Below, in pieces: positions 1 through 64,000 of a stretch of DNA of 64,000 bases (within the stretch, counting starts at the first letter, position 1; each line of letters starts with the position of its first letter). Below the pieces are notes generated by a model. The model was not told the DNA's origin and ran no database searches. It saw only the letters and a list, made by a program, of their open reading frames with translations. The position numbers and the translations under genes are program-made. Source of the stretch: Ectothiorhodospiraceae bacterium (GTDB lineage: Bacteria; Pseudomonadota; Gammaproteobacteria; Nitrococcales; Aquisalimonadaceae); NCBI GenBank assembly GCA_020831885.1, contig JAFIFU010000008.1, forward strand, positions 1-64,000, in the 5' to 3' direction.

Positions 1-55
1 CCCCGGACACGCTGCAAAGCCAGAGCGCCATGGGAATAGATCAGCGCTTCCTTAA
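1..55. repeat. End of a second copy of the inverted-repeat element seen at 951-1221
   Basis: These bases match the right end of the 951-1221 element (its positions 1172-1221) with only a few substitutions, including the terminal GATCAGCGCTTCCTTAA. The rest of this copy lies outside the window. Two copies within 1.2 kb, flanking the small genes at 214-829, suggest a dispersed chromosomal repeat family rather than a one-off hairpin. Confidence 0.75.
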
Positions 56-213
56 CGGGTGTTTTTTGCCTGAGAGAAATGACTCCGCGCAAATTAGATG
101 CCGTACCCACTAGGCCTTGAGCTTCAACTATGTTGAAAGCTTCAATCATCCATTTGCATGCTTTCGTCGTGAGAGGAAGAACCCAAACGGAACAATCATC
201 TGGAGTTTATGTC

Positions 214-375
214 ATGGAGGAACATCAGGACGAAAAAAACCTGAACAAGGGGAAGGTAGAAGAGGCTTCCAGCAAGGTAAAAGGTGATAATTGTCTCGGT
301 AGTCGAAACGGACTGCCTGCAATGCTGTGCTGCAGCCAGTCCGCGCATGAACTTGCGATCAAACCCTCCCCGTGA
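214..375 (+). pseudogene. Possible degraded CsbD-like stress protein
   Basis: A short ORF (53 codons) with a good ribosome site (GGAG, 8 nt upstream of the ATG at 214). The segment NKGKVEEASSKVKGD resembles the repeat unit of short CsbD proteins, which are hydrophilic general-stress proteins. After that unit the reading frame turns Cys-rich and no longer looks like CsbD; the +1 frame carries a weakly CsbD-like run (KRTACNAV) before a stop. I infer a frameshifted or decayed gene. It sits beside DUF3309 and DUF3185 genes, which are often found with CsbD genes. It could also be a chance ORF. Confidence 0.35.
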
Positions 376-517
376 GAAGCAAGACCAGCAGCACCAGTAC
401 AATAACGCCTACGATCCCGCCGGGAATATAGCCCCAATCGCGGCTGTGTGGCCAGGTGGGAATGACTCCAACCAAGACAAGAATCAGAATAATCAAAAGA
501 ATCGTTATAAGGTTCAT
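359..517 (-). CDS. DUF3309 family small membrane protein
   Basis: A 52-residue protein: hydrophobic N-terminal helix, a central PTWPHSRDWGYIPGG segment, and a second hydrophobic run ending LLLLTG-type (…LLVLLLTGRV). The PTWP-H/Y-SR-x-WGY-x-P-x-GG core is the hallmark of DUF3309. The ATG at 517 is preceded by AGGA about 9 nt upstream. Function is unknown; the family is a small inner-membrane protein common in proteobacteria, often near other stress-type small proteins as here (DUF3185 at 620-829). The length is normal for the family. Confidence 0.85.
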   Translation of the reverse strand: MNLITILLIILILVLVGVIPTWPHSRDWGYIPGGIVGVIVLVLLVLLLTGRV

Positions 518-619
518 GTCAGGCATTCCTTATCGTTTTTGATAGGCTGAAACAAGTCGTAAAATATTCTGCCAGTGGGCCAGAATATAGGTTACGGCAG
601 GTTGTGCGGCCTTCGTGGA

Positions 620-829
620 TCAGCTTCTTGTTCCAAAGATCAGCAATATCACCCCGCCTACGGCTGCGCCGATGCCGAACACGAAGTACCAGGTTGTCGA
701 GTCGGTGAATCGGCCCGTGAATGTTTCATGAATCTGTTCGCCGATACTCTGCGATGCGGCGTAGCCGAAATACAGGAGCGCTGCGGCTACAACGAGAAGG
801 ATGATTCCCAAAATCTGATTGATGTGCAT
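620..829 (-). CDS. DUF3185 family membrane protein
   Basis: A 69-residue protein with two transmembrane helices (about residues 5-23 and 47-66) separated by a polar loop containing SQSIGEQIHETFTGRFTDST, the characteristic FTG-x-x-TD-x-x-W region of DUF3185. The reading frame stays open upstream to 1282, but that extension runs through the repeat element at 951-1221 and is low in plausibility. The ATG at 829 has a GGAG site 8 nt upstream and gives the normal family length. Function unknown; predicted inner membrane. Confidence 0.85.
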   Translation of the reverse strand: MHINQILGIILLVVAAALLYFGYAASQSIGEQIHETFTGRFTDSTTWYFVFGIGAAVGGVILLIFGTRS

Positions 830-950
830 GGTGGGTACTCCGGTGGCCAATAATCCCTCCATATCATGGCAATACTTATTGCCGGGTTCGTCTGTACGGT
901 GGCGCACCTTACTTTTCAAGAGCAGCAGAAGCCTGCCGACGGGATTGGAC

Positions 951-1221
951 TTAAGGAAGCGCTGATCGATTCCCACGGTGCTCTGCGGAGCCCTTCGAGC
1001 GGGCTGACAAGGCGGCGTTTGCAGGCAATGGCGGTGATCCTTGTCAAGAACGCCAACGCCGCTCAGCGTGCGCGAAGGGCCCGCCCTGCGGGGCTTTGCA
1101 GCGGGCCCAGGGGCCGTGTTGCGGCTCTTGCCAAGGGCTCGCCATTGCCTGCGAGCCGTGCCTTGCCCCCCAACACGCTGCAAAACCAGAGCGCCATGGG
1201 AATCGATCAGCGCTTCCTTAA
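951..1221. repeat. 271-bp MITE/REP-like element with 35-bp terminal inverted repeats
   Basis: The left end (951-985, starting TTAAGGAAGCGCTGATCGAT) and the reverse complement of the right end (1187-1221) agree at about 33 of 35 positions. The ends carry the palindromic tetranucleotide TTAA. Inside, a second imperfect inverted repeat continues (around 1010-1035 against 1140-1165, sharing GCAGGCAATGGCG), so most of the element could fold into one long hairpin. No coding sequence is evident. A partial copy is at 1-55, and a collapsed version with the same outer ends is at 32687-32723. The structure fits a non-autonomous MITE or a compound REP unit. Confidence 0.75.
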
Positions 1222-1628
1222 TGCTGCTTCGCCACCCCAAGGGAGGGAAGGCGTTTGCTGGCGAGACGGAAAGTGTTTGCATGGCTGCGCGGTTCCCTAT
1301 GTGGTCTTTGCCGCATCCACGGCGCTGGACGCCGTGGCCAGCCTTTCACGCCCACTGTACCGGTGTTGCGGCCGGGGTGAACGACGGCAACCATGGGGAA
1401 GCGGCCTGTGAAACCGTCCGCCGGCCCAACATGCGGTCGCAACCATCGAGAACCTCAAACTGGAATCTGTGTTTAGTCTCCATCGGGCGCGCCAAATCCA
1501 AATAGAGGGCTTGAGTCTTGTGCTCACGCTTTTTCTGCGCCTGGAATCCGATTTGCGGGTACGGTGTCGTCACCAAACCATCCCCGTTTTCGGGGTAGAA
1601 TCGTTGCATTGACCAGGAGGATCCGGCC
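1222..1628. other. Non-coding gap upstream of ilvD
   Basis: No convincing gene. It holds a perfect 8-bp hairpin (1317-1324 pairing with 1330-1337, 5-nt loop), a CCCCG-tttt-CGGGG hairpin at 1582-1595, and a TAGAAT hexamer at 1596-1601 that could be the -10 of ilvD, although no good -35 is seen. The minus strand stays open through here, but this is mostly the antisense of ilvD continuing and matches no family I know. It may hold decayed repeat DNA. Confidence 0.4.
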
Positions 1629-3317
1629 ATGAGCGATACGCCCAGAGACCCCCGCCGCCGCCACTCCGCTCGGGTGGTGGATGGTCCCGGCAAAGCGGCC
1701 AGTCGGGCCATGCTGCGTGCAGTGGGCTTCACCGACGAGGATTTCCGCAAGCCCCAGGTGGGTATCGCCTCCACCTGGAGTATGGTCACCCCCTGCAACA
1801 GCCATATCGGCGAGTTGGCGGAACATGCGCGTGCCGGCGCGGATGCAGCGGGTGGCAAGGGGGTGGTCTTCAATACCATCACCATCTCCGATGGCATCGC
1901 CAATGGCACTGAGGGCATGAAGTATTCGCTGGTGTCCCGGGAGGTGATCGCGGATTCCATTGAAACCGTTGCCGGCTGCGAGGGCTTCGATGGGCTGGTG
2001 GCCATCGGCGGCTGCGACAAGAACATGCCCGGCTGTCTGATGGGCATGGCGCGGCTGGATCGGCCAAGCGTGTTCGTCTACGGCGGCACCATCATGCCCG
2101 GCGAGGGGCGGACCGACATCATCTCCGTCTTTGAGGCCATGGGCGCGCATTCCAGCGGGGCGCTTGATGGCATTGAACTCAAGAGGATCGAGGAAACCGC
2201 GATTCCCGGTCCCGGCTCCTGTGGCGGTATGTACACCGCCAACACCATGGCGTCGGCCATCGAGGCCCTGGGCATGAGCCTTCCCGGCAGTTCGGCGCAG
2301 AATGCGGTCTCCGGTGAAAAGCGTGACGACTGCCGTGCGGCGGGGGAAGCCGTACTCAAGCTGCTTGAGCAGGATATCCGGCCGTCACGGATCATGACCC
2401 GCGAGGCCTTCGAGAATGCCATCACGGTCGTGATCGCGCTGGGGGGGTCCACCAACGCGGTGCTGCACCTGATTGCCATGGCGCGTACTGTCGGTGTCGG
2501 GCTCGGCCTGGACGATTTCACCCGCATCGGCCGCCGGGTGCCCGTGCTGGCGGATCTGCGCCCCAGCGGCCACTACATGATGAGCGAACTGGTGGCCATC
2601 GGCGGCATCCAGCCGCTGATGAAAATGCTGCTTGATGCCGGCTTGCTTCACGGCGATTGCCTGACGGTGACCGGCCGCACGCTTGGGGAGAACCTGGCGC
2701 AGGTCGCCCCCTATCCCGATGGCCAACAGATCGTTGCGCCACTGGATCAGCCGATCAAGAAAGAGAGTCATCTGCGTGTGCTCTACGGCAACCTGGCGCC
2801 GGAAGGTGCGGTCGCCAAGATCACAGGCAAGGAGGGAACCCGGTTCAGCGGTCCTGCCAGAGTGTTTGCCTCAGAAGAGGATGCGCAGGCCGGCATCAAC
2901 GCGGGTGCGGTGGTTTCCGGCGATGTCGTCGTGATCCGCTATGAGGGCCCCCGGGGAGGCCCTGGCATGCGCGAGATGCTCACACCCACGTCGGCCATCA
3001 TGGGTCGCGGGCTGGGCAGCGAGGTTGCGTTGATCACGGATGGGCGCTTCTCCGGCGGCAGCCATGGTTTCGTCGTCGGGCACGTGACCCCTGAAGCCTT
3101 CGACGGCGGACCGCTGGCCCTTGTGGAGGATGGCGACACAATCACGATTGACGCCGAAGCCGATACCATCAGTGTGGATCTTTCCGAAGAGGAGCTGACG
3201 CACCGTCGCGCTGCCTGGCAGCCGCCCGCCCCACGTTACACCCAGGGTGTTCTGGCGAAGTATGCGCGGCAGGTCAGTTCAGCCAGCACCGGGGCGCTGA
3301 CCGATCAGTTCGAATAG
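1629..3317 (+). CDS. ilvD: Dihydroxy-acid dehydratase
   Basis: A 562-residue IlvD/Edd family enzyme that dehydrates 2,3-dihydroxy-isovalerate and 2,3-dihydroxy-3-methylvalerate in the cytosol, the third shared step of valine, leucine and isoleucine synthesis. Iron-sulfur ligands are visible: C56 in [13 protein letters not shown]129 in [10 protein letters not shown] and C198 in [14 protein letters not shown]. The C-terminal half has the [14 protein letters not shown] motif. The spacing of three cysteines fits the short, [2Fe-2S] bacterial type. The start has an AGGAGG site. It stands alone, with the PKS locus convergent on its 3' side. The sugar-acid dehydratases of the same superfamily are the main alternative, but the length and motifs favour IlvD. 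Confidence 0.95.
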
Positions 3318-3399
3318 CGAAGCTCCGGGGGCGCGGGTAGAACGTTTCACCGGTTTCATCCTCAATGCGTGCTGCGACCAGCCTGCGGTGCTGGACACC

Positions 3400-4197
3400 C
3401 TATACGGTGGCTGTCACCAGCGGGGTTGGTGTGATAAGGCCGGATGACAGGCGGCAGTGACCACCCTCCACAGCCAAGACCCCGACACAATCCTTGGTGG
3501 GTTGCAGCTCTCGAAGGGACCAGCCGGCGGCGGCTGCGGCCTCCGGGTTCTCCATGTGCTGGTGTGCCTCATGGGTTGCAAGCGGTGTCTCGACGCCTTT
3601 CAACTCATCGCGCAAACCGTGTCCCATGGCCTTCGCGTACGCTTCCTTCCCGGTCCAGTATCGCAGGAACAGTGTCGTATAGTGGTGTGGATCGATTGCA
3701 AGCAACACCGACTGCTGGTGGGGTGAAAACCATTCGCTGGCAATGGATTCCGCCTCGGGTACCGGGCGCAGCATTTCCAGGTCCACACCGATTCGGCGTC
3801 CTCGCGCCAGTGCGTACAAGGCGAGACCGCGGGAGTAAGAGCTGTTGAATCGCAGCGGCGGGTTGCCCGAAGGCGTCGCCAGCTCCGGCTTGCCCGAGTC
3901 CCCGTAACGTAGGCGGATCGAACCGGGTTCGACGCTCAGATAGCCCGCAAGCAGCCGTCGCAGAAGGCCTCTGGCGATGATGAACCGTCGCTGGCGCTGT
4001 TCGAGGACATAGGTTCCTGCACGCCGGACCTCGTCGGGTGACAGGCTGGCGGAAAGCGCTGCCACCGGCCAGGACGGATGGTCCAACTCCGCGAGCCAGA
4101 TGTGCACTTGGTCGGCGCCCAGCTTCCAGGTCGGAGCCGGGCATTGCGTTGTGCCTCCATGGTAGGCGATGTCGAGACTGGATGAGCCCACGTTCAC
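3400..4197 (-). CDS. Sfp-type 4'-phosphopantetheinyl transferase
   Basis: A protein of about 265 residues that should convert apo-ACP and apo-PCP domains to holo form by adding the CoA phosphopantetheine arm. The two family motifs are present: RRIGVDLEMLRP (about 136-147, Mg/CoA-binding Asp and Glu) and WTGKEAYAKAMGHGL (about 180). The upstream motif usually FNLSHS reads FNSSYS here, so the usual His is Tyr. Start: GTG at 4197 overlaps the TGA of the PKS-NRPS as GTGA, which fits translational coupling; a TTG at 4227 is an alternative. The direct coupling implies a dedicated partner for the ACP and PCP of the upstream megasynthase. Confidence 0.92.
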   Translation of the reverse strand: MNVGSSSLDIAYHGGTTQCPAPTWKLGADQVHIWLAELDHPSWPVAALSASLSPDEVRRAGTYVLEQRQRRFIIARGLLRRLLAGYLSVEPGSIRLRYGDSGKPELATPSGNPPLRFNSSYSRGLALYALARGRRIGVDLEMLRPVPEAESIASEWFSPHQQSVLLAIDPHHYTTLFLRYWTGKEAYAKAMGHGLRDELKGVETPLATHEAHQHMENPEAAAAAGWSLRELQPTKDCVGVLAVEGGHCRLSSGLITPTPLVTATV

Positions 4198-7100
4198 GTT
4201 GTCACCAGGTTGAGCCTCTCGAGGCAAGCGGCAAGCTGCCGGGCCACCGCCGCCACGTTCGGTGGGTGCAGCATGGTGTGGTGATTCCCCGGAATGATGT
4301 GGCGGCTAACACCTCCCCGGGCCAGTGCTTCCCAGCCCGGCCCGTTTCCGATAGCGCTTGCGCGGGACTGCTCCGCGGTCAGCAAGGTGATTGCTCCGCC
4401 GTAGGGCCGCGGTGTGTACCCATGCATCGCCCGGAGGTTGTTGATGAAAACGTCCAGTTGGCGCTGTAGGTCCGCGAGGCCCAGATCAGGCGGCACCAGG
4501 CCAGACCCTCGCACCAGATCCAGGACGGTGCGGAGCTGAGCGTTCAGATCAAGTTGTCGGAATGCCTCCGGGGAGACGCTCAGATCGTCTGGGGACAATC
4601 CCAGGTGTTGGATGAAACTGATCAGCACGTCGGGCCGGCCGTCCCCTTTGTCGCTTTCCCGAGAGATGGATGCGGGGGCGTCCAGCAGGGCCAGGAGCGA
4701 CACCTCGGCGCCCCGTTTTTCCAGCTGACGGGCCATTTCGAAAGCGATCACCCCGCCCATGGACCAGCCCCCCAGCAGATAGGGCCCCTCCGGCTGGATG
4801 CGCCGTAGCGCTTCGATGTAGCGATCGGCCATGGCTTCAATCCGCTGATCCGGGGTATCGCCGATCAGGCCGGCCGCCTGCAAGGCGTAAACGGGATGAT
4901 GCTCGCCCAGGGCCCGCGCGAGTTCCACGTAGCAGTACACGGTGCCGGTAACCGGGTGCATCCAGAAAAATGGTTGTCCGCTGCCGCGGGACTGGATCGT
5001 GACCACGGGCGTTGGCGTGGCATTCCCGGGTGCCCGCAGCAGACAGGCGAGCCGTTCGATGGTGCGGCCCTCGATCAGGGTGGAGACCGGAATATCCCGC
5101 GCGAAGCTCTGCTGCATTCGGGCGATCACCCGCATGGCCATCAGGGAATGGCCGCCAAGGGCGAAAAAGTCATCCGTGACCCCGATGCCGCGTCCGGGAA
5201 AGAATGCTTCCCAGATGCGCTGCAGCTCCAGTTCCACGGCATCACGGGGGGCGACCTGAGGCTTCGTCCGTGCGGGTGGCGTATGCCCTGTCAGCCGGGC
5301 CCGATCCAGTTTCCCTCGCTCCGTGCGCGGCAGGGCGTCCAGCACCGTCACGTGGGTGGGGGTCATGTAAGGGGGAAGGCGGTCGGCGGTATACTGTTGC
5401 AGTTCCTCCGCAGTGACGGAGCCGGGTGCGGCAACGAATGCCTCCAGCCGAAGATCACCGCATGCCGCTGACCGGGGTATCACAACCGCTTCCCTGACAA
5501 CGGGAAACCCCATCAGCACCCCTTCGATCTCCTCGGGTTCAACGCGTTGCCCCCGGATTTTCAACTGTCGGTCGGTGCGACCGATGAACACCAGCGTCCC
5601 GTCCGGCCGCCAGTACACCCGATCCCCGGTTCGGTAGATCCGCTGTCCGGGGAGAAACGGGTTCGGGATGAACCGTTCCGCCGTCAGATCCGGCTGGTTG
5701 AGATACCCATGGGCCAGACCGGTTCCCCCGATATACAGTTCGCCGGGGGCGCCCACGGGTACGGGCTGGAGTCGGGCATCAAGGACGTAGACGCGGCTGT
5801 TGGCGATGGGCCGCCCGATGGGTACGGGGGTCGTCGAATCATCCCTCCGGCATGTCCAGTAAGTGGCGTCAATCGTCGTTTCCGTAGGCCCGTACAGTTG
5901 ATGCAGGGCTGCCGGCAGTTTCGACAGGCATCGGTTCTGCAACGCGGTCGACAGCGGTTCCCCGCCGCAGAACACGTGTTGCAGGTGTCCGCAGTGCGCG
6001 ATATCGGGTAATTCGAGCAGCGTGTCCAGCACCGCAGGCACCACCTGCAGCACGGTCACCCGGTGCTCCCGGATCAGCCGCAGCAGCAGCGTGCCCTCGC
6101 GTTCGGCCTCCGGTGGGGGCACCACCAGCCGTGCCCCCGCCGAGAGGGGACCGAACAGCTCCCAGACCGAGGGGTCGAAACCCGGAGGCGTCCGCAGCAG
6201 CACGGCATCCGTCCCGTTCAGCGGGAAAGCATGCTGCCGCCAGCGCACCTGGTTGCAGATTGCGCGGTGGGGGACCATCACACCCTTGGGCGCTCCGGTG
6301 GAGCCCGAGGTGAAGATCATATAGGCCGGGTCGTCGGCACCGGATTCACCGGCAGGTCTTTCCGCCGACTGATTGGCAATCAGCGCCTGGTCGCCCAGGT
6401 CCACGACAGTGGCATTGCCCGCCGCCAGTCCCTGGGGCAACGGCCCTCGGGTGATGAGTGCTGGCGGTCCCGCATCGGCGAGCATCGCCGTCAGGCGCGT
6501 TGCCGGGTGGGATGGATCCAGGGGCAGGTATACGCCCCGGGCCTTGAGCACGGCAAGGGCAGCGATGACCGTCTCCGGCGAATGGTGCAGACACACGGCG
6601 ACGGGGCGATGCTGCCCCACGCCGAGATTGACGAGATGATGGGCGAGCTGGTTCGCACGGTGGTCCAGCTCACGGTAGCTGAGTTCGTGCGTGCCACAGA
6701 CCACAGCCGGGGCGTTCGGGCTGCGATCCACCTGGGCCTCGATCAGCCGTTGCAGGCAGGTTTCACCGCCGAATTCGATGTCCGTGACGTTCCACCGCAC
6801 GATGACCTGGTCCCGCTGATCACCGGTGTAGAGCGGCAAGGCGGAGATCGCCTGATCCGGGTCCGACAGCGCGGCCTGAAGCAGGTTGCGCAGGTGCTCA
6901 ATCATCCATTCCATTGTGGCGCCGTCGAAGCGCTCGGCGTTGTACTCCAGCGTCCCGCTGATCTGCTCTCCATCGTCCAGCAGCAACATGAGGTCCGTCG
7001 CCGCGGTTCCGCTTTCCACGTCCACCGGACGCAGATCAAGCCCGGCCACCCGCAGTTCGGGAACCCGTGCGTTATGCAGCACCAGCATTGCCTGGAACAG

Positions 7101-10100
7101 CGGGTTCCGGCCGCCGTCCCGCTGCGGCTTCAGCGCCTCCACGACGCGGTCGAAGGGAACGTCCTGGTGTGTGAAGGCTTCAAGCGCGGTCTGTTTCACC
7201 TGTTGCAGCAAGGTACGGAAGCTTGGCCCACCGGACAGATCGCAACGCAGAACCAGCGTGTTCATGAAGCAGCCCACCACTGCTTCGTTACCGGGCTGTG
7301 AGCGGGAGGATGCCGCCGTGGCCACGCAAATATCCTCGTCCCCTGAATAGCGGTGCAGCAGTGTCTGGAACGCCGCCATCAGGGTCATGAACAGCGTCAC
7401 GCCCTCGCCCTGACTGAAGGTCCGCAGCGCTGCGGAGAGGTCGCGGGAGAGGGTGAACCGGCGATGGCCGCCGAGCACAGCGCCCCGTCCGGTGGAGGAT
7501 GCCGCCGAGGGGATCCCCAGGCCGGGCGGCGCATCCGCCAGTTGCCGCTTCCAGTATGCGAGTTGGGCATCGGCCACCCCCTGGTCCGACTGCGACTGCT
7601 GCTGAATGTGGTCCAGATAGCTTGTAGGCGGCGGCGAGAGCGGCGAAGGCAGGTCACGGGAGAACGCCTCGTACAGTACCGCCATCTCACGTACCAGCAG
7701 GTTCATCGCCCAGGCGTCTGCGGCGATGTGATGCACGATCAGAAGAATGACGTGTTCCTGCTCGTCCAGCCGGAACAGGGTCACGCGCATCATGGGCCCC
7801 TGACCCAGATCGAACGGGCGCTGAATCTCCTCGGTGAGCAGCTGGTTCAAGGCCGTCTCGCGTTCTGCGGCCGGTTGCATAGCTAGATCCACCACGGGCA
7901 GCGTGGCCGGTTGAGGGGGGGCGAAGCACTGCATCGGCGTGCCATCGACTTCATGGATTTCCGCGCGCAGGAGCGCGTGGCGATGCAGCAGCTCGGTCAG
8001 GCTGCGCTCGAGGGCGGACACGTCGAGCCCGCCGGACAGGCGTGTTGCCACCGCAATGTTGTACGCGGCGTTCCCCGGGTGCAGGCGGTCGAGATACCAG
8101 AAGCGTTGTTGCTCGAAGGACAGGGGATGATCCACGGTCGGCTCCGCCGCCACCGTGGGTTCCGTCGGTGCCCCGGCATCCCCGGATGTGTCCAGTGCCA
8201 GTTGCTCCAGCAATTTTTCCGCCAGTTCCGCGCTGCTGCTTCCCTGAAGAATGGCCACCACCGGCACCTTGATGCCCAGGTCCACCTTTACCGCGGCGCC
8301 CAGCTCCACGGCCATCAGGGAGTCGAAACCCAACTCCGTGAACGGGCGCGCCGGATCAACTTTCTGCGGGGTGGTACCCAGCACGCGCGCGACCTTGTGG
8401 ACCAGGTAGTCCGTCAGAATGCCACTGCGCTCTGAGGGTGCCGCATGACGTAGCGAGCCTAGCGGTGAATCGGGGTTCTCGCCGGCTTCGCCCGGGCTCT
8501 CGGTGCCGGCTGTTCCCGCCATGGCCTCGAATCGCCGGGAACCCGCTGCCAACGGGTTGAACGCAGTCCATGCGGTCCAGTCCATCCCCGCGGCAATCAC
8601 GTGGTCGAAGTCGTGATGCAGCAGCTGATTCAGCGTGTCCAGCGCCTGCTCCGCGAGAAACGGCCGGAATCCGGCGCGGGCCAGGTACTGCGCGAGCTCG
8701 TCATGGCGGGAGACATAGCCCACATCCGCCAGCGCCCCCCAGGCGATGGTCAGCGCCGGAAGCCCCCGGGCTCGGCGATGGGCAGCCAGGGCATCCAGAA
8801 ACGCATTGGCCGCCGCGTAATTGCCTTGCATCGGATGGCCCAGTACGGCGGCGATGGAGGAGAACAGGACAAAGAAGTCCAGATCCTCGGCGGAGGTCAG
8901 CTGGTGGAGGTTCCACGCGCCGGCCACCTTGGGGGCAAGCACACGGTGGAATCGCTCCTGGTCCAGGCGTACCAGCACGTCGTCGTCCAGGACCATGGCC
9001 GCATGAATGACCCCCCTGAGCGGCGGCAGCTTGTTGCGAATCAGTTCGACCACACGCTGAATATCGGCCGCGTCGGAGACGTCCCCCTGCACCAGTGTCA
9101 CCTGGCAGGACGACGCCCGCAGCGCCTCGAGCGCCGCTTCGTTGTCCTGCGGTATGCCCGAACGGCTCATGAGCACGATGTTTCCGGCGCCCTGGCGCCC
9201 CAGCCACGCTGCAACGGTCAGTCCGAATCCGCCAAGTCCTCCGGTGATCAGGTAGGTGCCGTCCTGCCGGACCGGGGATGCGTCCGGGCGCGCGTGGACG
9301 GGGTACGCCTGTTCCTTGACGGTCAGCACCACCTTGCCGATATGCCTGGCCTGGGCCATGAGTCGAAAACCCTGTTCCGCCTCGGCCAGATCGAAAGCCG
9401 TCACGGGCACCGGTTGCAGCGAGCCCTCCGCGATCCGGGAAACCACGTGCTCCAGCAGTTGGGTTGCCAGCGCCGGTCGATCCAGCGCCAAGGGGATCAG
9501 GTCAACGGCGTGGAATGAGAGGTTGCGCTGGAACGGCAGCAGTCCCAACTGGGCATTCCCGAAGATGTCGCGTTTGCCGAGTTCGATGAACCGCCCGTAG
9601 GGGCGCAGAACGTCCAGGCCCTTGAGCATGGCCTCCCCGGACAGGGCGTTAAGGACCACATCCACGCCCTCACCGTCGGTATCGCGCAATATCTCCTCGG
9701 CGAACGCGAGTGAGCGCGAATCCATGACATGCTCCACGCCCAGCTCCCGAAGATGGGCACGCTTCTCCGGTGTGCCGGCCGTGGCGAAGACCTGGGCGCC
9801 GACACGCTGGCAGAGCTGAATGGCGGCGAGCCCCACCGCGCCAGTGGCTGACTGGATCAACACGCGTTCGCCTGCGGTGATCCGGGCCACGTGATTGAGG
9901 GCATACTCCGCCGTGACGAACCCGTTCAGCACCGAGGCCGCTTCGGCGAACGACAGGCATCCGGGTTTGGCGACAGTGAGATGCTCCCGGGCGATGACGC
10001 TCGCGCCGTGGGCGGCTGCGGCAAGCGTGATGACTTCGTCTCCTGCCTGAAACCGCTGGATACCCTCGCCGCAGGCCAGCACCACGCCTGCGCATTCGAT

Positions 10101-13100
10101 CCCCAGGCCCTGCGGATCCGGATCATACTGGTAGGCGGCCGCAGGCAGCATGTCCAGGGCCTGGAGTACGTCACGGAAATTGACACCGGAGGCGACCACC
10201 TGAATGGCCAGTTCCCCCGGTCCGGGTTCGGCCACCGGGATCTCGCGCAGGAGCAGGCTTTCGATGGCGCCGGGGGTGCCCACCTCAAGGCGAAACCCGC
10301 CGGCGTCCGGCCGAACCGGGTGCACCGCTTCCGGCCGCGCGTGCTCGGCGAGGGTGACTCGCCGCAGGCGGCGGACAAACCGTGCGCGACCACGGAGCGC
10401 CACTTCCTCTTCCGGGTCGCCGGCGGATAGTTCCGTAGCCAGGGCTTGCGTTTCCTCAACTGAGACTGTCGGGGCCAGGTCGATCAACCGGCAGCGGGAC
10501 GCGTCGTGCTCGCTCATCAGCACGCGTCCCAGACCCCACAGTGGCGACTGCGTGATGTGCGGCGCGGCATCGTGACCTTCCACGGCCTGCGCCCCGGCGG
10601 TAACCAGACACAGTTCGCCGATCCGGATGCCAGCCGCATCCTCCGCCTGCATCAGCGCCAGAACGCTCCCACAACCAAGGCGCTGGGCATCCATCACGGC
10701 CGCCGCATCCAGGTCGTCACTCGGCCCGTTGTTGAGGCTCCACAGGTGCAGGACACCGTGGATTCCGTCCTCCCGCAGTGCCTCCAGCATACGGGCGTAG
10801 GCGGCTGTATCCAGCGGTGGAATGATGAAGCTGCCGTCCTCCTGCTGCCGATACGTGTCGCCTGGGCACACCGGAGTGCAGCGATCGCCGCGGGCCTCCA
10901 GGGCTTCGATGATGCCGGGTGTCGGGGCGGTATGATCGGTGAACACGAGCCAGTGCCGCCGTGTTTCATGCCCCGCCGCCGGCAATGGCGTCTCGGCTTC
11001 CGCCGGTGCCTGCGCGAGCACGACGGCCTGCAGCCTGCGATTGTCGGGCGGGTCGTCCAGCAGGCACCTCACGTCCTCAAAGCCGGTTGCCTCCAGCAGC
11101 GAGCGCCATTGCTGCTGTTCCAGCATCGGGCCGCCCGCCCGCAGGTCCACGTCCGTGTATCGCCACCAGCCGTCCAGCAGTCCGAACACGAGATTGAGCC
11201 AGACGGATCGCCGGGTCAGCTCCAGCATGGCCAGTAGTCCGTTGGCGACCAGCAGTTGCCGGGTGTGGGCGAGCGTGGTGCGTAGATCGGCGGTGACGTG
11301 GAGGACATTCGCGGCGATCACCAGATCGAAGCTGCCCGGCTGGAATCCCTGGTTCGCCGGGTCGGCTTCGATGTCCAGCGTGGTGAAACGCATCCCCGGC
11401 CGATCTCCGAAACGGGCCCGGGCTTCGTCGAGGAAATGAGGGGAGACATCGGTAAACGTGTACTCGGCGGAATCGGGCAGCAACGGGAGAATTGTCTCCG
11501 TCGCCGCGCCGGTCCCCGCACCGATCTCCAGCACGCGCAGGGGTGCAGCGTCATCCTTGCTCTCCACCGCCGCGGCAACGGCGTCGGCAAGGAGCTGATG
11601 GTAGGTACTGCACGGCGGGCTCCTGGTGTAGAAGCGGGCCAGCAACTCCAGCGCGTCCTCGGTCAGCAACACTTCCCGGGCATCCAGCTCGCCGCGGAGA
11701 ATCGCTGCCAGATGCGTGCCTCCACGGCGCAGCAGCTCGGCTTCGGCGGCGTACTTGGGCTCGGTCCCCATCAGTTCATCCATCAGCCCGTGCAGCGTCG
11801 CCCGATCCCGGGAAACCGGCTCAGGTCCGCCGTGCCCGGTCTCGTCCGGCTCCTGAGCCAGGGTCAGCAGCGCCGCGAACAGGCGCCGGTGTCGCGGCAC
11901 CACCCCCAGAGAATCCGCCACGGTGTCGGTGGGCAGGGCCAGATCACGATCGGGAATCCACCCCAACTCATCCAGGGCGGCAAGCGTGTATCCCCGGGCC
12001 ACGCGATTGACCCAGGGTTCCACCGTGTCCAGGTAGCGGGCGACATCCGGCAAAGCTTCCGGTGGACCGTGATCGGCCGCGATTGCGGCGGCGATCTCGG
12101 CGACGGAGCGTAGCGGGGCGACATGGTCCCCAGGCGCAGCACCGGAGCGGCGCTCTTCCCAGCGCCATTCGTAGAGCCAGTCGTCGATACCCGGCGGGCC
12201 GGAAGCTTGCTCCTCTTCCAGAACCCGCAGGCGCAAGCCCTCCAGCGCAACGGCGAGGTCGCCGTTCTCGTCCATGAGCCATGCATCACCCTCCATGTCA
12301 TCGACCCGTCCCTCCTTGCCATGGCGGATGACAACATGGGCCCAGAAGTGTGCTCCGGGGCTATGGAAGAACGTGAGCCGGCGAACGGAAACCGGAAAGA
12401 ACGCCGCATCGGTCTGCGTCCTGGCGCCGGTGCGCGTGCCGAGGGCGCCGAACAACTGGATCGTGCCGTCCAGCAGGGCGGGATGAATCCGGTACGGGTC
12501 CACCGGGAGATTCACGTCCGGGGGGAATCCGATGCGTGCCAAGGCACCGTCCGGGCCGACCCAGATCTCCTGCAGCGTGCGGAACGCTGCGCCAAAACGG
12601 TAGCTGCGTTGTTCCAGGAAGTCGTAGTGGTCCTGCGCGGGAAACGGAGTCGTGCATCGTGTCTTCAGGGTCTGCAGGTCCGGCGCAGCAGAGGAAGTCG
12701 TTTTGTGCGGGCTGAGTCTCGCGCTGGCATGCAGATTCCAGGACACACTGTCGTCCGGCGGGCTTCCGTGGATTTCCACCACGGAATCCCTGGCCTGGTA
12801 ATGGAACTGCACCAGATCCTCGCCCGGATGGTTGAGAAACAGGAGCTTGCTGAACTGAACATCCGTCAGGCTCACCGGTACATCACCCCAGAGCTCCCGT
12901 CCGGCTGCCAGCGCCATCTCGATGTAGCCCGCACCGGGGAACAGCACGGCGCCGTGAATCACGTGGGCGTCGAGATAGCCACTTTTCGGCGCGTCCAGAG
13001 TCACTTCCCAGGAGGGCTGGGCGGACGGGAGGCGACGACCCAGCAGGGGATGGCCGGTTTCAATGCCGGCGAGGCGAGGCCGCAGTTGTTTCGAATCCTC

Positions 13101-15746
13101 GCCCATGTCATACCAGTGGCGTTCGCGTTGCCACGGATAGGCCGGCAGCGTTACGCAGCGTCCAGCAGGATACAGGCTGGACCAGTCCACCGGACGGCCG
13201 CGTACATGCATGGCCGCCAGGCTCCGGAGCATGGTCAGCCGCTCATCGTCACTGCGTCGCAAGCTGGGCAAGACTGTGGCAGCATCCCGCCCGTGTTCCG
13301 CCAGGTTCTCCGTGAGCGCGCCCGCCAGCACCGGGTGAGGCCCAAGCTCGACGAACAACTCGCAACCGTCCTCGATCAGCCGTCTCACGGCTCCGGCGAA
13401 CTGCACGGGTTGACGCACGTTGCGCCACCAGTAGCCGGCGTCCAGCGGTACCCCATCTGCCCAGTCGCCGGTGGCAGTGGACACCAGCGGTATCTCGGGT
13501 GCCTGCGGCTCCAGACCGCCCAGGGCATCCAGCAGCTCTTCCCGGATCAGTTCCATCTGCGGCCCGTGATAGGGAACCTGAACGGGAAGGAACCGGCCAA
13601 ACCGCTGCTGCTCCGCGAGCACTCGGGCAACGTGCTCCAGTGCGGCTTCGGTGCCGGAGAACGTCACCGATTCCGGTCCGTTGATCGCCGCCAGGGAGAG
13701 TGTGTGCTCATGGCCCGCCATCACATGCGGAGCCTCGTCGGCGGATAGCTGCGCCGCAAGCATGCGACCGCTGCCGGTTGTCCGGTGCTGGAGACGACCG
13801 CGATGGTAGGCCAGCAGCACTGCATCGGGAAGCATCAAGGCACCCGAGACACAGGCCGCGGCCATTTCGCCGGAACTGTGGCCCACCAGGGCGTCAGGAA
13901 CCACGCCCCAGGACCGCAAGAGCGCGGCGAGTGCTACCTGTATCGCAAAGTTCGCCACATGTGCGCGATCGGCATCTGCGATGCGGGACGTCTGCTCGTC
14001 CCGTGACAGCTCCTCGAGCAGCGACCAGCCGGCTAACGGCTGCAGCAGAGCATCCACCTCCTCAAGGCTGCGCCGGAACACGGGCTCCTGCTCCGTGAGC
14101 TGTCGGCCCATTCCCCACCATTGCGGTCCCATGCCGGGAAACACGAAAGCCAGTCGGGGCGCGTGTCCCTTCAGTGCATGGCCCACCGCGTATGCGGGCC
14201 TATTTTCCCCGGCCAGAAACGCGTCCAGACCGGCGATGGTCTCCTCCGTGGATCGGGCCACCACCGCCAGCCGTTCCGCACGGTGGCTGCGTCGCCGGGC
14301 GGCCGTATAACAGACATCGTGCAGCGTCTCCGCGCCGTTCCCCTGAAGGTGTTCGCGATAGCGGTGCACCGATTCCCTGAGTGCGTTGGGGGTGTGCGCG
14401 GAGATGGTCAGGATCTGTTCGCGGTCCGGGTCGGTTGCCGGATGCGGTACGGACGGTGTCGGCGGCGCCTCGAGCACAACGTGGGCGTTGGCACCACCGA
14501 ATCCGAACGAGTTGACGCCGGCCAGGGCGCGCCCGTTCGTGTCCGGCCACGGTTCGAGTTGGGTAGGCACGCGCAGTCCCAGGGTATCGAACGGAATCTC
14601 CGGGTTGGGTTCGGCGAAATGCAGGTTCGGCGGAATCTGTCGGTGCTCCAAGGCCAGTGTCGCCTTGATCAGGCCGGCCATCCCAGCGGCCGCCTCCAGA
14701 TGCCCCAGGTTGGTTTTCACCGATCCCAGCAGGCAGTGGCCGAGATCACCCCGATCAGTGCCGAGCACGCGGCCAATGGCCTCCGCCTCCACCGGATCCC
14801 CTGCCGGTGTGCCCGTACCATGGGCCTCGACGTACTGCACGTCTCCCGGTGCCACACCGGCGTGGCGGAGGGCCTGCCTCAGCATGTCCGCCTGGGCAGT
14901 GGCACTCGGCAGACTCAGTCCCGTGGTGCGCCCATCCTGGTTCACCGCGGTGCCGCGAATGACGGCGTGAATGGGGTCTGCATCCGCCAACGCCTGAGCC
15001 AATGGCTTCAGGATGACGACGCCGGCTCCCTCGCTGCGAACGTAACCATCGGCGCCGGCATCGAAGGCTCGGCAGCGACCGTTGGGCGACAGCATCGAAG
15101 CCTTGCAGAATCCCATCGTGACTTCGGGTGCCAGCAGCACGCCGACGCCACCGGCGATGGCGAGGTTGCATTCACCGGCATCCAGACTGCGGCAGGCCAG
15201 GTGGACGGCGGTCAGCGAGGAGGAACAGGCGGTGTCGACGGAGAAGCTCGGCCCTCGCAAATCCAGCAGATAGGAGACGCGATTCGCCGAGATGCAAGCC
15301 GCCGTTCCGGCATTCACATGCGCGTCGATCCGATGCCGGTTGTGGGGCAGCACCTGGATATCCACGTAGTCGTGGGTCGAGATGCCCACGAAGACACCGG
15401 TGTTGCTCCCGGAAAGTCTGTCCGGAACCTGACCGCCGTTCTCAAGCGCCTCCCAGACAACCTCGAGCAGGACGCGCTGCTGCGGATCCATGCGGCGCGC
15501 CTCACGGGGTGCGATGCCGAAGAAATCGGCATCGAATTCCTCAACCTGGTCTAGGAAACCGCCCCAGCGCGTGTAGATTTTGCCGGTGGCGGCGGGGTCG
15601 GAATCGAACAGCTCATGCAGATCGAACCGATCCGCAGGCAACTCCGTGACGGCATCCTCCCCGTTACGTAACAGCGTCCAGAACGCTTCCGGCGAGTTGG
15701 CCCCACCCGGGAATCGGCAGCCGATCCCGACAATCGCGATGTCCAT
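4194..15746 (-). CDS. Hybrid type I polyketide synthase - nonribosomal peptide synthetase (one PKS module, one NRPS module, thioesterase)
   Basis: A 3850-residue megasynthase. Domains (approximate residues): KS 1-425 (DTACSSS Cys near 170, HGTGTPAGDP, KTNLGH); AT 525-830 (GHSSGE; VPYH at the HAFH/YASH selectivity site); DH 895-1190 (HVIHGAVLFP and LLDGTIQ); C-methyltransferase with LEIGAGTGAATE near 1405; ER 1825-2135 (SATGAVG); KR 2160-2345 (TGGLGGFG, LDD motif of B type, catalytic S-Y-N); ACP 2435-2510 (LGFDSLMAVE); C 2540-2950 (HHIAADA, last Gly of HHxxxDG is Ala); A 3005-3475 (IFTSGSTGAPKG); PCP 3495-3565 (LGGHSLM); TE 3590-3845 (GWSMGG, His in GNHHTM). The by-eye A-domain code is D-P-W-Q-F-G-L-I-D-K, close to a Gln code. 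Expected product: a reduced, alpha-methylated acyl chain joined to one amino acid and released by the TE. There is no loading module. ATG 15746 has GGAGG 7 nt upstream; a GTG lies at 15749. Confidence 0.95.
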   Translation of the reverse strand: MDIAIVGIGCRFPGGANSPEAFWTLLRNGEDAVTELPADRFDLHELFDSDPAATGKIYTRWGGFLDQVEEFDADFFGIAPREARRMDPQQRVLLEVVWEALENGGQVPDRLSGSNTGVFVGISTHDYVDIQVLPHNRHRIDAHVNAGTAACISANRVSYLLDLRGPSFSVDTACSSSLTAVHLACRSLDAGECNLAIAGGVGVLLAPEVTMGFCKASMLSPNGRCRAFDAGADGYVRSEGAGVVILKPLAQALADADPIHAVIRGTAVNQDGRTTGLSLPSATAQADMLRQALRHAGVAPGDVQYVEAHGTGTPAGDPVEAEAIGRVLGTDRGDLGHCLLGSVKTNLGHLEAAAGMAGLIKATLALEHRQIPPNLHFAEPNPEIPFDTLGLRVPTQLEPWPDTNGRALAGVNSFGFGGANAHVVLEAPPTPSVPHPATDPDREQILTISAHTPNALRESVHRYREHLQGNGAETLHDVCYTAARRRSHRAERLAVVARSTEETIAGLDAFLAGENRPAYAVGHALKGHAPRLAFVFPGMGPQWWGMGRQLTEQEPVFRRSLEEVDALLQPLAGWSLLEELSRDEQTSRIADADRAHVANFAIQVALAALLRSWGVVPDALVGHSSGEMAAACVSGALMLPDAVLLAYHRGRLQHRTTGSGRMLAAQLSADEAPHVMAGHEHTLSLAAINGPESVTFSGTEAALEHVARVLAEQQRFGRFLPVQVPYHGPQMELIREELLDALGGLEPQAPEIPLVSTATGDWADGVPLDAGYWWRNVRQPVQFAGAVRRLIEDGCELFVELGPHPVLAGALTENLAEHGRDAATVLPSLRRSDDERLTMLRSLAAMHVRGRPVDWSSLYPAGRCVTLPAYPWQRERHWYDMGEDSKQLRPRLAGIETGHPLLGRRLPSAQPSWEVTLDAPKSGYLDAHVIHGAVLFPGAGYIEMALAAGRELWGDVPVSLTDVQFSKLLFLNHPGEDLVQFHYQARDSVVEIHGSPPDDSVSWNLHASARLSPHKTTSSAAPDLQTLKTRCTTPFPAQDHYDFLEQRSYRFGAAFRTLQEIWVGPDGALARIGFPPDVNLPVDPYRIHPALLDGTIQLFGALGTRTGARTQTDAAFFPVSVRRLTFFHSPGAHFWAHVVIRHGKEGRVDDMEGDAWLMDENGDLAVALEGLRLRVLEEEQASGPPGIDDWLYEWRWEERRSGAAPGDHVAPLRSVAEIAAAIAADHGPPEALPDVARYLDTVEPWVNRVARGYTLAALDELGWIPDRDLALPTDTVADSLGVVPRHRRLFAALLTLAQEPDETGHGGPEPVSRDRATLHGLMDELMGTEPKYAAEAELLRRGGTHLAAILRGELDAREVLLTEDALELLARFYTRSPPCSTYHQLLADAVAAAVESKDDAAPLRVLEIGAGTGAATETILPLLPDSAEYTFTDVSPHFLDEARARFGDRPGMRFTTLDIEADPANQGFQPGSFDLVIAANVLHVTADLRTTLAHTRQLLVANGLLAMLELTRRSVWLNLVFGLLDGWWRYTDVDLRAGGPMLEQQQWRSLLEATGFEDVRCLLDDPPDNRRLQAVVLAQAPAEAETPLPAAGHETRRHWLVFTDHTAPTPGIIEALEARGDRCTPVCPGDTYRQQEDGSFIIPPLDTAAYARMLEALREDGIHGVLHLWSLNNGPSDDLDAAAVMDAQRLGCGSVLALMQAEDAAGIRIGELCLVTAGAQAVEGHDAAPHITQSPLWGLGRVLMSEHDASRCRLIDLAPTVSVEETQALATELSAGDPEEEVALRGRARFVRRLRRVTLAEHARPEAVHPVRPDAGGFRLEVGTPGAIESLLLREIPVAEPGPGELAIQVVASGVNFRDVLQALDMLPAAAYQYDPDPQGLGIECAGVVLACGEGIQRFQAGDEVITLAAAAHGASVIAREHLTVAKPGCLSFAEAASVLNGFVTAEYALNHVARITAGERVLIQSATGAVGLAAIQLCQRVGAQVFATAGTPEKRAHLRELGVEHVMDSRSLAFAEEILRDTDGEGVDVVLNALSGEAMLKGLDVLRPYGRFIELGKRDIFGNAQLGLLPFQRNLSFHAVDLIPLALDRPALATQLLEHVVSRIAEGSLQPVPVTAFDLAEAEQGFRLMAQARHIGKVVLTVKEQAYPVHARPDASPVRQDGTYLITGGLGGFGLTVAAWLGRQGAGNIVLMSRSGIPQDNEAALEALRASSCQVTLVQGDVSDAADIQRVVELIRNKLPPLRGVIHAAMVLDDDVLVRLDQERFHRVLAPKVAGAWNLHQLTSAEDLDFFVLFSSIAAVLGHPMQGNYAAANAFLDALAAHRRARGLPALTIAWGALADVGYVSRHDELAQYLARAGFRPFLAEQALDTLNQLLHHDFDHVIAAGMDWTAWTAFNPLAAGSRRFEAMAGTAGTESPGEAGENPDSPLGSLRHAAPSERSGILTDYLVHKVARVLGTTPQKVDPARPFTELGFDSLMAVELGAAVKVDLGIKVPVVAILQGSSSAELAEKLLEQLALDTSGDAGAPTEPTVAAEPTVDHPLSFEQQRFWYLDRLHPGNAAYNIAVATRLSGGLDVSALERSLTELLHRHALLRAEIHEVDGTPMQCFAPPQPATLPVVDLAMQPAAERETALNQLLTEEIQRPFDLGQGPMMRVTLFRLDEQEHVILLIVHHIAADAWAMNLLVREMAVLYEAFSRDLPSPLSPPPTSYLDHIQQQSQSDQGVADAQLAYWKRQLADAPPGLGIPSAASSTGRGAVLGGHRRFTLSRDLSAALRTFSQGEGVTLFMTLMAAFQTLLHRYSGDEDICVATAASSRSQPGNEAVVGCFMNTLVLRCDLSGGPSFRTLLQQVKQTALEAFTHQDVPFDRVVEALKPQRDGGRNPLFQAMLVLHNARVPELRVAGLDLRPVDVESGTAATDLMLLLDDGEQISGTLEYNAERFDGATMEWMIEHLRNLLQAALSDPDQAISALPLYTGDQRDQVIVRWNVTDIEFGGETCLQRLIEAQVDRSPNAPAVVCGTHELSYRELDHRANQLAHHLVNLGVGQHRPVAVCLHHSPETVIAALAVLKARGVYLPLDPSHPATRLTAMLADAGPPALITRGPLPQGLAAGNATVVDLGDQALIANQSAERPAGESGADDPAYMIFTSGSTGAPKGVMVPHRAICNQVRWRQHAFPLNGTDAVLLRTPPGFDPSVWELFGPLSAGARLVVPPPEAEREGTLLLRLIREHRVTVLQVVPAVLDTLLELPDIAHCGHLQHVFCGGEPLSTALQNRCLSKLPAALHQLYGPTETTIDATYWTCRRDDSTTPVPIGRPIANSRVYVLDARLQPVPVGAPGELYIGGTGLAHGYLNQPDLTAERFIPNPFLPGQRIYRTGDRVYWRPDGTLVFIGRTDRQLKIRGQRVEPEEIEGVLMGFPVVREAVVIPRSAACGDLRLEAFVAAPGSVTAEELQQYTADRLPPYMTPTHVTVLDALPRTERGKLDRARLTGHTPPARTKPQVAPRDAVELELQRIWEAFFPGRGIGVTDDFFALGGHSLMAMRVIARMQQSFARDIPVSTLIEGRTIERLACLLRAPGNATPTPVVTIQSRGSGQPFFWMHPVTGTVYCYVELARALGEHHPVYALQAAGLIGDTPDQRIEAMADRYIEALRRIQPEGPYLLGGWSMGGVIAFEMARQLEKRGAEVSLLALLDAPASISRESDKGDGRPDVLISFIQHLGLSPDDLSVSPEAFRQLDLNAQLRTVLDLVRGSGLVPPDLGLADLQRQLDVFINNLRAMHGYTPRPYGGAITLLTAEQSRASAIGNGPGWEALARGGVSRHIIPGNHHTMLHPPNVAAVARQLAACLERLNLVTT

Positions 15747-15806
15747 CACCGCACCTCCAGGCCCGGCCAGAGGCCGGAGCCTGGCCCCGGTCGCTGGCCG
15801 AGTGCA

Positions 15807-16337
15807 TCAGCGGCACCTGTAGCTCAGGGTATAGGTCAGGAACGGACCTTCCTGGCTGACGATGCCGTGACCCGTGGCATGCAGCGAATTCGCCGCGTTT
15901 CGGATGACCCGCACAGTGGATTCGGTAACCGGTGCTGGGCCACCCACACCCTTTCCGGACAGCCCCAGGGTGACAGAGTGCACGGCGTTGCCGCATCCCT
16001 CGATGGTTCCGGTGAATTGCATGACGCCACCGAACGTCACATCGCCATTGCGTTTGACTGTGCCGGTAACATCCTGCACGAATTCTCCCGTCAGCGTGCC
16101 TTCGACAACGCCGGTGATGGTTCGCGCCTGATGGGAGTTTCCGCCGGTTTCCCTGAGCACCTCGATCTCGATGTTCATGATCATACCGGTACCGCCGCCC
16201 TCAAGCGCTGGTCCGGCATGTGGAGGGCCGGCATGGGCCGGCGGACCGGCGGTGGCCGCGGACACCAGCAGTACGGACAGTGCCAGGGTCAAGGTAGTCT
16301 GGACGAGGATGGATGCGCTGCGTCGTTCGGGGATCAT
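15807..16337 (-). CDS. Secreted protein of unknown function, first gene of the PKS-NRPS operon
   Basis: A 176-residue protein with a clear signal peptide (basic MIPERRS start, hydrophobic stretch to about residue 31, cleavage likely after AHA near 36). The mature part is Gly/Thr/Val rich with alternating polar and hydrophobic residues (for example TGVVEGTLTGEFVQDVTGTV), suggesting a beta-barrel or beta-sandwich. It has two cysteines (EGCG and the C-terminal YRCR) that could form a disulfide. I do not recognise the family. A strong ribosome site (AAGGAGG) supports the start. It ends about 60 bp before the megasynthase on the same strand, so co-transcription is likely; a role in product handling is only a guess. 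Confidence 0.8.
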   Translation of the reverse strand: MIPERRSASILVQTTLTLALSVLLVSAATAGPPAHAGPPHAGPALEGGGTGMIMNIEIEVLRETGGNSHQARTITGVVEGTLTGEFVQDVTGTVKRNGDVTFGGVMQFTGTIEGCGNAVHSVTLGLSGKGVGGPAPVTESTVRVIRNAANSLHATGHGIVSQEGPFLTYTLSYRCR

Positions 16338-16568
16338 GGAAGGTTCCTCCTTGCGTTGACGACAGGCAAGCCGGCGGCGCGGACGGTCCGGTCATCCATC
16401 CCTGGAGACGAATCGAGGTGCAATTAGTGACTGAACGCAAATGGCCAGCGTGTTGTCGATTATCGGTTTTTTGGCGCGTTTCTGGGGTGCGAAGTATCGT
16501 TGTGATGGAAGTGGGTTCTTGACAGTGGCGATGTAGTCGTGATTTTTTCTTCTCCCCCCAGCATTTAA

Positions 16569-16596
16569 ACCGTAGCCCCCCTTCCGCCGCTGTCAA
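16569..16596 (-). promoter_or_regulatory. Putative sigma-70 promoter for the secreted protein and PKS-NRPS operon
   Basis: On the minus strand a perfect TTGACA (16596-16591) is followed after 16 nt by TACGGT (16574-16569) and an AT-rich TTTAAAT stretch. It lies about 230 nt upstream of the start at 16337. Only the -35 is a strong match; the -10 is weak. Confidence 0.4.
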
Positions 16597-16721
16597 GAAA
16601 GACAATCGGCTGTGTTAGTTCGGAGCCTGCTTCCGCCTTTGATGAAGCCGGAAAAGGCTTTTCGGGGATGGCGTCGTATCAATCATGGGTTACCGCATCG
16701 ATCCAGAGAGGGAACAGGAAC

Positions 16722-17426
16722 GTGAAACGGATTTACGTGGTGAAGCTGGGAGACAGTTTTTCTTCCATCAGAGACGCACAGGGGGATTTCGAGCACTGGA
16801 CCCAGCGGGAGATGGCCGCGCCGGCGGAGGTGGCCGATCCCCGGGGCGGCGCGCCCCTGCCGCAGCCGGAGGTCGTGGCGGGAGCGGTGCTTACCGGCTC
16901 CCACGCCATGGTTACGGACCGGGAACCCTGGAGTGAGGCAACCGCGGAGTGGCTGCGGGAACTGGTGCGCCGGGAGGTGCCGGTTCTGGGCATCTGCTTC
17001 GGACATCAACTGCTCGCCCATGCGCACGGGGCCGAGGTGGGTTATCGGCCCGGCGGCACGCGGCTCGGCACGCTGGAGGTCCGGCTGCTGGAGGCCGCTG
17101 CGTCTGACCCGCTACTGGGCGGTCTACCCCCGGTTTTCCCGGCCCAGGTGTCCCATTCCCAGGCGGTGCTGCGGCTACCGTGCGGGGCGGTGCCGCTGGC
17201 GGCGGACGCGGCAGGCGGGCACTACGCCTTCCGGCTGGGGGCGCGGGCCTGGGGCCTGCAGTTCCATCCGGAATTCTCCGTTCAGGTCATGCGCGGGTAT
17301 ATCCGGGAGAACGCCGGCCGCCTGCGTGCCGCCGGGCGCGATTCGGTGGCGCTGGAACAGGCTGTGCTGCGCACCCCGGAGGCGACGTCGCTGCTGCGCC
17401 GTTTCGTGACCCTGGCGGCGGCTTAG
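16722..17426 (+). CDS. Class I glutamine amidotransferase-like protein
   Basis: A 234-residue GATase-1 domain protein of the GMP-synthase-like stand-alone group. The nucleophile elbow is LGICFGHQLL (Cys near residue 107) and the catalytic His-Glu pair is in QFHPEFS. These enzymes cleave glutamine to deliver ammonia or act on gamma-glutamyl amides; the true substrate of this group is unclear. The frame is open from an ATG at 16668, but the conserved N-terminus (KRIYVVKLGDSF…GDFEHW) begins at the GTG at 16722, which has AGGA just upstream. The gene is followed by DUF1820 after about 110 nt; no partner synthetase domain is nearby. Confidence 0.85.
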   Translation: MKRIYVVKLGDSFSSIRDAQGDFEHWTQREMAAPAEVADPRGGAPLPQPEVVAGAVLTGSHAMVTDREPWSEATAEWLRELVRREVPVLGICFGHQLLAHAHGAEVGYRPGGTRLGTLEVRLLEAAASDPLLGGLPPVFPAQVSHSQAVLRLPCGAVPLAADAAGGHYAFRLGARAWGLQFHPEFSVQVMRGYIRENAGRLRAAGRDSVALEQAVLRTPEATSLLRRFVTLAAA

Positions 17427-17535
17427 TGGGTTTCAGGGGCGCGGGCGGGACACCGCCGGAACATGGTAATGGCCATGGAAAGCCTAGTAAGATGGAGCGG
17501 TCGTCAATCCACGGGTGAATACATCACAGGTTCCA

Positions 17536-17877
17536 ATGGCCAAGCGCAAACAACTCTTCAAGGTCTGTTTCGTCAATCAGGGCAAGGTCTACGAGGTCTT
17601 TGCGCGTCGGGTGTATCAGGGTGAGATGTACGGCTTCGTCGTGCTGGAGGATCTGGTCTTCGGAGAGCAGACCACGCTGGTGGTGGACCCGTCCGAGGAA
17701 AAGCTCAAGTCCGAATTCGAATCCGTGCGCCGCAGTCTCATCCCCATGCACGCCATCATCCGCATCGACGAGGTGGAAAAGGAGGGCGTGGCGAAGATCA
17801 GCGACATGAGCGCCAATGTCACCCAGTTCCCCACCTCGTATCTGCCGCCCGGCGGCCCCGGCAAGCGGGGGGACTGA
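17536..17877 (+). CDS. DUF1820 family protein
   Basis: A 113-residue basic, soluble protein starting MAKRKQLFKVCFVNQGKVYE, with the central GFVVLEDLVFGE and RSLIPMHAIIRIDEVEKEG segments typical of DUF1820, a family largely confined to gammaproteobacteria. Function unknown. An in-frame GTG at 17515 would add seven residues, but the family starts at the MAK ATG. It precedes the serine hydrolase gene by 22 nt, on the same strand. Confidence 0.88.
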   Translation: MAKRKQLFKVCFVNQGKVYEVFARRVYQGEMYGFVVLEDLVFGEQTTLVVDPSEEKLKSEFESVRRSLIPMHAIIRIDEVEKEGVAKISDMSANVTQFPTSYLPPGGPGKRGD

Positions 17878-17899
17878 CGCCGGTGCACAGGAGCCCCGC

Positions 17900-19174
17900 A
17901 TGATTCCATGTACCGATCCCGTGGCCCTGGGTCTGGATCCCGCCCGGCTCGACCGCATCGACCGCTGGCTGGATCGGCTGGTGGAGGACCGGCGGGTGGC
18001 CGGTATCAGCCTGTTGATCAACCGCCACGGCGAGAACGCCCATTACCACGCAACGGGCCATGCGGACATGGAGCGGGGGACGGGCATCACCCCGGACACG
18101 ATTTTCCGCGTCTATTCCATGACCAAGCCGGTGACGAGCCTCGCGGCCATGATGCTGTACGAGGAGGGTGGGTTTCAGTTGGATGAGCCCATCGCCGCTT
18201 TTCTTCCGGAGTTCAGGCATATGGACGTCTGCATCGGTGGCGATGCGGATCAGCCGCAGTTGGAACCGGCCCGTAGCCTGATCACGGTACGGCAGCTACT
18301 GACCCACACCGCCGGATTCAGTTACGGCTTCATGCACCAGACGCCGGTGGATGCGCTCTACCGGCGGCACGGGGTGGATTTCGGCCCCGGGGATGTGTCG
18401 CTGCAGGAAATGGTGTCCCGCCTGGCGGAGCTTCCGCTGGAATTCCAGCCCGGCAGCCGCTGGCGGTACGGCTTTTCCACCGATGTGCTGGGGCGTCTGG
18501 TGGAGGTGCTGTCCGGCGAGTCCCTGGACGCCTTCTTCCGCCGCCGCATCTTCGAGCCTCTGGGCATGGGCGATACCGCGTTCTGGGTGACGGAGGACAA
18601 AGTGGACCGCATGGCCGCCATGTACACCGCCAGCGACATGGAGCCGCCGCCGCGCATCGGCCCGGAGCCCAGGGACCTCCCGCCTCCCGTGATCCCGGGG
18701 CTGAAGCTGGCGGATCCCGCTGCGGGCGGGCGTTTCGCCCGGCCCACGCGCCTGTTTTCCGGCGGCGGGGGGCTGACCTCCACCCTCAACGATTACCTGC
18801 GGTTCACGCGCATGCTGCGGCAGGGAGGCGAACTGGAGGGTGAGCGCCTGATCGGTCGCAAGACGCTGGAGTACATGCGCTGCAACCACCTGGACGGTTC
18901 CATGGCGGATATGGGTGAGCCCCGGTTCAATAACGCCCACATGGGGGCTGGCCTGGGGTTCGGGCTGGGTTTTGCCGTGGTCCTGGATCCGGCCAGAGCA
19001 CAGACCATGGGCTCGCCGGGCGAGTACTTCTGGACAGGCATGGCGAACACGCAGTTCTGGATCGATCCGGCGGAGGATCTGATCGTCATTCAAATGGCTC
19101 AGCTCCTCCCGTCCACACTGGCTCCAGTGCGGCGGGAGCTCCGCACCCTGGTTCATCAGGCTCTGGTGGGCTGA
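17900..19174 (+). CDS. Beta-lactamase-fold serine hydrolase (class C / esterase EstB-like)
   Basis: A 424-residue member of the penicillin-binding-protein-like serine hydrolases. The nucleophile motif SxxK is seen as YSMTKPVTS (about residues 73-81) and the Tyr motif as RYGFSTDVLG (about 190). It has no signal peptide, which argues for a cytoplasmic esterase rather than a secreted beta-lactamase. The start ATG 17900 has AGGAG 8 nt upstream; the frame stays open further upstream but lacks a better site. Substrate unknown; related proteins hydrolyse short-chain esters. Confidence 0.85.
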   Translation: MIPCTDPVALGLDPARLDRIDRWLDRLVEDRRVAGISLLINRHGENAHYHATGHADMERGTGITPDTIFRVYSMTKPVTSLAAMMLYEEGGFQLDEPIAAFLPEFRHMDVCIGGDADQPQLEPARSLITVRQLLTHTAGFSYGFMHQTPVDALYRRHGVDFGPGDVSLQEMVSRLAELPLEFQPGSRWRYGFSTDVLGRLVEVLSGESLDAFFRRRIFEPLGMGDTAFWVTEDKVDRMAAMYTASDMEPPPRIGPEPRDLPPPVIPGLKLADPAAGGRFARPTRLFSGGGGLTSTLNDYLRFTRMLRQGGELEGERLIGRKTLEYMRCNHLDGSMADMGEPRFNNAHMGAGLGFGLGFAVVLDPARAQTMGSPGEYFWTGMANTQFWIDPAEDLIVIQMAQLLPSTLAPVRRELRTLVHQALVG

Positions 19175-19176
19175 GT

Positions 19177-19332
19177 TCAGCGGCGCGCGCCGCCGAATAC
19201 CGGCTGGTACCACAATTCCGCATCGTCCACCGGGGTGTCTTCCGAAAGGACTGGGTTCTCGAGCCAGATCACCTTACTCCCTGCGCGTTGGAGAATCTCA
19301 AGGGCCATGCGGTTGGCCGGGTGTGTGTCGAA
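19177..19332 (-). pseudogene. Orphan C-terminal-looking ORF fragment
   Basis: On the minus strand an open stretch begins right after a stop at 19333-19335 and reads FDTHPANRMALEILQRAG…, then SKVIWLENPVLSEDTPVDDA…, ending GGARR. The composition looks like real protein and the THPAN start resembles a motif near the C-terminus of some hydrolases, but I cannot name a family. With no good start or ribosome site I regard it as the tail of a lost gene. An ATG at 19308 could allow a 44-residue peptide. Confidence 0.35.
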
Positions 19333-19361
19333 TCAGGCGTGGAAACCGCCAACTGCTGTCG

Positions 19362-19517
19362 TTATGAGGTCAGGGCATCGAGATCGCGGCGGTACTCCGC
19401 GACCAGCAGATAGGTGGTGATGATGAGGGTCAGCACAGCACGCAGCGCCAGGACGGCCAGTAACACCCGGAGGCTCAGGCGACGGAGTTTCAACCATGTC
19501 GGAGCGGTAAAACGCAC
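19362..19517 (-). CDS. Small single-pass membrane protein (51 aa), function unknown
   Basis: A GTG at 19517 follows a strong AAGGAGG site and opens a 51-codon frame: basic N-terminus (PTWLKLRRLSLR), one hydrophobic helix (about residues 16-40, rich in L/A/V/I), then EYRRDLDALTS and a TAA stop. This looks like the first helix of a membrane sensor, so it may be the truncated start of a larger lost protein, with the fragment at 19177-19332 as further debris. Equally it could be a true small protein. It is divergent from sbcD by about 100 bp. Confidence 0.55.
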   Translation of the reverse strand: MRFTAPTWLKLRRLSLRVLLAVLALRAVLTLIITTYLLVAEYRRDLDALTS

Positions 19518-19617
19518 CAGACCTCCTTGTTTTTGTCGAGAGAGGGTCTGTGATTTGCTGCAACCACGCGTCGTGACAGCGTAACCCTACAGCCATGGGA
19601 AAGGGGAGTTTTCCAAC

Positions 19618-20703
19618 GTGAGATTGCTGCACACCGCGGACTGGCAGTTGGGGCTGAAGCTGCGTTTTCTGTCCGGGGAGGCGGCGGCCCGGCTGCGCGC
19701 CCAACGTTTCGACACCATCCGGCATATGGCCGGGCTTGCCCGGGAGCGGGCCGTGGACCTGGTGGTCGTTTCCGGCGACGTGTTCGATGACAACGGTGTC
19801 GGAGGCGACACCCTGCAGCAGGCCAGCGATGCCCTGCGGACCTTTGGCGATATCCCGGTGCTGCTGATTCCGGGTAACCACGACCCGGCCACACCGGATT
19901 CGGCGCTCCATCGCATGCTTTGCCCGGATAACGTCCGGGTCGCCACGGAGCGGGAACCACTGGTGCTGGCGGGGGCCGCGGTTTATCCCTGTCCCTTGTC
20001 CCGCCGGCATGAGCGCGATGATCCCACCGCCTGGCTGCCACGCCGGGAGACGGGGGAGGGTGTACGGATCGCGGTGGCGCATGGTGGTGCCATGCGCTTT
20101 GGCGAGAGCACGGAAACCCCGAATCTGGTCGATGTTCAGGCCGTTCTGAGCAAGGGGTTCGACTACCTGGCCCTGGGCGACTGGCATGGCGTCTATCGCG
20201 TCGATGACCGCGCATGGTATCCGGGAACACCCGAGGCCACCCGGTTCAAGGAACAGGCGCCGGGGTACGCCCTGCTTGTGGATATCGACGGCCCGGGTGC
20301 CACGCCCCGGGTGGAGCAAGTGCCGGTGGCACGCACCCGCTGGCTGCGGCATGCGGTGGACTTTCATGAAGACGCCCAGGTGGACGAGCTGGAGCACTGG
20401 CTGGAAGCCTTGCCGGAGCGTTCCTGGACCCTGCTTGAACTCCGGTTGACCGGACAGCTTTCCCTGTCCGCCCGGGCCCGGCTGGACCACCTGCTGGAGG
20501 ATCAGGCGGAACGCCTCGCGTATCTGCGTCTGGCCGTTGACCAGGTGCAGGCCGAACCCACCGCCGGGGACCTGGAGAGGCTGTCCGGCGAAGGCTTCAT
20601 CGGCGAAGTGGCCGAGGTGTTGCTCGCTGGTGAAGACCCCGGGGACCGGGACGCGCTGCGGTTGCTGCATCGCCTGATGCAGGAGGTGGGCAGATGCGGC
20701 TGA
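19618..20703 (+). CDS. SbcD/Mre11-like DNA repair metallophosphoesterase
   Basis: A 361-residue calcineurin-type phosphoesterase, expected to act as the nuclease subunit of a Rad50/Mre11-type complex on DNA ends or hairpins. Motifs: HTADWQLG (residues 5-12), VVSGDVFDDNG, LLIPGNHDPA, AHGG and LGDWHG. The canonical first motif is D-x-H; here the His is Gln10, a variation I believe also occurs in some bacterial relatives. Start: GTG at 19618 with a GGGGAG site. Its last 10 nt overlap the next gene (ATPase subunit), showing coupling. Confidence 0.9.
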   Translation: MRLLHTADWQLGLKLRFLSGEAAARLRAQRFDTIRHMAGLARERAVDLVVVSGDVFDDNGVGGDTLQQASDALRTFGDIPVLLIPGNHDPATPDSALHRMLCPDNVRVATEREPLVLAGAAVYPCPLSRRHERDDPTAWLPRRETGEGVRIAVAHGGAMRFGESTETPNLVDVQAVLSKGFDYLALGDWHGVYRVDDRAWYPGTPEATRFKEQAPGYALLVDIDGPGATPRVEQVPVARTRWLRHAVDFHEDAQVDELEHWLEALPERSWTLLELRLTGQLSLSARARLDHLLEDQAERLAYLRLAVDQVQAEPTAGDLERLSGEGFIGEVAEVLLAGEDPGDRDALRLLHRLMQEVGRCG

Positions 20704-23327
20704 TCGAATGGCAGGCCAGGCATTGGCGGGGGCTCGAGGAGCAGCGAATCGGCCCCCTGTCGCCCCACCTGAACCTCGTCACCGGCCCGAATGAATCCGG
20801 CAAGAGCCGGATGGTTCAGGCCTTGTGGTATGGCTTGTTCGAGACCAGCAAGGGCCAGGCCCAGTACAAGCAGGAGCTGCAGTCCTGGCAGGATCCCGGC
20901 AGTTCCCCGTTCACCCGTATCCGCTTTGCACTGGGCCAGGTGGAGTACGAACTGGAAAAACGCTTCCTCAAGGGGGCCTACACCCGACTCAGCGGCGGTG
21001 GCCAGACTCTGGAAGGCGATGCGGCGGAGGAGCGGCTGCGCACGCTGCTGCGTACCCGCCCCGGAAAGCGTACCGGTGTTGCCGACGAGGATCTGGGGCT
21101 CTGGCCGCTGTTGTGGTTGCGCCAGGGGGATTCCCGGGTCCCACCCCATGTACACATGAACGAGGACAGCCGTGGTTGGTTGCAGGACAGCCTGTCCGCC
21201 CAGATCGGCGAAGCCACGGTGGGCCCGAAGGGGCAGGCCCTGTTACAGCGGGCGCGGGCTGAGTTCGAGCGCTACTTCACCCCCACCGGGCAGGAAGGCA
21301 AGGTGCTGCGAGAGACCCGGGAGGCCCTGGAGCAGGCCCGGGAGGCCTGGGAACGGGCGCGGGACCATCAGGACGCAACGCTTCAGGCGGCCGGCAAACT
21401 GCAGCGCCTGCAGGACGAACTCGATGGCCTGGTCCCGCGTATCCGCCGCCAGCAGGACGTTCTGGCCGAGGCCCGGGGGAAAGCCGAGGACGCCCGCAAT
21501 GCGCGGCAGCAACTGGCGGTGCTCGAGGAGCAGGTGAAATGGCAGGCGGGCGAACTGGAACAGGCCGTACAGCGCTGCAAGGATCGCGACCGATTGCAGG
21601 GGGAACTGGAACAGATACGGGAAGCGCGCCGCGCCGCCGAGGTTGACCAGGAACACCTGCAACAAGATGTCACCCGTTTGACGGCGGAGCTGGAGGCGTG
21701 CAAGGCGGCCGTGGCCGAGGCCGACAAGGCCCGCCAGCAGGCCCGGGATATCCTGGAAAAGGTTCGACGTGCGGATCAGCAACGGCTGCTCCGGGAGGAA
21801 CGGGAGCGCCTGGCGGGAAACCTGGACGAGGCCCGGATGCTCCGGGAGCAGTGTACCGATATCGACCGGCAGTTGAGGCAATGCGGTGGAATCACCGAAG
21901 CACAGGTTCAGGCTTATCGCCGGGTCAGCGAAGCCCTTGAACAGGCGCGTGCCCGGTTGGAGGGGGCCGCCGCGGCCGTGGAGCTGCTTGCGCTGGATGA
22001 TGTGCACATCGATGGCGAAATGCTGCCCAAGGGGGGGCGGAGGCGCTTTCCGGTGACCGAGGACCGGGTCATCCGCATCGGCGATCTGGTGGCGGTGGCG
22101 ATCAGCCCGGGTGGTGGTGAACTGGCCCGACTCCGGGACCGGGTGGCGGACACACAGCGGGAGGTGGACGCCGCCGGTGCCGAACTGGGCGTTTCCACAG
22201 TGGCCGAGGCAGAGGAGCGGCTGACCCGTCGCGCCGAACTCATGCGGGAACTGCGTCTGCTGGAGCAGCGGCTGCAGGATCGGGCGCCTGACGGTATCGA
22301 GGCACTGGAACGGCACCAGCGCCTGCTGGATGAACAACTCCAGGCCCGGGAGGCGGCCCAGGAGGCCTTGCCCGATGTGGTCGCCGCGGAGCGGAGCGAG
22401 CGGGAGGCGGAGCACCGCTTGCAGCGTGTCCGGGATGACCGCGACCGCCTGCAGCAGGTGTTGGCGGAGCGCAACGCCGCCTTGGCCGGCCAACGGATGA
22501 CCGTGCGCGGTCTCGCCCAGCAGCAGGAGCGGCTGCAGCGTGCCCTGGATCAGTTCCCCGGAGCGGCGGAGCTGGCCGCGGCCCAGGCATCGGCACGATC
22601 CGCCTGGGAGGAGCGGGTGGTATCCCGTGATCAGGCGCGGGCGCGGTTCGAGGAATTGGGTGGAGATCAGGCGGCCATGGATCTGCAGCAGGCGCACCAG
22701 GCCTTGAGCGGGCTTGAGTCCCGGCAGCAGGAATTGGAGCAACAGATCCGGGAGCTGCGCTGGACCCTTCAGCGGGCGGCGGAGGATGCCCCCTATGAGT
22801 CCTTGCTGGAGCAGGAGGCCGTACTGGAGGCGGCGGAACGCCAGGATCAACGGCTCCGCCGCCAGGCGGAAGCGGCACGCCGCCTGTGGACACTCTTATC
22901 CGAGCGGCGCCGCGCCGCCCAGGAGCGGTTGACCCGGCCGGTGATGGAACGGATCGGTCCCTATCTGGAGGACATTTTCCCCGGTTCCTCGCTGGCACTG
23001 GATGAGGAGTTGCGGGTGGCCGGGCTGGAGAGCGGTCCCATCCGGGAGAGTTATGAGGCGCTGTCCGGCGGTGCGCAGGAACAGTTGGGTATGCTGGTCC
23101 GCATCGGCTTGGCGGAGGTGCTGGCCGGAGAGGAGTCACTCCCGCTGGTCCTGGATGATGCACTGATCAATACGGATGCGGACCGTATCCGGCAAGTGCA
23201 GCGCCTGCTGTACCGCGCCTCGCGGGAACGGCTGCAGATCATTCTGTTCACCTGCCATGGTGCGTTGTTCGACGCACTGGGTGCCGATGCGGCGTTCGCC
23301 CTGCAGGGGGCCAGGGCCCCTCTCTGA
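20694..23327 (+). CDS. SbcC/Rad50-like AAA ATPase (YhaN-like)
   Basis: An 877-residue SMC-type ATPase that should clamp DNA and drive the partner nuclease encoded just upstream. Walker A is GPNESGKSRM (about residues 30-39), followed by a long Gln/Arg/Glu-rich coiled coil (about 190-740), the ABC signature LSGGAQEQLGML and Walker B LPLVLDDALINTD near the C-terminus. Instead of the CxxC zinc hook of Rad50 the coil is broken by a small globular insert (about 425-480, containing EMLPKGGRRRFPV), as in YhaN-type ATPases. The first 10 nt overlap the nuclease gene. Confidence 0.9.
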   Translation: MRLIEWQARHWRGLEEQRIGPLSPHLNLVTGPNESGKSRMVQALWYGLFETSKGQAQYKQELQSWQDPGSSPFTRIRFALGQVEYELEKRFLKGAYTRLSGGGQTLEGDAAEERLRTLLRTRPGKRTGVADEDLGLWPLLWLRQGDSRVPPHVHMNEDSRGWLQDSLSAQIGEATVGPKGQALLQRARAEFERYFTPTGQEGKVLRETREALEQAREAWERARDHQDATLQAAGKLQRLQDELDGLVPRIRRQQDVLAEARGKAEDARNARQQLAVLEEQVKWQAGELEQAVQRCKDRDRLQGELEQIREARRAAEVDQEHLQQDVTRLTAELEACKAAVAEADKARQQARDILEKVRRADQQRLLREERERLAGNLDEARMLREQCTDIDRQLRQCGGITEAQVQAYRRVSEALEQARARLEGAAAAVELLALDDVHIDGEMLPKGGRRRFPVTEDRVIRIGDLVAVAISPGGGELARLRDRVADTQREVDAAGAELGVSTVAEAEERLTRRAELMRELRLLEQRLQDRAPDGIEALERHQRLLDEQLQAREAAQEALPDVVAAERSEREAEHRLQRVRDDRDRLQQVLAERNAALAGQRMTVRGLAQQQERLQRALDQFPGAAELAAAQASARSAWEERVVSRDQARARFEELGGDQAAMDLQQAHQALSGLESRQQELEQQIRELRWTLQRAAEDAPYESLLEQEAVLEAAERQDQRLRRQAEAARRLWTLLSERRRAAQERLTRPVMERIGPYLEDIFPGSSLALDEELRVAGLESGPIRESYEALSGGAQEQLGMLVRIGLAEVLAGEESLPLVLDDALINTDADRIRQVQRLLYRASRERLQIILFTCHGALFDALGADAAFALQGARAPL

Positions 23328-23337
23328 GGGGCTCATG

Positions 23338-23361
23338 GTTCCCCGCGGAGATCCGGGGAAC
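23338..23361. terminator. Hairpin between convergent genes
   Basis: A perfect 8-bp stem, GTTCCCCG (23338-23345) with CGGGGAAC (23354-23361), 8-nt loop, lies between the ends of the SbcC-like gene and the convergent NnrU gene. No U-run follows on either strand, so it may only be a stabilising hairpin. Confidence 0.4.
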
Positions 23362-23377
23362 GCCGCGCGGCGGCGCA

Positions 23378-23956
23378 TCAGCCCATGGGTATGGCCGGCA
23401 TGCCGGTAATCGGGATATGCAGGTACATGGCGAACACATAATAGGCCACCAGACCGATCACCACCGTGGCGATGGTGCTGCCCATGCTGGACGGTTCGGT
23501 GGCCGGAGCAGGGGAGCGGCGGCGTGCCGCCCGGAAACAGAAAACCGCCCAGACCAGGAAGGCGCCGAAGAAGATGATGTCCCCCAGGCGGCCGTTGGCC
23601 AGCAGGTGGGACAAGGCCCAGAGCTTCACCGCCAGCAGCATGGGATGACCCAGCTTCGCCCGGATGTGGTTGCGAGGCATATAGGCCGCCACCAGCAGGA
23701 TAAAGGCCGGGATCATGAACAGGGACACCGCGTGCCTCAGGCCTACCGGCGGGAACCACACCCAGGTCGGGTCCAGCCGCATTTGGCCGAAGCCCCAGAT
23801 GGCGATGGCCAGGCCGAAGATGGAAACCAGGGAGTAGGCCGCTTTCCACGGCAGTTCCCCCATGCGCTGGATCTGCGCGGTGCGCCAGTCCTCGGCGACG
23901 ATGCGCACGGAGTGGGCGCCGAGGAAAATCAGCAGGCCGATGATCATGATCAGCAT
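23378..23956 (-). CDS. NnrU family membrane protein
   Basis: A 192-residue integral membrane protein with about five or six helices. It starts MLIMIIGLLIFLGAHSVRI and carries the NnrU hallmarks GLRHAVSLFMIPAFILLV…PRNHIRAKLGHPMLLAVKLWALSHLLANGR. NnrU was first linked to nitric-oxide/nitrite-respiration gene sets, and homologous domains occur with methyltransferase-like and carotenoid isomerase functions; the biochemical role is not settled. The start has GGGAG about 10 nt upstream. No denitrification genes are adjacent. Confidence 0.9.
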   Translation of the reverse strand: MLIMIIGLLIFLGAHSVRIVAEDWRTAQIQRMGELPWKAAYSLVSIFGLAIAIWGFGQMRLDPTWVWFPPVGLRHAVSLFMIPAFILLVAAYMPRNHIRAKLGHPMLLAVKLWALSHLLANGRLGDIIFFGAFLVWAVFCFRAARRRSPAPATEPSSMGSTIATVVIGLVAYYVFAMYLHIPITGMPAIPMG

Positions 23957-24195
23957 GGCTGTGAAAGCTCCCTGTTCTTCGTTCTGGTGGTATTGTCCCG
24001 CAGCTTATCGGCTAAGTCGGGTCGGCACCAGTGGGGGCGGGCGTCTCGGCAAGGCCGATGGATTCCCCGCTCCGGGGTTGCCCGCCGGGGACCCGCAGCC
24101 CCGGCATGGGTCGCGCCTCTTGTATTCGGAATGAACCCGGGGGAGTATCCGGTGTCGGTTCTCCCGTCATCGCTGACGCGACTGGAGGTGTGCCC

Positions 24196-25005
24196 TTGGA
24201 TGCCGTCACACTGGGACCGTTCCTGATCCCGCTGCCCCGCTTGTTCCTGTTTCTGGGTGTGGTGGCCGTGTTCGGTCTGGCCATGTGGCTGGAGCGGCGG
24301 CACAGGACGGATCTGAGTTCACCCCTGTGGGTATCCCTGCTGGTTGGCCTGGGCGCTGCGCGACTGGTCTACGTGGTGCAGAACTGGCCGTTTTACCGGG
24401 ACGCGCCCTGGGAGGCGCTGTATCTCTGGCAGGACGGATACGCACCGCTGGCCGGCGTGGCCGCCACAGTGGTCACCGCCCTGCTGATCTCCCTGTACCG
24501 CCGTTACCCGCCGCCGTTGCTGCAGGCGCCGCTGGTACTGGGGCTGGCCGTGTGGTTCGGGCTGACCACGCTCACCACCGCCCTCATGGATCAGGAGCGG
24601 CCCGGCCTCCCCACGGGGATCACGCTGCACGATCTGCAGTTTCGGGAAGTACCGCTGGAGCGGTATGCGGGACGGCCCGTGGTGGTGAACCTCTGGGCCA
24701 GTTGGTGCCCACCCTGCCGCCGGGAGATGCCGGCCTTCCAGGCGGCGCAGCAGGGCAACCCGGGCATCCACTTCGTGTTCCCCAACCAGGGTGAATCCGC
24801 CGAACTGGTCCGGGCGTTCCTGGAGCATGAGGAACTGGATCTTGCCCATGTGCTATTGGATACCGGCAACCGCCTCGGGCAGCACTTCGGCACCGTCGGC
24901 ATGCCCACTACGCTGTTCTTCGACGCCGACGGGCGACTGGTGGACGCCCATGTGGGGGAAGTGTCGGCCGCCCGCCTGAATCAGTACCTCAGTCAGTTCG
25001 ACTAG
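24196..25005 (+). CDS. Membrane protein with C-terminal TlpA-like thioredoxin domain (Lgt-like N-terminus)
   Basis: About 269 residues. The N-terminal 140 residues form roughly four helices and resemble a shortened prolipoprotein diacylglyceryl transferase-like region (GPFLIPLPRLFLFLGV, LLVGLGAARLVYVVQNW). The C-terminal part is a thioredoxin fold with active site WASWCPPCRREMPAF and the cis-Pro loop VGMPTTLFF, expected to face the periplasm as a thiol-disulfide reductase. Start: TTG at 24196 has GGAGG 7 nt upstream; the GTG at 24190 is too close to that site, and the frame extends further upstream without support. Lgt catalytic residues are not evident, so lipidation activity is unlikely. 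Confidence 0.82.
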   Translation: MDAVTLGPFLIPLPRLFLFLGVVAVFGLAMWLERRHRTDLSSPLWVSLLVGLGAARLVYVVQNWPFYRDAPWEALYLWQDGYAPLAGVAATVVTALLISLYRRYPPPLLQAPLVLGLAVWFGLTTLTTALMDQERPGLPTGITLHDLQFREVPLERYAGRPVVVNLWASWCPPCRREMPAFQAAQQGNPGIHFVFPNQGESAELVRAFLEHEELDLAHVLLDTGNRLGQHFGTVGMPTTLFFDADGRLVDAHVGEVSAARLNQYLSQFD

Positions 25006-25099
25006 CCCGCCGCCGCCACTTTGCTGCTGCACGTGGCGCCGGTCCATGACACCATAGCGATCTCGGAAATCGGATTCCCCGTGGGAGTACTGCCTGTCC

Positions 25100-26347
25100 A
25101 TGTCACCACCCAGTCCCCTGCTGAGATGGTTGCTTCCGCTACTGATCGTGATCGTTACCGTGGTTCTGGTTGCCGCGCTGATGGGGTCTCGACCACAGCC
25201 CGAGCCTCAACCCCTGGAGGAGCGCGCCTGGCCGGTGGCGGTGCAGACCGCGGAGTTGGGGGATTATCGGCCCATCGTCCGCCTGCAGGGCTTTCTCGAG
25301 TCCCCGGCACTGGTTACCGTGGTCGCCCCGGTGGAGGCGGATGTCCTGGCCGTTCCCCGTCTTGAGGGGGAACGGGTGGGCGCGGGGGAACTGCTGATCC
25401 GGCTGGATGAGGATGATCTGCGGCTGGTGCTCGCGGAACGGGAGGCGGAACTGGCGGAGCTGCGCCAGCAGCGCCGGATCGAAGAGCAGCGTTTGCGGTC
25501 CGATCGCGGCGAGCTGGCGTTGGAGCAGCAATTGCTGACACTTACCCGGCGGGAGGCGCAGCGTCTGCGGGAGCTGGCCGGGGAACAGTTCGTCTCGCCG
25601 TCCGCCCTGGAGCGTGCGGAGCTGGAAACGACCCGGCAGGAGTTGGCCGTGAGCGCGCGTCGGTTCGCCGTGGATACCGGGCAGGCGCGACTGGATCAGC
25701 TTGATGCCCGCATGGCGCGGGCGGAAGCGTTGCGTGACCGGGCGGCCCTCAACCTTGCCCGCACCCGGCTGCAAGCACCCTTCGACGGGCGTCTTGCGGA
25801 GGTGATGGTGGCAGCCGGGGATCGCGTCCGTCCCGGCGAGCCGCTGGTGCGCCTCTACGATTCCGAACGCCTGGAAATACGCGTCACCATTCCCCGTGTC
25901 TATCTGTCCCGCATCCGCGATGCCCAACAGACCGAAGCGCTGCGGGCCCGTGTCCACATAGACGGACAGGTGTTTCCGGCCAGCCTGTCCCGGTTTGCAG
26001 GGCGCGCAGAGCGCGGCCAGGGTGGCGTGGATGCCTTGTTCCGGCTGCAGGATGCCGGCGAGGATCCGGTTCTGGGCCGTTTCGCCGAGCTGGAGCTGGG
26101 TCTACCGGTCGAGACCGGCACGGTGCTGCTGCCGTTCGAAGCCCTGTATGACACGGCGCGCGTTTACCGCGTGGAAAACGGGCGCCTGCGTGCGCTGGAT
26201 GTTGAACGCCTGGGTGACGCGCGGTTTCCGGACGGTCGCCGGGGGGTGCTGGTGCGCTCCGATGCCCTGGCCGACGGCGACCGCATCGTGACCACCCAGC
26301 TTGCCCAGGCCATGGACGGGCTCCGTGTTCAGGTGCTGGAGAACTAG
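25100..26347 (+). CDS. RND efflux periplasmic adaptor (membrane fusion protein)
   Basis: A 415-residue HlyD/AcrA-type adaptor that would bridge the inner-membrane pump encoded 3 nt downstream to an outer-membrane channel. One N-terminal membrane anchor (about residues 9-29, no lipobox Cys), then lipoyl half-motifs around a long alpha-hairpin (about 105-215, Arg/Glu/Leu-rich), the second lipoyl half ARTRLQAPFDGRLAEVMVAAGDRVRPGEPLVRL, and a beta-barrel. No outer-membrane factor gene lies nearby, so a shared TolC-type channel is likely. Confidence 0.9.
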   Translation: MSPPSPLLRWLLPLLIVIVTVVLVAALMGSRPQPEPQPLEERAWPVAVQTAELGDYRPIVRLQGFLESPALVTVVAPVEADVLAVPRLEGERVGAGELLIRLDEDDLRLVLAEREAELAELRQQRRIEEQRLRSDRGELALEQQLLTLTRREAQRLRELAGEQFVSPSALERAELETTRQELAVSARRFAVDTGQARLDQLDARMARAEALRDRAALNLARTRLQAPFDGRLAEVMVAAGDRVRPGEPLVRLYDSERLEIRVTIPRVYLSRIRDAQQTEALRARVHIDGQVFPASLSRFAGRAERGQGGVDALFRLQDAGEDPVLGRFAELELGLPVETGTVLLPFEALYDTARVYRVENGRLRALDVERLGDARFPDGRRGVLVRSDALADGDRIVTTQLAQAMDGLRVQVLEN

Positions 26348-26350
26348 GCC

Positions 26351-29300
26351 ATGAAGGCGGAAGCCGGTAACGGATCCTGGCTGTCCTGGGTCGCACGGCA
26401 CCCGGTGGCAGCCAATCTGATCATGCTGCTGATGCTGGTTTCCGGGCTCTGGTCTCTGCAGCAGCTCAACACCCAGTTTTTCCCCACCTTCGAGCTGGAT
26501 TTCGTCACCGTCACCGTGGAATGGCGAGGCGCGTCAGCGGAGGATGTGGCCGACACCATCACGTCTCCCCTTGAGGATGAACTGCGCGACCTGGACGGCT
26601 TGCGCACGCTGACCTCGGTCAGCCGGGAGGGCAGCACCACCATTGTGGTGGAGCTGCAGGAGGGCACCGACATCGCCCAGGCCACCGAGTCCATCAAGGA
26701 TCGCGTGGCGCGGGTACGCAATCTGCCGGAGGATGCGCGGGAACCCACCATCAGTCGCGTGACCCGCTACGATCCGGTGGCCCGTCTGCTGGTGACCGGT
26801 GATCTGAATACCCGGGAAGTCCGGGAGTTGAGTCGCCAGCTCGAGGAGGAATTGCTGGATGCCGGGGTGACCCGGGTGGAGATCACCGGTCTGGCGGAAC
26901 AGGAGATCAGCATCGAGATCTCCCAGGAACGTCTGACCGACCTGAACCTGTCCCATGAACAGCTCGCCCGGTTGGTGGCCGGCCAGAGCCGCGACCTGCC
27001 GGCCGGTGATGCGGGGGATGCGGACGTGGCGCGGCAGATCCGGGTGCTGGACCAGGCGAGGACGGCCGGGCAGTTCCGGGAGCTGCAATTGCCCCTGGAG
27101 GGTGGCCGCAGCGTGCGTCTGGGAGATCTGGCGGACGTGCGCCAGCAGGCCCGGGACAACCAGGTGCAGTTGGCGCTGCATGACAGCGACGTGGTGGAGA
27201 TCCTGGTCCAGCGCGCGGAGCAGGAAGACGCGCTGGCCGCGGCCCGGGTGCTGGACGATTACCTGGCGGAGCGCCGCCCGACGCTGCCGCCAACGGTCCA
27301 CCTGGAAGTGTTCGACGAATTCTGGCTGTTCATCAGCGAGCGCATCCAACTGCTGCTGAAGAACGGCACCGGCGGGCTGCTACTGGTGATTGCGGTACTG
27401 ATCACCTTTCTGTCGGTGCGCATGGCCTTCTGGGTGACGCTGGGCATCCCGGTGTCCTTTCTGGCCGCGCTGACCGTCCTGTTCTTCACCGGCGGCAGCA
27501 TCAACATGATGAGCCTGTTCGCCTTCATCATGGCGCTGGGCATCATCGTGGACAATGCCATTGTGGTGGGTGAGAACGCCTACAGCCGCCTACAGAGCGG
27601 GGAGGCGCCGGCGGATGCGGCGGTCAACGGCGCGCGGCGCATGTTCGAGCCGGTCATGGCCGCCTCGCTCACCACCATCGCGGCGTTCCTGCCACTGATG
27701 ATCATCGGCGGCCCCATCGGCAATATCCTGTTCGATATTCCTCTGGTCATCGTCTGCGTGATCATCGCTGCCATCATCCAGGCCTTTCTCATTCTCCCCG
27801 GCCACCTGCGGCGTTCCTTCGAGCGGGGTCACCGGCACCAGCCGGGGCGGTGGCGGCAGCGGGTGGACGGCGCCTTCAACCGCTTTCGCGACGGCCCCTT
27901 CCGCCGTGCCGTGGAACTGGCGCTGGCTTATCGCTGGGCCGCGTTGATGCTACCCGTGGCGCTGCTGGTTCTGGCCTTCTCGCTGGTGCCGTCCGGTCGT
28001 CTGGCGTTCACCTTTTTCCCCAGTGTGGAGGGAACCATCGTTCACGCCAACGTGGCGTTCTCCCCCGGAACACCGCGGGAACGGGTCCAGACCTATCTGG
28101 ATGAACTGGAGCGTGCGCTGAAGGAAGTGGACGCGGAGGCCGGCGGTGTGGTGCAGACCTATGTGCGGAACACCGGTCGGACCGTTGCCGCGGACCCCAG
28201 CGACCAGCGCCAGGGTGAGCATTTCGGCGCCATCTTCGTCGAACTCAGTTCACCGGATCAGCGCAGTCTGCGTAACCGGGAGTTCATCCGTGCCTGGGAG
28301 GCACGTACCCCCCCGGCGCCGGGCCTGGAATCCCTGGTGATCCGTGAGCGGGGCACGGGGCCGCCGGGGGCGGATATCGATGTGCGCCTGACCGGCGCTG
28401 CCCCGGAACAGCTCAAATCCGCCGCGCTGGAACTGCAGGACTATCTCCGACAGATCGAGGGCGTGTCGGGGATCACGGATGATCTGCCGTTCGGCCCGGA
28501 GCAGTGGATCTACCGGGTGAACGCGGAAGGGCGCGCGCTGGGCCTGAGCTCCGCGGAAATCGGTACCCAGCTGCGCAACGCCTTTGCCGGCAGCCTGGTG
28601 CAGATCTTCCAGCACCGGCGCGATGAGATCGAGGTCTGGGTTCGGCTGCCGGAGGTGGAGCGGGACCGGCTGGCCAGCCTGTTCGATTTCCGCATCCGGC
28701 TGACGGACGGACGCATGGTACCGCTGGAGAATGTGGCCGATGTGGAAAGCCGGCGCAGTTTCGCCTCTCTGCGGCATTTCGACGGCCGCCTGGCGGTCCG
28801 TGTCAGTGGGGATGTGGATGCCCAGGTGGCCAATGCGAACCGGATACTGGCAGACCTGGAGGCCACGCTGCTGCCGGAACTCCGGGACCGGTACGGCCTG
28901 CAGACCGCCTTCGAGGGCCGGGCGGCGGATCAGGAGGAGACACTGGCGGACATGCGCACCGGTCTGTTCCTGGCCATGGCGCTGATCTACCTGATCCTGG
29001 CCTGGGTGTTCGGCTCCTATGGCTGGCCGCTACTGGTGATGGCGGTGATTCCCTTCGGTATTGTCGGGGCCTTTTTCGGCCACTGGCTGTTCGGGCTTGA
29101 TCTCACCATCCTGTCCCTGTTCGGGCTGTTCGGCCTGTCCGGTATTGTGGTCAACAATTCCATCATCCTGGTGACCTTCTACCGGGAGATCCGGGACGAG
29201 AACCCCCAGTTGCCGGTGGAAACGGCCCTGGTGGAAGCGTCACGCTTGCGGCTGCGCCCGGTGCTGGTCACGACACTGACCACCATTGGCGGCCTCCTGC

Positions 29301-29479
29301 CGCTGATCTTCGAGACCTCGGTGCAGGCCCAGTTCCTGATCCCCATGGCCATCGCCATCGCCTTTGGCCTTGCAGTGGCCTCGCTGCTGGTGTTGTTTCT
29401 GGTGCCGGCACTGTTGTCCGTATACGAGAATGCGGTGCGCCGGTTCCAGCCGGTGCCGCGTACGTACAATCACCAGTAA
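26351..29479 (+). CDS. RND family efflux pump inner-membrane transporter
   Basis: A 1042-residue proton-driven exporter of the AcrB superfamily with the expected duplicated architecture: TM1 near residue 20, large periplasmic loop, a block of helices from about 335 to 480, TM7 near 535, a second loop, and helices after 870. The N-half motif MALGIIVDNAIVVGENA keeps one Asp where AcrB has Asp-Asp; the second position is Asn. The C-half has FGLFGLSGIVVNNSIILV. Substrate cannot be read from sequence. It forms an operon with the adaptor (3-nt gap). Confidence 0.92.
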   Translation: MKAEAGNGSWLSWVARHPVAANLIMLLMLVSGLWSLQQLNTQFFPTFELDFVTVTVEWRGASAEDVADTITSPLEDELRDLDGLRTLTSVSREGSTTIVVELQEGTDIAQATESIKDRVARVRNLPEDAREPTISRVTRYDPVARLLVTGDLNTREVRELSRQLEEELLDAGVTRVEITGLAEQEISIEISQERLTDLNLSHEQLARLVAGQSRDLPAGDAGDADVARQIRVLDQARTAGQFRELQLPLEGGRSVRLGDLADVRQQARDNQVQLALHDSDVVEILVQRAEQEDALAAARVLDDYLAERRPTLPPTVHLEVFDEFWLFISERIQLLLKNGTGGLLLVIAVLITFLSVRMAFWVTLGIPVSFLAALTVLFFTGGSINMMSLFAFIMALGIIVDNAIVVGENAYSRLQSGEAPADAAVNGARRMFEPVMAASLTTIAAFLPLMIIGGPIGNILFDIPLVIVCVIIAAIIQAFLILPGHLRRSFERGHRHQPGRWRQRVDGAFNRFRDGPFRRAVELALAYRWAALMLPVALLVLAFSLVPSGRLAFTFFPSVEGTIVHANVAFSPGTPRERVQTYLDELERALKEVDAEAGGVVQTYVRNTGRTVAADPSDQRQGEHFGAIFVELSSPDQRSLRNREFIRAWEARTPPAPGLESLVIRERGTGPPGADIDVRLTGAAPEQLKSAALELQDYLRQIEGVSGITDDLPFGPEQWIYRVNAEGRALGLSSAEIGTQLRNAFAGSLVQIFQHRRDEIEVWVRLPEVERDRLASLFDFRIRLTDGRMVPLENVADVESRRSFASLRHFDGRLAVRVSGDVDAQVANANRILADLEATLLPELRDRYGLQTAFEGRAADQEETLADMRTGLFLAMALIYLILAWVFGSYGWPLLVMAVIPFGIVGAFFGHWLFGLDLTILSLFGLFGLSGIVVNNSIILVTFYREIRDENPQLPVETALVEASRLRLRPVLVTTLTTIGGLLPLIFETSVQAQFLIPMAIAIAFGLAVASLLVLFLVPALLSVYENAVRRFQPVPRTYNHQ

Positions 29480-29591
29480 CCCCCACCCGGGAGGCCTTGT
29501 ATTGTCTGGCATGCCTCCTGCGGGATGCATTTCATTTTCACGTTGTCAGAAATCAGACACGGGTTCGGCTACCCGGCGGACGGAGTGGACC

Positions 29592-30278
29592 ATGCGCGAT
29601 AGACGCACCTTGATCCGGATACTGCTCGTTTTCGGTGTGGTATCCCTGGCGGTTGCCGGCTACATGTTCCGCGACCAGTTGAGCGTGGACATGCTGCAGC
29701 AGCGACTTGACGCTCTTGGATTTCTGGCTCCCTTGGTGTTCATGGCGTTCTATGCGGTGGCCGCGGTGGCGTTTTTGCCCGGCCTCGTCTTCACCATCGC
29801 CGGAGGGGTGCTGTTCGGTCCGGTGTTTGGCACCTTCTACAGCCTGACCGGGGCCACGCTGGGTGCCACGCTGGCCTTTCTGGTGGCCCGTTATCTGGCA
29901 TCCGATTGGGTGGCCGCCCGGGCCGGCGGTCGGCTGCAGCAACTCATCCAGGGCGTGGAGCGGGAGGGTTGGCGGTTCGTCGCGTTCACCCGGCTGGTGC
30001 CGGTGTTCCCGTTCAATCTGCTCAACTACGCCCTGGGGCTGACCCGGATCCCGTTGGGGCACTATGTGCTTGCCTCGTATGTCTGCATGTTCCCCGGGGC
30101 TTTCGCCTATACCTGGATCGGTCATGCGGGTGCGGAGACCGTGGCCGGCGGCCGTGGCGGTATCCAGGCCATCCTGGTTGCCATCGGACTGCTGGCGGCG
30201 GTGATGTTCTTGCCGCGCCTGGTGCGCCGCTTGCGCGGCCGCCCGGTGGCGTTGGATTCAACAGAGAAGGAAGGGTGA
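29592..30278 (+). CDS. TVP38/TMEM64 family inner-membrane protein
   Basis: A 228-residue DedA/VTT-domain protein with about five or six helices. The VTT signature is visible: FLPGLVFTIAGGVLFGPVFGT, then GATLAFLVARYLASDW and FTRLVPVFPFNLLNYALGLT. Such proteins are linked to lipid transport and membrane homeostasis. It sits 2 nt upstream of the flavoprotein gene, a pairing common in bacteria where the two are sometimes fused. The ATG at 29592 has GGAG 7-8 nt upstream. Confidence 0.9.
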   Translation: MRDRRTLIRILLVFGVVSLAVAGYMFRDQLSVDMLQQRLDALGFLAPLVFMAFYAVAAVAFLPGLVFTIAGGVLFGPVFGTFYSLTGATLGATLAFLVARYLASDWVAARAGGRLQQLIQGVEREGWRFVAFTRLVPVFPFNLLNYALGLTRIPLGHYVLASYVCMFPGAFAYTWIGHAGAETVAGGRGGIQAILVAIGLLAAVMFLPRLVRRLRGRPVALDSTEKEG

Positions 30279-30280
30279 TA

Positions 30281-31714
30281 ATGGGCGACGGATCGCGGCG
30301 TCATGACCTGGTGATCATCGGCGGGGGCGTCGGTGGTCTGGTCACGGCCAGCGTGGCCGGGCAACTGGGCCTGGATGTGGTGCTCATCGAGCGGGAGCCG
30401 AACCTGGGTGGGGATTGCCTGCATTATGGCTGCGTGCCCAGCAAGACACTGATCCGCTCCGCCGAAGTGGCGCGTCTCGCGCGGGATGCGGAACGCTTCG
30501 GAATCTCCGTGAGTACGGTCAGCGTGGACCTGGAGAAGGTCATGGACCGGGTGCGTGGGGTTATCGCCCGCATCCAGCCTCACGACGATCCGGAGCGCTT
30601 TCGCGGATACGGCGTGGACGTCCGCTTCGGCACGGCGCGCTTCCTCGACAGCCATACCGTTGATGTGGACGGGGAGGCCATCGCCGGGCGCCGCTTCGTC
30701 ATCGCCACCGGATCACGCCCCGTCGCACCCCCGATCCCGGGCCTGGAGGCGGTGGATTATCTGACCAACGAGACCGTCTTCGCCGAGAAGCGGCTGCCGG
30801 AACGCCTGGCGGTGCTGGGTGGCGGCCCCATTGGCCTGGAGCTGGCCCAGGCCTTTCAGCGGCTCGGCAGCCAGGTCACCGTGCTGGAAATGGCGCCGCA
30901 GATTCTTCCCCGGGAGGATCCGGAGATCGCGGCAAGCCTGCGGGATGCGCTCATCGCCGAGGGCCTGGATGTACGAACCGGCGTTACCGTGGATCGGGTG
31001 GACGGCGAAGCAGGCCTGCACCGGCTGCACTGCCGGGCCGGTGAACAGAAGGAGATTGTGGAGGCGGACCGACTGCTGATCGCCGCGGGGCGCAGCCCCA
31101 ACACTGATGCGCTGGATCTGGACCGGGCGGGCGTTGCCAACGACCGGGCGGGTATCCGCGTGGACGCGCGTATGCGCACCACCGCCAAACACATCTTCGC
31201 CTGTGGCGATGTCTGCGGCCCCTATCCGTTCACCCATATGGCTGAGTATCAGGCCGGGATCATCATCGCCAATGCCATCTTCCGCGTCCCGAAGAAGGCC
31301 GACTACCGTGTCGTCCCCTGGGTGACCTACACGGATCCGGAGGTGGCCCATGTGGGGCTCACCGAACAACAGGCCTTGGACCAGGGGCTGGCCGTGCAGA
31401 TTGCCAGGTTTCCCTTCGGAGAGGTGGACCGGGCTCTGGCGGAGGGCTCGGAACACGGGCTCGCAAAGCTTGTGGTCCACAAGGGGCGCCTGGTGGGTGC
31501 GAGCATGGTGGGGGCGCATGCGGGCGAGTTGATCCACGAGCTGGTCCTGGCCATGCAGGCGCGCCTGAAAATCGGGCAGATCGCAGCGGCCATCCACGCC
31601 TATCCGACCCTGGCACAGATCCATCGCCGCGCGGTCAATTCACTGTATTCACCGAAACTCTTCGCACCGGGCACGCGGCGCCTGGTGCACTGGATCAATC
31701 GTCTACTTCCATGA
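30281..31714 (+). CDS. Pyridine nucleotide-disulfide oxidoreductase (MerA/Lpd-like)
   Basis: A 477-residue FAD/NAD(P)-dependent enzyme. FAD-binding GGGVGG (residues 14-19), redox-active disulfide C46-C51 in GGDCLHYGCVPSK, NAD-binding LGGGPIGLELAQ (about 172-183), second FAD motif FACGDVCGPY, and the C-terminal dimerisation domain ending with HAYPTLAQ, where the general-base Glu of the usual HPTxxE is replaced by Gln. It lacks the C-terminal Cys pair of true mercuric reductases. In the TVP38 - flavoprotein - ArsS operon it could supply reducing power for arsenic or thiol chemistry, but that is inference. Confidence 0.9.
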   Translation: MGDGSRRHDLVIIGGGVGGLVTASVAGQLGLDVVLIEREPNLGGDCLHYGCVPSKTLIRSAEVARLARDAERFGISVSTVSVDLEKVMDRVRGVIARIQPHDDPERFRGYGVDVRFGTARFLDSHTVDVDGEAIAGRRFVIATGSRPVAPPIPGLEAVDYLTNETVFAEKRLPERLAVLGGGPIGLELAQAFQRLGSQVTVLEMAPQILPREDPEIAASLRDALIAEGLDVRTGVTVDRVDGEAGLHRLHCRAGEQKEIVEADRLLIAAGRSPNTDALDLDRAGVANDRAGIRVDARMRTTAKHIFACGDVCGPYPFTHMAEYQAGIIIANAIFRVPKKADYRVVPWVTYTDPEVAHVGLTEQQALDQGLAVQIARFPFGEVDRALAEGSEHGLAKLVVHKGRLVGASMVGAHAGELIHELVLAMQARLKIGQIAAAIHAYPTLAQIHRRAVNSLYSPKLFAPGTRRLVHWINRLLP

Positions 31715-31723
31715 GGAGCGCCA

Positions 31724-32689
31724 ATGAGTGCCGTTGAACCGATCCTGCGGGCCAACCGTTTTCCGGAGATCCATCGCACGCGGCTCCAGACCCTGCAGGT
31801 GAACCTGGGCTATGTCTGCAACCAGACCTGTTTCCACTGCCATGTGAATGCCGGTCCCAATCGGAAAGAGGTCATGGACCGGGCCACGGTGGACCAGGTC
31901 ATCGCCTTCATTGACCGCTCCCGGATCGAGACGCTGGACCTCACCGGCGGTGCGCCGGAGATGAACCCCCATTTCCGTGATCTGGTCCGGGCGGCGCGGG
32001 CCCGTGGCGTGACCGTGATGGACCGCTGCAATCTGACCATCCTGGAGCAACCGGGGTATGAGGATCTGGCGGAGTTCCTTGCGCAGCACCGCGTTCAGGT
32101 GGTGGCCTCGCTGCCGTGTTACCTGGAGGACAACGTCAACAGCCAACGGGGGGATGGCGTCTTTCAGGCCAGCATCGCCGGACTGAAGCGCCTCAACGCG
32201 CTGGGATACGGACGTGAGGGCAGCGGCCTGGAACTGAACCTGGTCTACAATCCTCTGGGGGCCACCTTGCCGCCGCCGCAGAAGGAACTGGAACACGCCT
32301 ATCACCAGCACCTGTGGGCGCACTACGGTGTGCGGTTCAACACCCTGTTCACCATCACCAACATGCCCATCAACCGCTTCGCCAAGACCCTGTTCAAGGA
32401 GCGCAAGTACGGGGAATACATGGCGTTGTTGCGCAACGCCCACCGGCCGGAGAACCTGGATGCGGTCATGTGCCGCTCACTGATCTCGGTGGACTGGAAG
32501 GGCTTCGTCCACGACTGCGACTTCAACCAGATGCTGGGCATGCCGCTGGGGGCGGCCGCCGCGGGGAATGCGCATATCAGCGAACTGCGTGCCGAGCGAC
32601 TGGAGGGCGCATCCATCGCCGTTGCTGAGCACTGTTTCGGCTGTACCGCCGGGCAGGGCTCCAGTTGCGGCGGTGCCCTGGGGGATTAA
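31724..32689 (+). CDS. arsS: ArsS-like radical SAM / Cys-rich protein
   Basis: A 321-residue radical SAM enzyme. The [4Fe-4S] motif CxxxCxxC is C32-C36-C39 (VCNQTCFHCHV), with LDLTGGAPEMNP as the SAM-binding GGE-like segment. The C-terminal domain carries further cysteines (DCDFNQML and HCFGCTAGQGSSCGG) of the DUF3641 type. ArsS is proposed to transfer the adenosyl-derived group to dimethylarsenite in arsenosugar synthesis. No arsM methyltransferase gene is present within the window, so the pathway assignment rests on family resemblance. It lies 9 nt after the flavoprotein gene with a good GGAG site. Confidence 0.85.
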   Translation: MSAVEPILRANRFPEIHRTRLQTLQVNLGYVCNQTCFHCHVNAGPNRKEVMDRATVDQVIAFIDRSRIETLDLTGGAPEMNPHFRDLVRAARARGVTVMDRCNLTILEQPGYEDLAEFLAQHRVQVVASLPCYLEDNVNSQRGDGVFQASIAGLKRLNALGYGREGSGLELNLVYNPLGATLPPPQKELEHAYHQHLWAHYGVRFNTLFTITNMPINRFAKTLFKERKYGEYMALLRNAHRPENLDAVMCRSLISVDWKGFVHDCDFNQMLGMPLGAAAAGNAHISELRAERLEGASIAVAEHCFGCTAGQGSSCGGALGD

Positions 32690-32723
32690 GGAAGCGCCAC
32701 GGGACCAGATCAGTGCTTCCTCA
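32687..32723 (+). terminator. REP-like hairpin at the end of the arsS operon
   Basis: Stem AGGAAGCGC (32689-32697) pairs with GTGCTTCCT (32713-32721, one G-T pair) around a 15-nt loop; it begins inside the arsS stop codon. No U-tract follows. Its outer bases and the GATCAGTGCTTCCT half match both ends of the 951-1221 element, so this looks like a collapsed copy of that repeat now sited as a 3' hairpin. Confidence 0.5.
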
Positions 32724-32828
32724 CTTGAGGCGTGCATCCGCTGCCGGATCGCGTGTATGTTGGCGAGGGCCGTTCTTGCTCAGGCGGCTTCACAAGAACA
32801 ACAGACATGGGTCGGGCAGGGGAGCCGC

Positions 32829-34424
32829 GTGTACGACTACATCATCGTTGGTGCCGGGTCCGCCGGCTGTGTGCTGGCCAATCGGCTCAGTGCCGATCCG
32901 CAGACACGCGTCTGCCTGATCGAGGCCGGGCCGCCGGATTCTTCCCCGCTGATCCACATGCCCATGGGCATCCTGGGCCTGATGCGCCATCCGCGGCTCA
33001 ACTGGCGCTACCGCACGGTGCCCCAGCGGCATCTCCATGGCCGCCGTATCTACACTCCGCGGGGCAAGGCCCTGGGCGGCAGCAGCTCCGTCAATGCCAT
33101 GTGCTACACCCGGGGCCACCCGTCCGATTACGATCACTGGGCGAACCTGGGGAACCCCGGCTGGAGCTTTCAGGAGCTGTTGCCGTACTTCCGCCGCGCG
33201 GAGCATTTCGAACCGGGCGGCGGCGGCGACTACCACGGCGTTGACGGCCCCCTGCATGTCTCCGGTCAGCGGGAACCCAATCCCATCAGCCAGGTTCTGG
33301 CCGCTGCCGGCGAGGAAGTCGGGATTCCCCCCAATCCGGATTTCAATGGCCCCCGTCAGGAGGGGCTGGGTCTGTACCACGTCACGATCAAGGACGGCAG
33401 GCGCTGGAGTGCGGCAGCCGCCTATTTGCGGGAAGCGCAGGGGCGACCCAACCTGCATGTGATCACTGGCGGTCACGTGCTGCGGCTGATCCTGGAGGAT
33501 GGCCGGGCAGTGGGCGTGGAACTGCACCGTGGCCGGAGAAGGGAGACGTTACGGGCGGGGCGGGAGGTACTGCTTTGCGCCGGTGCGATCAACTCGCCGC
33601 AACTGCTCATGTTGTCCGGCGTCGGTCCGGAGGATGAACTGCGCCGTCACCGCATCGCCGTGCAGAAGGCCCTGCCGGGCGTGGGCCGTAACCTTCAGGA
33701 TCATCTGGATATCCTGATCGTGCACCGGGCGACCCAACCTGTGACCCATGGCCTCACATTCAGCAGTATCCCGTCATTGATCCGCGCGTTCCGTGCCTAC
33801 CGGCGTGGGGACATTGGCATGTTGAGCAGCAACGGTACGGAGGCGGGTGGCTTCGCCTGTAGCCGCCCGGGACTGGATGTGCCCGACCTGCAGTTGCATC
33901 TCACCCTGGTGAAGCTGGAGGATCACGCGGGTAATCTCCGGCTACTGCTGGGGCACGGCTTTTCCCTGCACGTCTGCAACCTGCGGCCCCGCAGCCGCGG
34001 CACCATCACACTGGCCAGCGCCAATCCGCTGGATGCGCCGTTGATTGATCCCAATTACCTGGCCGATCCGGACGACATGGCCCAGATGCTGGCCGCGGTG
34101 CGCCTGGGTCGCCGCATCCTGGCCACCGAGGCCTTTACCCCCTACCGGGGAGAGGAACTGTTCCCCGGGGCGGCGGCACAGAGCGAGGATGAGCTCCGGG
34201 ATTTCGTGCGCCGCCGGGCCGACACCATCTATCATCCCGTGGGAACCTGTCGCATGGGCAGTGATGCCGACGCCGTGGTGGATGCCCGGCTGCGCGTGCA
34301 TGGGGTTCCCGGCCTGCGCGTGGTGGATGCCTCGATCATGCCCACGCTGATTGGCGGAAACACCAACGGGCCGGTGATCGCCATCGCGGAAAAGGCGGCG
34401 GACCTGATCCGTGGGGACGCCTGA
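32829..34424 (+). CDS. GMC family FAD-dependent oxidoreductase (choline/alcohol dehydrogenase-like)
   Basis: A 531-residue glucose-methanol-choline oxidoreductase. N-terminal FAD motif [21 protein letters not shown] signature [18 protein letters not shown], second signature [15 protein letters not shown], and the active-site His segment HPVGTCRMG with [16 protein letters not shown] at the C-terminus. It should oxidise a primary or aliphatic alcohol; the context of acyl-CoA genes fits long-chain alcohol breakdown rather than betaine synthesis. Start: GTG 32829 with AGGGGAG close upstream; the open frame further upstream overlaps arsS and is not needed. Confidence 0.88.
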
Positions 34425-34454
34425 CTCCATTCACCCATCCATCAGGAGATGCTG

Positions 34455-35315
34455 ATGAGCTACACCTGTTTCGACGTGACCATCGAGAGCCAGATCGCCC
34501 ACGTGGTGATGAACCGCCCGGACAAGCGCAACAGCATGATCCGGGAATTCTGGGAGGAACTGCCGCGGTTGATCCGGGATATCGACGAGAACGTCCGGGC
34601 CCGGGTCATCGTCATTTCTTCCACCGGGCCGCATTTCACCGGAGGGCTGGATGTCAGTGCCTTCGCCGACATGATGCCGCCCCGGGGCGATGACGAGGCC
34701 GCGCGCATCGCCCGCCGCCAGGCGGGGTTGAAGTTCTACGACAACGTGAAGCGCATGCAGGACACCTTCACCTGTCTGGAACGGTGCCGTGTTCCGGTGC
34801 TGGTGGCAATCCAGGGCGGATGCATTGGCGGAGGCGTGGATATGGTCACCGCCTGCGACATGCGCTACGCCACGGAGGATGCCTTTCTCACCATCCAGGA
34901 GATCAACATCGGCATGACCGCGGACGTGGGCACGTTCCCACGCATCTTCAAGCTGATGCCGGAGGGCATCGCCCGGGAACTGGCGTATACCGGGCGGCGC
35001 ATGTCCAGCCGTGAGGCGTTGCAACTCGGGCTGGTGAACCGCGTGTATCCGGACCAGGCGGCCATGCTGGCGGATGTGATGGGCATCGCCCGCGAGATCG
35101 CCCAGCGGCCGCCCCTGGCCGTTCACGGTTGCAAGCGCATGGCCAACTATGCCCGGGACCATTCCACCGAGGATGCGCTGGACTACATCGGCATCTGGAA
35201 CGCCAGCATGCTGCAGCCGGAAGAAGTTCTCGAGGCCATGGAGGCGAATCGGGAAAAGCGCCCGGGGAAGTTCGCCGAACTGCCGCCGATCCGCCCGCCG
35301 ATGAGTTTCGACTGA
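34455..35315 (+). CDS. Enoyl-CoA hydratase/isomerase family, probable dienoyl-CoA isomerase (ECH1-like)
   Basis: A 286-residue crotonase-fold protein. The oxyanion-hole region FTGGLDVSAFAD and GGCIGGGVDMVTACDMRYA are clear. The segment QEINIGMTADVGTFPRI matches the active-site stretch of delta3,5-delta2,4-dienoyl-CoA isomerases, which use an acidic pair (Glu in QEI, Asp in ADVGT). This would serve beta-oxidation of unsaturated acyl-CoAs. Of two nearby ATGs, the one at 34455 is 6 nt from AGGAG and preferred to 34449. It is 30 nt after the GMC gene, probably one operon. Confidence 0.87.
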   Translation: MSYTCFDVTIESQIAHVVMNRPDKRNSMIREFWEELPRLIRDIDENVRARVIVISSTGPHFTGGLDVSAFADMMPPRGDDEAARIARRQAGLKFYDNVKRMQDTFTCLERCRVPVLVAIQGGCIGGGVDMVTACDMRYATEDAFLTIQEINIGMTADVGTFPRIFKLMPEGIARELAYTGRRMSSREALQLGLVNRVYPDQAAMLADVMGIAREIAQRPPLAVHGCKRMANYARDHSTEDALDYIGIWNASMLQPEEVLEAMEANREKRPGKFAELPPIRPPMSFD

Positions 35316-35466
35316 AGGCCGGGTGTTTGTTCAGCTTCGATCGGGCCGGCCGGGGCACCCCACTGACGGACTGTCCGCCGCATGGACGCGGCCGACAAGC
35401 CTGCAGGGCCGTATTCACGGCGTGTCTGGAAGCAGACCCGGCACCAGCCCCGCAACGAAGCCTCCG

Positions 35467-36279
35467 TTACTTCCCGCGCGTGCTCATGGCAATGGTCGCC
35501 TGGAGCACTTTGCCCACCGGACCGTGCATATCGAACAGCGTGGTTTCCACCAGGCCCATGCCGTTGGGCTGCATGTGGCTGGCGGCGTCCAGGCCAAGCC
35601 ATTTGCCCGCCGGCGGGCGGTGCAGATAGAGGCTGACGTCCGCATTGATGCTGCCCAGGTCGGGCCCCAGGTTCAATTGGCCGACGCCGTTGCCGAAATC
35701 GCACAGAGTCGCCGCCATGACGCTGGCGCTGGTATCCTCACCCTCAACCAGGGGCAGCGGCAGCCGCATCCATACCCGGCCGTGGCCCTGGCCCCGCACG
35801 CCGTCCAGGACCACTGCCTGTGCCGTGGTGTGGAAACCCACCGGGCTGTAACGGGCATCCCAGCCGGCGGCGGTGGCCAGGTCCGGCGCCGAGGTGGCAT
35901 CCGGGGGCGCCAGGGCGGTTTCCGGGAACAGCCCGTGGGCTGGAACGTCGATGGCGTTTCGCTCAAGGAACAGCGCTGTGGCCCGGGTGACCTCGGTGTC
36001 ATCCGCCAGTAGCCTGACTTCCAGTACCTGCAGCCGTCTGCCAGGGCGGACCACGTTCGCTTCCACCCGCAGGGGCTGCTTCGGTACCGCCCGCAACAGG
36101 TCCACGGTCAGCCGGGCAAGGCGGAGTTGCGACTGGGCCGAGGCCCGTTCCGCCGCATGGGCCATCAGCCCCACCACCGGGCCGCCATGCAGGTGGTCCG
36201 GACTCCAGGGCCCGCGACTCTGGTCGGTGGGAACGTGGTACTGGCCGTCTTTCTGAAACAGGGCGTCGCTCATGGTCAT
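35467..36279 (-). CDS. Acyl-CoA thioesterase family protein (TesB-like double hotdog)
   Basis: A 270-residue protein with two hotdog-like halves: the N-half has GPWSPDHLHGGPVVGLMAHAAER, the C-half SINADVSLYLHRPPAGKWLGLDA followed by GMGLVETTLFDMHGPVGKVLQA. Members hydrolyse acyl-CoA thioesters, though some in this group are uncharacterised. The two possible starts are ATG 36279 and ATG 36273. It is transcribed divergently from the MFS gene and ends convergent with the isomerase gene. Confidence 0.82.
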   Translation of the reverse strand: MTMSDALFQKDGQYHVPTDQSRGPWSPDHLHGGPVVGLMAHAAERASAQSQLRLARLTVDLLRAVPKQPLRVEANVVRPGRRLQVLEVRLLADDTEVTRATALFLERNAIDVPAHGLFPETALAPPDATSAPDLATAAGWDARYSPVGFHTTAQAVVLDGVRGQGHGRVWMRLPLPLVEGEDTSASVMAATLCDFGNGVGQLNLGPDLGSINADVSLYLHRPPAGKWLGLDAASHMQPNGMGLVETTLFDMHGPVGKVLQATIAMSTRGK

Positions 36280-36381
36280 CTCGTTACAGGATTCGGGCTG
36301 ATCCAGGCTGCCGCGGGTATCGGGAGCCATTACGGAATTTCGCGGGCGACAGCATGTCACGGTCAGGCCGTCCAGGCCAGA

Positions 36382-36398
36382 CTTCCCCCATGCGGAAT
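36382..36398. promoter_or_regulatory. Possible IclR-type operator in the divergent thioesterase/MFS promoter
   Basis: The bases CTTCCCC-cat-GCGGAAT resemble the perfect palindrome ATTCCGC-aaa-GCGGAAT found after the iclR gene at 44120-44136: the right half is identical and the left half matches 5 of 7. It sits between the divergent starts at 36279 and 36414, close to the MFS start. A single imperfect match could be chance. Confidence 0.3.
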
Positions 36399-36413
36399 TG
36401 ATATCATGAGACG

Positions 36414-37712
36414 GTGAAATCGCCATCCGGTCAGGTCACGCCGGGACAGCCTGTCCCGGACGTGCAGCAACTGTCATCGCCCCCCGCCGAGCATCGCCGG
36501 GGGGCTTTCACGTTGTTGTTCGTCTGCCTCATCTGTATGGGCATGGGGCAGTCGCTGATGTTCGCCGTGCTGCCGCCGGTGGCCCGGAACATGGGGCTCA
36601 GCGAACTTCAGGTGGGTGCGATCTTTGCGGTGTCCGCTGTGCTCTGGGTGATCGGCAGCCCGTATTTCGGACGACGCAGTGACATGTGGGGCCGGCGACC
36701 CGCCATCATCCTGGGCTTGACCGCCTACGGCATCTCCATGATCGCCTTCGGCCTGGCGGTCATGGCCGGCCTGAATGGTTGGGTGAGCCTGCTGGTCGCC
36801 TACGGGCTGATGGTGGGCGCCCGTTCCATTTTCGGGTTGTTCGGTTCGGCAACCGTTCCCGCCGCCCAGGCTTACATCGCCGACCGCAGCGCCCCCCATG
36901 AACGGGCGGCACAGTTGACCACGCTGACCGCGGCCTTCGGGCTGGGGGTCACCCTGGGGCCGGGCATGGTGTCCGTATTCACGGTGTTCGGTCTGGTGGC
37001 GCCGTTCTTCGCGGTGGCGGCACTGGGTTTTCTCAGTGCCCTGGTGGTGGCCCTGTTCCTGCAGGAGCAGCGGCCACCCAGGGAGCAGCGGACACGGCCG
37101 CACCATCTGAGCCGGCTGGATCCGCGGATCCGGCCGTTTCTGGCCGTGGGTATCATGATCGGGATCTGTCAGGCCAGCACCATGCAGACCGCCGGTTTTT
37201 ACGCCATCGACGTGCTGGGGATGAGTGTGGAGGAGAGTGCACGTCGCGTTGGCATCGCCCTCATGGGTACCGCCGGTGCGGCCCTGTTCTCGCAACTCGT
37301 CATCGTGCGTCGGCTGCATCCGGCGCCCCGGACCATGATGCTGACGGGGGCGTCCTGCGGTTTGCTGGCCTTCCTGTTTCTCATTCTGGGAGGCAGCTAC
37401 GGAACCCTGTTCGTCGGCCTGATGCTGATGGGGTTCACCTTTGGCCTGGTGCAGCCCGGCGCCGTGACCGGTGCATCACTGACGGTCGGCCTGGGGCAAC
37501 AAGGTGCCGTTACCGGCCTCATGGCCACCACCGGAGCCACCGGGATGATCTTCGCGCCCTTCGTGGGTATGCCGCTGTATACCTGGTTTCCGCAGGCGCC
37601 CTACATGTTCAACCTGATCCTGATCTGCCTGGCGCTTGCCTTTGTTGTCCTGAACCCGCACATTCGGCGGGCCAGGCCGGATCTTCAGAATAACCGGGGG
37701 GAAATATCGTGA
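36414..37712 (+). CDS. MFS transporter (DHA1/Bcr-TetA-like)
   Basis: A 432-residue major facilitator with 12 predicted helices after a 30-residue polar N-terminus. The loop 2-3 motif is seen as [19 protein letters not shown], and the helix 5 region [20 protein letters not shown] with GLGVTLGPG matches drug/H+ antiporters. Substrate unknown. Start: GTG 36414, with a weak ribosome site. Its TGA overlaps the GTG of the following monooxygenase gene (GTGA), so the two are translationally coupled. Confidence 0.87.
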
Positions 37713-38728
37713 CCCAGCCAAGCCAGGTTCCGCTTTCCGTCTTCGATCTGTCCAGCATTCCGCAGGATGGCGGAGCCGCCGATGCCTACCGGCGCTCGGT
37801 GGAACTGGCCCGGCATGCGGAGCGCCTGGGCTACCGTCGCATCTGGATGGCCGAGCACCACAATCTTGATGGTGTGGCCAGCTCCGCCACCAGTGTGCTG
37901 CTGGCGCACGTGGCGGGGAAGACCGAGCGGATCCGGGTGGGCTCCGGTGGCATCATGCTGCCCAACCACGCGCCGCTGGTTATCGCAGAGCAGTTCGGCA
38001 CGCTGGAGTCCCTGTTTCCCGGCCGTATCGATCTGGGACTGGGCCGGGCGCCCGGGACCGATCAGGCCACGGCGGCGGCACTGCGGCAGCGAATGGCCGA
38101 CCCGAATGCGGATTTCGCCCAACTACTGGCAGAGTTGAGGGGCTTTCTCGCCCCGGTGCGGGAGGGTCAGCGGGTGCGGGCGATTCCCGGGGCCGGTCTG
38201 GACATTCCCCTGTGGATCCTGGGCTCCAGCGACTACGGCGCGCGACTGGCCGCCCATGAGGGGCTGCCCTATGCCTTCGCCAGCCATTTCGCACCGGATT
38301 ATCTGATCCCGGCCCTGGGTCTGTACCGGGAAACCTTCCGGCCCTCCGGCCAGTGCCAGCGCCCGTACGCCATGGTGGCGGCGAACGTGGTGGTGGCCGA
38401 GACAGATGCCGAAGCGGAATACCTGGCCACCTCATTGCAGCAGCGTTTCCTGCGTATGATCCGCGGAAAGCGTGGCCGGCTGGATCCCCCAGTGGAAAAC
38501 ATGGGCGAAATCTGGACACCCCACGAACAGGCGATCGTGGAAGCCCATCTGCGTGTGTCCGCGGTGGGGTCACCGGAACGGGTGCGGGCGCAACTGGAGC
38601 GCATCGTGGGCATTACCGGCGCGGACGAGCTGATCATCAGCTGCGATGTGTTTGATCAGGCGGCGCGGCTACGGTCCTACGAGCTGCTGGCCGGGTGCTG
38701 GGAACTCCCGGGAGCCGGGGCGGACTGA
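37709..38728 (+). CDS. LLM class flavin-dependent oxidoreductase (luciferase-like monooxygenase)
   Basis: A 339-residue TIM-barrel flavoenzyme of the bacterial luciferase family, MsnO8/YhbW-like. Motifs: [44 protein letters not shown] and [16 protein letters not shown]. It would use reduced FMN, supplied by a separate reductase, to oxygenate an unknown organic substrate. Start GTG 37709 overlaps the MFS stop by 4 nt, so substrate transport and oxidation may be linked. Confidence 0.88.
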
Positions 38729-38744
38729 ACCGCGGCCCGGCTCC
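38711..38744. terminator. Convergent terminator-like hairpin
   Basis: GGAGCCGGG (38711-38719) pairs perfectly with CCCGGCTCC (38736-38744), and the stem can be extended outward with one mismatch. It spans the stop codon of the monooxygenase gene, between it and the convergent GST gene. No long U-run on the plus strand (only TTT). Confidence 0.45.
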
Positions 38745-38752
38745 GGGCTGTT

Positions 38753-39442
38753 TCAGTCGCGGCGGCCCTGGCCGAAAAGAACGGCCTTGGCCTCTTCACT
38801 GACCGTCGGCTGGGTATTGATCTCCTTGGCCCGGGCGTAGGCCCGTTCCACGGCAGGACGGGCTTTCATGGCCTCCATCCAGCGCTTGACCTCCGGGAAA
38901 GTGTCTATGTCCATCCGCTGGCGCTCCCAGGGCACGATCCAGGGATAGGCAGCCATGTCCGCGATGCTGTATTCGCCGCAGATGTAGTCCCGGCCGCGCA
39001 GTTGCTTGTTCAGTACGCTGTACAGCCGCTCGGTTTCCTTCACGTAGCGCTCGATGGCGTAGGGGAGTTTCTCCGGGGCGTAGGTGACGAAATGGTGGTT
39101 CTGGCCCAGCATCGGGCCGAGCCCGCCCATCTGCCACATCAGCCACTCCAGCACCTGCACACGTCCACGCAGATCCCGGTGCAGGAACCGGCCGGTTTTC
39201 TCCGCCAGGTAGATGAGGATGGCGCCGGATTCGAACACGGACACCGGATCGCCGCCGTCGGCCGGTTCCTGATCGACGATGGCGGGAATCCGGTTGTTCG
39301 GCGAGATCCTCAGAAACGCGTCGTCGAACTGATCCCCCTTGCCGATGTTGATGGGGTGGATGCGGTACGGCAGTCCCGCTTCCTCCAGGAAGATGGTGAT
39401 CTTGTGGCCGTTCGGCGTGGTCCAGTAGTACAGGTCGATCAT
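38753..39442 (-). CDS. Glutathione S-transferase (YghU/YfcG-like, nu class)
   Basis: A 229-residue GST. The N-terminal thioredoxin-like domain starts MIDLYYWTTPNGHKITIFLEEAGLPY, the NGHK form typical of the disulfide-reducing nu-class GSTs, with NNRIPAIVD for the cis-Pro and ESGA-type glutathione contact (FESGAILIYLAEK). The C-terminal helical domain has SIADMAAYPWIVPWE. The ATG has GGAGG 5 nt upstream. It follows a second GST gene by 19 nt in the same operon. Confidence 0.9.
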   Translation of the reverse strand: MIDLYYWTTPNGHKITIFLEEAGLPYRIHPINIGKGDQFDDAFLRISPNNRIPAIVDQEPADGGDPVSVFESGAILIYLAEKTGRFLHRDLRGRVQVLEWLMWQMGGLGPMLGQNHHFVTYAPEKLPYAIERYVKETERLYSVLNKQLRGRDYICGEYSIADMAAYPWIVPWERQRMDIDTFPEVKRWMEAMKARPAVERAYARAKEINTQPTVSEEAKAVLFGQGRRD

Positions 39443-39461
39443 GCAAGCCTCCAGGGAGTAC

Positions 39462-40166
39462 TCAGCCCGGTTGGGCGGATGTCAGTCGGCAGTCCTCGTG
39501 GGCGATCGGGTAGCGTTCGTGCAGGCGCAGCACCCAGGCGCGCACCGGATCATCCGGTTCAAGCAGTGTCATGGGGGAGACCGCGGCGGCCCAGTAGAAG
39601 GGGGCGACGGCGATGAAATCGGTCAGGCCGGGGGTATCGCCCTCCAGGAAGGGCTGCTCCGCCAACGTCAGCCGCAGCGGAGTGAACGCATTGCGGATTC
39701 GCGGCAGGGCCTTCTCGGCAGGCAGGGTGAAATCCTCCAGGCTGCAGCCGAAGCGGGCCTCCCGGGTTTCCCGGAAATAGGGTTTGTCCTTTTCGTGCAG
39801 GCTGTCGAACAGGTCCGGCAGCACCAGTTGCAGGATGGGGAGCTGCACGGTGGTCTCCACCCAGTATTTGACAAAACGCGCATGGGCGATGCCGGAGCCG
39901 TCCGGGAACAGCGTCGGGTGGTCCGGGTAGGCGTGCTCCAGGTACAGCGCGATATCCCAGCTATCCGATACCACCGTGTCCCCGTCCTGCAGCACGGGAA
40001 CCTTTCCCTGGCCGCTGAAGGCGATGGCTTCCTTGTCCGTAAAACGCCAGCAGACGGCTTCAGCCGCCAGCCCCTTGTGGGCCAGAGCGAACCGGACGCG
40101 CCAGCAGAACGGGCTGAAGCGCACCTCAGGGTCAGCCCCGGCCAGATCGTGGAACCGTATGCTCAT
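39462..40166 (-). CDS. Glutathione S-transferase family protein
   Basis: A 234-residue GST-fold protein with N-terminal FSPFCWRVRFALAHKGL (a Cys-containing active-site loop, as in omega-like or beta-etherase-like GSTs), GKVPVLQDGDTVVSDSWDIALYLE for the glutathione pocket, and a helical C-terminal domain. Substrate unknown; related enzymes act in lignin-aryl-ether or chlorinated-aromatic breakdown. The ATG at 40166 overlaps the stop of the upstream hydrolase gene as ATGA and has AGGAG about 10 nt upstream. Confidence 0.85.
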   Translation of the reverse strand: MSIRFHDLAGADPEVRFSPFCWRVRFALAHKGLAAEAVCWRFTDKEAIAFSGQGKVPVLQDGDTVVSDSWDIALYLEHAYPDHPTLFPDGSGIAHARFVKYWVETTVQLPILQLVLPDLFDSLHEKDKPYFRETREARFGCSLEDFTLPAEKALPRIRNAFTPLRLTLAEQPFLEGDTPGLTDFIAVAPFYWAAAVSPMTLLEPDDPVRAWVLRLHERYPIAHEDCRLTSAQPG

Positions 40167-41005
40167 GGTCTGTGTTCTCCTGTCTCGACATCCTGGAAAA
40201 AATCCAGCACCAAGGTGTTGAAGACCTCCGGCTGCTCCAGGTTCATTGTGTGGGAGGCATCGTCGATGAACCGGGTTCGGGCTCCGGGGATATGGCGTCC
40301 CAGGGCCTGAATGATCTGCGGGAAGGGCGCCGGGCTCCGTTGGCCGCCCACCAGCAGCACGGGCACGCCAACGGCCTCCGCCTGGCGCAGGCTGTAACAA
40401 CGCGGCTGGTCCCTGACCTGGCCGATCAGGGTGTAGGCGTTGTCCCGCGCCGCATTGCGGAACTTCTCCGGGCTGCGTGCCCAGGTTCCGGGGCCGCTCA
40501 CGGTATCCAGGAACAGGGCCAGGCCACCGTCCACATCACCGTTGCGCAGCCTGTCCAGGGCGTTGCTGATCATATGGCGATCCAGACGCGCCGATTCTTC
40601 CTGCCCCGGTTGCTGCAGGCTGGGATCCAGGTCGCCCCCGGGTTCGGCCAGCACGGCACTGCGCAGCAGTTCCGGCTGTTCGCTGGCAAGCTGGTACGCC
40701 AGGTAACCGCCCCGGGAGTGGCCCACCAGATGGACCGGGCCGAGATCCAGTGCCCGGATGAAGGCGGCCATGTCCGCCGCATGCTGTTCCAGGGAGAAGT
40801 CGTCCCCGCGGCCGTCCCAGCGCTCGGGGTAGTAATGGCGCAGACTGGGCGTGAGCACCCGATGGCGGCGGCTGAATGCTCTGCCCTGCAAGGGCCAGTA
40901 GCGGTAGTCGCACAGTGAACCGTGGATCAGCACCACCGGTGAGCCCGTGCCGCTGTCCACATAGTGCATGCGGTAGCCGTTCACCTCGCAGCATGCGAGC
41001 TTCAT
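40163..41005 (-). CDS. Alpha/beta hydrolase
   Basis: A 280-residue alpha/beta-hydrolase. Oxyanion region VVLIHGSLCDYRYW, nucleophile elbow VGHSRGGYLAYQLA (Ser), and the catalytic His in DDASHTMNLEQPEVF. It could be an esterase, lactonase or C-C hydrolase. First gene of a tightly packed minus-strand operon with two GST genes (ATGA overlap, then 19 nt), suggesting a shared catabolic or detoxification job. Start supported by GAGGAG 5 nt upstream. Confidence 0.88.
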   Translation of the reverse strand: MKLACCEVNGYRMHYVDSGTGSPVVLIHGSLCDYRYWPLQGRAFSRRHRVLTPSLRHYYPERWDGRGDDFSLEQHAADMAAFIRALDLGPVHLVGHSRGGYLAYQLASEQPELLRSAVLAEPGGDLDPSLQQPGQEESARLDRHMISNALDRLRNGDVDGGLALFLDTVSGPGTWARSPEKFRNAARDNAYTLIGQVRDQPRCYSLRQAEAVGVPVLLVGGQRSPAPFPQIIQALGRHIPGARTRFIDDASHTMNLEQPEVFNTLVLDFFQDVETGEHRP

Positions 41006-41123
41006 GAAAACTCCTCGGTCAAGAGATGATCACGCACTGTAACCGTTTCCTGCCGGGTCGGGAAACTCGCGAACACCTCCTTGACCTGCGGGGAGGGGCG
41101 CCGCAAAGTCTTGGCCCTCGGCT

Positions 41124-42089
41124 GTGGATTCGCGATTCCGGAGGCATGTCCTGATCGTCATTCTCGACATACTGGCCCCCATATTTCTGGTGATCGCCTT
41201 GGGCTGGCTGTTGACCAGGTCCGGCTTTCTGTCCGGACAGGCACTGCTGCAGGTGAACCGGCTGGCGTACTGGGTGGCGTTGCCCGCCCTGCTGGTGCAT
41301 CGCATCGCCCAGGCCAGCCCGGATGTGGATGCGGTGGCGGGTCTGCTGGTGGTGGGTGGCGGTGCCACGGTGCTTGCCATTGTGGCGGCGCTGGTGGTGG
41401 CGGCGCTCCTGGGTCTGCCGCCCCAGTCCCGGGGCACCTTTGCCCAAGGTGTGTACCGGGGGAATCTCACGTTCATCGGCTTGCCGATTATTCTCTATGC
41501 CTTCTCCGGGCCCGATATGTCCAGTGCGTCCGCCGAAGCCAGTGCGCTGCTGGCCTTCGGGCCCATGGTGGTGATCTACAACGTACTGGCGGTGCTGGTG
41601 CTGCTGCTGCCGGGTGCGACGGGCCACGGTAACGCCGTCCGTGACGCGGTGAAGGGGCTGCTCACCAACCCCATACTGATCGCCTGCCTGATCGGTCTGA
41701 TGATGTCCTTGTCCGGGTTTTCCTTCCCGACCCTGATGGACCGCAGCCTGGATGTGGTGGGACAGATGGCGCTGCCGCTGGCGTTGCTCTGCATCGGGGG
41801 GACGTTGCACACCTCCCGCATCCGGGGGCGGTTGACCTGGGTGATTGCCGGAGCCGCCATGAAGGTGGCGATGGTGCCGGCCATCGGTTTCGGGCTCGCA
41901 CTCTGGCTGGGGCTGTCGGCAGAACATATGCGGATTGCCCTGATTCTGCTGGCCTGCCCCACGGCCACGGCGTCTTACATTCTGGTGAAACAGCTCCAGG
42001 GGGATGAGGCGCTGGCCTCCGGCATCGTGGTGGTCAGCAACCTGTTGGCGGTGCCGGCCATGGTGGTGGTGCTGGCGGTCACCGCCTGA
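41124..42089 (+). CDS. AEC family (auxin efflux carrier-like) transporter
   Basis: A 321-residue membrane protein with about ten helices. The AEC family pattern is visible: ILDILAPIFLVIALGWLLTRSGFL at the start, GNLTFIGLPIILYAF in the middle, LPLALLCIGGTL, and the C-terminal CPTATASYILVKQLQGDEALAS. Bacterial members export or import small carboxylates such as malonate or malate. The only plausible start is GTG 41124 with a weak ribosome site. It is divergent from the hydrolase operon and convergent with the hydroxyacyl-CoA dehydrogenase gene. Confidence 0.87.
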   Translation: MDSRFRRHVLIVILDILAPIFLVIALGWLLTRSGFLSGQALLQVNRLAYWVALPALLVHRIAQASPDVDAVAGLLVVGGGATVLAIVAALVVAALLGLPPQSRGTFAQGVYRGNLTFIGLPIILYAFSGPDMSSASAEASALLAFGPMVVIYNVLAVLVLLLPGATGHGNAVRDAVKGLLTNPILIACLIGLMMSLSGFSFPTLMDRSLDVVGQMALPLALLCIGGTLHTSRIRGRLTWVIAGAAMKVAMVPAIGFGLALWLGLSAEHMRIALILLACPTATASYILVKQLQGDEALASGIVVVSNLLAVPAMVVVLAVTA

Positions 42090-42120
42090 GGCGGGGCATT
42101 CGGATGACCGCCCCGGCGAG

Positions 42121-42147
42121 GGCGCCGCCCGCGTGCCGGGCGACGCC
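42121..42147. terminator. Convergent hairpin between AEC and hydroxyacyl-CoA dehydrogenase genes
   Basis: GGCGCCGCCCG (42121-42131) pairs with CGGGCGACGCC (42137-42147), 11 bp with one mismatch, loop CGTGC. GC-rich, without a U-tract; likely serves both convergent transcripts if it terminates at all. Confidence 0.35.
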
Positions 42148-42161
42148 GTCCGGGACCACGG

Positions 42162-43013
42162 CTAATCGTAGTTGTAGAATCCCTTGCCGGACTTCCGGCC
42201 CAGGTAACCCGCATCCACCATCTGTTGCAACAGGGGTGCCGGGCGGTACTTGGGATCGCCCAGGCCGTCGTGCAGGACCTTCATCACCTCCAGGCAGACA
42301 TCCAGGCCGATCATGTCGGCCAGGGCCAGCGGGCCGATGGGGTGATTCGCCCCCAGCTTCATCACCGTGTCGATGTTCTCGGCGCTGGCCAGGCCCTCGG
42401 CGTAGACGAACACCGCCTCGTTGATCATGGGGACCAGAATGCGGTTGGCCACGAAGCCGGGGCTGTCCTTCACCGGCACGGGTTCCTTGCCCACCTTGCG
42501 GGCCAGTTCCTCGACGGCCCGGAACGTGGTGTCGCCGGTCTGAAGTGCGCCGACCACCTCCACCAGTTTCATGACCGCCACCGGATTGAAGAAATGCATG
42601 CCGATGACGCGCTCGGGCTTCGGCGTTGCGGCGGCGATGCGGGTCAGCGAGATGGACGAGGTGTTGGATGCGAGAATGGCATCATCCCGGCAGATCTCGC
42701 CAAGATGGCGGAAAATATCCAGCTTAAGCGCCTCCTTCTCCGTGGCTGCCTCCACGACGATGTCGCAGTCCGCAAGGCTGTCCAGCGCCGTCGCCGTGGA
42801 GATCCGTTGCAAGGCTGCGTCGCGGTCGGCGGCGGAGAGCTTGTCCTTGCTCACCAGACGCTCCAGGCTCTTCTGAATGGCGGCCACCCCACGGCGCAGG
42901 GCCTCGTCCGACACGTCCACCATGTGAACGGTGAAGCCGTTCACGGCGAATGCCTGGGCGATACCGTGACCCATGGTGCCGGCGCCGACGACGCCAACGG
43001 TTTCTACTTTCAT
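42162..43013 (-). CDS. 3-hydroxybutyryl/3-hydroxyacyl-CoA dehydrogenase
   Basis: A 283-residue single-domain-type NAD-dependent dehydrogenase (PaaH/Hbd family). NAD motif [17 protein letters not shown] (residues 7-23), catalytic His and Glu in [16 protein letters not shown], and the dimer-domain segments [18 protein letters not shown] and [15 protein letters not shown]. It oxidises 3-hydroxyacyl-CoA to 3-ketoacyl-CoA in beta-oxidation or aromatic (phenylacetate-type) breakdown, fitting the acyl-CoA genes around it. Start has GGAG 9 nt upstream. Confidence 0.93.
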
Positions 43014-43306
43014 CAGTCGTTGCTCCTGCGTAGTTGGTTCCGGATACGGGGCCGTGACCGGCCCTGACGGGGCATCACTTCAACCGCTCAGCCGGCCGCT
43101 GTCAATCCACTGATCAGACCATGGCTAAGCAGGGGATTGATCAGGGAAGGTTTTTCTTGCATGCCATGATCGCGGTCGCCGACAATTCCCGGGCGTCATG
43201 GGACAGAGCAGGGTCTCTTGCGCTGGGTGACGGTCTCGGTTTCATCCACGGCATTTCTCCGGGCGGAACCAATGCGGTGGTGGGTCAAAGGGGTGAGAGG
43301 GTAGCG

Positions 43307-44119
43307 ATGGACGAACTGGAACGGCAAAGCAACCGGCGCCGCACGGACGGGACACATCTGGTGACGGCGCTGGCACGGGGACTGAAAATCCTGCGCGCGT
43401 TCGGGCCCGGTGACGACTTTCTGGGTAATGCGGAACTGGCGCGTCGGACCGGTATCCCGCGGCCGACGATTTCCCGGCTCACGGCCACCCTGACGGCGCT
43501 GGGCTACCTGCGCTATTCGGACCGGATGGAAAAGTACCAGCTTGGCCCCGGGGTGCTGGCGCTGGGTTTCCGCTACCTGGCCAGCATGAGTATCCGCGAT
43601 ATCGCACGCCCCTTCATGCAGAAACTGGCTGACGATACCGACTGCCTGGTAGCCCTGGGGACCGAGGATGGCGACCATATCACCTACATCGAGACCTGCC
43701 ATGGCAACGGTCCGCTGATCGTGCGCATGGAGGTCGGTTCGCGCATCCCCGTGGCCACCTCGGCCATCGGCCGGGCCTATGTGGCGGGCCTGCCGGAGGA
43801 TCGCCGGGAGCGCTACCTCGCCTGGCTGAAACGGCATGTCGGTCCCGATCAATGGCCGCAGTTGGAGCGGATGCTGCAGGACGGCTGTCAGCAGCACCAG
43901 GAATGGGGGTACTGCGTGGGACTGGGCGAATGGGAACCCGACGTCCATGGTGTGGCGGTTCCGTTGATTCTGCCCGATGGGGAAGTGCTTGCGCTGAACT
44001 GCGGGGGCTTGGCGCAGCGTCTGACCGATCGGGTGATCAAGGATCACCTGGGGCCTCGGCTCGTGAACATGGCCCGGCGTATCGAGGCACAGGCCGGTGC
44101 CGTCAGTCGGAGCTCATGA
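43307..44119 (+). CDS. IclR family transcriptional regulator
   Basis: A 270-residue regulator: winged helix-turn-helix at about 20-80 (LARGLKILRAFGPGDDFLGNAELARRTGIPRPTISRL as the core, split here by spacing in the motif), then the IclR effector domain with GDHITYIETCHGNGPL and PVATSAIGRAYVAGL. The frame is open from 43121, but the ATG at 43307 has AGAGGG upstream and gives the normal family length. A perfect palindrome starts one base after its stop (44120), upstream of the acyl-CoA synthetase gene, suggesting direct control of that gene. Confidence 0.9.
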   Translation: MDELERQSNRRRTDGTHLVTALARGLKILRAFGPGDDFLGNAELARRTGIPRPTISRLTATLTALGYLRYSDRMEKYQLGPGVLALGFRYLASMSIRDIARPFMQKLADDTDCLVALGTEDGDHITYIETCHGNGPLIVRMEVGSRIPVATSAIGRAYVAGLPEDRRERYLAWLKRHVGPDQWPQLERMLQDGCQQHQEWGYCVGLGEWEPDVHGVAVPLILPDGEVLALNCGGLAQRLTDRVIKDHLGPRLVNMARRIEAQAGAVSRSS

Positions 44120-44136
44120 ATTCCGCAAAGCGGAAT
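44120..44136. promoter_or_regulatory. Perfect palindrome, probable IclR operator
   Basis: ATTCCGC-aaa-GCGGAAT, a perfect 7+3+7 palindrome directly after the iclR stop codon and about 215 bp upstream of the acyl-CoA synthetase start. IclR-family operators are typically short palindromes of this sort near the regulator gene. No terminator-like U-run follows, so an operator is favoured over a terminator. Confidence 0.55.
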
Positions 44137-44350
44137 GCTGTTTCTATTTGTTGACCACGCCAGACATCCATGCAAGAGTCCCGTGCAAGGCACGAAGAGG
44201 CCGGCCAGACCCCATCGGGTTGGGGGAGCGCGGATTCCGAAACCTGAACCTGCAGCGCCCGCAGATCCGCCTTGTCGGTGTGTGGTGATCTGCGGCGCCG
44301 GGGCCTCTACGTCGTCTCCTCCAAGGATTCTCAGGCGGGAGAGGTTGCGG

Positions 44351-46036
44351 ATGTCCACGTTTGACCGTCATTTGGCTGCATGGCCGGAGTTCGCCCCGGA
44401 ACACATCACCCTGCCGGACACCAGCCTCTATACCAACCTCGAGATTGCCGCACTGCGCTACCCGCGGATGGCGGCGATGATCTACTACGACACGCGCATC
44501 ACCTACGCCGAGTTTCATGCGGAGGCCGAGGCGCTGGCCGGCTACCTGCAGAGCCAGGGCGTGGAGAAAGGGGATCGGGTGCTGCTCTACATGCAGAACA
44601 GTCCCCAGTTCGTCATCGGCTTTTACGCCATCCTGCGGGCCGATGCCGTCGTGGTCCCGGTGAACCCCATGAACCGCACCACCGAGCTGGCGTACCTGGT
44701 GGACGATACCGGCGCCCGCGTCGCCTTGTGCGCCCAGGAAGTGTTTCCCCACCTTCAGCCGCTGCTGGAGGGCGATCGTCTGCGACAGGCGGTGGTCACC
44801 GCCTATGCCGATTACGTGCGTACACCCACCGATCTGGAGTTGCCCGACGTTGTGCGGGAACCGAACCGGGGCCTGTCGGGCTCCGGCGTGGTCCCGTGGC
44901 GCCAGGCCCTGCAGGCCGGTGCGCGGCCGGGGCCTCATACCGCCCGCCCGGAGGACATGGCGGTATTGCCCTACAGCTCCGGCACCACCGGCAATCCCAA
45001 GGGCTGCGTGCACACCCATCGCAGCACCATGGCCACCGTAGTGATCGGCTGCGCCTGGAGCCAGGCCACCAGCGATCTGGTGCAACTGGTCAGTGTGCCC
45101 ATGTTCCATGTCACCGGCATGCAGGTCTGCATGAATGCCACGGTCTACATCGGCGGGACCATGGTGATCATGACCCGCTGGGACCGGCGAGTGGCCGCGG
45201 AACTGATTCAGCGTTACCGGATCGCCGCCTGGCGCAACATCCCCACCATGGTGGTGGATCTTCTGGCGGACCCGGATATCGATCAGTACGACCTGAGCAG
45301 TCTGAAGGGTATCGGGGGCGGCGGTGCCGCCATGCCGGCCGCGGTGGAAGGGCGCTTGTTCGAAAAGACCGGCCTGCGCTACATGGAGGGGTACGGCCTG
45401 ACGGAAACCATGGCCAGCACCCATATCAATCCGCACCAGGCACCCAAGGCACAGTGCCTGGGAATCCCCATCATCGATGTGGATTCGCGCGTCATCGACC
45501 TGGACACCCTTCAGGAACTCGGGTCAAACCAGACCGGTGAGATCATCATTCATGGCCCGCAGGTGTTCCAGGGCTACTGGAACCGCCCCGAGGAGACCGC
45601 CGCCGCGTTCATGGAACTGGATGGCAAACGGTTTTTCCGGACCGGCGATCTGGGCTACTACGATGAGGAAGGGTATTTTTTCCTGGTGGACAGGGTGAAG
45701 CGTATGATCAACGCTTCCGGCTACAAGGTCTGGCCCACCGAGGTGGAGTCACTGATGTACAGCCACCCGGCCATTCAGGAGGTGTGCGTGATCGCCAGCC
45801 CGGATCCGCGGCGCGGCGAGACGGTCAAGGCGCTGGTGGTCCTGCGTCCGGACATGCGGGCACAGGTCACCGGGGAGGACATCATCGCCTGGTGCCGCGA
45901 TAACATGGCGGCCTACAAGTGCCCCCGGGTGGTGGAGATGGTGGACGCGCTGCCAAAGTCCCCTACCGGCAAGCTGCAGTGGCGTCTGTTGCAGGAACAG
46001 GAACGGGATCGACGTCCGGACCGGCCTGCCGGTTGA
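44351..46036 (+). CDS. AMP-binding acyl-CoA synthetase (long/medium-chain type)
   Basis: A 561-residue ANL-superfamily ligase. P-loop YSSGTTGNPKGCVHTH (about 212-227), MEGYGLTETMAS, hinge and adenylate motif FFRTGDLGYYDEEGYFFLVDRVKRM as the D-R-K core, and catalytic Lys in SPTGKLQWR near the C-terminus. It activates a carboxylic acid to its CoA thioester, feeding the neighbouring beta-oxidation enzymes. The frame extends upstream, but ATG 44351 has GGGAGAGG 6 nt before it. Likely regulated through the palindrome at 44120. Confidence 0.92.
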   Translation: MSTFDRHLAAWPEFAPEHITLPDTSLYTNLEIAALRYPRMAAMIYYDTRITYAEFHAEAEALAGYLQSQGVEKGDRVLLYMQNSPQFVIGFYAILRADAVVVPVNPMNRTTELAYLVDDTGARVALCAQEVFPHLQPLLEGDRLRQAVVTAYADYVRTPTDLELPDVVREPNRGLSGSGVVPWRQALQAGARPGPHTARPEDMAVLPYSSGTTGNPKGCVHTHRSTMATVVIGCAWSQATSDLVQLVSVPMFHVTGMQVCMNATVYIGGTMVIMTRWDRRVAAELIQRYRIAAWRNIPTMVVDLLADPDIDQYDLSSLKGIGGGGAAMPAAVEGRLFEKTGLRYMEGYGLTETMASTHINPHQAPKAQCLGIPIIDVDSRVIDLDTLQELGSNQTGEIIIHGPQVFQGYWNRPEETAAAFMELDGKRFFRTGDLGYYDEEGYFFLVDRVKRMINASGYKVWPTEVESLMYSHPAIQEVCVIASPDPRRGETVKALVVLRPDMRAQVTGEDIIAWCRDNMAAYKCPRVVEMVDALPKSPTGKLQWRLLQEQERDRRPDRPAG

Positions 46037-46056
46037 TGAATGGGGCCCGGTTGCGG

Positions 46057-46070
46057 ATGATCTAAATCAA
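46057..46070 (+). promoter_or_regulatory. FNR/Anr-like box upstream of uspA
   Basis: ATGAT-ctaa-ATCAA, one mismatch from the FNR consensus TTGAT-N4-ATCAA, centred about 73 nt before the UspA start codon. The same GATGATCT-x2-ATCAA core occurs at 47502-47515 in front of the SDR gene. No strong -10 is seen downstream (TAAGGT near 46093). Confidence 0.55.
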
Positions 46071-46136
46071 CTCCCACACCCGGCCGATGGACTAAGGTTG
46101 TCCTCAACCCGGTACCTAACGAAACTGGAGACAACG

Positions 46137-46604
46137 ATGACCGACCTACCCGAGATTCTACTGGTCCCCGTGGACGGATCCCGCAATTCCAATGCCGCCG
46201 CCACCTACGCCGCCCGGCTGGGGGAGCGTCTGGGCGCCAGGATCCGGCTGCTGTATGCCTTCCCCGAGACGCCGCTGGACATGTTCGGCGTGCCCAGCGA
46301 GAGTCCCAACCGGCAGGACCTCCAGTATTTCTCGCCGGAGGCGTTCGAGAAGCTGCGCAGGGAATCGGCCGAGGCGGCTTTCGGTGCCGCCCTGGAAGCC
46401 ATCGGGGACTCCAGCGCCCAGGTGGAACAGGAGGTGATCGCCGGTGAGGCGGGCGAAGCGATCTTGGAGCACGCCAAAGGTGTCAAGGGTGGCATGATCA
46501 TCATGGGCCGCCGGGGGTTGTCCCACTTCAAGGAAATTCTGATGGGCAGCACCACGCAGCGGGTGATGCACCATGCCAAATGCCCGGTTCTGGTGGTGCG
46601 CTGA
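46137..46604 (+). CDS. Universal stress protein (UspA family, ATP-binding type)
   Basis: A 155-residue single-domain USP. N-terminal ILLVPVDGSRNSNAA and the ATP-binding signature G-x2-G-x9-G-S/T seen as MGRRGLSHFKEILMGSTTQRV, ending CPVLVVR. Such proteins support survival under starvation, redox or oxygen-limited stress. Start supported by TGGAG 6-7 nt upstream. An FNR-like box at 46057-46070 suggests induction at low oxygen, as is known for Anr-controlled USPs in Pseudomonas. Confidence 0.92.
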   Translation: MTDLPEILLVPVDGSRNSNAAATYAARLGERLGARIRLLYAFPETPLDMFGVPSESPNRQDLQYFSPEAFEKLRRESAEAAFGAALEAIGDSSAQVEQEVIAGEAGEAILEHAKGVKGGMIIMGRRGLSHFKEILMGSTTQRVMHHAKCPVLVVR

Positions 46605-46629
46605 ATCCAGTGCCCCGGTGATCGCGCAT

Positions 46630-46660
46630 GCGACCCGCCCGACGGAACCGGGCGGGTCGC
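46630..46660. terminator. Bidirectional hairpin between uspA and SDR genes
   Basis: GCGACCCGCCCG (46630-46641) pairs perfectly with CGGGCGGGTCGC (46649-46660), a 12-bp stem with a 7-nt loop, between the convergent stops at 46604 and 46667. No U-tract, but the position and stability fit a shared terminator. Confidence 0.55.
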
Positions 46661-46666
46661 CGGCAG

Positions 46667-47404
46667 TCAGGACTTGCCGGCGGTGAAACCGCCATCCACC
46701 AGTAGATCCGTGCCGGTAATGAAACTGGCCTCGTCCGAAAGCAGGAACAACGCCGCACCGGCCACCTCCTCGGCGCGGCCCAGGCGCCCTACCGGATGGA
46801 GGCTGGTCAGAAAATCCAGGACCTCCTGCTCCAGTTGATCCAGCAGCGGAGTGGCAATGTATCCCGGGGACAGGCTGTTCACGCGGATGCCGTCCGGCGC
46901 ACCCTCCAGGGCCAGGGTGCGGGTCAGATTGAGCACGCCGCCCTTGGCCGCGGTGTAGGCCGCGGTCTGGGTCTGGCCCACATGGCCCAGAATGGACGCG
47001 CAGTTGACGATACTGCCGCCGCGCTTGCCCATGTGCCGCATCGCCTCGCGTGCCACCCGGAAAACGCCATTGAGGTTGATGTCGATGACCTGCATCCACT
47101 CGGCGTCCGTGTAGTCCACGGTCATGGCCTGATGGCCGATACCGGCATTGTTGAATACACCATCCACCGTGCAGAAAGCAGCGGCCTCGCGGAATAGAGT
47201 CTCCACCGATTCGGTGCTCGTCACATCGGTTCGGACGAAACGGCAGCGATCCTTCCCCAGCTCCGCGGCCAGTTCCCCGCCCAGCGCGTCATTCATATCC
47301 GCAATCACCACCTGTGCGCCGCGTTCCATGGCCATCCGCGCGGTGGCCGCGCCGATGCCACTGGCGCCGCCGGTAATGATGATGCCTTTGTTCTGCAATG
47401 CCAT
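46667..47404 (-). CDS. Short-chain dehydrogenase/reductase (SDR)
   Basis: A 245-residue classical SDR. Cofactor motif TGGASGIG (about 11-18) with Asp in VVIADMND suggesting NAD preference, NNAG, catalytic Ser in NCASILG and YTAAK, then SPGYIATPLL and the C-terminal FITGTDLLVDGG. Substrate unknown. The ATG at 47404 is the family start; the frame extends upstream to 47695 without support. An FNR-like box and a TATGAT hexamer upstream suggest oxygen-dependent expression. Confidence 0.9.
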   Translation of the reverse strand: MALQNKGIIITGGASGIGAATARMAMERGAQVVIADMNDALGGELAAELGKDRCRFVRTDVTSTESVETLFREAAAFCTVDGVFNNAGIGHQAMTVDYTDAEWMQVIDINLNGVFRVAREAMRHMGKRGGSIVNCASILGHVGQTQTAAYTAAKGGVLNLTRTLALEGAPDGIRVNSLSPGYIATPLLDQLEQEVLDFLTSLHPVGRLGRAEEVAGAALFLLSDEASFITGTDLLVDGGFTAGKS

Positions 47405-47470
47405 AGTGGTGTGTGCTCCCTTTGGTGTATTGATCCGGCAGGGTTCTGTGCCGGGGTTTCCGTCCGGATC

Positions 47471-47515
47471 ATCATAGTGCGTCCACAGAGTTCCGGGACA
47501 GATGATCTGTATCAA
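47471..47515 (-). promoter_or_regulatory. Putative FNR/Anr-dependent class II promoter of the SDR gene
   Basis: Read on the minus strand: TTGAT-acag-ATCAT (47515-47502), one mismatch from the FNR consensus, followed by TATGAT (47476-47471). The centres are about 35 nt apart, which places the box near -41.5, the position of class II FNR promoters. The box partly overlaps the palindrome ACAGAT-g-ATCTGT, so another regulator is possible. Confidence 0.5.
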
Positions 47516-47613
47516 GTTGGCGTGACTTGCGTGGTGCCGGCCGTGGACTGATGATGTGCAAAGGGCGAGCGTGTCTTGCCCGCTGTCCTGGACAGTGTCG
47601 CCCGGGGGGGAGT

Positions 47614-50349
47614 GTGTCAGAGGAAGCGGTGCAGCGGCGGCAGCAGTTTTTCCGTGTGGCTCGGCGTACGGCGCTGGTCTACTGGTTCGTGGCAAGCCTG
47701 TGGATCCTGTTCAGTGACACGGCGCTGCTGCTGCTGGGCATGGATGCGGTGACCCTGGCGACGGCCAGCCAGTTCAAGGGGCTGGCTTTTGTTCTCGTCA
47801 CCGCGTTGCTGCTTCACGTCGCTCTGTCCCGGCAGTTGCAGCGGCTGGCAGAGGCCCATGATGCCCTGGAGGTCGCGGAGCACCGTTATCGCAGTCTGGT
47901 GCAGGAACTGCCCTATGGCGTGCTGGAGTTTGACGGCGAGGGGTGTATCCGGTTCGTCAACCCCGCTGCCGAGCATATGCTGGGCGAGGCCGCGGAGGCC
48001 CTGTACGGGCGGCGCCTGATGGACCTGATCAATGGCGGATGGGACGGCGGCGGCGTGCCCGGCCGGACAACACGTGCCGAGGACGTCGGCCCCGCCGTGA
48101 CCGGCTGGGAAGCGGATTTCCTGCGGCGTGACGGCCGCCGTGTTCGCGTGCATCTGGACTGGATTCCCCATCGTGGTTCGGACGGATCCCACGGTTACCT
48201 GGGTGTGTTGACCGATGTCACCGCCATCCGGCAGGGCGAGGAAGCGCGTCAGCGGCTTGCTGCCGTGGTGGAGGCCACGCCGGATCTGGTGCTGATGAGT
48301 GACGCCGCAGGCCGCTTGCTGGATGCCAACCAGGCGGCTCGCCGACGGCTGGGACTCGGTGGCGATGTGCTGACTGGATCCAGAATGCCATCACTGATGC
48401 CGGCCTGGGCCTGGCAGCGACTGGAGCGTGATGGGTTTCCGGCGGCATCCGCAGAAGGTGCCTGGATGGGGGAAACGGCGTATCTGGATGCGGAGGGGCG
48501 TGAGTTCCCTGTCTCCCAGGTGGCTATCGCGCACCGTGACAAGGATGGAATCATCCGGCGTTTCGCGAGCATCGTCAGGGACATCAGCGAACAGAAACGC
48601 GCCTCCCAGGCGCTGCACAATTCCCGGGAGCAGTACCGTACCCTGGTGGAGAACGCCAATGAGGGGCTCGTGGTGTCGCAGCGGGGCCGGCTGGTGTACG
48701 CGAATCCGCGGATGCTGCACCTGCAGGGTTATACGCTGGATGACTATCTGGCGCGCCCATGGCTGGATTTCATTCACCCGGACGACCGGGATGCTGTTCT
48801 GGACTGGTATCGGCGCCAATCCCGGGGTGACGTGGTGGCCATGCCGTACAGTTTCCGTCTGGAGCGCAAGGACGGAGGCATTTGCTGGGTCGAGGCCACC
48901 ACCGCTTCCATCCTCTGGGAGGGTGAACCGGCAACGCTGACCTTTTTGACTGATGTGACGGAGCAGATCGAGGCCCGGCACCGGCTCGACTACCTGGCCG
49001 AATACGACGCCCTGACGGGGCTTCCCAACCGCCGCCTGTTCCTGGCCAGACTCGCCAGACAGGTCAGTACCGCCCGTCGCACCGGCGACCCCCTGGCGGT
49101 GATCTACGTGGATCTTAACCGGATGCGTCTGGTGAACGACAGTCACGGCCATGAGGCCGGAGACCGACTCATCCGCGAGATCGCCGAGCGCCTGGCGCGG
49201 ATCCCCGACGATCCCGAACTGGCGGCGCGTATTTCGGGTGACGAGTTCGCGCTGGGGGTGACCGGGGTCGCCGCCGAAAAGGAGGTGCTGGGGGAATCGG
49301 TGGGGCGGGTTCTGGAGGCGGTTTCCCGGCCCATCGGTATCGGTGATTCCGAGCTCTTCGTCTCGGCGAGTGCCGGCATCAGCATCTTCCCGTCGGATGG
49401 GGGGGAGGCCGTGGCGCTGCTGCGCAATGCGGCCAGTGCGCTGGAGCTGGCGCGGCGCATGGGGCCCGGCAGTTATCAGTTCTACTCCGAGCAATCGGAT
49501 CGCCGGGCGGCGGACCGGTTGCGGCTGGATGCCGGCTTGCGACGGGCATTGGAGCGGGATGAGTTCGAGCTGCTGTATCAGCCCAAGGCGGATGTACGGA
49601 GCGGTCGCGTGGTGGGCGCCGAGGCCCTGCTGCGCTGGAACAGGGACGGAGAAACCGTGCTGCCGGGGGTGTTCGTCCCGATCCTGGAGGAAACCAACCT
49701 CATCCGGGAGGTAGGGGCCTGGGTGCTGGAACAGGCCTGCCGACAGCAGCGGCACTGGGCCGGGACGCTGGACGAAGGCTTTCGCATTGCCGTGAACCTG
49801 TCCGCCCGCCAGCTCGCGGATCCCCACCTGACAACGCGTGTTGCCGAACTGCTCCGCAAGACCGGTGTGGACGCCTCCGGCATCGAGCTGGAGATTACGG
49901 AAAGCTCACTGGTGCGGGATCCCGACAGCGCGGCAGCGACGTTACAGCAGTTGAAGGATCTTGGCTTCACCATCGCCATCGATGACTTCGGCACGGGTTA
50001 CTCCTCCCTGGCCTATTTCCGCCGGTTCCCGGTGGACAGTCTGAAAATCGACAAGTCCTTCGTCCATGGCATCGGCGTGGACAAGAGCAGTGCCGAGATC
50101 GCCCGGGCGATCTGCGCCATGGGCCACAGTCTGGGGACGCTGGTGGTGGGGGAGGGCGTTGAGACCCGACAACAGCTCGAGGTGCTCCGCGCATACCGGT
50201 GCGATCAGATTCAGGGCTTCCTGCTCGCCCCCGGGCTGCCCGTGGCGACGTTCGAGCAACGGATGCGTGACGGGATGCGGCTTGGCCCGGATCATGCCGC
50301 CAATCGCCGCGCCGATGGTGATTCCCCGGGCTTCGCGGACGGGCGCTGA
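47614..50349 (+). CDS. Membrane PAS-PAS-PAS-GGDEF-EAL cyclic-di-GMP signalling protein
   Basis: About 911 residues. Two N-terminal helices (about 16-36 and 48-68, the former with YWFVASLWILFSDTALLLL), three PAS sensor domains (about 90-205, 215-330, 340-460), a GGDEF domain (465-640) whose signature is SGDEF, and an EAL domain (650-905) with EALLRW and DDFGTGYSSLAYF. The EAL metal- and catalytic-site motifs look intact, so phosphodiesterase activity is likely; the altered first Gly of GGDEF makes cyclase activity uncertain. Start: GTG 47614 precedes the conserved part; an ATG at 47551 would add a Cys-rich stretch of doubtful worth. Confidence 0.92.
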   Translation: MSEEAVQRRQQFFRVARRTALVYWFVASLWILFSDTALLLLGMDAVTLATASQFKGLAFVLVTALLLHVALSRQLQRLAEAHDALEVAEHRYRSLVQELPYGVLEFDGEGCIRFVNPAAEHMLGEAAEALYGRRLMDLINGGWDGGGVPGRTTRAEDVGPAVTGWEADFLRRDGRRVRVHLDWIPHRGSDGSHGYLGVLTDVTAIRQGEEARQRLAAVVEATPDLVLMSDAAGRLLDANQAARRRLGLGGDVLTGSRMPSLMPAWAWQRLERDGFPAASAEGAWMGETAYLDAEGREFPVSQVAIAHRDKDGIIRRFASIVRDISEQKRASQALHNSREQYRTLVENANEGLVVSQRGRLVYANPRMLHLQGYTLDDYLARPWLDFIHPDDRDAVLDWYRRQSRGDVVAMPYSFRLERKDGGICWVEATTASILWEGEPATLTFLTDVTEQIEARHRLDYLAEYDALTGLPNRRLFLARLARQVSTARRTGDPLAVIYVDLNRMRLVNDSHGHEAGDRLIREIAERLARIPDDPELAARISGDEFALGVTGVAAEKEVLGESVGRVLEAVSRPIGIGDSELFVSASAGISIFPSDGGEAVALLRNAASALELARRMGPGSYQFYSEQSDRRAADRLRLDAGLRRALERDEFELLYQPKADVRSGRVVGAEALLRWNRDGETVLPGVFVPILEETNLIREVGAWVLEQACRQQRHWAGTLDEGFRIAVNLSARQLADPHLTTRVAELLRKTGVDASGIELEITESSLVRDPDSAAATLQQLKDLGFTIAIDDFGTGYSSLAYFRRFPVDSLKIDKSFVHGIGVDKSSAEIARAICAMGHSLGTLVVGEGVETRQQLEVLRAYRCDQIQGFLLAPGLPVATFEQRMRDGMRLGPDHAANRRADGDSPGFADGR

Positions 50350-50423
50350 TCCATTGCACGTGGCATCGACTTGGTTTAACCTCTGGGCCCTCGCCGACTG
50401 CTGAGGCCGGTGGGTTGCGAAAC

Positions 50424-50514
<91 letters not shown>

Positions 50515-50528
50515 ATAACGCTAAATCA

Positions 50529-50559
50529 CCCCAAGTTATTCATAAACTTAGGGGTTTTT
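50529..50559 (+). terminator. Rho-independent terminator after tRNA-Ser
   Basis: CCCC-AAGTT (50529-50537) pairs with AACTT-a-GGGG (50545-50554) around the loop ATTCATA, followed by TTTTT (50555-50559). A stem, bulge and U-run in the right order, 15 nt after the tRNA CCA end. Confidence 0.8.
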
Positions 50560-50651
50560 AGAGGGGCGTGCCGGGAAGTGTTGTTACATCCCGGTGTGCC
50601 CCCCCTTCCAGGAGCACAATCGCAGCATCAATCCATTCAGGAGATGCTGCG

Positions 50652-51310
50652 ATGGCTGCTTATCTGATCCTTCACCACGGAGCTTACTGGTTCTGGATTC
50701 GTGTCCCGAAGTCGCTGGTGCCTCTGTACGGCACTCTGATCCGACAGAACCTCCAAACAACAGACATCCGGACGGCCCAGCCGCTCGCGTACCAGCTTGC
50801 AGCGAATTGGTTAACGCGTTTCATGCTTGATCGCACCGAAGCGGCCCATCCACCCGGTAGGTCGCCATTCTCTGATCTGATCTCTTCCGAATCCGACGTC
50901 CTGCCTGCTCCCGCCCAGATCGAGCCGAGGCGGCATAATCCGGTCGCATATGGCTCTCAGGCTGATCTTCCGCCGCCCGGGGAGCGCATTTCCGCAACAC
51001 CGGACCTTGCGGGATCCATCGACAAGCTTCTCGGTTACTGGAGAGAAACGCATCTCGAAGCCGCCACAAGCACCTATCGAGAGTTCGCGTCGGTAGCCAA
51101 GGAGTTCAAGCAAACGGTCAGGAAGCGGCCTGACGAGATTCAGGGAACTGATATTGCGGCGTATCGCGACAAGCTGATAGCTGCCGGAAAAGCCCGCGCT
51201 ACTGTGTCGAAGGGCGTCGGACTCATCGGACCTCCTCTCCAGACAGCTTACGACGCTAGTGCGTTGCCACAGAACGTGGCGAGTGGAATCTGGATGAACC
51301 GCCCCGGGAA
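50652..51310 (+). pseudogene. Truncated phage-type site-specific integrase
   Basis: ATG 50652 (AGGAG 8 nt upstream) opens a frame starting MAAYLILHHGAYWFWIRVPK, the DUF6538-like N-terminus of many tRNA-targeting tyrosine recombinases, followed by the core-binding (SAM-like) domain with IDKLLGYWRETHLEAATSTY and EIQGTDIAAYRDKLIA. After about 219 residues (…QNVASGIWMNRPGN) the frame enters an IS3-family end at 51311, so the catalytic R-H-R-Y domain is missing. The island is therefore probably no longer able to excise by itself. Confidence 0.85.
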
Positions 51311-51465
51311 TGAACTGACCCCCAGAAGCTGGACAGTTGCGATCCCGCGAATCATGCGGTGTTTTTCAGCCGGTACGCCACCGGGCTGAGTCCACTCAGT
51401 CCGAGCTTTATGCGCTCGTGGTTGTAGTAGTGAATGTAATTATGCACGCCAATTTCCAGCCTCGG
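51311..51465 (-). mobile_element. Remnant of an IS3-family insertion sequence (3' end)
   Basis: The plus strand begins with a terminal inverted-repeat-like TGAACTGACCCCCAGAAG at 51311. On the minus strand the frame ending at the TGA 51354-51352 reads VHNYIHYYNHERIKLGLSGL then SPVAYRLKNTA, the well-known C-terminus of IS3-group OrfB transposases. The match fades upstream of about 51465, so only some 35 codons remain. Its insertion point lies inside the integrase gene. Confidence 0.85.
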
Positions 51466-52043
51466 CGAGTCGCTCGGTGGTATTCCCCCCGTTAACCGCG
51501 CCGCCTGGTGGGTTCGGACAACACCTCTCGGCCGGGTGGCGTTATGGCGGCCTTTTCGGTCCTGGGTCTCGGCTCATCATCGAGGATCAGAAGCAGGTGG
51601 CGGTTTAGGTAAGGGGCGGGTCGCGGAGCAGTTTGCAAGACACTGAGACTCGCGGGTGTTACAGCGCCATTCTTGCCCAGAGAAGTAAGCCTCTAACCGG
51701 AAATCTCTGTCCGAAAACGAGGCTTTCCCCCGAGATATCCATGTGTTGCCGTGGTTCGACCCCGAAATCCGCATGGATTCGAGCTACGACGCAACGCGGC
51801 GGGGACTCGGCTTGTCCAGCGAATGGGATAGGGGGCAAGGTTATGGCGCGAGCGGATTTTCACGGATCGGCGCGCGACTCAGGCCGATCTCGACGCGGTC
51901 AGCGGGCTGAAGGGCGGCATGGCTCCCTGGCGATGTGTGGGATCACAGGTTGACAGGCTGAGAAATGGGCTTTTTCTTTTCCTATACTCTGCCAAGTCGA
52001 CCGCGCAGGGAACAAGTCCCTTGATGGCTGCGAGGGATCCAAG
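51466..52043. other. Decayed intergenic region between IS remnant and TIR gene
   Basis: No gene that I can support. Short open frames on both strands (for example minus 51577-51774) match nothing I know. A TATACT hexamer (51983-51988) about 55 nt upstream of the TIR gene start may be its -10; the nearest TTGACA (51950-51955) is 27 nt away, too far for a normal -35. Confidence 0.4.
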
Positions 52044-53672
52044 ATGACGGAGACTTCGGCCGAGCAGACCTACGATGCCTTCGTTAGCCACGCTTCGGTG
52101 GATCGCGCGCGGGCGGAGGAACTGGTTGCGCTTCTGGAGAGTCGCGGCCTGCGATGCTGGTTCGCGCCGCGTGACGTGCGCCCAGGACGGGAGTATGGCG
52201 ATGAGATCCTGAGCGGCATCGAGAGGTCACGCTGCTTCGTGCTGCTTCTGTCGGGGGCGGCCAATCTTTCCGGGATGGTACTTCGCGAGGTAGAGCGTGC
52301 TGCAGCGAAGGAAAAGCCGATTTATCCGGTCCGGCTTGAGGAGGTGGCCCCGTCGCGCAAGCTCGAGTTCTTCATCTCCATGCACCAATGGATCGACGCT
52401 TGGGATGCACTCGCCGAACTCCATGCAGAACGCCTTGCGGCGGCCCTGAATACTGGTGAGGAATGGGTCGGAAATGAGTGGATCCGGCGGCGCCGGGGCC
52501 GGCGCCTGTCCTTCGCCGCTGTCACGGCAATTGCGGTCGCTGCAATCATTGGAGCGTTGGTTTTTTCCGAAGATCTGCGCCGCGTCGCCCAGTCGCCCGA
52601 GCAGAGGGCCCGCAGTGATCTGGCTGCAATCGGCGTGCCGTGGACCGACCAAGGACTCGCCGCCGCCTTGGCGCGCGGTGACCTCGACCAGCTTCGGCTC
52701 TTCGAAAAGGGCGGCATGGCGCTGTCGGACTTCGAGCGGGCGCTTGCGTCATTAATTGGCGACGACCGGACGAGTGCTAAGGGACTGTTTGAGTCGGGTC
52801 GTACAAATCGAATGGTGAATGCATGGTTTGCCGGGCTGTTGCAGCAGGGCCTCCCGGCTGATCTGCTCCTCCCGCGGGGCGACAAAGGCGTCACCACCCT
52901 CTTTTGGGCGGCCCTCGACACGAAGAACGTGGATGCGGCGGTTGCATTGTTGGAAAGCGGCGCCAGCCCGCACCCCTACGAGTCCTTCGAGGGCTCGCGC
53001 TCGCCGGTGCCCCGCTGGCTCTATCCGCTCGCCTATATTGACCGGCACGCGGCGCTTGCACCACCTGACGAGAAACGCCTCATAGCGGCGTTGCTGGAGG
53101 CAGACGTCACGGTTCCAGAACGTGGCCACGCGAGACGTTTCATGAGTCATCGGCTACACGGCGTTGACCGCACGACGGAGCTACTTGATCGGACGCTGCC
53201 GGAAGGCTTGGATGCGACCCCACGCCTGTGCGAGGCCGTGCCTGCCCGCTGCGAGATCGCAAGCGCCGCCACAGGCAAGGACTGGTGCGGTTTGCTGGGA
53301 GCGTTGCCGGCTCGATTGGTCCAACTGAATAGTGATCACCACCGTTTTAGGGGCAATATCGCACTCGACTATCTCCTGACGATCTTTGGGGATAAGGCCT
53401 TTATACTCGGTCGGCTCGAAGACTGGCGGAATGATTATCCCGACGAACACATCATCATCGAGGTCTCGCCTGAACGTGGCGATTGGCGTATTCACACGAT
53501 TCAAGAGGACATCGGCTGCGGAATTATCAGCGGTTCGTCATATTACTGGTGCTGGGTCAGCTTCTCGTTTCGAGAGCATCAAAACGAGTCGCCGTTCCTG
53601 GGGAGCACCGGGGGTTGGACGATTGCCTATGACGCTGACCGTGCCTGCAGAGCAATGGGGGAGAGAGACTAA
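52044..53672 (+). CDS. TIR domain protein with transmembrane helix and ankyrin-like repeats
   Basis: A 542-residue protein. Residues 9-135 form a TIR domain: YDAFVSHASVDRARAEELVA, CWFAPRDVRPGREYGDEI, then CFVLLLS and VLREVERA with Glu82 at the position of the catalytic Glu of NAD-cleaving TIRs. A single helix follows (about 156-175, SFAAVTAIAVAAIIGALVF). After it come ankyrin-like units (LAAALARGDLDQLRLFEKGG; ALDTKNVDAAVALLESGASP) and an unrecognised C-terminal domain (about 400-542). By family knowledge bacterial TIRs degrade NAD or make cyclic ADP-ribose signals when triggered. First gene of the five-gene cluster; ATG 52044 has a weak GAGGG site. Confidence 0.85.
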   Translation: MTETSAEQTYDAFVSHASVDRARAEELVALLESRGLRCWFAPRDVRPGREYGDEILSGIERSRCFVLLLSGAANLSGMVLREVERAAAKEKPIYPVRLEEVAPSRKLEFFISMHQWIDAWDALAELHAERLAAALNTGEEWVGNEWIRRRRGRRLSFAAVTAIAVAAIIGALVFSEDLRRVAQSPEQRARSDLAAIGVPWTDQGLAAALARGDLDQLRLFEKGGMALSDFERALASLIGDDRTSAKGLFESGRTNRMVNAWFAGLLQQGLPADLLLPRGDKGVTTLFWAALDTKNVDAAVALLESGASPHPYESFEGSRSPVPRWLYPLAYIDRHAALAPPDEKRLIAALLEADVTVPERGHARRFMSHRLHGVDRTTELLDRTLPEGLDATPRLCEAVPARCEIASAATGKDWCGLLGALPARLVQLNSDHHRFRGNIALDYLLTIFGDKAFILGRLEDWRNDYPDEHIIIEVSPERGDWRIHTIQEDIGCGIISGSSYYWCWVSFSFREHQNESPFLGSTGGWTIAYDADRACRAMGERD

Positions 53673-53887
53673 AACGGCACCGACCAGCCGTCCCGTGTAG
53701 GTAGGCTGTGCAAGCTCCGGTTGGCAGCGGGACCAAGAGGCAAGTGTTTCGAGGCGATCGACATGGAATCAGGATCGGACTGGGCCATTGCAGACGACGT
53801 CTCCCGGCGCCGATTTGATGCATCGTACCCAGCGCATCTGAGTCCTTGTCTCCGTCATTCGCCGGCCAGCTGGTCCGGAGCAGACCC

Positions 53888-56800
53888 ATGAATGCTCACG
53901 TCTACCGTATCTTTCTCTCCTCGCCCGGCGACGTTACGGCGGAACGGGACCGCGCCAAGCGAGTGTGCGACAAGCTCAACGCCGAGCTTGGCGACGACGT
54001 CAGGCTCGAACCCGTCCGCTGGGAAGATGCCTACTATACGGCCGCCGCCGACTTCCAGTCCCAGATCCCGCGACCCTCCGAGTGCGACGCGGTGCTCTGT
54101 ATCCTCTGGAAGCGCTTGGGCACCCCGCTTCCCTCGGACCGTTACCGCCGTCCGGACGGCAGCCCCTACGACAGCGGAACCGAGTACGAGTTCGAGGAGG
54201 CCTTCTCGGTAGCCCGCGAGCGGCGCGTTCCGGACATCTTCGTGTACCGCAAGACCGAGAAGGTCACCTTCGACGCCGAGACCGCTGCTCTGGAGCAGGC
54301 GCAGTGGCAAGCGCTGCGCGCGTTCTGGGAGAAGTGGATTCGCAGTCCCGAGGGCCACTTCACAGCGGCCTTCCACCAGTTCATTTCCACCGACGAGTTT
54401 GAAGTCCAGTTCGAGCGGCACCTGAGACAATGGCTCAATGCCACACTCGCTCGCAACGTCGCATGGCCGCCCGAGAAGGGCTCGCCGTTTCGCGGGCTCC
54501 AGTCGTTCGAGGAGGAGCACGCGCCCGTCTTCTTCGGCCGCCGGCGCGCGGTGGACCAAGCGCGGGCACTCCTTGCCGCCGCCGGCGTTCGGGGCACCCC
54601 GTACCTCCTGGTCCTGGGAATGAGCGGGGCCGGAAAGTCCTCGCTCGTACAGGCCGGGCTCATCCCGAGGCTGAGAACGCCGGGGGCCGTAGCGGGAGTC
54701 GACCTCTGGCGATTCCTTACGGTGCGACCGAGCGCGCTGGGTGATGATCCGGTGGCCGCGCTAGCCCAAGGGCTCGTAGACCCGAGGGTCCTTCCGGAGC
54801 TTGCCGAGGGTGACTTCGGAAGCCCCGACATTCTCGCCCGGCAACTCAGCGATCCGGCACTTGCGTCGATACCGATCCGCGGCGCTCTCGACCGAGCCGC
54901 CCGAGCGGCGAAACTAGCCGGCACCTATGAGTGCCCGCTCCGGGCCCAGCTCCTCCTGTGCGTCGATCAGTTCGAGGAGCTCTTCGCGTGGCCCGCTGAG
55001 GTGCGCGAGCGCTTTTCAACCCTCTTAAACGTCCTGGTCGAGGCCGGGGTCGCCTGGGTCGTCGCCACCCTCCGGAGCGACTCCTATCCGGCCTACCAGG
55101 AGGATCCGATGCTCGTGTCCCTCAAGGACCGGGGGGCGCACTTCGACCTCACGGCCCCAGGGGAAGCCGAGATCGGCGAGATTATCCGCAAGTCGGCCGA
55201 GGCGGCCGGACTGACCTACGAGAAGGACGGCGAACGGGAGCTCGACCGGCTGCTCGAGGAGGCCGCCCGGACGCCTGGCGCTTTGCCACTTCTCGGATTC
55301 ACCCTCGACGAGCTCTACAAGAGGCGGGACCCCGAGCGGCAGCTCCTCACACTCGAGGCATACGACCAGCTCGGCGGTCTCGCGGGCGCAATCGAGCGGC
55401 GGGCAGAGGATGCCTATTCCAATCTGCCGGAGAAGGCGCGCGCGACGCTGCCTCGGGTTCTTCGGGCACTCGTGCGCGTGGACGATGATGGCAACGTCCG
55501 CCGCCGCTATGCGGACCTCAAGGAGCTCAGGAGCGACCCCGCGCGCAGGCGACTGGTCGACGCGTTCATTGATGCCCGGCTTTTCGTGACCGCAGAGTCG
55601 GAGCGGCCTGCAGTCAGCGTCGCCCACGAGGCGCTCTTTACCCAGTGGGCGCGGGCGCGCCAGCATATCGAGACCGATCGTTCGGACATCTCGCTTAGGG
55701 CATGGCTGCGCACCGAGGCGGATCGCTGGGAGCGTGTGCACGATCGCAGCCGCCGACGGCTGCTGGAACGCGGAGAGAGGCTGGAGGAGGCCAGGAGTCT
55801 GGTGAGGCGCCGCCGGGATGAGCTGCCCGCTTTGCTGGTGGAGTTCGTGGACCGCTCGGCGGCGGCGGCACGGCGGGTGAGGCAGTCGCTCACCGCTGCG
55901 GTCTGCCTCGCTCTGCTCCTGATCTCTGCCGCCGCGGTGGTGGCGGCGGTGCAGTGGCGTCATGCCGAGCGGAACTTCAATGTCGCGCTTCAGGCCACCG
56001 ACAATCTCGCGCTGGAGATCGTTCGGCAGCTAGAGGGCAACTTCGACGTGCCCACACGTGAGAAGATTTTCGTGGCCGAGCGGCTGGAGGACAATTTCGC
56101 GCAGTTGATCGAGCGAGTGGGCGAATCGAGTGATCTGAATCTCCGGTATGCCGAACTGCTGCTGTCGAACGCGCTCATGCTCAACAATGTCGGCCGGCAT
56201 GATCTGGCCGAAGGTCGCGTGGAGCGGGCCAGCGCGCTGCTGAGCGCGGAGGATTCCGTCGCCGCGCCATTGCTGCGGTCGCGTGGGCGTTTCGCGCAGG
56301 CGCTTCAACACAGGTATGCCATGTCGTTCTCCCGTGCCGAGGCTGCGCTGGATGAGGCGCAGGCTCTACTTGAGAGGGCGGAGCGGGAGAGCGGGGAAAA
56401 TGGGGATCATGAGCATCTTCTTCTGCGGGCGCGCATTGAGGCGGAGCGGGCGGAGCTGCTGCTGGTTACGATGCGCCATTTGGCCGCCGCCGATGCGATG
56501 GCGCAGGCGCAGGCTGCGGCCCTGCGCGGGCTTGAAGAGTTTGGCGACAAGGGAGCGGCGGCACTGCACGGGTTCATCGGCGTCCTCATGGAGGTGGGTC
56601 TTGCCCGCTACTTGCTGGCCAGGATAATCGGTTCGGAAGATATCGAGAGGGTTGCAGCCGATCTCAGGGAGCAGTGGAAGCTCGCGGACGTTGCTTTCGC
56701 GGAGGAGGCAACGCCCCAAGGGAAATATTACCAGGCCCTTCTGCTGAGTCTCGAAGCGGAGAGCCATTCCAGGGCCGAGAGGACGGGTGAGGCGATAGAT

Positions 56801-58828
56801 GTGGCCTCGAACGCCATCAATGAACTTGAGCATCTTGTCCTGAGTGATTATGGAAACCTGATCTGGCGGTCCCAGCTCGCGGCCATGCTCGCGAATCGGT
56901 CCGGCTACGCCAGATCGCGTAAAGACTATCGTCAGGCCGAAGTGGATCTGGCTGATGGAAGAACACTGGCGGTTTCCCTGAAGCGGGATTCGGCAAACGC
57001 CTATTTGGTTAACCGCATCGACGCGATGCTGGATTACTCCGAGGGCGAACTTCACCTGGCGCGAGGGGAGCTCGAAAAGGCGCTGCATGCTTATTCGCGG
57101 GCCGGGGCGCGTGTTGCGTTCTATCGCGGCGAGTTCGATGAGCCGCATCGGCTCAACGACTTTGCCTATTTCGCCCAATTCGGCCTACTGAGGGTCCACG
57201 TTGCGAAAGAACAATACACCGAAGCGCTGGAGGCGGGACGTCTGGCCGTGGCGGCCTTAAAGGACACGGAAGCCCTGACCGGACCCGGTCCCTACGCACA
57301 CGCGCGCCGTTACTTTGTACATCAGGCGCTTCTGGCTGTCCCGGACCCGAGCGCGCTTGCGGAGGAGTGGGCGGAACTGTATGCGGCCGCCGAGCAGGAC
57401 AGCGAGCAGTTAATTGAGTGGTTTCCCGATGCGGTGTACTGGCGCAGCCAGCGAGCGTACCTTGCCAGCCTCGATGCCGCCCGCCTGGTGGCGGGGCAGC
57501 GGAATGACGAGGCGGCCGCGAGGTACCAGGAAGCGCTGGACTGGAGGCTGGACATCATGGCGCGCGATCCGCGGGACCAATTCCATCTACTGAGTGGCAT
57601 CTATTTTGGCCGCGAGCGACTGAGGTCGCTGATTGCTGACGGAGACTGGGAGGCGGTGCTGGCGACGGCGGCGCAGATCGGGCAGGTTGTTTCGCAGGAG
57701 GTTCCCGAGCCGCGCTGGATGGAGGACTTCTCGGTGTTGTGGGGGTCCTTCATCTCGGTGCTGGAATCGGGTGTCGCCACGGCGGAAGACAACATCGGCG
57801 CCGAACTGCGACGGGCTCTGAATGAGGAACTTCAGCGCGGCAGAGACCTCCAGGCGATGTTTCTCCAGGCGATGTCTAAGGCCGCCCTCGCGCCCGCGCC
57901 GGCGGGCGGGGGCGCTTCAGAGCAGATGGTCACGCTGGACCCGCGAAGCCTAGATCTCAGTTCGGTCCGGGAGGGGGAAGAGAACCGAATTCTGATCGTC
58001 AACAGGCGGCTGGGCTTCGCCTCGCGACCGGTGTACCACGGCGTCTGGCGGACGATCATCGAGGATGAGCTCGCCGAGGCGATGCGACATTTTGATGGTA
58101 TCGGCCCCTTTGGCGAATCAGCACCGGATGAGGACATCGAGCGCGTCCGGAAGATCCGCCTTCCGTTCTACGACGACGGGGTTCTATTTGAGGCGGAATA
58201 CACTGACCCCGCCGGCAGCATGCTGGTTATCCCGATTCTCGTGATCGATGGACAGGATGTGTACTTTCTTAACGGCACCTCACCGGCGATTCATGAGGCG
58301 AATGCCACGGCGCCAATCCGGCTACGCACCGCTTCGGAGGTGGCGGCGTACCTGCGGTTCTTCGGCGCTTATGTGGCGGGCCATGGGGGTGGCTTCCACA
58401 TCGTCGAGACGGAGCAGGAGCTGACGTGGACCTCAAACGCCCCGGCCCACCGGCGCCTCGCCGTCGGGCGGGTCATGCGGCCGCTGGTTGTCTGGCAGGA
58501 TCCGGAAAGCGAAGGGGGTTGGCGGGCTTTGGCGACTCTGCAGTACGACCGCAACGTCTTTCATGCGCTGTTCACGGTGCATCCAACAGGGATGCCCGAA
58601 ATGGAGCAGGATCTCCACGTTGCCAGCGATCTGCCGCTGGAGCCGCCGCTCTACACTCCTGACGGGCGCCTCGACCGCGTGGTGCAGATGCTCGATCTGG
58701 AGCGCTTCGGCGAGACGCGCGTCACTGACGAAGCCGAGGCCCTCGAACACCTTGCCTCCCTCCCGGAGGGCAAGCGGCCACCGCACTACGAGCGCCTCGC
58801 CCGCGAAGCCGCAGCGCTGAGGCCGTAG
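53888..58828 (+). CDS. DUF4062 - STAND-type NTPase - transmembrane - TPR-like protein
   Basis: 1646 residues. N-terminal DUF4062 (VYRIFLSSPGDVTAERDRAK, 4-90), followed by an NTPase of the nSTAND class: Walker A GMSGAGKSS (near 245), Walker B LLLCVDQFEELF (near 358), sensor VVATLRSDSYP. After a winged-helix-like region comes one transmembrane helix (about 667-690, LTAAVCLALLLISAAAVVAA), then a long helical TPR-like region (700-1280, for example YTEALEAGRLAVAALKD) and an unrecognised C-terminal domain (about 1365-1646). STAND ATPases switch on by ligand-driven oligomerisation; the TPRs are the likely sensor. It differs from Avs proteins in having a membrane helix and no nuclease. ATG 53888 has GGAG 7 nt upstream; the frame also extends to 53846. 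Confidence 0.85.
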   Translation: MNAHVYRIFLSSPGDVTAERDRAKRVCDKLNAELGDDVRLEPVRWEDAYYTAAADFQSQIPRPSECDAVLCILWKRLGTPLPSDRYRRPDGSPYDSGTEYEFEEAFSVARERRVPDIFVYRKTEKVTFDAETAALEQAQWQALRAFWEKWIRSPEGHFTAAFHQFISTDEFEVQFERHLRQWLNATLARNVAWPPEKGSPFRGLQSFEEEHAPVFFGRRRAVDQARALLAAAGVRGTPYLLVLGMSGAGKSSLVQAGLIPRLRTPGAVAGVDLWRFLTVRPSALGDDPVAALAQGLVDPRVLPELAEGDFGSPDILARQLSDPALASIPIRGALDRAARAAKLAGTYECPLRAQLLLCVDQFEELFAWPAEVRERFSTLLNVLVEAGVAWVVATLRSDSYPAYQEDPMLVSLKDRGAHFDLTAPGEAEIGEIIRKSAEAAGLTYEKDGERELDRLLEEAARTPGALPLLGFTLDELYKRRDPERQLLTLEAYDQLGGLAGAIERRAEDAYSNLPEKARATLPRVLRALVRVDDDGNVRRRYADLKELRSDPARRRLVDAFIDARLFVTAESERPAVSVAHEALFTQWARARQHIETDRSDISLRAWLRTEADRWERVHDRSRRRLLERGERLEEARSLVRRRRDELPALLVEFVDRSAAAARRVRQSLTAAVCLALLLISAAAVVAAVQWRHAERNFNVALQATDNLALEIVRQLEGNFDVPTREKIFVAERLEDNFAQLIERVGESSDLNLRYAELLLSNALMLNNVGRHDLAEGRVERASALLSAEDSVAAPLLRSRGRFAQALQHRYAMSFSRAEAALDEAQALLERAERESGENGDHEHLLLRARIEAERAELLLVTMRHLAAADAMAQAQAAALRGLEEFGDKGAAALHGFIGVLMEVGLARYLLARIIGSEDIERVAADLREQWKLADVAFAEEATPQGKYYQALLLSLEAESHSRAERTGEAIDVASNAINELEHLVLSDYGNLIWRSQLAAMLANRSGYARSRKDYRQAEVDLADGRTLAVSLKRDSANAYLVNRIDAMLDYSEGELHLARGELEKALHAYSRAGARVAFYRGEFDEPHRLNDFAYFAQFGLLRVHVAKEQYTEALEAGRLAVAALKDTEALTGPGPYAHARRYFVHQALLAVPDPSALAEEWAELYAAAEQDSEQLIEWFPDAVYWRSQRAYLASLDAARLVAGQRNDEAAARYQEALDWRLDIMARDPRDQFHLLSGIYFGRERLRSLIADGDWEAVLATAAQIGQVVSQEVPEPRWMEDFSVLWGSFISVLESGVATAEDNIGAELRRALNEELQRGRDLQAMFLQAMSKAALAPAPAGGGASEQMVTLDPRSLDLSSVREGEENRILIVNRRLGFASRPVYHGVWRTIIEDELAEAMRHFDGIGPFGESAPDEDIERVRKIRLPFYDDGVLFEAEYTDPAGSMLVIPILVIDGQDVYFLNGTSPAIHEANATAPIRLRTASEVAAYLRFFGAYVAGHGGGFHIVETEQELTWTSNAPAHRRLAVGRVMRPLVVWQDPESEGGWRALATLQYDRNVFHALFTVHPTGMPEMEQDLHVASDLPLEPPLYTPDGRLDRVVQMLDLERFGETRVTDEAEALEHLASLPEGKRPPHYERLAREAAALRP

Positions 58829-58884
58829 ACGCGTCGATCGCATACCATCGCCCAGTTGGTCTTTAGGAAGGAGGTGGGATCGCC

Positions 58885-61047
58885 ATGCTGCGCAAGGTCG
58901 AGGCGCCAGAAGAGCCGGAGACGGCGGATCTAACATCCGCGGCGTCAACCGCTGTGTTGAAGCCGCGCTGCGCATTGAAAGTGGCTGTGGTGGGAAACCG
59001 CCGCTACGCCGAAGAGACCGACGAGAACCCGACTGAAGCTGCCGCCCGGATGAAGCGGCATGCTGCCCGCGCGTCGCGTGCCGTTTGGCAGGCGGTCATC
59101 GAGAGCCTGCCCCCGATCCTCGGAATGCACTTGGACATTCCGAGCAAGGACAGGCGCACCGACGATCATTTACCTCGCGACCTGCGGCTCGCGGACTTCT
59201 TCAGCAGAGAAACGCCTCGGCTCGCCGTGCTCAGCTCACTGGCGGCCGGAGGGGACCAAATCGGCGTCAAGACTGCTTTTGACGCCGCTCGAAACGCGGC
59301 CGAAGCGGCCATCGAGCTCGAAGCGGTCTTGCCGTTCCCCGAGTTCGCCTATCCTGGCGATCCCGAGGCGCCGCAGCGGGAGTTCCGCCCCGAAGAGGCG
59401 CAGGCATTGACGGAGATGGCCGCGCAGGCACGACAAGTGCTGCGGCTGGACGGGCGATACGACGATCGTGCAGGTCGCCAAGCCGCCTATGAGCAATGCC
59501 GAGAAGTGCTGTTGCAGCACGCCGACCTGGTGCTGGCGATCTATGATCCGCAAAAAACGGGACGCACCGGCGGAACCGTGGAAACCGTCGGTCGAGCACT
59601 GGCGCTGGGACTGCCGGTAGTCGCAGTGCTTGTTTCGGAGAACGAGGCGAGAATCGCGCTGTATGCGGCCCCCTCGGAGCGGCCGGTCGCCGCCGATGTG
59701 GAGTGGGCCGGTGCGCTGCCGATCGACTCAGTACGGTGGAAGGAGGGACTGGCCGAGGAATTGCACCATCTTCTTGCCCTGCCGCACCAGATGCCCGCGC
59801 CAGCCGAGAGCGTATCGGAGCGCGTCAAGCGGACCCAGTCGCTTGGAGAGGCCGTCAACCGGCTGCGGCTGACCTACGGAGAAGCGCCGCTGCACCGCTG
59901 GTGCAGGGGATCCGCACTGAAGTCCGTATTCGCTTTTGCGTGGTCGTCGCTGCTGCAGACCGCAGAGTTCTTCGCCCCGCCGCCTCAATCCGACCACGGT
60001 GGCGCGCGCCTCGAGAGTGCGTCGGCCGATATTACGCTTGCCCCCTACGCCGCCTTCTATGCGCGGGCTTCCATGCTCTCGGATGCCTATATGCGTACCT
60101 ATCGAGGGGCCTTCGTGCTGGCATTCGCGCTGGCCGGTGTTGCGGTCGCCGCGGCGGTTGGACTGATGACGATGGGAACCAGCCCGCCGATGCTGGCCGT
60201 GGTCATCCTGGGCGGGCTCAAGATCGGCATCATCCTCTTCTTGCTCGTACTCGAGCGCGTCAGCCACAAGGCGCGCTATCAAGAGCATGCGACCGATTTC
60301 AGATATCTCGCCGAACAGCTCCGGCCCATACAGTGGCTTGCGCCTCTCGGCGCGGCAGTACCCGCCGTGCACCTGCCGGCCCATCTGGCACCGCTTGATC
60401 CCCACAGGACGTGGATGCCTTGGCTCGTGCGCGCCATCGCGCGCAGCACGCCACCCGTCGCGTTACCGTCGGAAGACCGCCCGGCATCTCCCCGCGAGGT
60501 GACCTTGGACAACGCCTTGGTCCGCACCGCGCTCGAACGCGCCCGATCGGAGTGGCTGGAAGGCCAGGTGCTCTACCACCGGAAGAACGCCACACGCATG
60601 CACGCCATCGACGAGGGGCTCGAGCGTCTTGCCAAGGGCCTGTTGTGGACCGTTCTGATTTTCGCCGTGGGCGCGTTCCTGTTGAAGCTGCTGTACCAGC
60701 TCGGTCTCGTCGACGGAGCCCGCTTTCCGTTCCTGCTGGGACAATTCCCTTTCCTTCTCGGTGCCGGGACCGCGATCCTACCCGCGTTCATCGCGGCCCT
60801 TGGCGGGATCATGTTCCAGTCCGAGGCCAGGCGCCTCAAGGCTCGCTCTGAAGCGATGTACCACACGTTGCAGGCACAGCAAAGCGATCTCGAGGCTCGT
60901 ATAGCCGCACTCTCCAGCAGTTCCCGCCGCTACAGTGGTGCCGCCTGGCCGACTGCGCAGCACCTGCGCGCCCTGTCGGAGATAATGATCGAGGAGACTG
61001 GCGACTGGAAGGTGCTATACCAGATGCACGAGATCCATGCCGGATGA
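58885..61047 (+). CDS. SLOG-domain protein with C-terminal multi-TM (SLATT-like) region
   Basis: 720 residues. Residues about 30-260 look like a SLOG (SMF/DprA-LOG) Rossmann-like domain: KVAVVGNRRY at the start, LAVLSSLAAGGDQIG, EAVLPFPEFAYPGD, and ADLVLAIYDP followed by GRTGGTVETVGRALALGLPVVAV. SLOG domains bind nucleotide-derived ligands. The second half has two helix pairs (about 405-460 and 587-650) with polar helices between (LVLERVSHKARYQEHATDF), resembling SLATT-type membrane effectors that pair with SLOG, SMODS or TIR partners. I infer a ligand-gated membrane-disrupting effector. AAGGAGGT precedes ATG 58885; gap to the previous gene is 56 nt. Confidence 0.8.
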   Translation: MLRKVEAPEEPETADLTSAASTAVLKPRCALKVAVVGNRRYAEETDENPTEAAARMKRHAARASRAVWQAVIESLPPILGMHLDIPSKDRRTDDHLPRDLRLADFFSRETPRLAVLSSLAAGGDQIGVKTAFDAARNAAEAAIELEAVLPFPEFAYPGDPEAPQREFRPEEAQALTEMAAQARQVLRLDGRYDDRAGRQAAYEQCREVLLQHADLVLAIYDPQKTGRTGGTVETVGRALALGLPVVAVLVSENEARIALYAAPSERPVAADVEWAGALPIDSVRWKEGLAEELHHLLALPHQMPAPAESVSERVKRTQSLGEAVNRLRLTYGEAPLHRWCRGSALKSVFAFAWSSLLQTAEFFAPPPQSDHGGARLESASADITLAPYAAFYARASMLSDAYMRTYRGAFVLAFALAGVAVAAAVGLMTMGTSPPMLAVVILGGLKIGIILFLLVLERVSHKARYQEHATDFRYLAEQLRPIQWLAPLGAAVPAVHLPAHLAPLDPHRTWMPWLVRAIARSTPPVALPSEDRPASPREVTLDNALVRTALERARSEWLEGQVLYHRKNATRMHAIDEGLERLAKGLLWTVLIFAVGAFLLKLLYQLGLVDGARFPFLLGQFPFLLGAGTAILPAFIAALGGIMFQSEARRLKARSEAMYHTLQAQQSDLEARIAALSSSSRRYSGAAWPTAQHLRALSEIMIEETGDWKVLYQMHEIHAG

Positions 61048-61087
61048 GCGCTGTGGCGGCTCTTCGACCTGACCCGGTCTGCCCCCG

Positions 61088-62068
61088 ATGACTGAGTTAG
61101 AGGTCATTCTGCTGGCGACAGTGGGCAGCGCCATACCGGTCGTCCTTTGGCTGGTGTTCTTCTACACACGAGACCGCTACCAGAGAGAGCCAAAGTGGCT
61201 CATTGCAGTCCTCTTCTTCGTGGGCGCCGTTCCCGTCGCAATCATCGCCGAACTCGTGAATGTCTCCGTTCAGGCATTCGCCGGCGTGGTCCTAACGGTG
61301 ATTTTGGTGGCTCCGATTGGCGAGGAGATTCTCAAGTACCTTGGCATGCGGTTTCCTGTGCGACGCCATCGGGCGTTCAACGAGCCGATCGATGGCATGG
61401 TCTACGGCAGCACCGTTGGGCTCGGCTTTGCCTTCACGGAGAACATCGACTACCTTTTCGCGGGCTACCTGGGCATACCGGTAATGGATGACCTGCCGCT
61501 CTGTGACGGGGGCCTTGATTGCTTTCTCGAGCTGGCATTCTTGCGAGGCACTGGTACGGCGCTGATGCACGCCCTCGCTACCGGCATCGCGGGTTTTTAT
61601 CTCGCCAAGCACGTCCTGGCCGATCGACCAAGGACCGTCGAGCTGCGAGGGGTCGGGATCGCAGCGCTTATTCATATCGCCTGGAACCTGGGCCTGCAGT
61701 TCCCGGCGCTGGCAGGTGCCGCCGCACCCTATGCCATCCTGGCTCGCCGGGCGCTGGCGGCATCGCCGCACCGGCTAAAGGAGCTCGACGACGCCCACCA
61801 CTGGATCGAGCATTTCGCGGTCGGTGATGGCCTGCTTCAGCCGTGTCCACGCTGCCAGCACCTTCACCACCCGGGCCAGCGCTTTTGCTCCGTGTGCGGA
61901 CTACGATTGCTCGATCCCCGGGCACGTCATTCAAGGCCATGTCCGGCGTGCGACCAGCCCCAGCCAGCAACAGGACGATACTGCAGCGCTTGCCGTGAGC
62001 ATTTGGGCGCAGCAAAGGATGGCAAGGATATAGACTTTGTGCGGCCGGATCCTGGTGAGCGCCAGTGA
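61088..62068 (+). CDS. PrsW family intramembrane protease with C-terminal zinc ribbons
   Basis: A 326-residue membrane protein with about seven helices. The PrsW (glutamic intramembrane protease) motifs are present: APIGEEILKYLG (EExxK-like), EPIDGMVYGSTVGLGFAFTEN, ALMHALATGIAGF and LIHIAWN. After the last helix two zinc-ribbon motifs follow: CPRC…CSVC (about 258-277) and CPAC…CSAC (about 293-309). PrsW proteases cleave membrane-anchored regulators such as anti-sigma factors. Within this cluster candidate substrates are the single-TM TIR and STAND proteins. The ribosome site is weak; 40 nt after the SLOG gene. Confidence 0.85.
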   Translation: MTELEVILLATVGSAIPVVLWLVFFYTRDRYQREPKWLIAVLFFVGAVPVAIIAELVNVSVQAFAGVVLTVILVAPIGEEILKYLGMRFPVRRHRAFNEPIDGMVYGSTVGLGFAFTENIDYLFAGYLGIPVMDDLPLCDGGLDCFLELAFLRGTGTALMHALATGIAGFYLAKHVLADRPRTVELRGVGIAALIHIAWNLGLQFPALAGAAAPYAILARRALAASPHRLKELDDAHHWIEHFAVGDGLLQPCPRCQHLHHPGQRFCSVCGLRLLDPRARHSRPCPACDQPQPATGRYCSACREHLGAAKDGKDIDFVRPDPGERQ

Positions 62069-62147
62069 CGGATCAGACGAGGGGTTGCGCACTTCGAAGC
62101 ATGCGGGGGTTTCCCAAGACGCACTGATCCCAGTGGGGGAGAAGCGA

Positions 62148-64000
62148 ATGAAGGACGTAAATTCAGGGGTTCCACACCCGCATCGCCCGCTCGGCGTTCG
62201 CTTGCGCACCCTTCTCTACATCTTTGGCGGCACAACGATCGTCCTCGGCTTCTTCGGTCTCTGGGGTGCGCATGCGGAGAGGGACATCATGCACAGGCTC
62301 TCCGCAGTCCTGTTCGATGTGGCGGGACTGTTTGTGCTTGAGAAACCCCACGCGGATGTGGACAACGCGTGGCTGAGTGTGGCGCGGGTGACCGCCATAG
62401 CGACTTCGGGTATGGGCCTGTTTTTGATCTTGGCCGGTGTCTTCCGAGACGGCGTCGCGCAATGGCGCCTCCGGGTATTCGGCAGGCGGGCCGCCGGTGG
62501 AAGGAAACCGCTCAATGTGATCTGCGGCCTGGGCCGCATAGGGCGGCAGCTCGTGGATGATCTAACCACCGCTGACCTCAATCAGAGTTCAGTGGTGGCA
62601 ATCGAGATCGACGCCGGCAATCCGGGAATTGAAACGGCTCGCGAGGCGGGCGCTGTGGTGGTGATCGGTGACGCACGGGATGCGGCCGTGCGCCGGCGGG
62701 CCCGGATGAGCGCAGCGGACCGGGTCTTTGTCGTCTGCGGTGATGATTCCATCAACCTGGACACGGCCGCTGAGGTCGTGAGGGATGTCGATGCCGGGAG
62801 GGCGGGCACAAGCCGCCTATTGCATTGCTACGCCAACGTCGTCAGCCCGACGCTGGCCAAGGCGGCGCATGACAATCCCGTCTTCGCCGAGTTGCACGGC
62901 CGCATGCGATTCGAGACCTTCAACGTAGTGGAAAGCTCGGCCCGTCAACTTGTGAAAGATGAGCTGGGACGCCGCCACGCGCCGCACCGCGGCGAGGTCG
63001 CACACTACGTCCTCTTCGGGTTTGGTGCAATGGGCCAAACCGTTGCGCTTCTGGCCGGCCGGATGGCGCATTTCGAGAACAATTGCCGCCTGCGCATGTC
63101 GATCATCGATGACTGGGAGGAACCGGTCGTGAGGAAGGCGAGACGCTGCTTCCTCGAACGGCATCCAGCGTTCTGTCCGGACCCAGACACATTCGACCTG
63201 GAGGCACACGTCAGCAGCGCGTTCCCGGAGAGGGATGCTTGGTTCCATCGCGCTGGACGCCCGGCGAACCCGGGGTGGCGGATCGACGCACCGGTGAGTC
63301 CGACCGGCGAGCCAATCCCGATCGAGTACGTCGTCAACGCGGAGTTCCTCGATCTGGGTACGGAGGTCGACGCGCCACCGTTGATCGCGCAGTTGATCAG
63401 CCGCCTCAAGGCCGACCAGTCGCCTCCTGTACGCCCTTGCGTAATCGTCTGTTTCGACGACGACAGGCGCAACCTGGAGGGGGCGTTGCGGGTCTCGGCG
63501 GCGCTCCGGAGCGAAAGCCTTGATCTGCCCTTGTACGTTTACCTGCCGGATGAGCCCGGCCTGGCAACGTTCCTGAGGCGTGGACGGGAGCAAGGCGTGC
63601 TTGGAGATGTGCTCGATTTCGGGGCCTGCGAAGTGAGCGCTGCGTATTCTGAGATCGTCCAGCCCAACATTGTCGAGCTCGCGAAGTCGTTCAGGGAAGC
63701 GTACGACCGACAACACCCCAGCGCCCAGCCGGCTCGCAGCACGCTCGCGCGCGCGTTCTGGGCGTCAGATTACGAGGCAGCACACCATGTCGAGATCAAG
63801 CGAGCCGCCGCGGATCGCATGCGAGCCGCTCAAGACGACACCGCGGCCAAGCCAGTGACGAACGCGCGCTTCACCCCGACAGAACGGGAGGCTCTCGCGT
63901 GCATGGAGCACAACCGGTACGTCGCCGAACGGCTGCTCGCCGGCTGGCGATACGGTCCGAGCAACAATGCTGCCAAGAGGCGCGAAAGCCTGATTCCCTG
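62148..64000 (+). CDS. 2TM - double TrkA-N-like Rossmann - RyR domain protein (partial, runs off the window)
   Basis: The ATG at 62148 (GGGGAGAA just upstream) opens a frame that stays open for 617 codons to the window end. Two helices (about 20-42 and 78-100) are followed by two NAD-binding Rossmann domains: VICGLGRIGRQLVDDL (near 124) and YVLFGFGAMGQTVALL (near 286). The C-terminal part begins an RyR domain: EREALACMEHNRYVAERL, AGWRYGPSNNAAKRRESLIP, matching the known H-x-R-x-x-x-E-R and GWxYG pattern. There is no K+-channel selectivity filter between the helices. TrkA-N plus RyR proteins are a known prokaryotic architecture of unclear function, thought to sense nucleotide ligands. Gap to PrsW is 79 nt. 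Confidence 0.82.
   Translation, partial: MKDVNSGVPHPHRPLGVRLRTLLYIFGGTTIVLGFFGLWGAHAERDIMHRLSAVLFDVAGLFVLEKPHADVDNAWLSVARVTAIATSGMGLFLILAGVFRDGVAQWRLRVFGRRAAGGRKPLNVICGLGRIGRQLVDDLTTADLNQSSVVAIEIDAGNPGIETAREAGAVVVIGDARDAAVRRRARMSAADRVFVVCGDDSINLDTAAEVVRDVDAGRAGTSRLLHCYANVVSPTLAKAAHDNPVFAELHGRMRFETFNVVESSARQLVKDELGRRHAPHRGEVAHYVLFGFGAMGQTVALLAGRMAHFENNCRLRMSIIDDWEEPVVRKARRCFLERHPAFCPDPDTFDLEAHVSSAFPERDAWFHRAGRPANPGWRIDAPVSPTGEPIPIEYVVNAEFLDLGTEVDAPPLIAQLISRLKADQSPPVRPCVIVCFDDDRRNLEGALRVSAALRSESLDLPLYVYLPDEPGLATFLRRGREQGVLGDVLDFGACEVSAAYSEIVQPNIVELAKSFREAYDRQHPSAQPARSTLARAFWASDYEAAHHVEIKRAAADRMRAAQDDTAAKPVTNARFTPTEREALACMEHNRYVAERLLAGWRYGPSNNAAKRRESLIP

Follow-up and report, generated by a model that had tools for sequence, protein, structure and literature searches.

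The hybrid synthase encoded in this genome of an Ectothiorhodospiraceae bacterium is a real and intact variant of the bacterial single-module PKS-NRPS, one that crosses phyla and is centred on soda lakes. Judged from sequence, it belongs to a cassette of three genes, which encode a small beta-barrel protein predicted to be exported, the synthase, and a 4'-phosphopantetheinyl transferase (PPTase) (Table 1). We propose, with a probability of about 0.6, that the three genes form a self-contained and horizontally mobile natural-product (lipid) cassette, whose iterative, reducing and C-methylating synthase would make a methyl-branched acyl-glutamine or a cyclised derivative of it. A preliminary description of the window (the whole stretch of 64,000 nucleotides that was analysed) had recognised the synthase, but had missed the coupled PPTase, the exported barrel, the glutamine-like adenylation code, the wider family and its spread across phyla.

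Table 1. Genes of the cassette and domains of the synthase, in the order of transcription (window coordinates)
Feature	Position	Strand	Basis
176-aa predicted exported 8-strand beta-barrel protein (DUF3224/allene-oxide-cyclase-like fold)	15807..16337	-	two invariant Cys; upstream of synthase in relatives; model pLDDT 75
Hybrid synthase KS-AT-DH-MT-ER-KR-ACP-C-A-PCP-TE, 3,850 aa	4194..15746	-	ORF, Pfam domains, motifs kept in 8 full-length sequences
KS domain, directly at N terminus, no docking extension	14466..15746	-	Pfam, motifs
AT domain, GHSSG and VPYH motifs like malonyl-using PTM synthases	13170..14162	-	Pfam, motifs
DH domain	12180..13067	-	Pfam, motifs
C-methyltransferase (MT) domain, nearest solved relative CurJ MT	11040..11612	-	Pfam, comparison
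ER domain, between MT and KR	9318..10277	-	Pfam, motifs
KR domain, LDD (B-type) motif	8715..9287	-	Pfam, motifs
ACP domain	8190..8432	-	Pfam, motifs
C domain, HHIAADA motif	6795..8147	-	Pfam, motif
A domain, specificity code DPWQFGLID(K)	5280..6767	-	motif reading, alignment to solved A domains
PCP domain	5025..5237	-	Pfam, motifs
Thioesterase (TE) domain, GWSMGG	4206..4997	-	Pfam, motifs
Sfp/HetI-type 4'-phosphopantetheinyl transferase	3400..4227	-	PF01648 and HetI model; homologue likewise placed in relatives

The reading frame of the synthase is uninterrupted from 4194 to 15749 on the minus strand and encodes 3,850-3,851 amino acids. It opens with GTG followed by ATG, of which the ATG at 15746 is the likelier start, and closes with TGA at 4196-4194. 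The E-values of its Pfam matches run between about 1e-97 for the KS and about 6e-11 for AMP-binding_C, and two PP-binding stretches are among the matches; the C terminus is a PF00975 thioesterase. The signature motifs are those of the KS (DTACSSS, HGTGT, NLGH), AT (GHSSGE), DH (HxxxGxxxxP and DxxxQ), MT (LEIGAGTG), KR (GGLGGFG, LDD, Y/N), the two carrier domains (DSL/HSL), C (HHxxxDA) and TE (GWSMGG and a His). Several relatives have HxxxD, or HxxxG with a variable tail, as the DH motif, and relative L038 has HHIAAET in its C domain. When species genomes were scanned, nine complete synthases proved to have this architecture (the window's own, L036, L038, L039, L040, L041, L045, L084 and L163), and eight of them, compared directly, are 47-75% identical. 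Because the same order recurs in eight further complete homologues, the order of the eleven domains, as far as sequence comparison goes, is not an assembly artefact. The earlier claim of a single polypeptide with this order is thus borne out by the frame, the Pfam order, the motifs and the homologues. The contig is of MAG type and ends 4.2 kb from the locus, as might be expected if the megasynthase were misassembled or non-functional, but the frame is intact, the signature motifs are present, and a genome of the same genus encodes a 75% identical full-length synthase, where the three genes are again together but have other neighbours. We consider this explanation very improbable.

No second PKS is present within the window, and the earlier statement that it holds no partner synthase extends to the genome (4.13 Mb in 129 contigs, 99.99% complete), in which there is no other type I KS. 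The remaining ketosynthase-family matches there are single-domain proteins of 401-435 aa, the size of FabF/FabB or of thiolases. The synthase is also the sole type I KS in six of the eight other genomes that have this or a related synthase. The only other C domains of the genome, two in number, are confined to an NRPS locus on contig C54 (L035, 8-24 kb). One protein of this locus is C-A-PCP with a luciferase-like monooxygenase inserted in the A domain, a second is C-A-PCP without the insertion, and the locus has its own PPTase. As a partner of the synthase it was rejected and judged to be a separate pathway. With no other type I KS and the C54 NRPS set apart, the idea that other PKS or NRPS genes work in line with the synthase finds no support. 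A genome of the same family, G005, has on contig C28, at about 87-122 kb, a modular PKS cluster with six KS, distinct from the single-module synthase.

The placement of the KS bears on whether the module is used repeatedly. In the KS tree, which like the C tree was built from non-fungal sequences sampled by similarity to the window, the synthase falls in a supported 15-member clade (support 97) of stand-alone synthases, and the PTM clade is separate (100). Its neighbours are the PTM synthases and other lone PKSs, and neighbouring groups also contain PKSs of myxobacteria similar to the iterative PKS of myxochromide. Acidobacterial members of the KS clade share the whole PKS core, which in two cases is followed at the end by a PlsC-type acyltransferase; a flavobacterial synthase just outside the clade (L048) has the core with a TE only. 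One PKS core is thus found with varied release parts and without partner PKSs, and therefore iterative synthesis of the whole acyl chain is the best explanation. The two acidobacterial fusions (L043, 7299-16664, and L044, 7898-18220), in which KS-AT-DH-MT-ER-KR-ACP is joined to the PlsC-type acyltransferase, are possible one-enzyme routes to methyl-branched acyl glycerolipids.

The suggestion of the preliminary description that the PKS may act iteratively is therefore strengthened: because the synthase is alone and its KS groups with stand-alone and iterative PKSs, it probably works in this way. Sequence cannot show iteration; an enzyme that extended an acyl-CoA starter just once would need identical domains. 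In such a scheme, the KS would take a preformed fatty acyl-CoA or acyl-ACP, extend and methylate it once, and hand it on to the amino acid, and every domain does fit one round. However, the cassette and the sampled flanks revealed no acyl ligase, FAAL, KSIII or docking domain (the KS begins at about residue 3, leaving no N-terminal docking domain), and the KS groups with stand-alone PKSs, some of them known to be iterative. The preformed starter that had been offered as an alternative to iteration is thus left unsupported, and we regard it as distinctly improbable.

Two kinds of known enzyme resemble the synthase. Fungal HR-PKS-NRPSs (PsoA, and LovB for the PKS part) share the order KS-AT-DH-MT-ER-KR-ACP-C-A-PCP and C-methylation. 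The likeness to fungal enzymes drawn earlier holds for this order but not for affinity or release. The fungal enzymes end in an R or Dieckmann R* domain, where the window synthase has a TE, and its KS-AT and MT are nearer bacterial proteins, as judged by score, fungal sequences being absent from the tree: with the KS-AT, MAS and CurL score above LovB and PsoA, and the MT matches CurJ at 5e-63 versus 2e-34 for LovB. The PTM synthases (HSAF/ikarugamycin) unite one PKS module, one NRPS module and a TE in a single bacterial polypeptide, as the window synthase does, and share VPYH in the AT and HHxxxDA in the C domain. They are iterative, but their architecture, KS-AT-DH-KR-ACP-C-A-PCP-TE, is without the MT and ER that the window synthase has with motifs intact. 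In the C-domain tree also, the window clade (100) is apart from the PTM clade (100), and the groups closest to it consist of later NRPS modules from loci of myxobacterial type. Because neither the KS nor the C domain falls within the PTM clades, and the KS-AT and MT are nearer bacterial enzymes, the scores and the trees of window-like, non-fungal sequences suggest that this PKS-NRPS arose by a separate fusion event.

The amino acid substrate was read from the A code, obtained by aligning to solved A domains. The code is DPWQ(F/I/L)GLID in eight of the nine complete homologues, while L039 differs at two more positions. D235, W239, Q278, G301 and I330 are invariant among the homologues read, and L322 and D331 nearly so, some relatives departing from the code at 299 or at 322/331. 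Codes listed for glutamine are DAWQFGLIDK (tyrocidine) and DAWQFGLINK (indigoidine), and the code of the synthase differs from known glutamine codes at one or two positions, having P instead of A at 236. The A domain therefore probably activates glutamine, although another polar amino acid is possible. PTM synthases use ornithine, against which DPWQFGLID, as a glutamine-like code, speaks by prediction.

From these features a route can be proposed. The coupled Sfp-type PPTase would activate the ACP and the PCP. The single PKS module would load acetyl or malonyl and carry out several rounds on its own ACP, extending the chain with malonyl-CoA, adding alpha-methyl branches by the MT with SAM, and reducing fully by KR-DH-ER. 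The AT has VPYH, as do malonyl-using PTM enzymes, and therefore the branches should derive from SAM via the MT. The outcome would be a methyl-branched acyl chain, saturated or mostly so; the DH motif varies in several relatives, and full reduction in each round is not guaranteed. The A domain would activate L-glutamine, and the C domain would couple the acyl chain to its amino group. The C motif, HHxxxDA, departs toward DA, yet PTM C domains have DA too. Finally, the TE would free the acyl-glutamine or a ring derived from it, for example a tetramate if the last beta-keto group stays unreduced. The most likely product, by domain content, is thus a TE-released methyl-branched acyl-glutamine, with a tetramate as the chief alternative. 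The product envisaged by the preliminary description, a reduced methyl-branched acyl-amino acid or a cyclised form of it, is supported.

Tetramates are common end products of fungal PKS-NRPSs, and the synthase could be of the PTM or fungal kind in this respect, skipping reduction in the last round and using its TE for Dieckmann cyclisation to a 3-acyl tetramic acid whose side chain derives from glutamine. The single-module PKS-NRPS-TE logic matches that of the PTM synthases, the HHxxxDA of the C domain is common to theirs, and the co-encoded barrel folds like the polyketide Diels-Alderases PyrI4 and AbyU. However, the C domain and the KS both fall outside the PTM clades, similarity of the TE to PTM TEs is about 30-35% and was detected in few of them only, and the barrel is predicted to be exported. 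PTM synthases adjoin cyclising oxidoreductases or a hydroxylase; none is beside the window synthase, and the flanks revealed no oxidoreductases of the PTM type. A dedicated tetramate synthase therefore seems unlikely, if still worth considering.

The genes on either side of the synthase recur with it. The PPTase can start at a GTG (4197) that overlaps the synthase stop as GTGA, and by this overlap it is predicted to be translationally coupled to the synthase. Its homologues lie directly downstream of the synthase wherever the contig extends, except at L041 and L045. The barrel gene ends 60 bp before the synthase start, and in the same-genus genome, Aquisalimonas, Nitriliruptoria and an Actinophytocola MAG (L045) a homologue of it immediately precedes the synthase. 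In two Trueperaceae, the barrel gene is swapped for the gene of an unlike protein, a predicted lipoprotein of 228 aa with the motif GGTGRFxGATGS (L038, 1111-1794; L050, 1-468), whose structure model has a pLDDT of 32. No accessory genes beyond the three were found in the sampled flanks, and the cassette itself includes no exporter or tailoring genes. The neighbours in the window are ilvD, a glutamine amidotransferase, a DUF1820 protein and a beta-lactamase-fold protein. The GC content of the cassette is 65-68%, the base composition is unremarkable, and an Rfam scan gave tRNA only.

The barrel protein has no Pfam or NCBIfam family match; a single homologue matches DUF3224 below the cut-off (E 0.034). 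Its N terminus resembles a signal peptide by eye, and the structure model has eight strands. The best Foldseek match of the model is 2q03 (E 5e-5), on which it superimposes with a Z of 17.9 and an rmsd of 1.9 over 128 residues; with 2ooj (DUF3224) the Z is 12.8, a likeness of fold only. The fold is also that of a Penicillium herquei enzyme (6jjs/6jjt), of allene oxide cyclases and of the Diels-Alderases PyrI4 and AbyU. A fold shared by a model is no proof of function. Speculatively, the exported barrel might bind or rearrange a hydrophobic product outside the cytoplasm. With the cassette thus comes a protein family predicted to be exported and to have a cyclase-type fold.

The role of the product can also be seen differently. 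The synthase could make a membrane or structural aminolipid, an acyl-glutamine that serves the envelope under high pH and salt, while the barrel would carry the lipid. Such a reading bears on role and can be compatible with the proposed acyl-glutamine pathway. Consistent with it, the PKS core has relatives that are fused to an acyltransferase of the glycerolipid type, the cassette is without exporter or tailoring genes, and the carriers are mostly soda-lake organisms. However, the distribution is patchy even within one family, unlike that of an essential lipid, and we hold an envelope role to be unlikely on balance.

The carriers are mostly soda-lake MAGs and come from Gammaproteobacteria (Ectothiorhodospiraceae/Aquisalimonas), Deinococcota (Trueperaceae) and Actinomycetota (Nitriliruptoria/Egibacter). 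Most of their names hold CSSed16, which denotes Cock Soda Lake sediment, or T1Sed, most likely Tanatar-1 sediment, both of the Kulunda Steppe. The synthase is present in 4 of the 14 genomes of the window's family and in 8 of 66 from the class to which the L084 genome belongs. Of 369 genomes sampled from the window's class, only the window's own has it; four more matches, 35-40% identical, are more distant. Outside the cassette the genes differ: the same-genus genome has a cytochrome oxidase, DctP and a D-serine dehydratase-like gene, Aquisalimonas a carbon-nitrogen hydrolase and an amine oxidase, and L084 DnaG and an M61 peptidase. Moreover, the actinobacterial synthases do not form one clade (AU p 9e-5, tree of 2,522 columns). 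Because flanking genes differ and the actinobacterial copies are not one clade, the cassette has probably moved between phyla. Most relatives being MAGs, misbinning could mimic transfer; the ilvD flanking the cassette in the window, however, shares 94% identity with the ilvD of the same-genus genome, which counts against misbinning. A search through ilvD and the glutamine amidotransferase found no clean empty site in the 14 family genomes, the two genes being on different contigs or far apart; in the same-genus genome ilvD sits at a contig end.

Iterative, programmed PKS-NRPSs with MT and ER are textbook fungal machines, and such proteins are hard to work with. In bacteria, a counterpart encoded by one gene, accompanied by a PPTase and known in nine complete natural variants, would make it possible to test in E. 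coli what governs chain length, methylation and reduction. That unrelated soda-lake bacteria have the cassette in common also offers a tangible example of a lipid or natural-product pathway that has probably passed between phyla in one extreme habitat. The preliminary description had not recognised a known cluster, and the open literature indeed gave no characterised match: no paper was found there on a bacterial KS-AT-DH-MT-ER-KR-ACP-C-A-PCP-TE protein, only fungal or host-engineering titles, and as far as that literature shows the synthase is uncharacterised. Other systems come near it in part. The Sup and Swf enzymes of sponge symbionts are lone single-module PKSs for which the synthesis of methyl-branched fatty acids has been proposed (PMC4245539, PMC9864124); they are likened here by description only, and the accessible portions of those papers describe no NRPS module for them. 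The myxochromide PKS, MchA, is a bacterial iterative type I PKS that feeds an NRPS (cited through PMC2636758). The Pyxidicoccus loci, by inference myxochromide clusters, encode the PKS and a multi-module NRPS as separate proteins in which no MT was found, whereas the window has a single protein with MT. A metagenome survey of 2023 (PMC10308959) reports an uncharacterised clade of monomodular 'PTM-like' KS from four phyla with KS-AT-DH-KR-ACP-C-A-PCP-TE; its accessible text does not mention the MT-ER form or the soda-lake group. More tentatively, and somewhat short of an even chance, the synthase may represent a third independent origin of the single-polypeptide iterative PKS-NRPS, besides the fungal and PTM ones, on a mobile three-gene cassette of haloalkaliphiles of three phyla, with a methyl-branched acyl-glutamine bound or cyclised extracytoplasmically by an exported barrel of the Diels-Alderase/allene-oxide-cyclase fold.

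Two other regions of the window may be mentioned. An HlyD-type adaptor and an RND efflux pump are encoded at 25100-29479, 9 kb upstream of the cassette, with no counterpart adjoining the cassette in the carriers examined. At 52044-61047, a TIR-like protein (542 aa; ThsB/PDC-S66-like) adjoins an nSTAND1 NTPase (1,660 aa; weak PDC-S60 match) and more large ORFs, a possible defence island.
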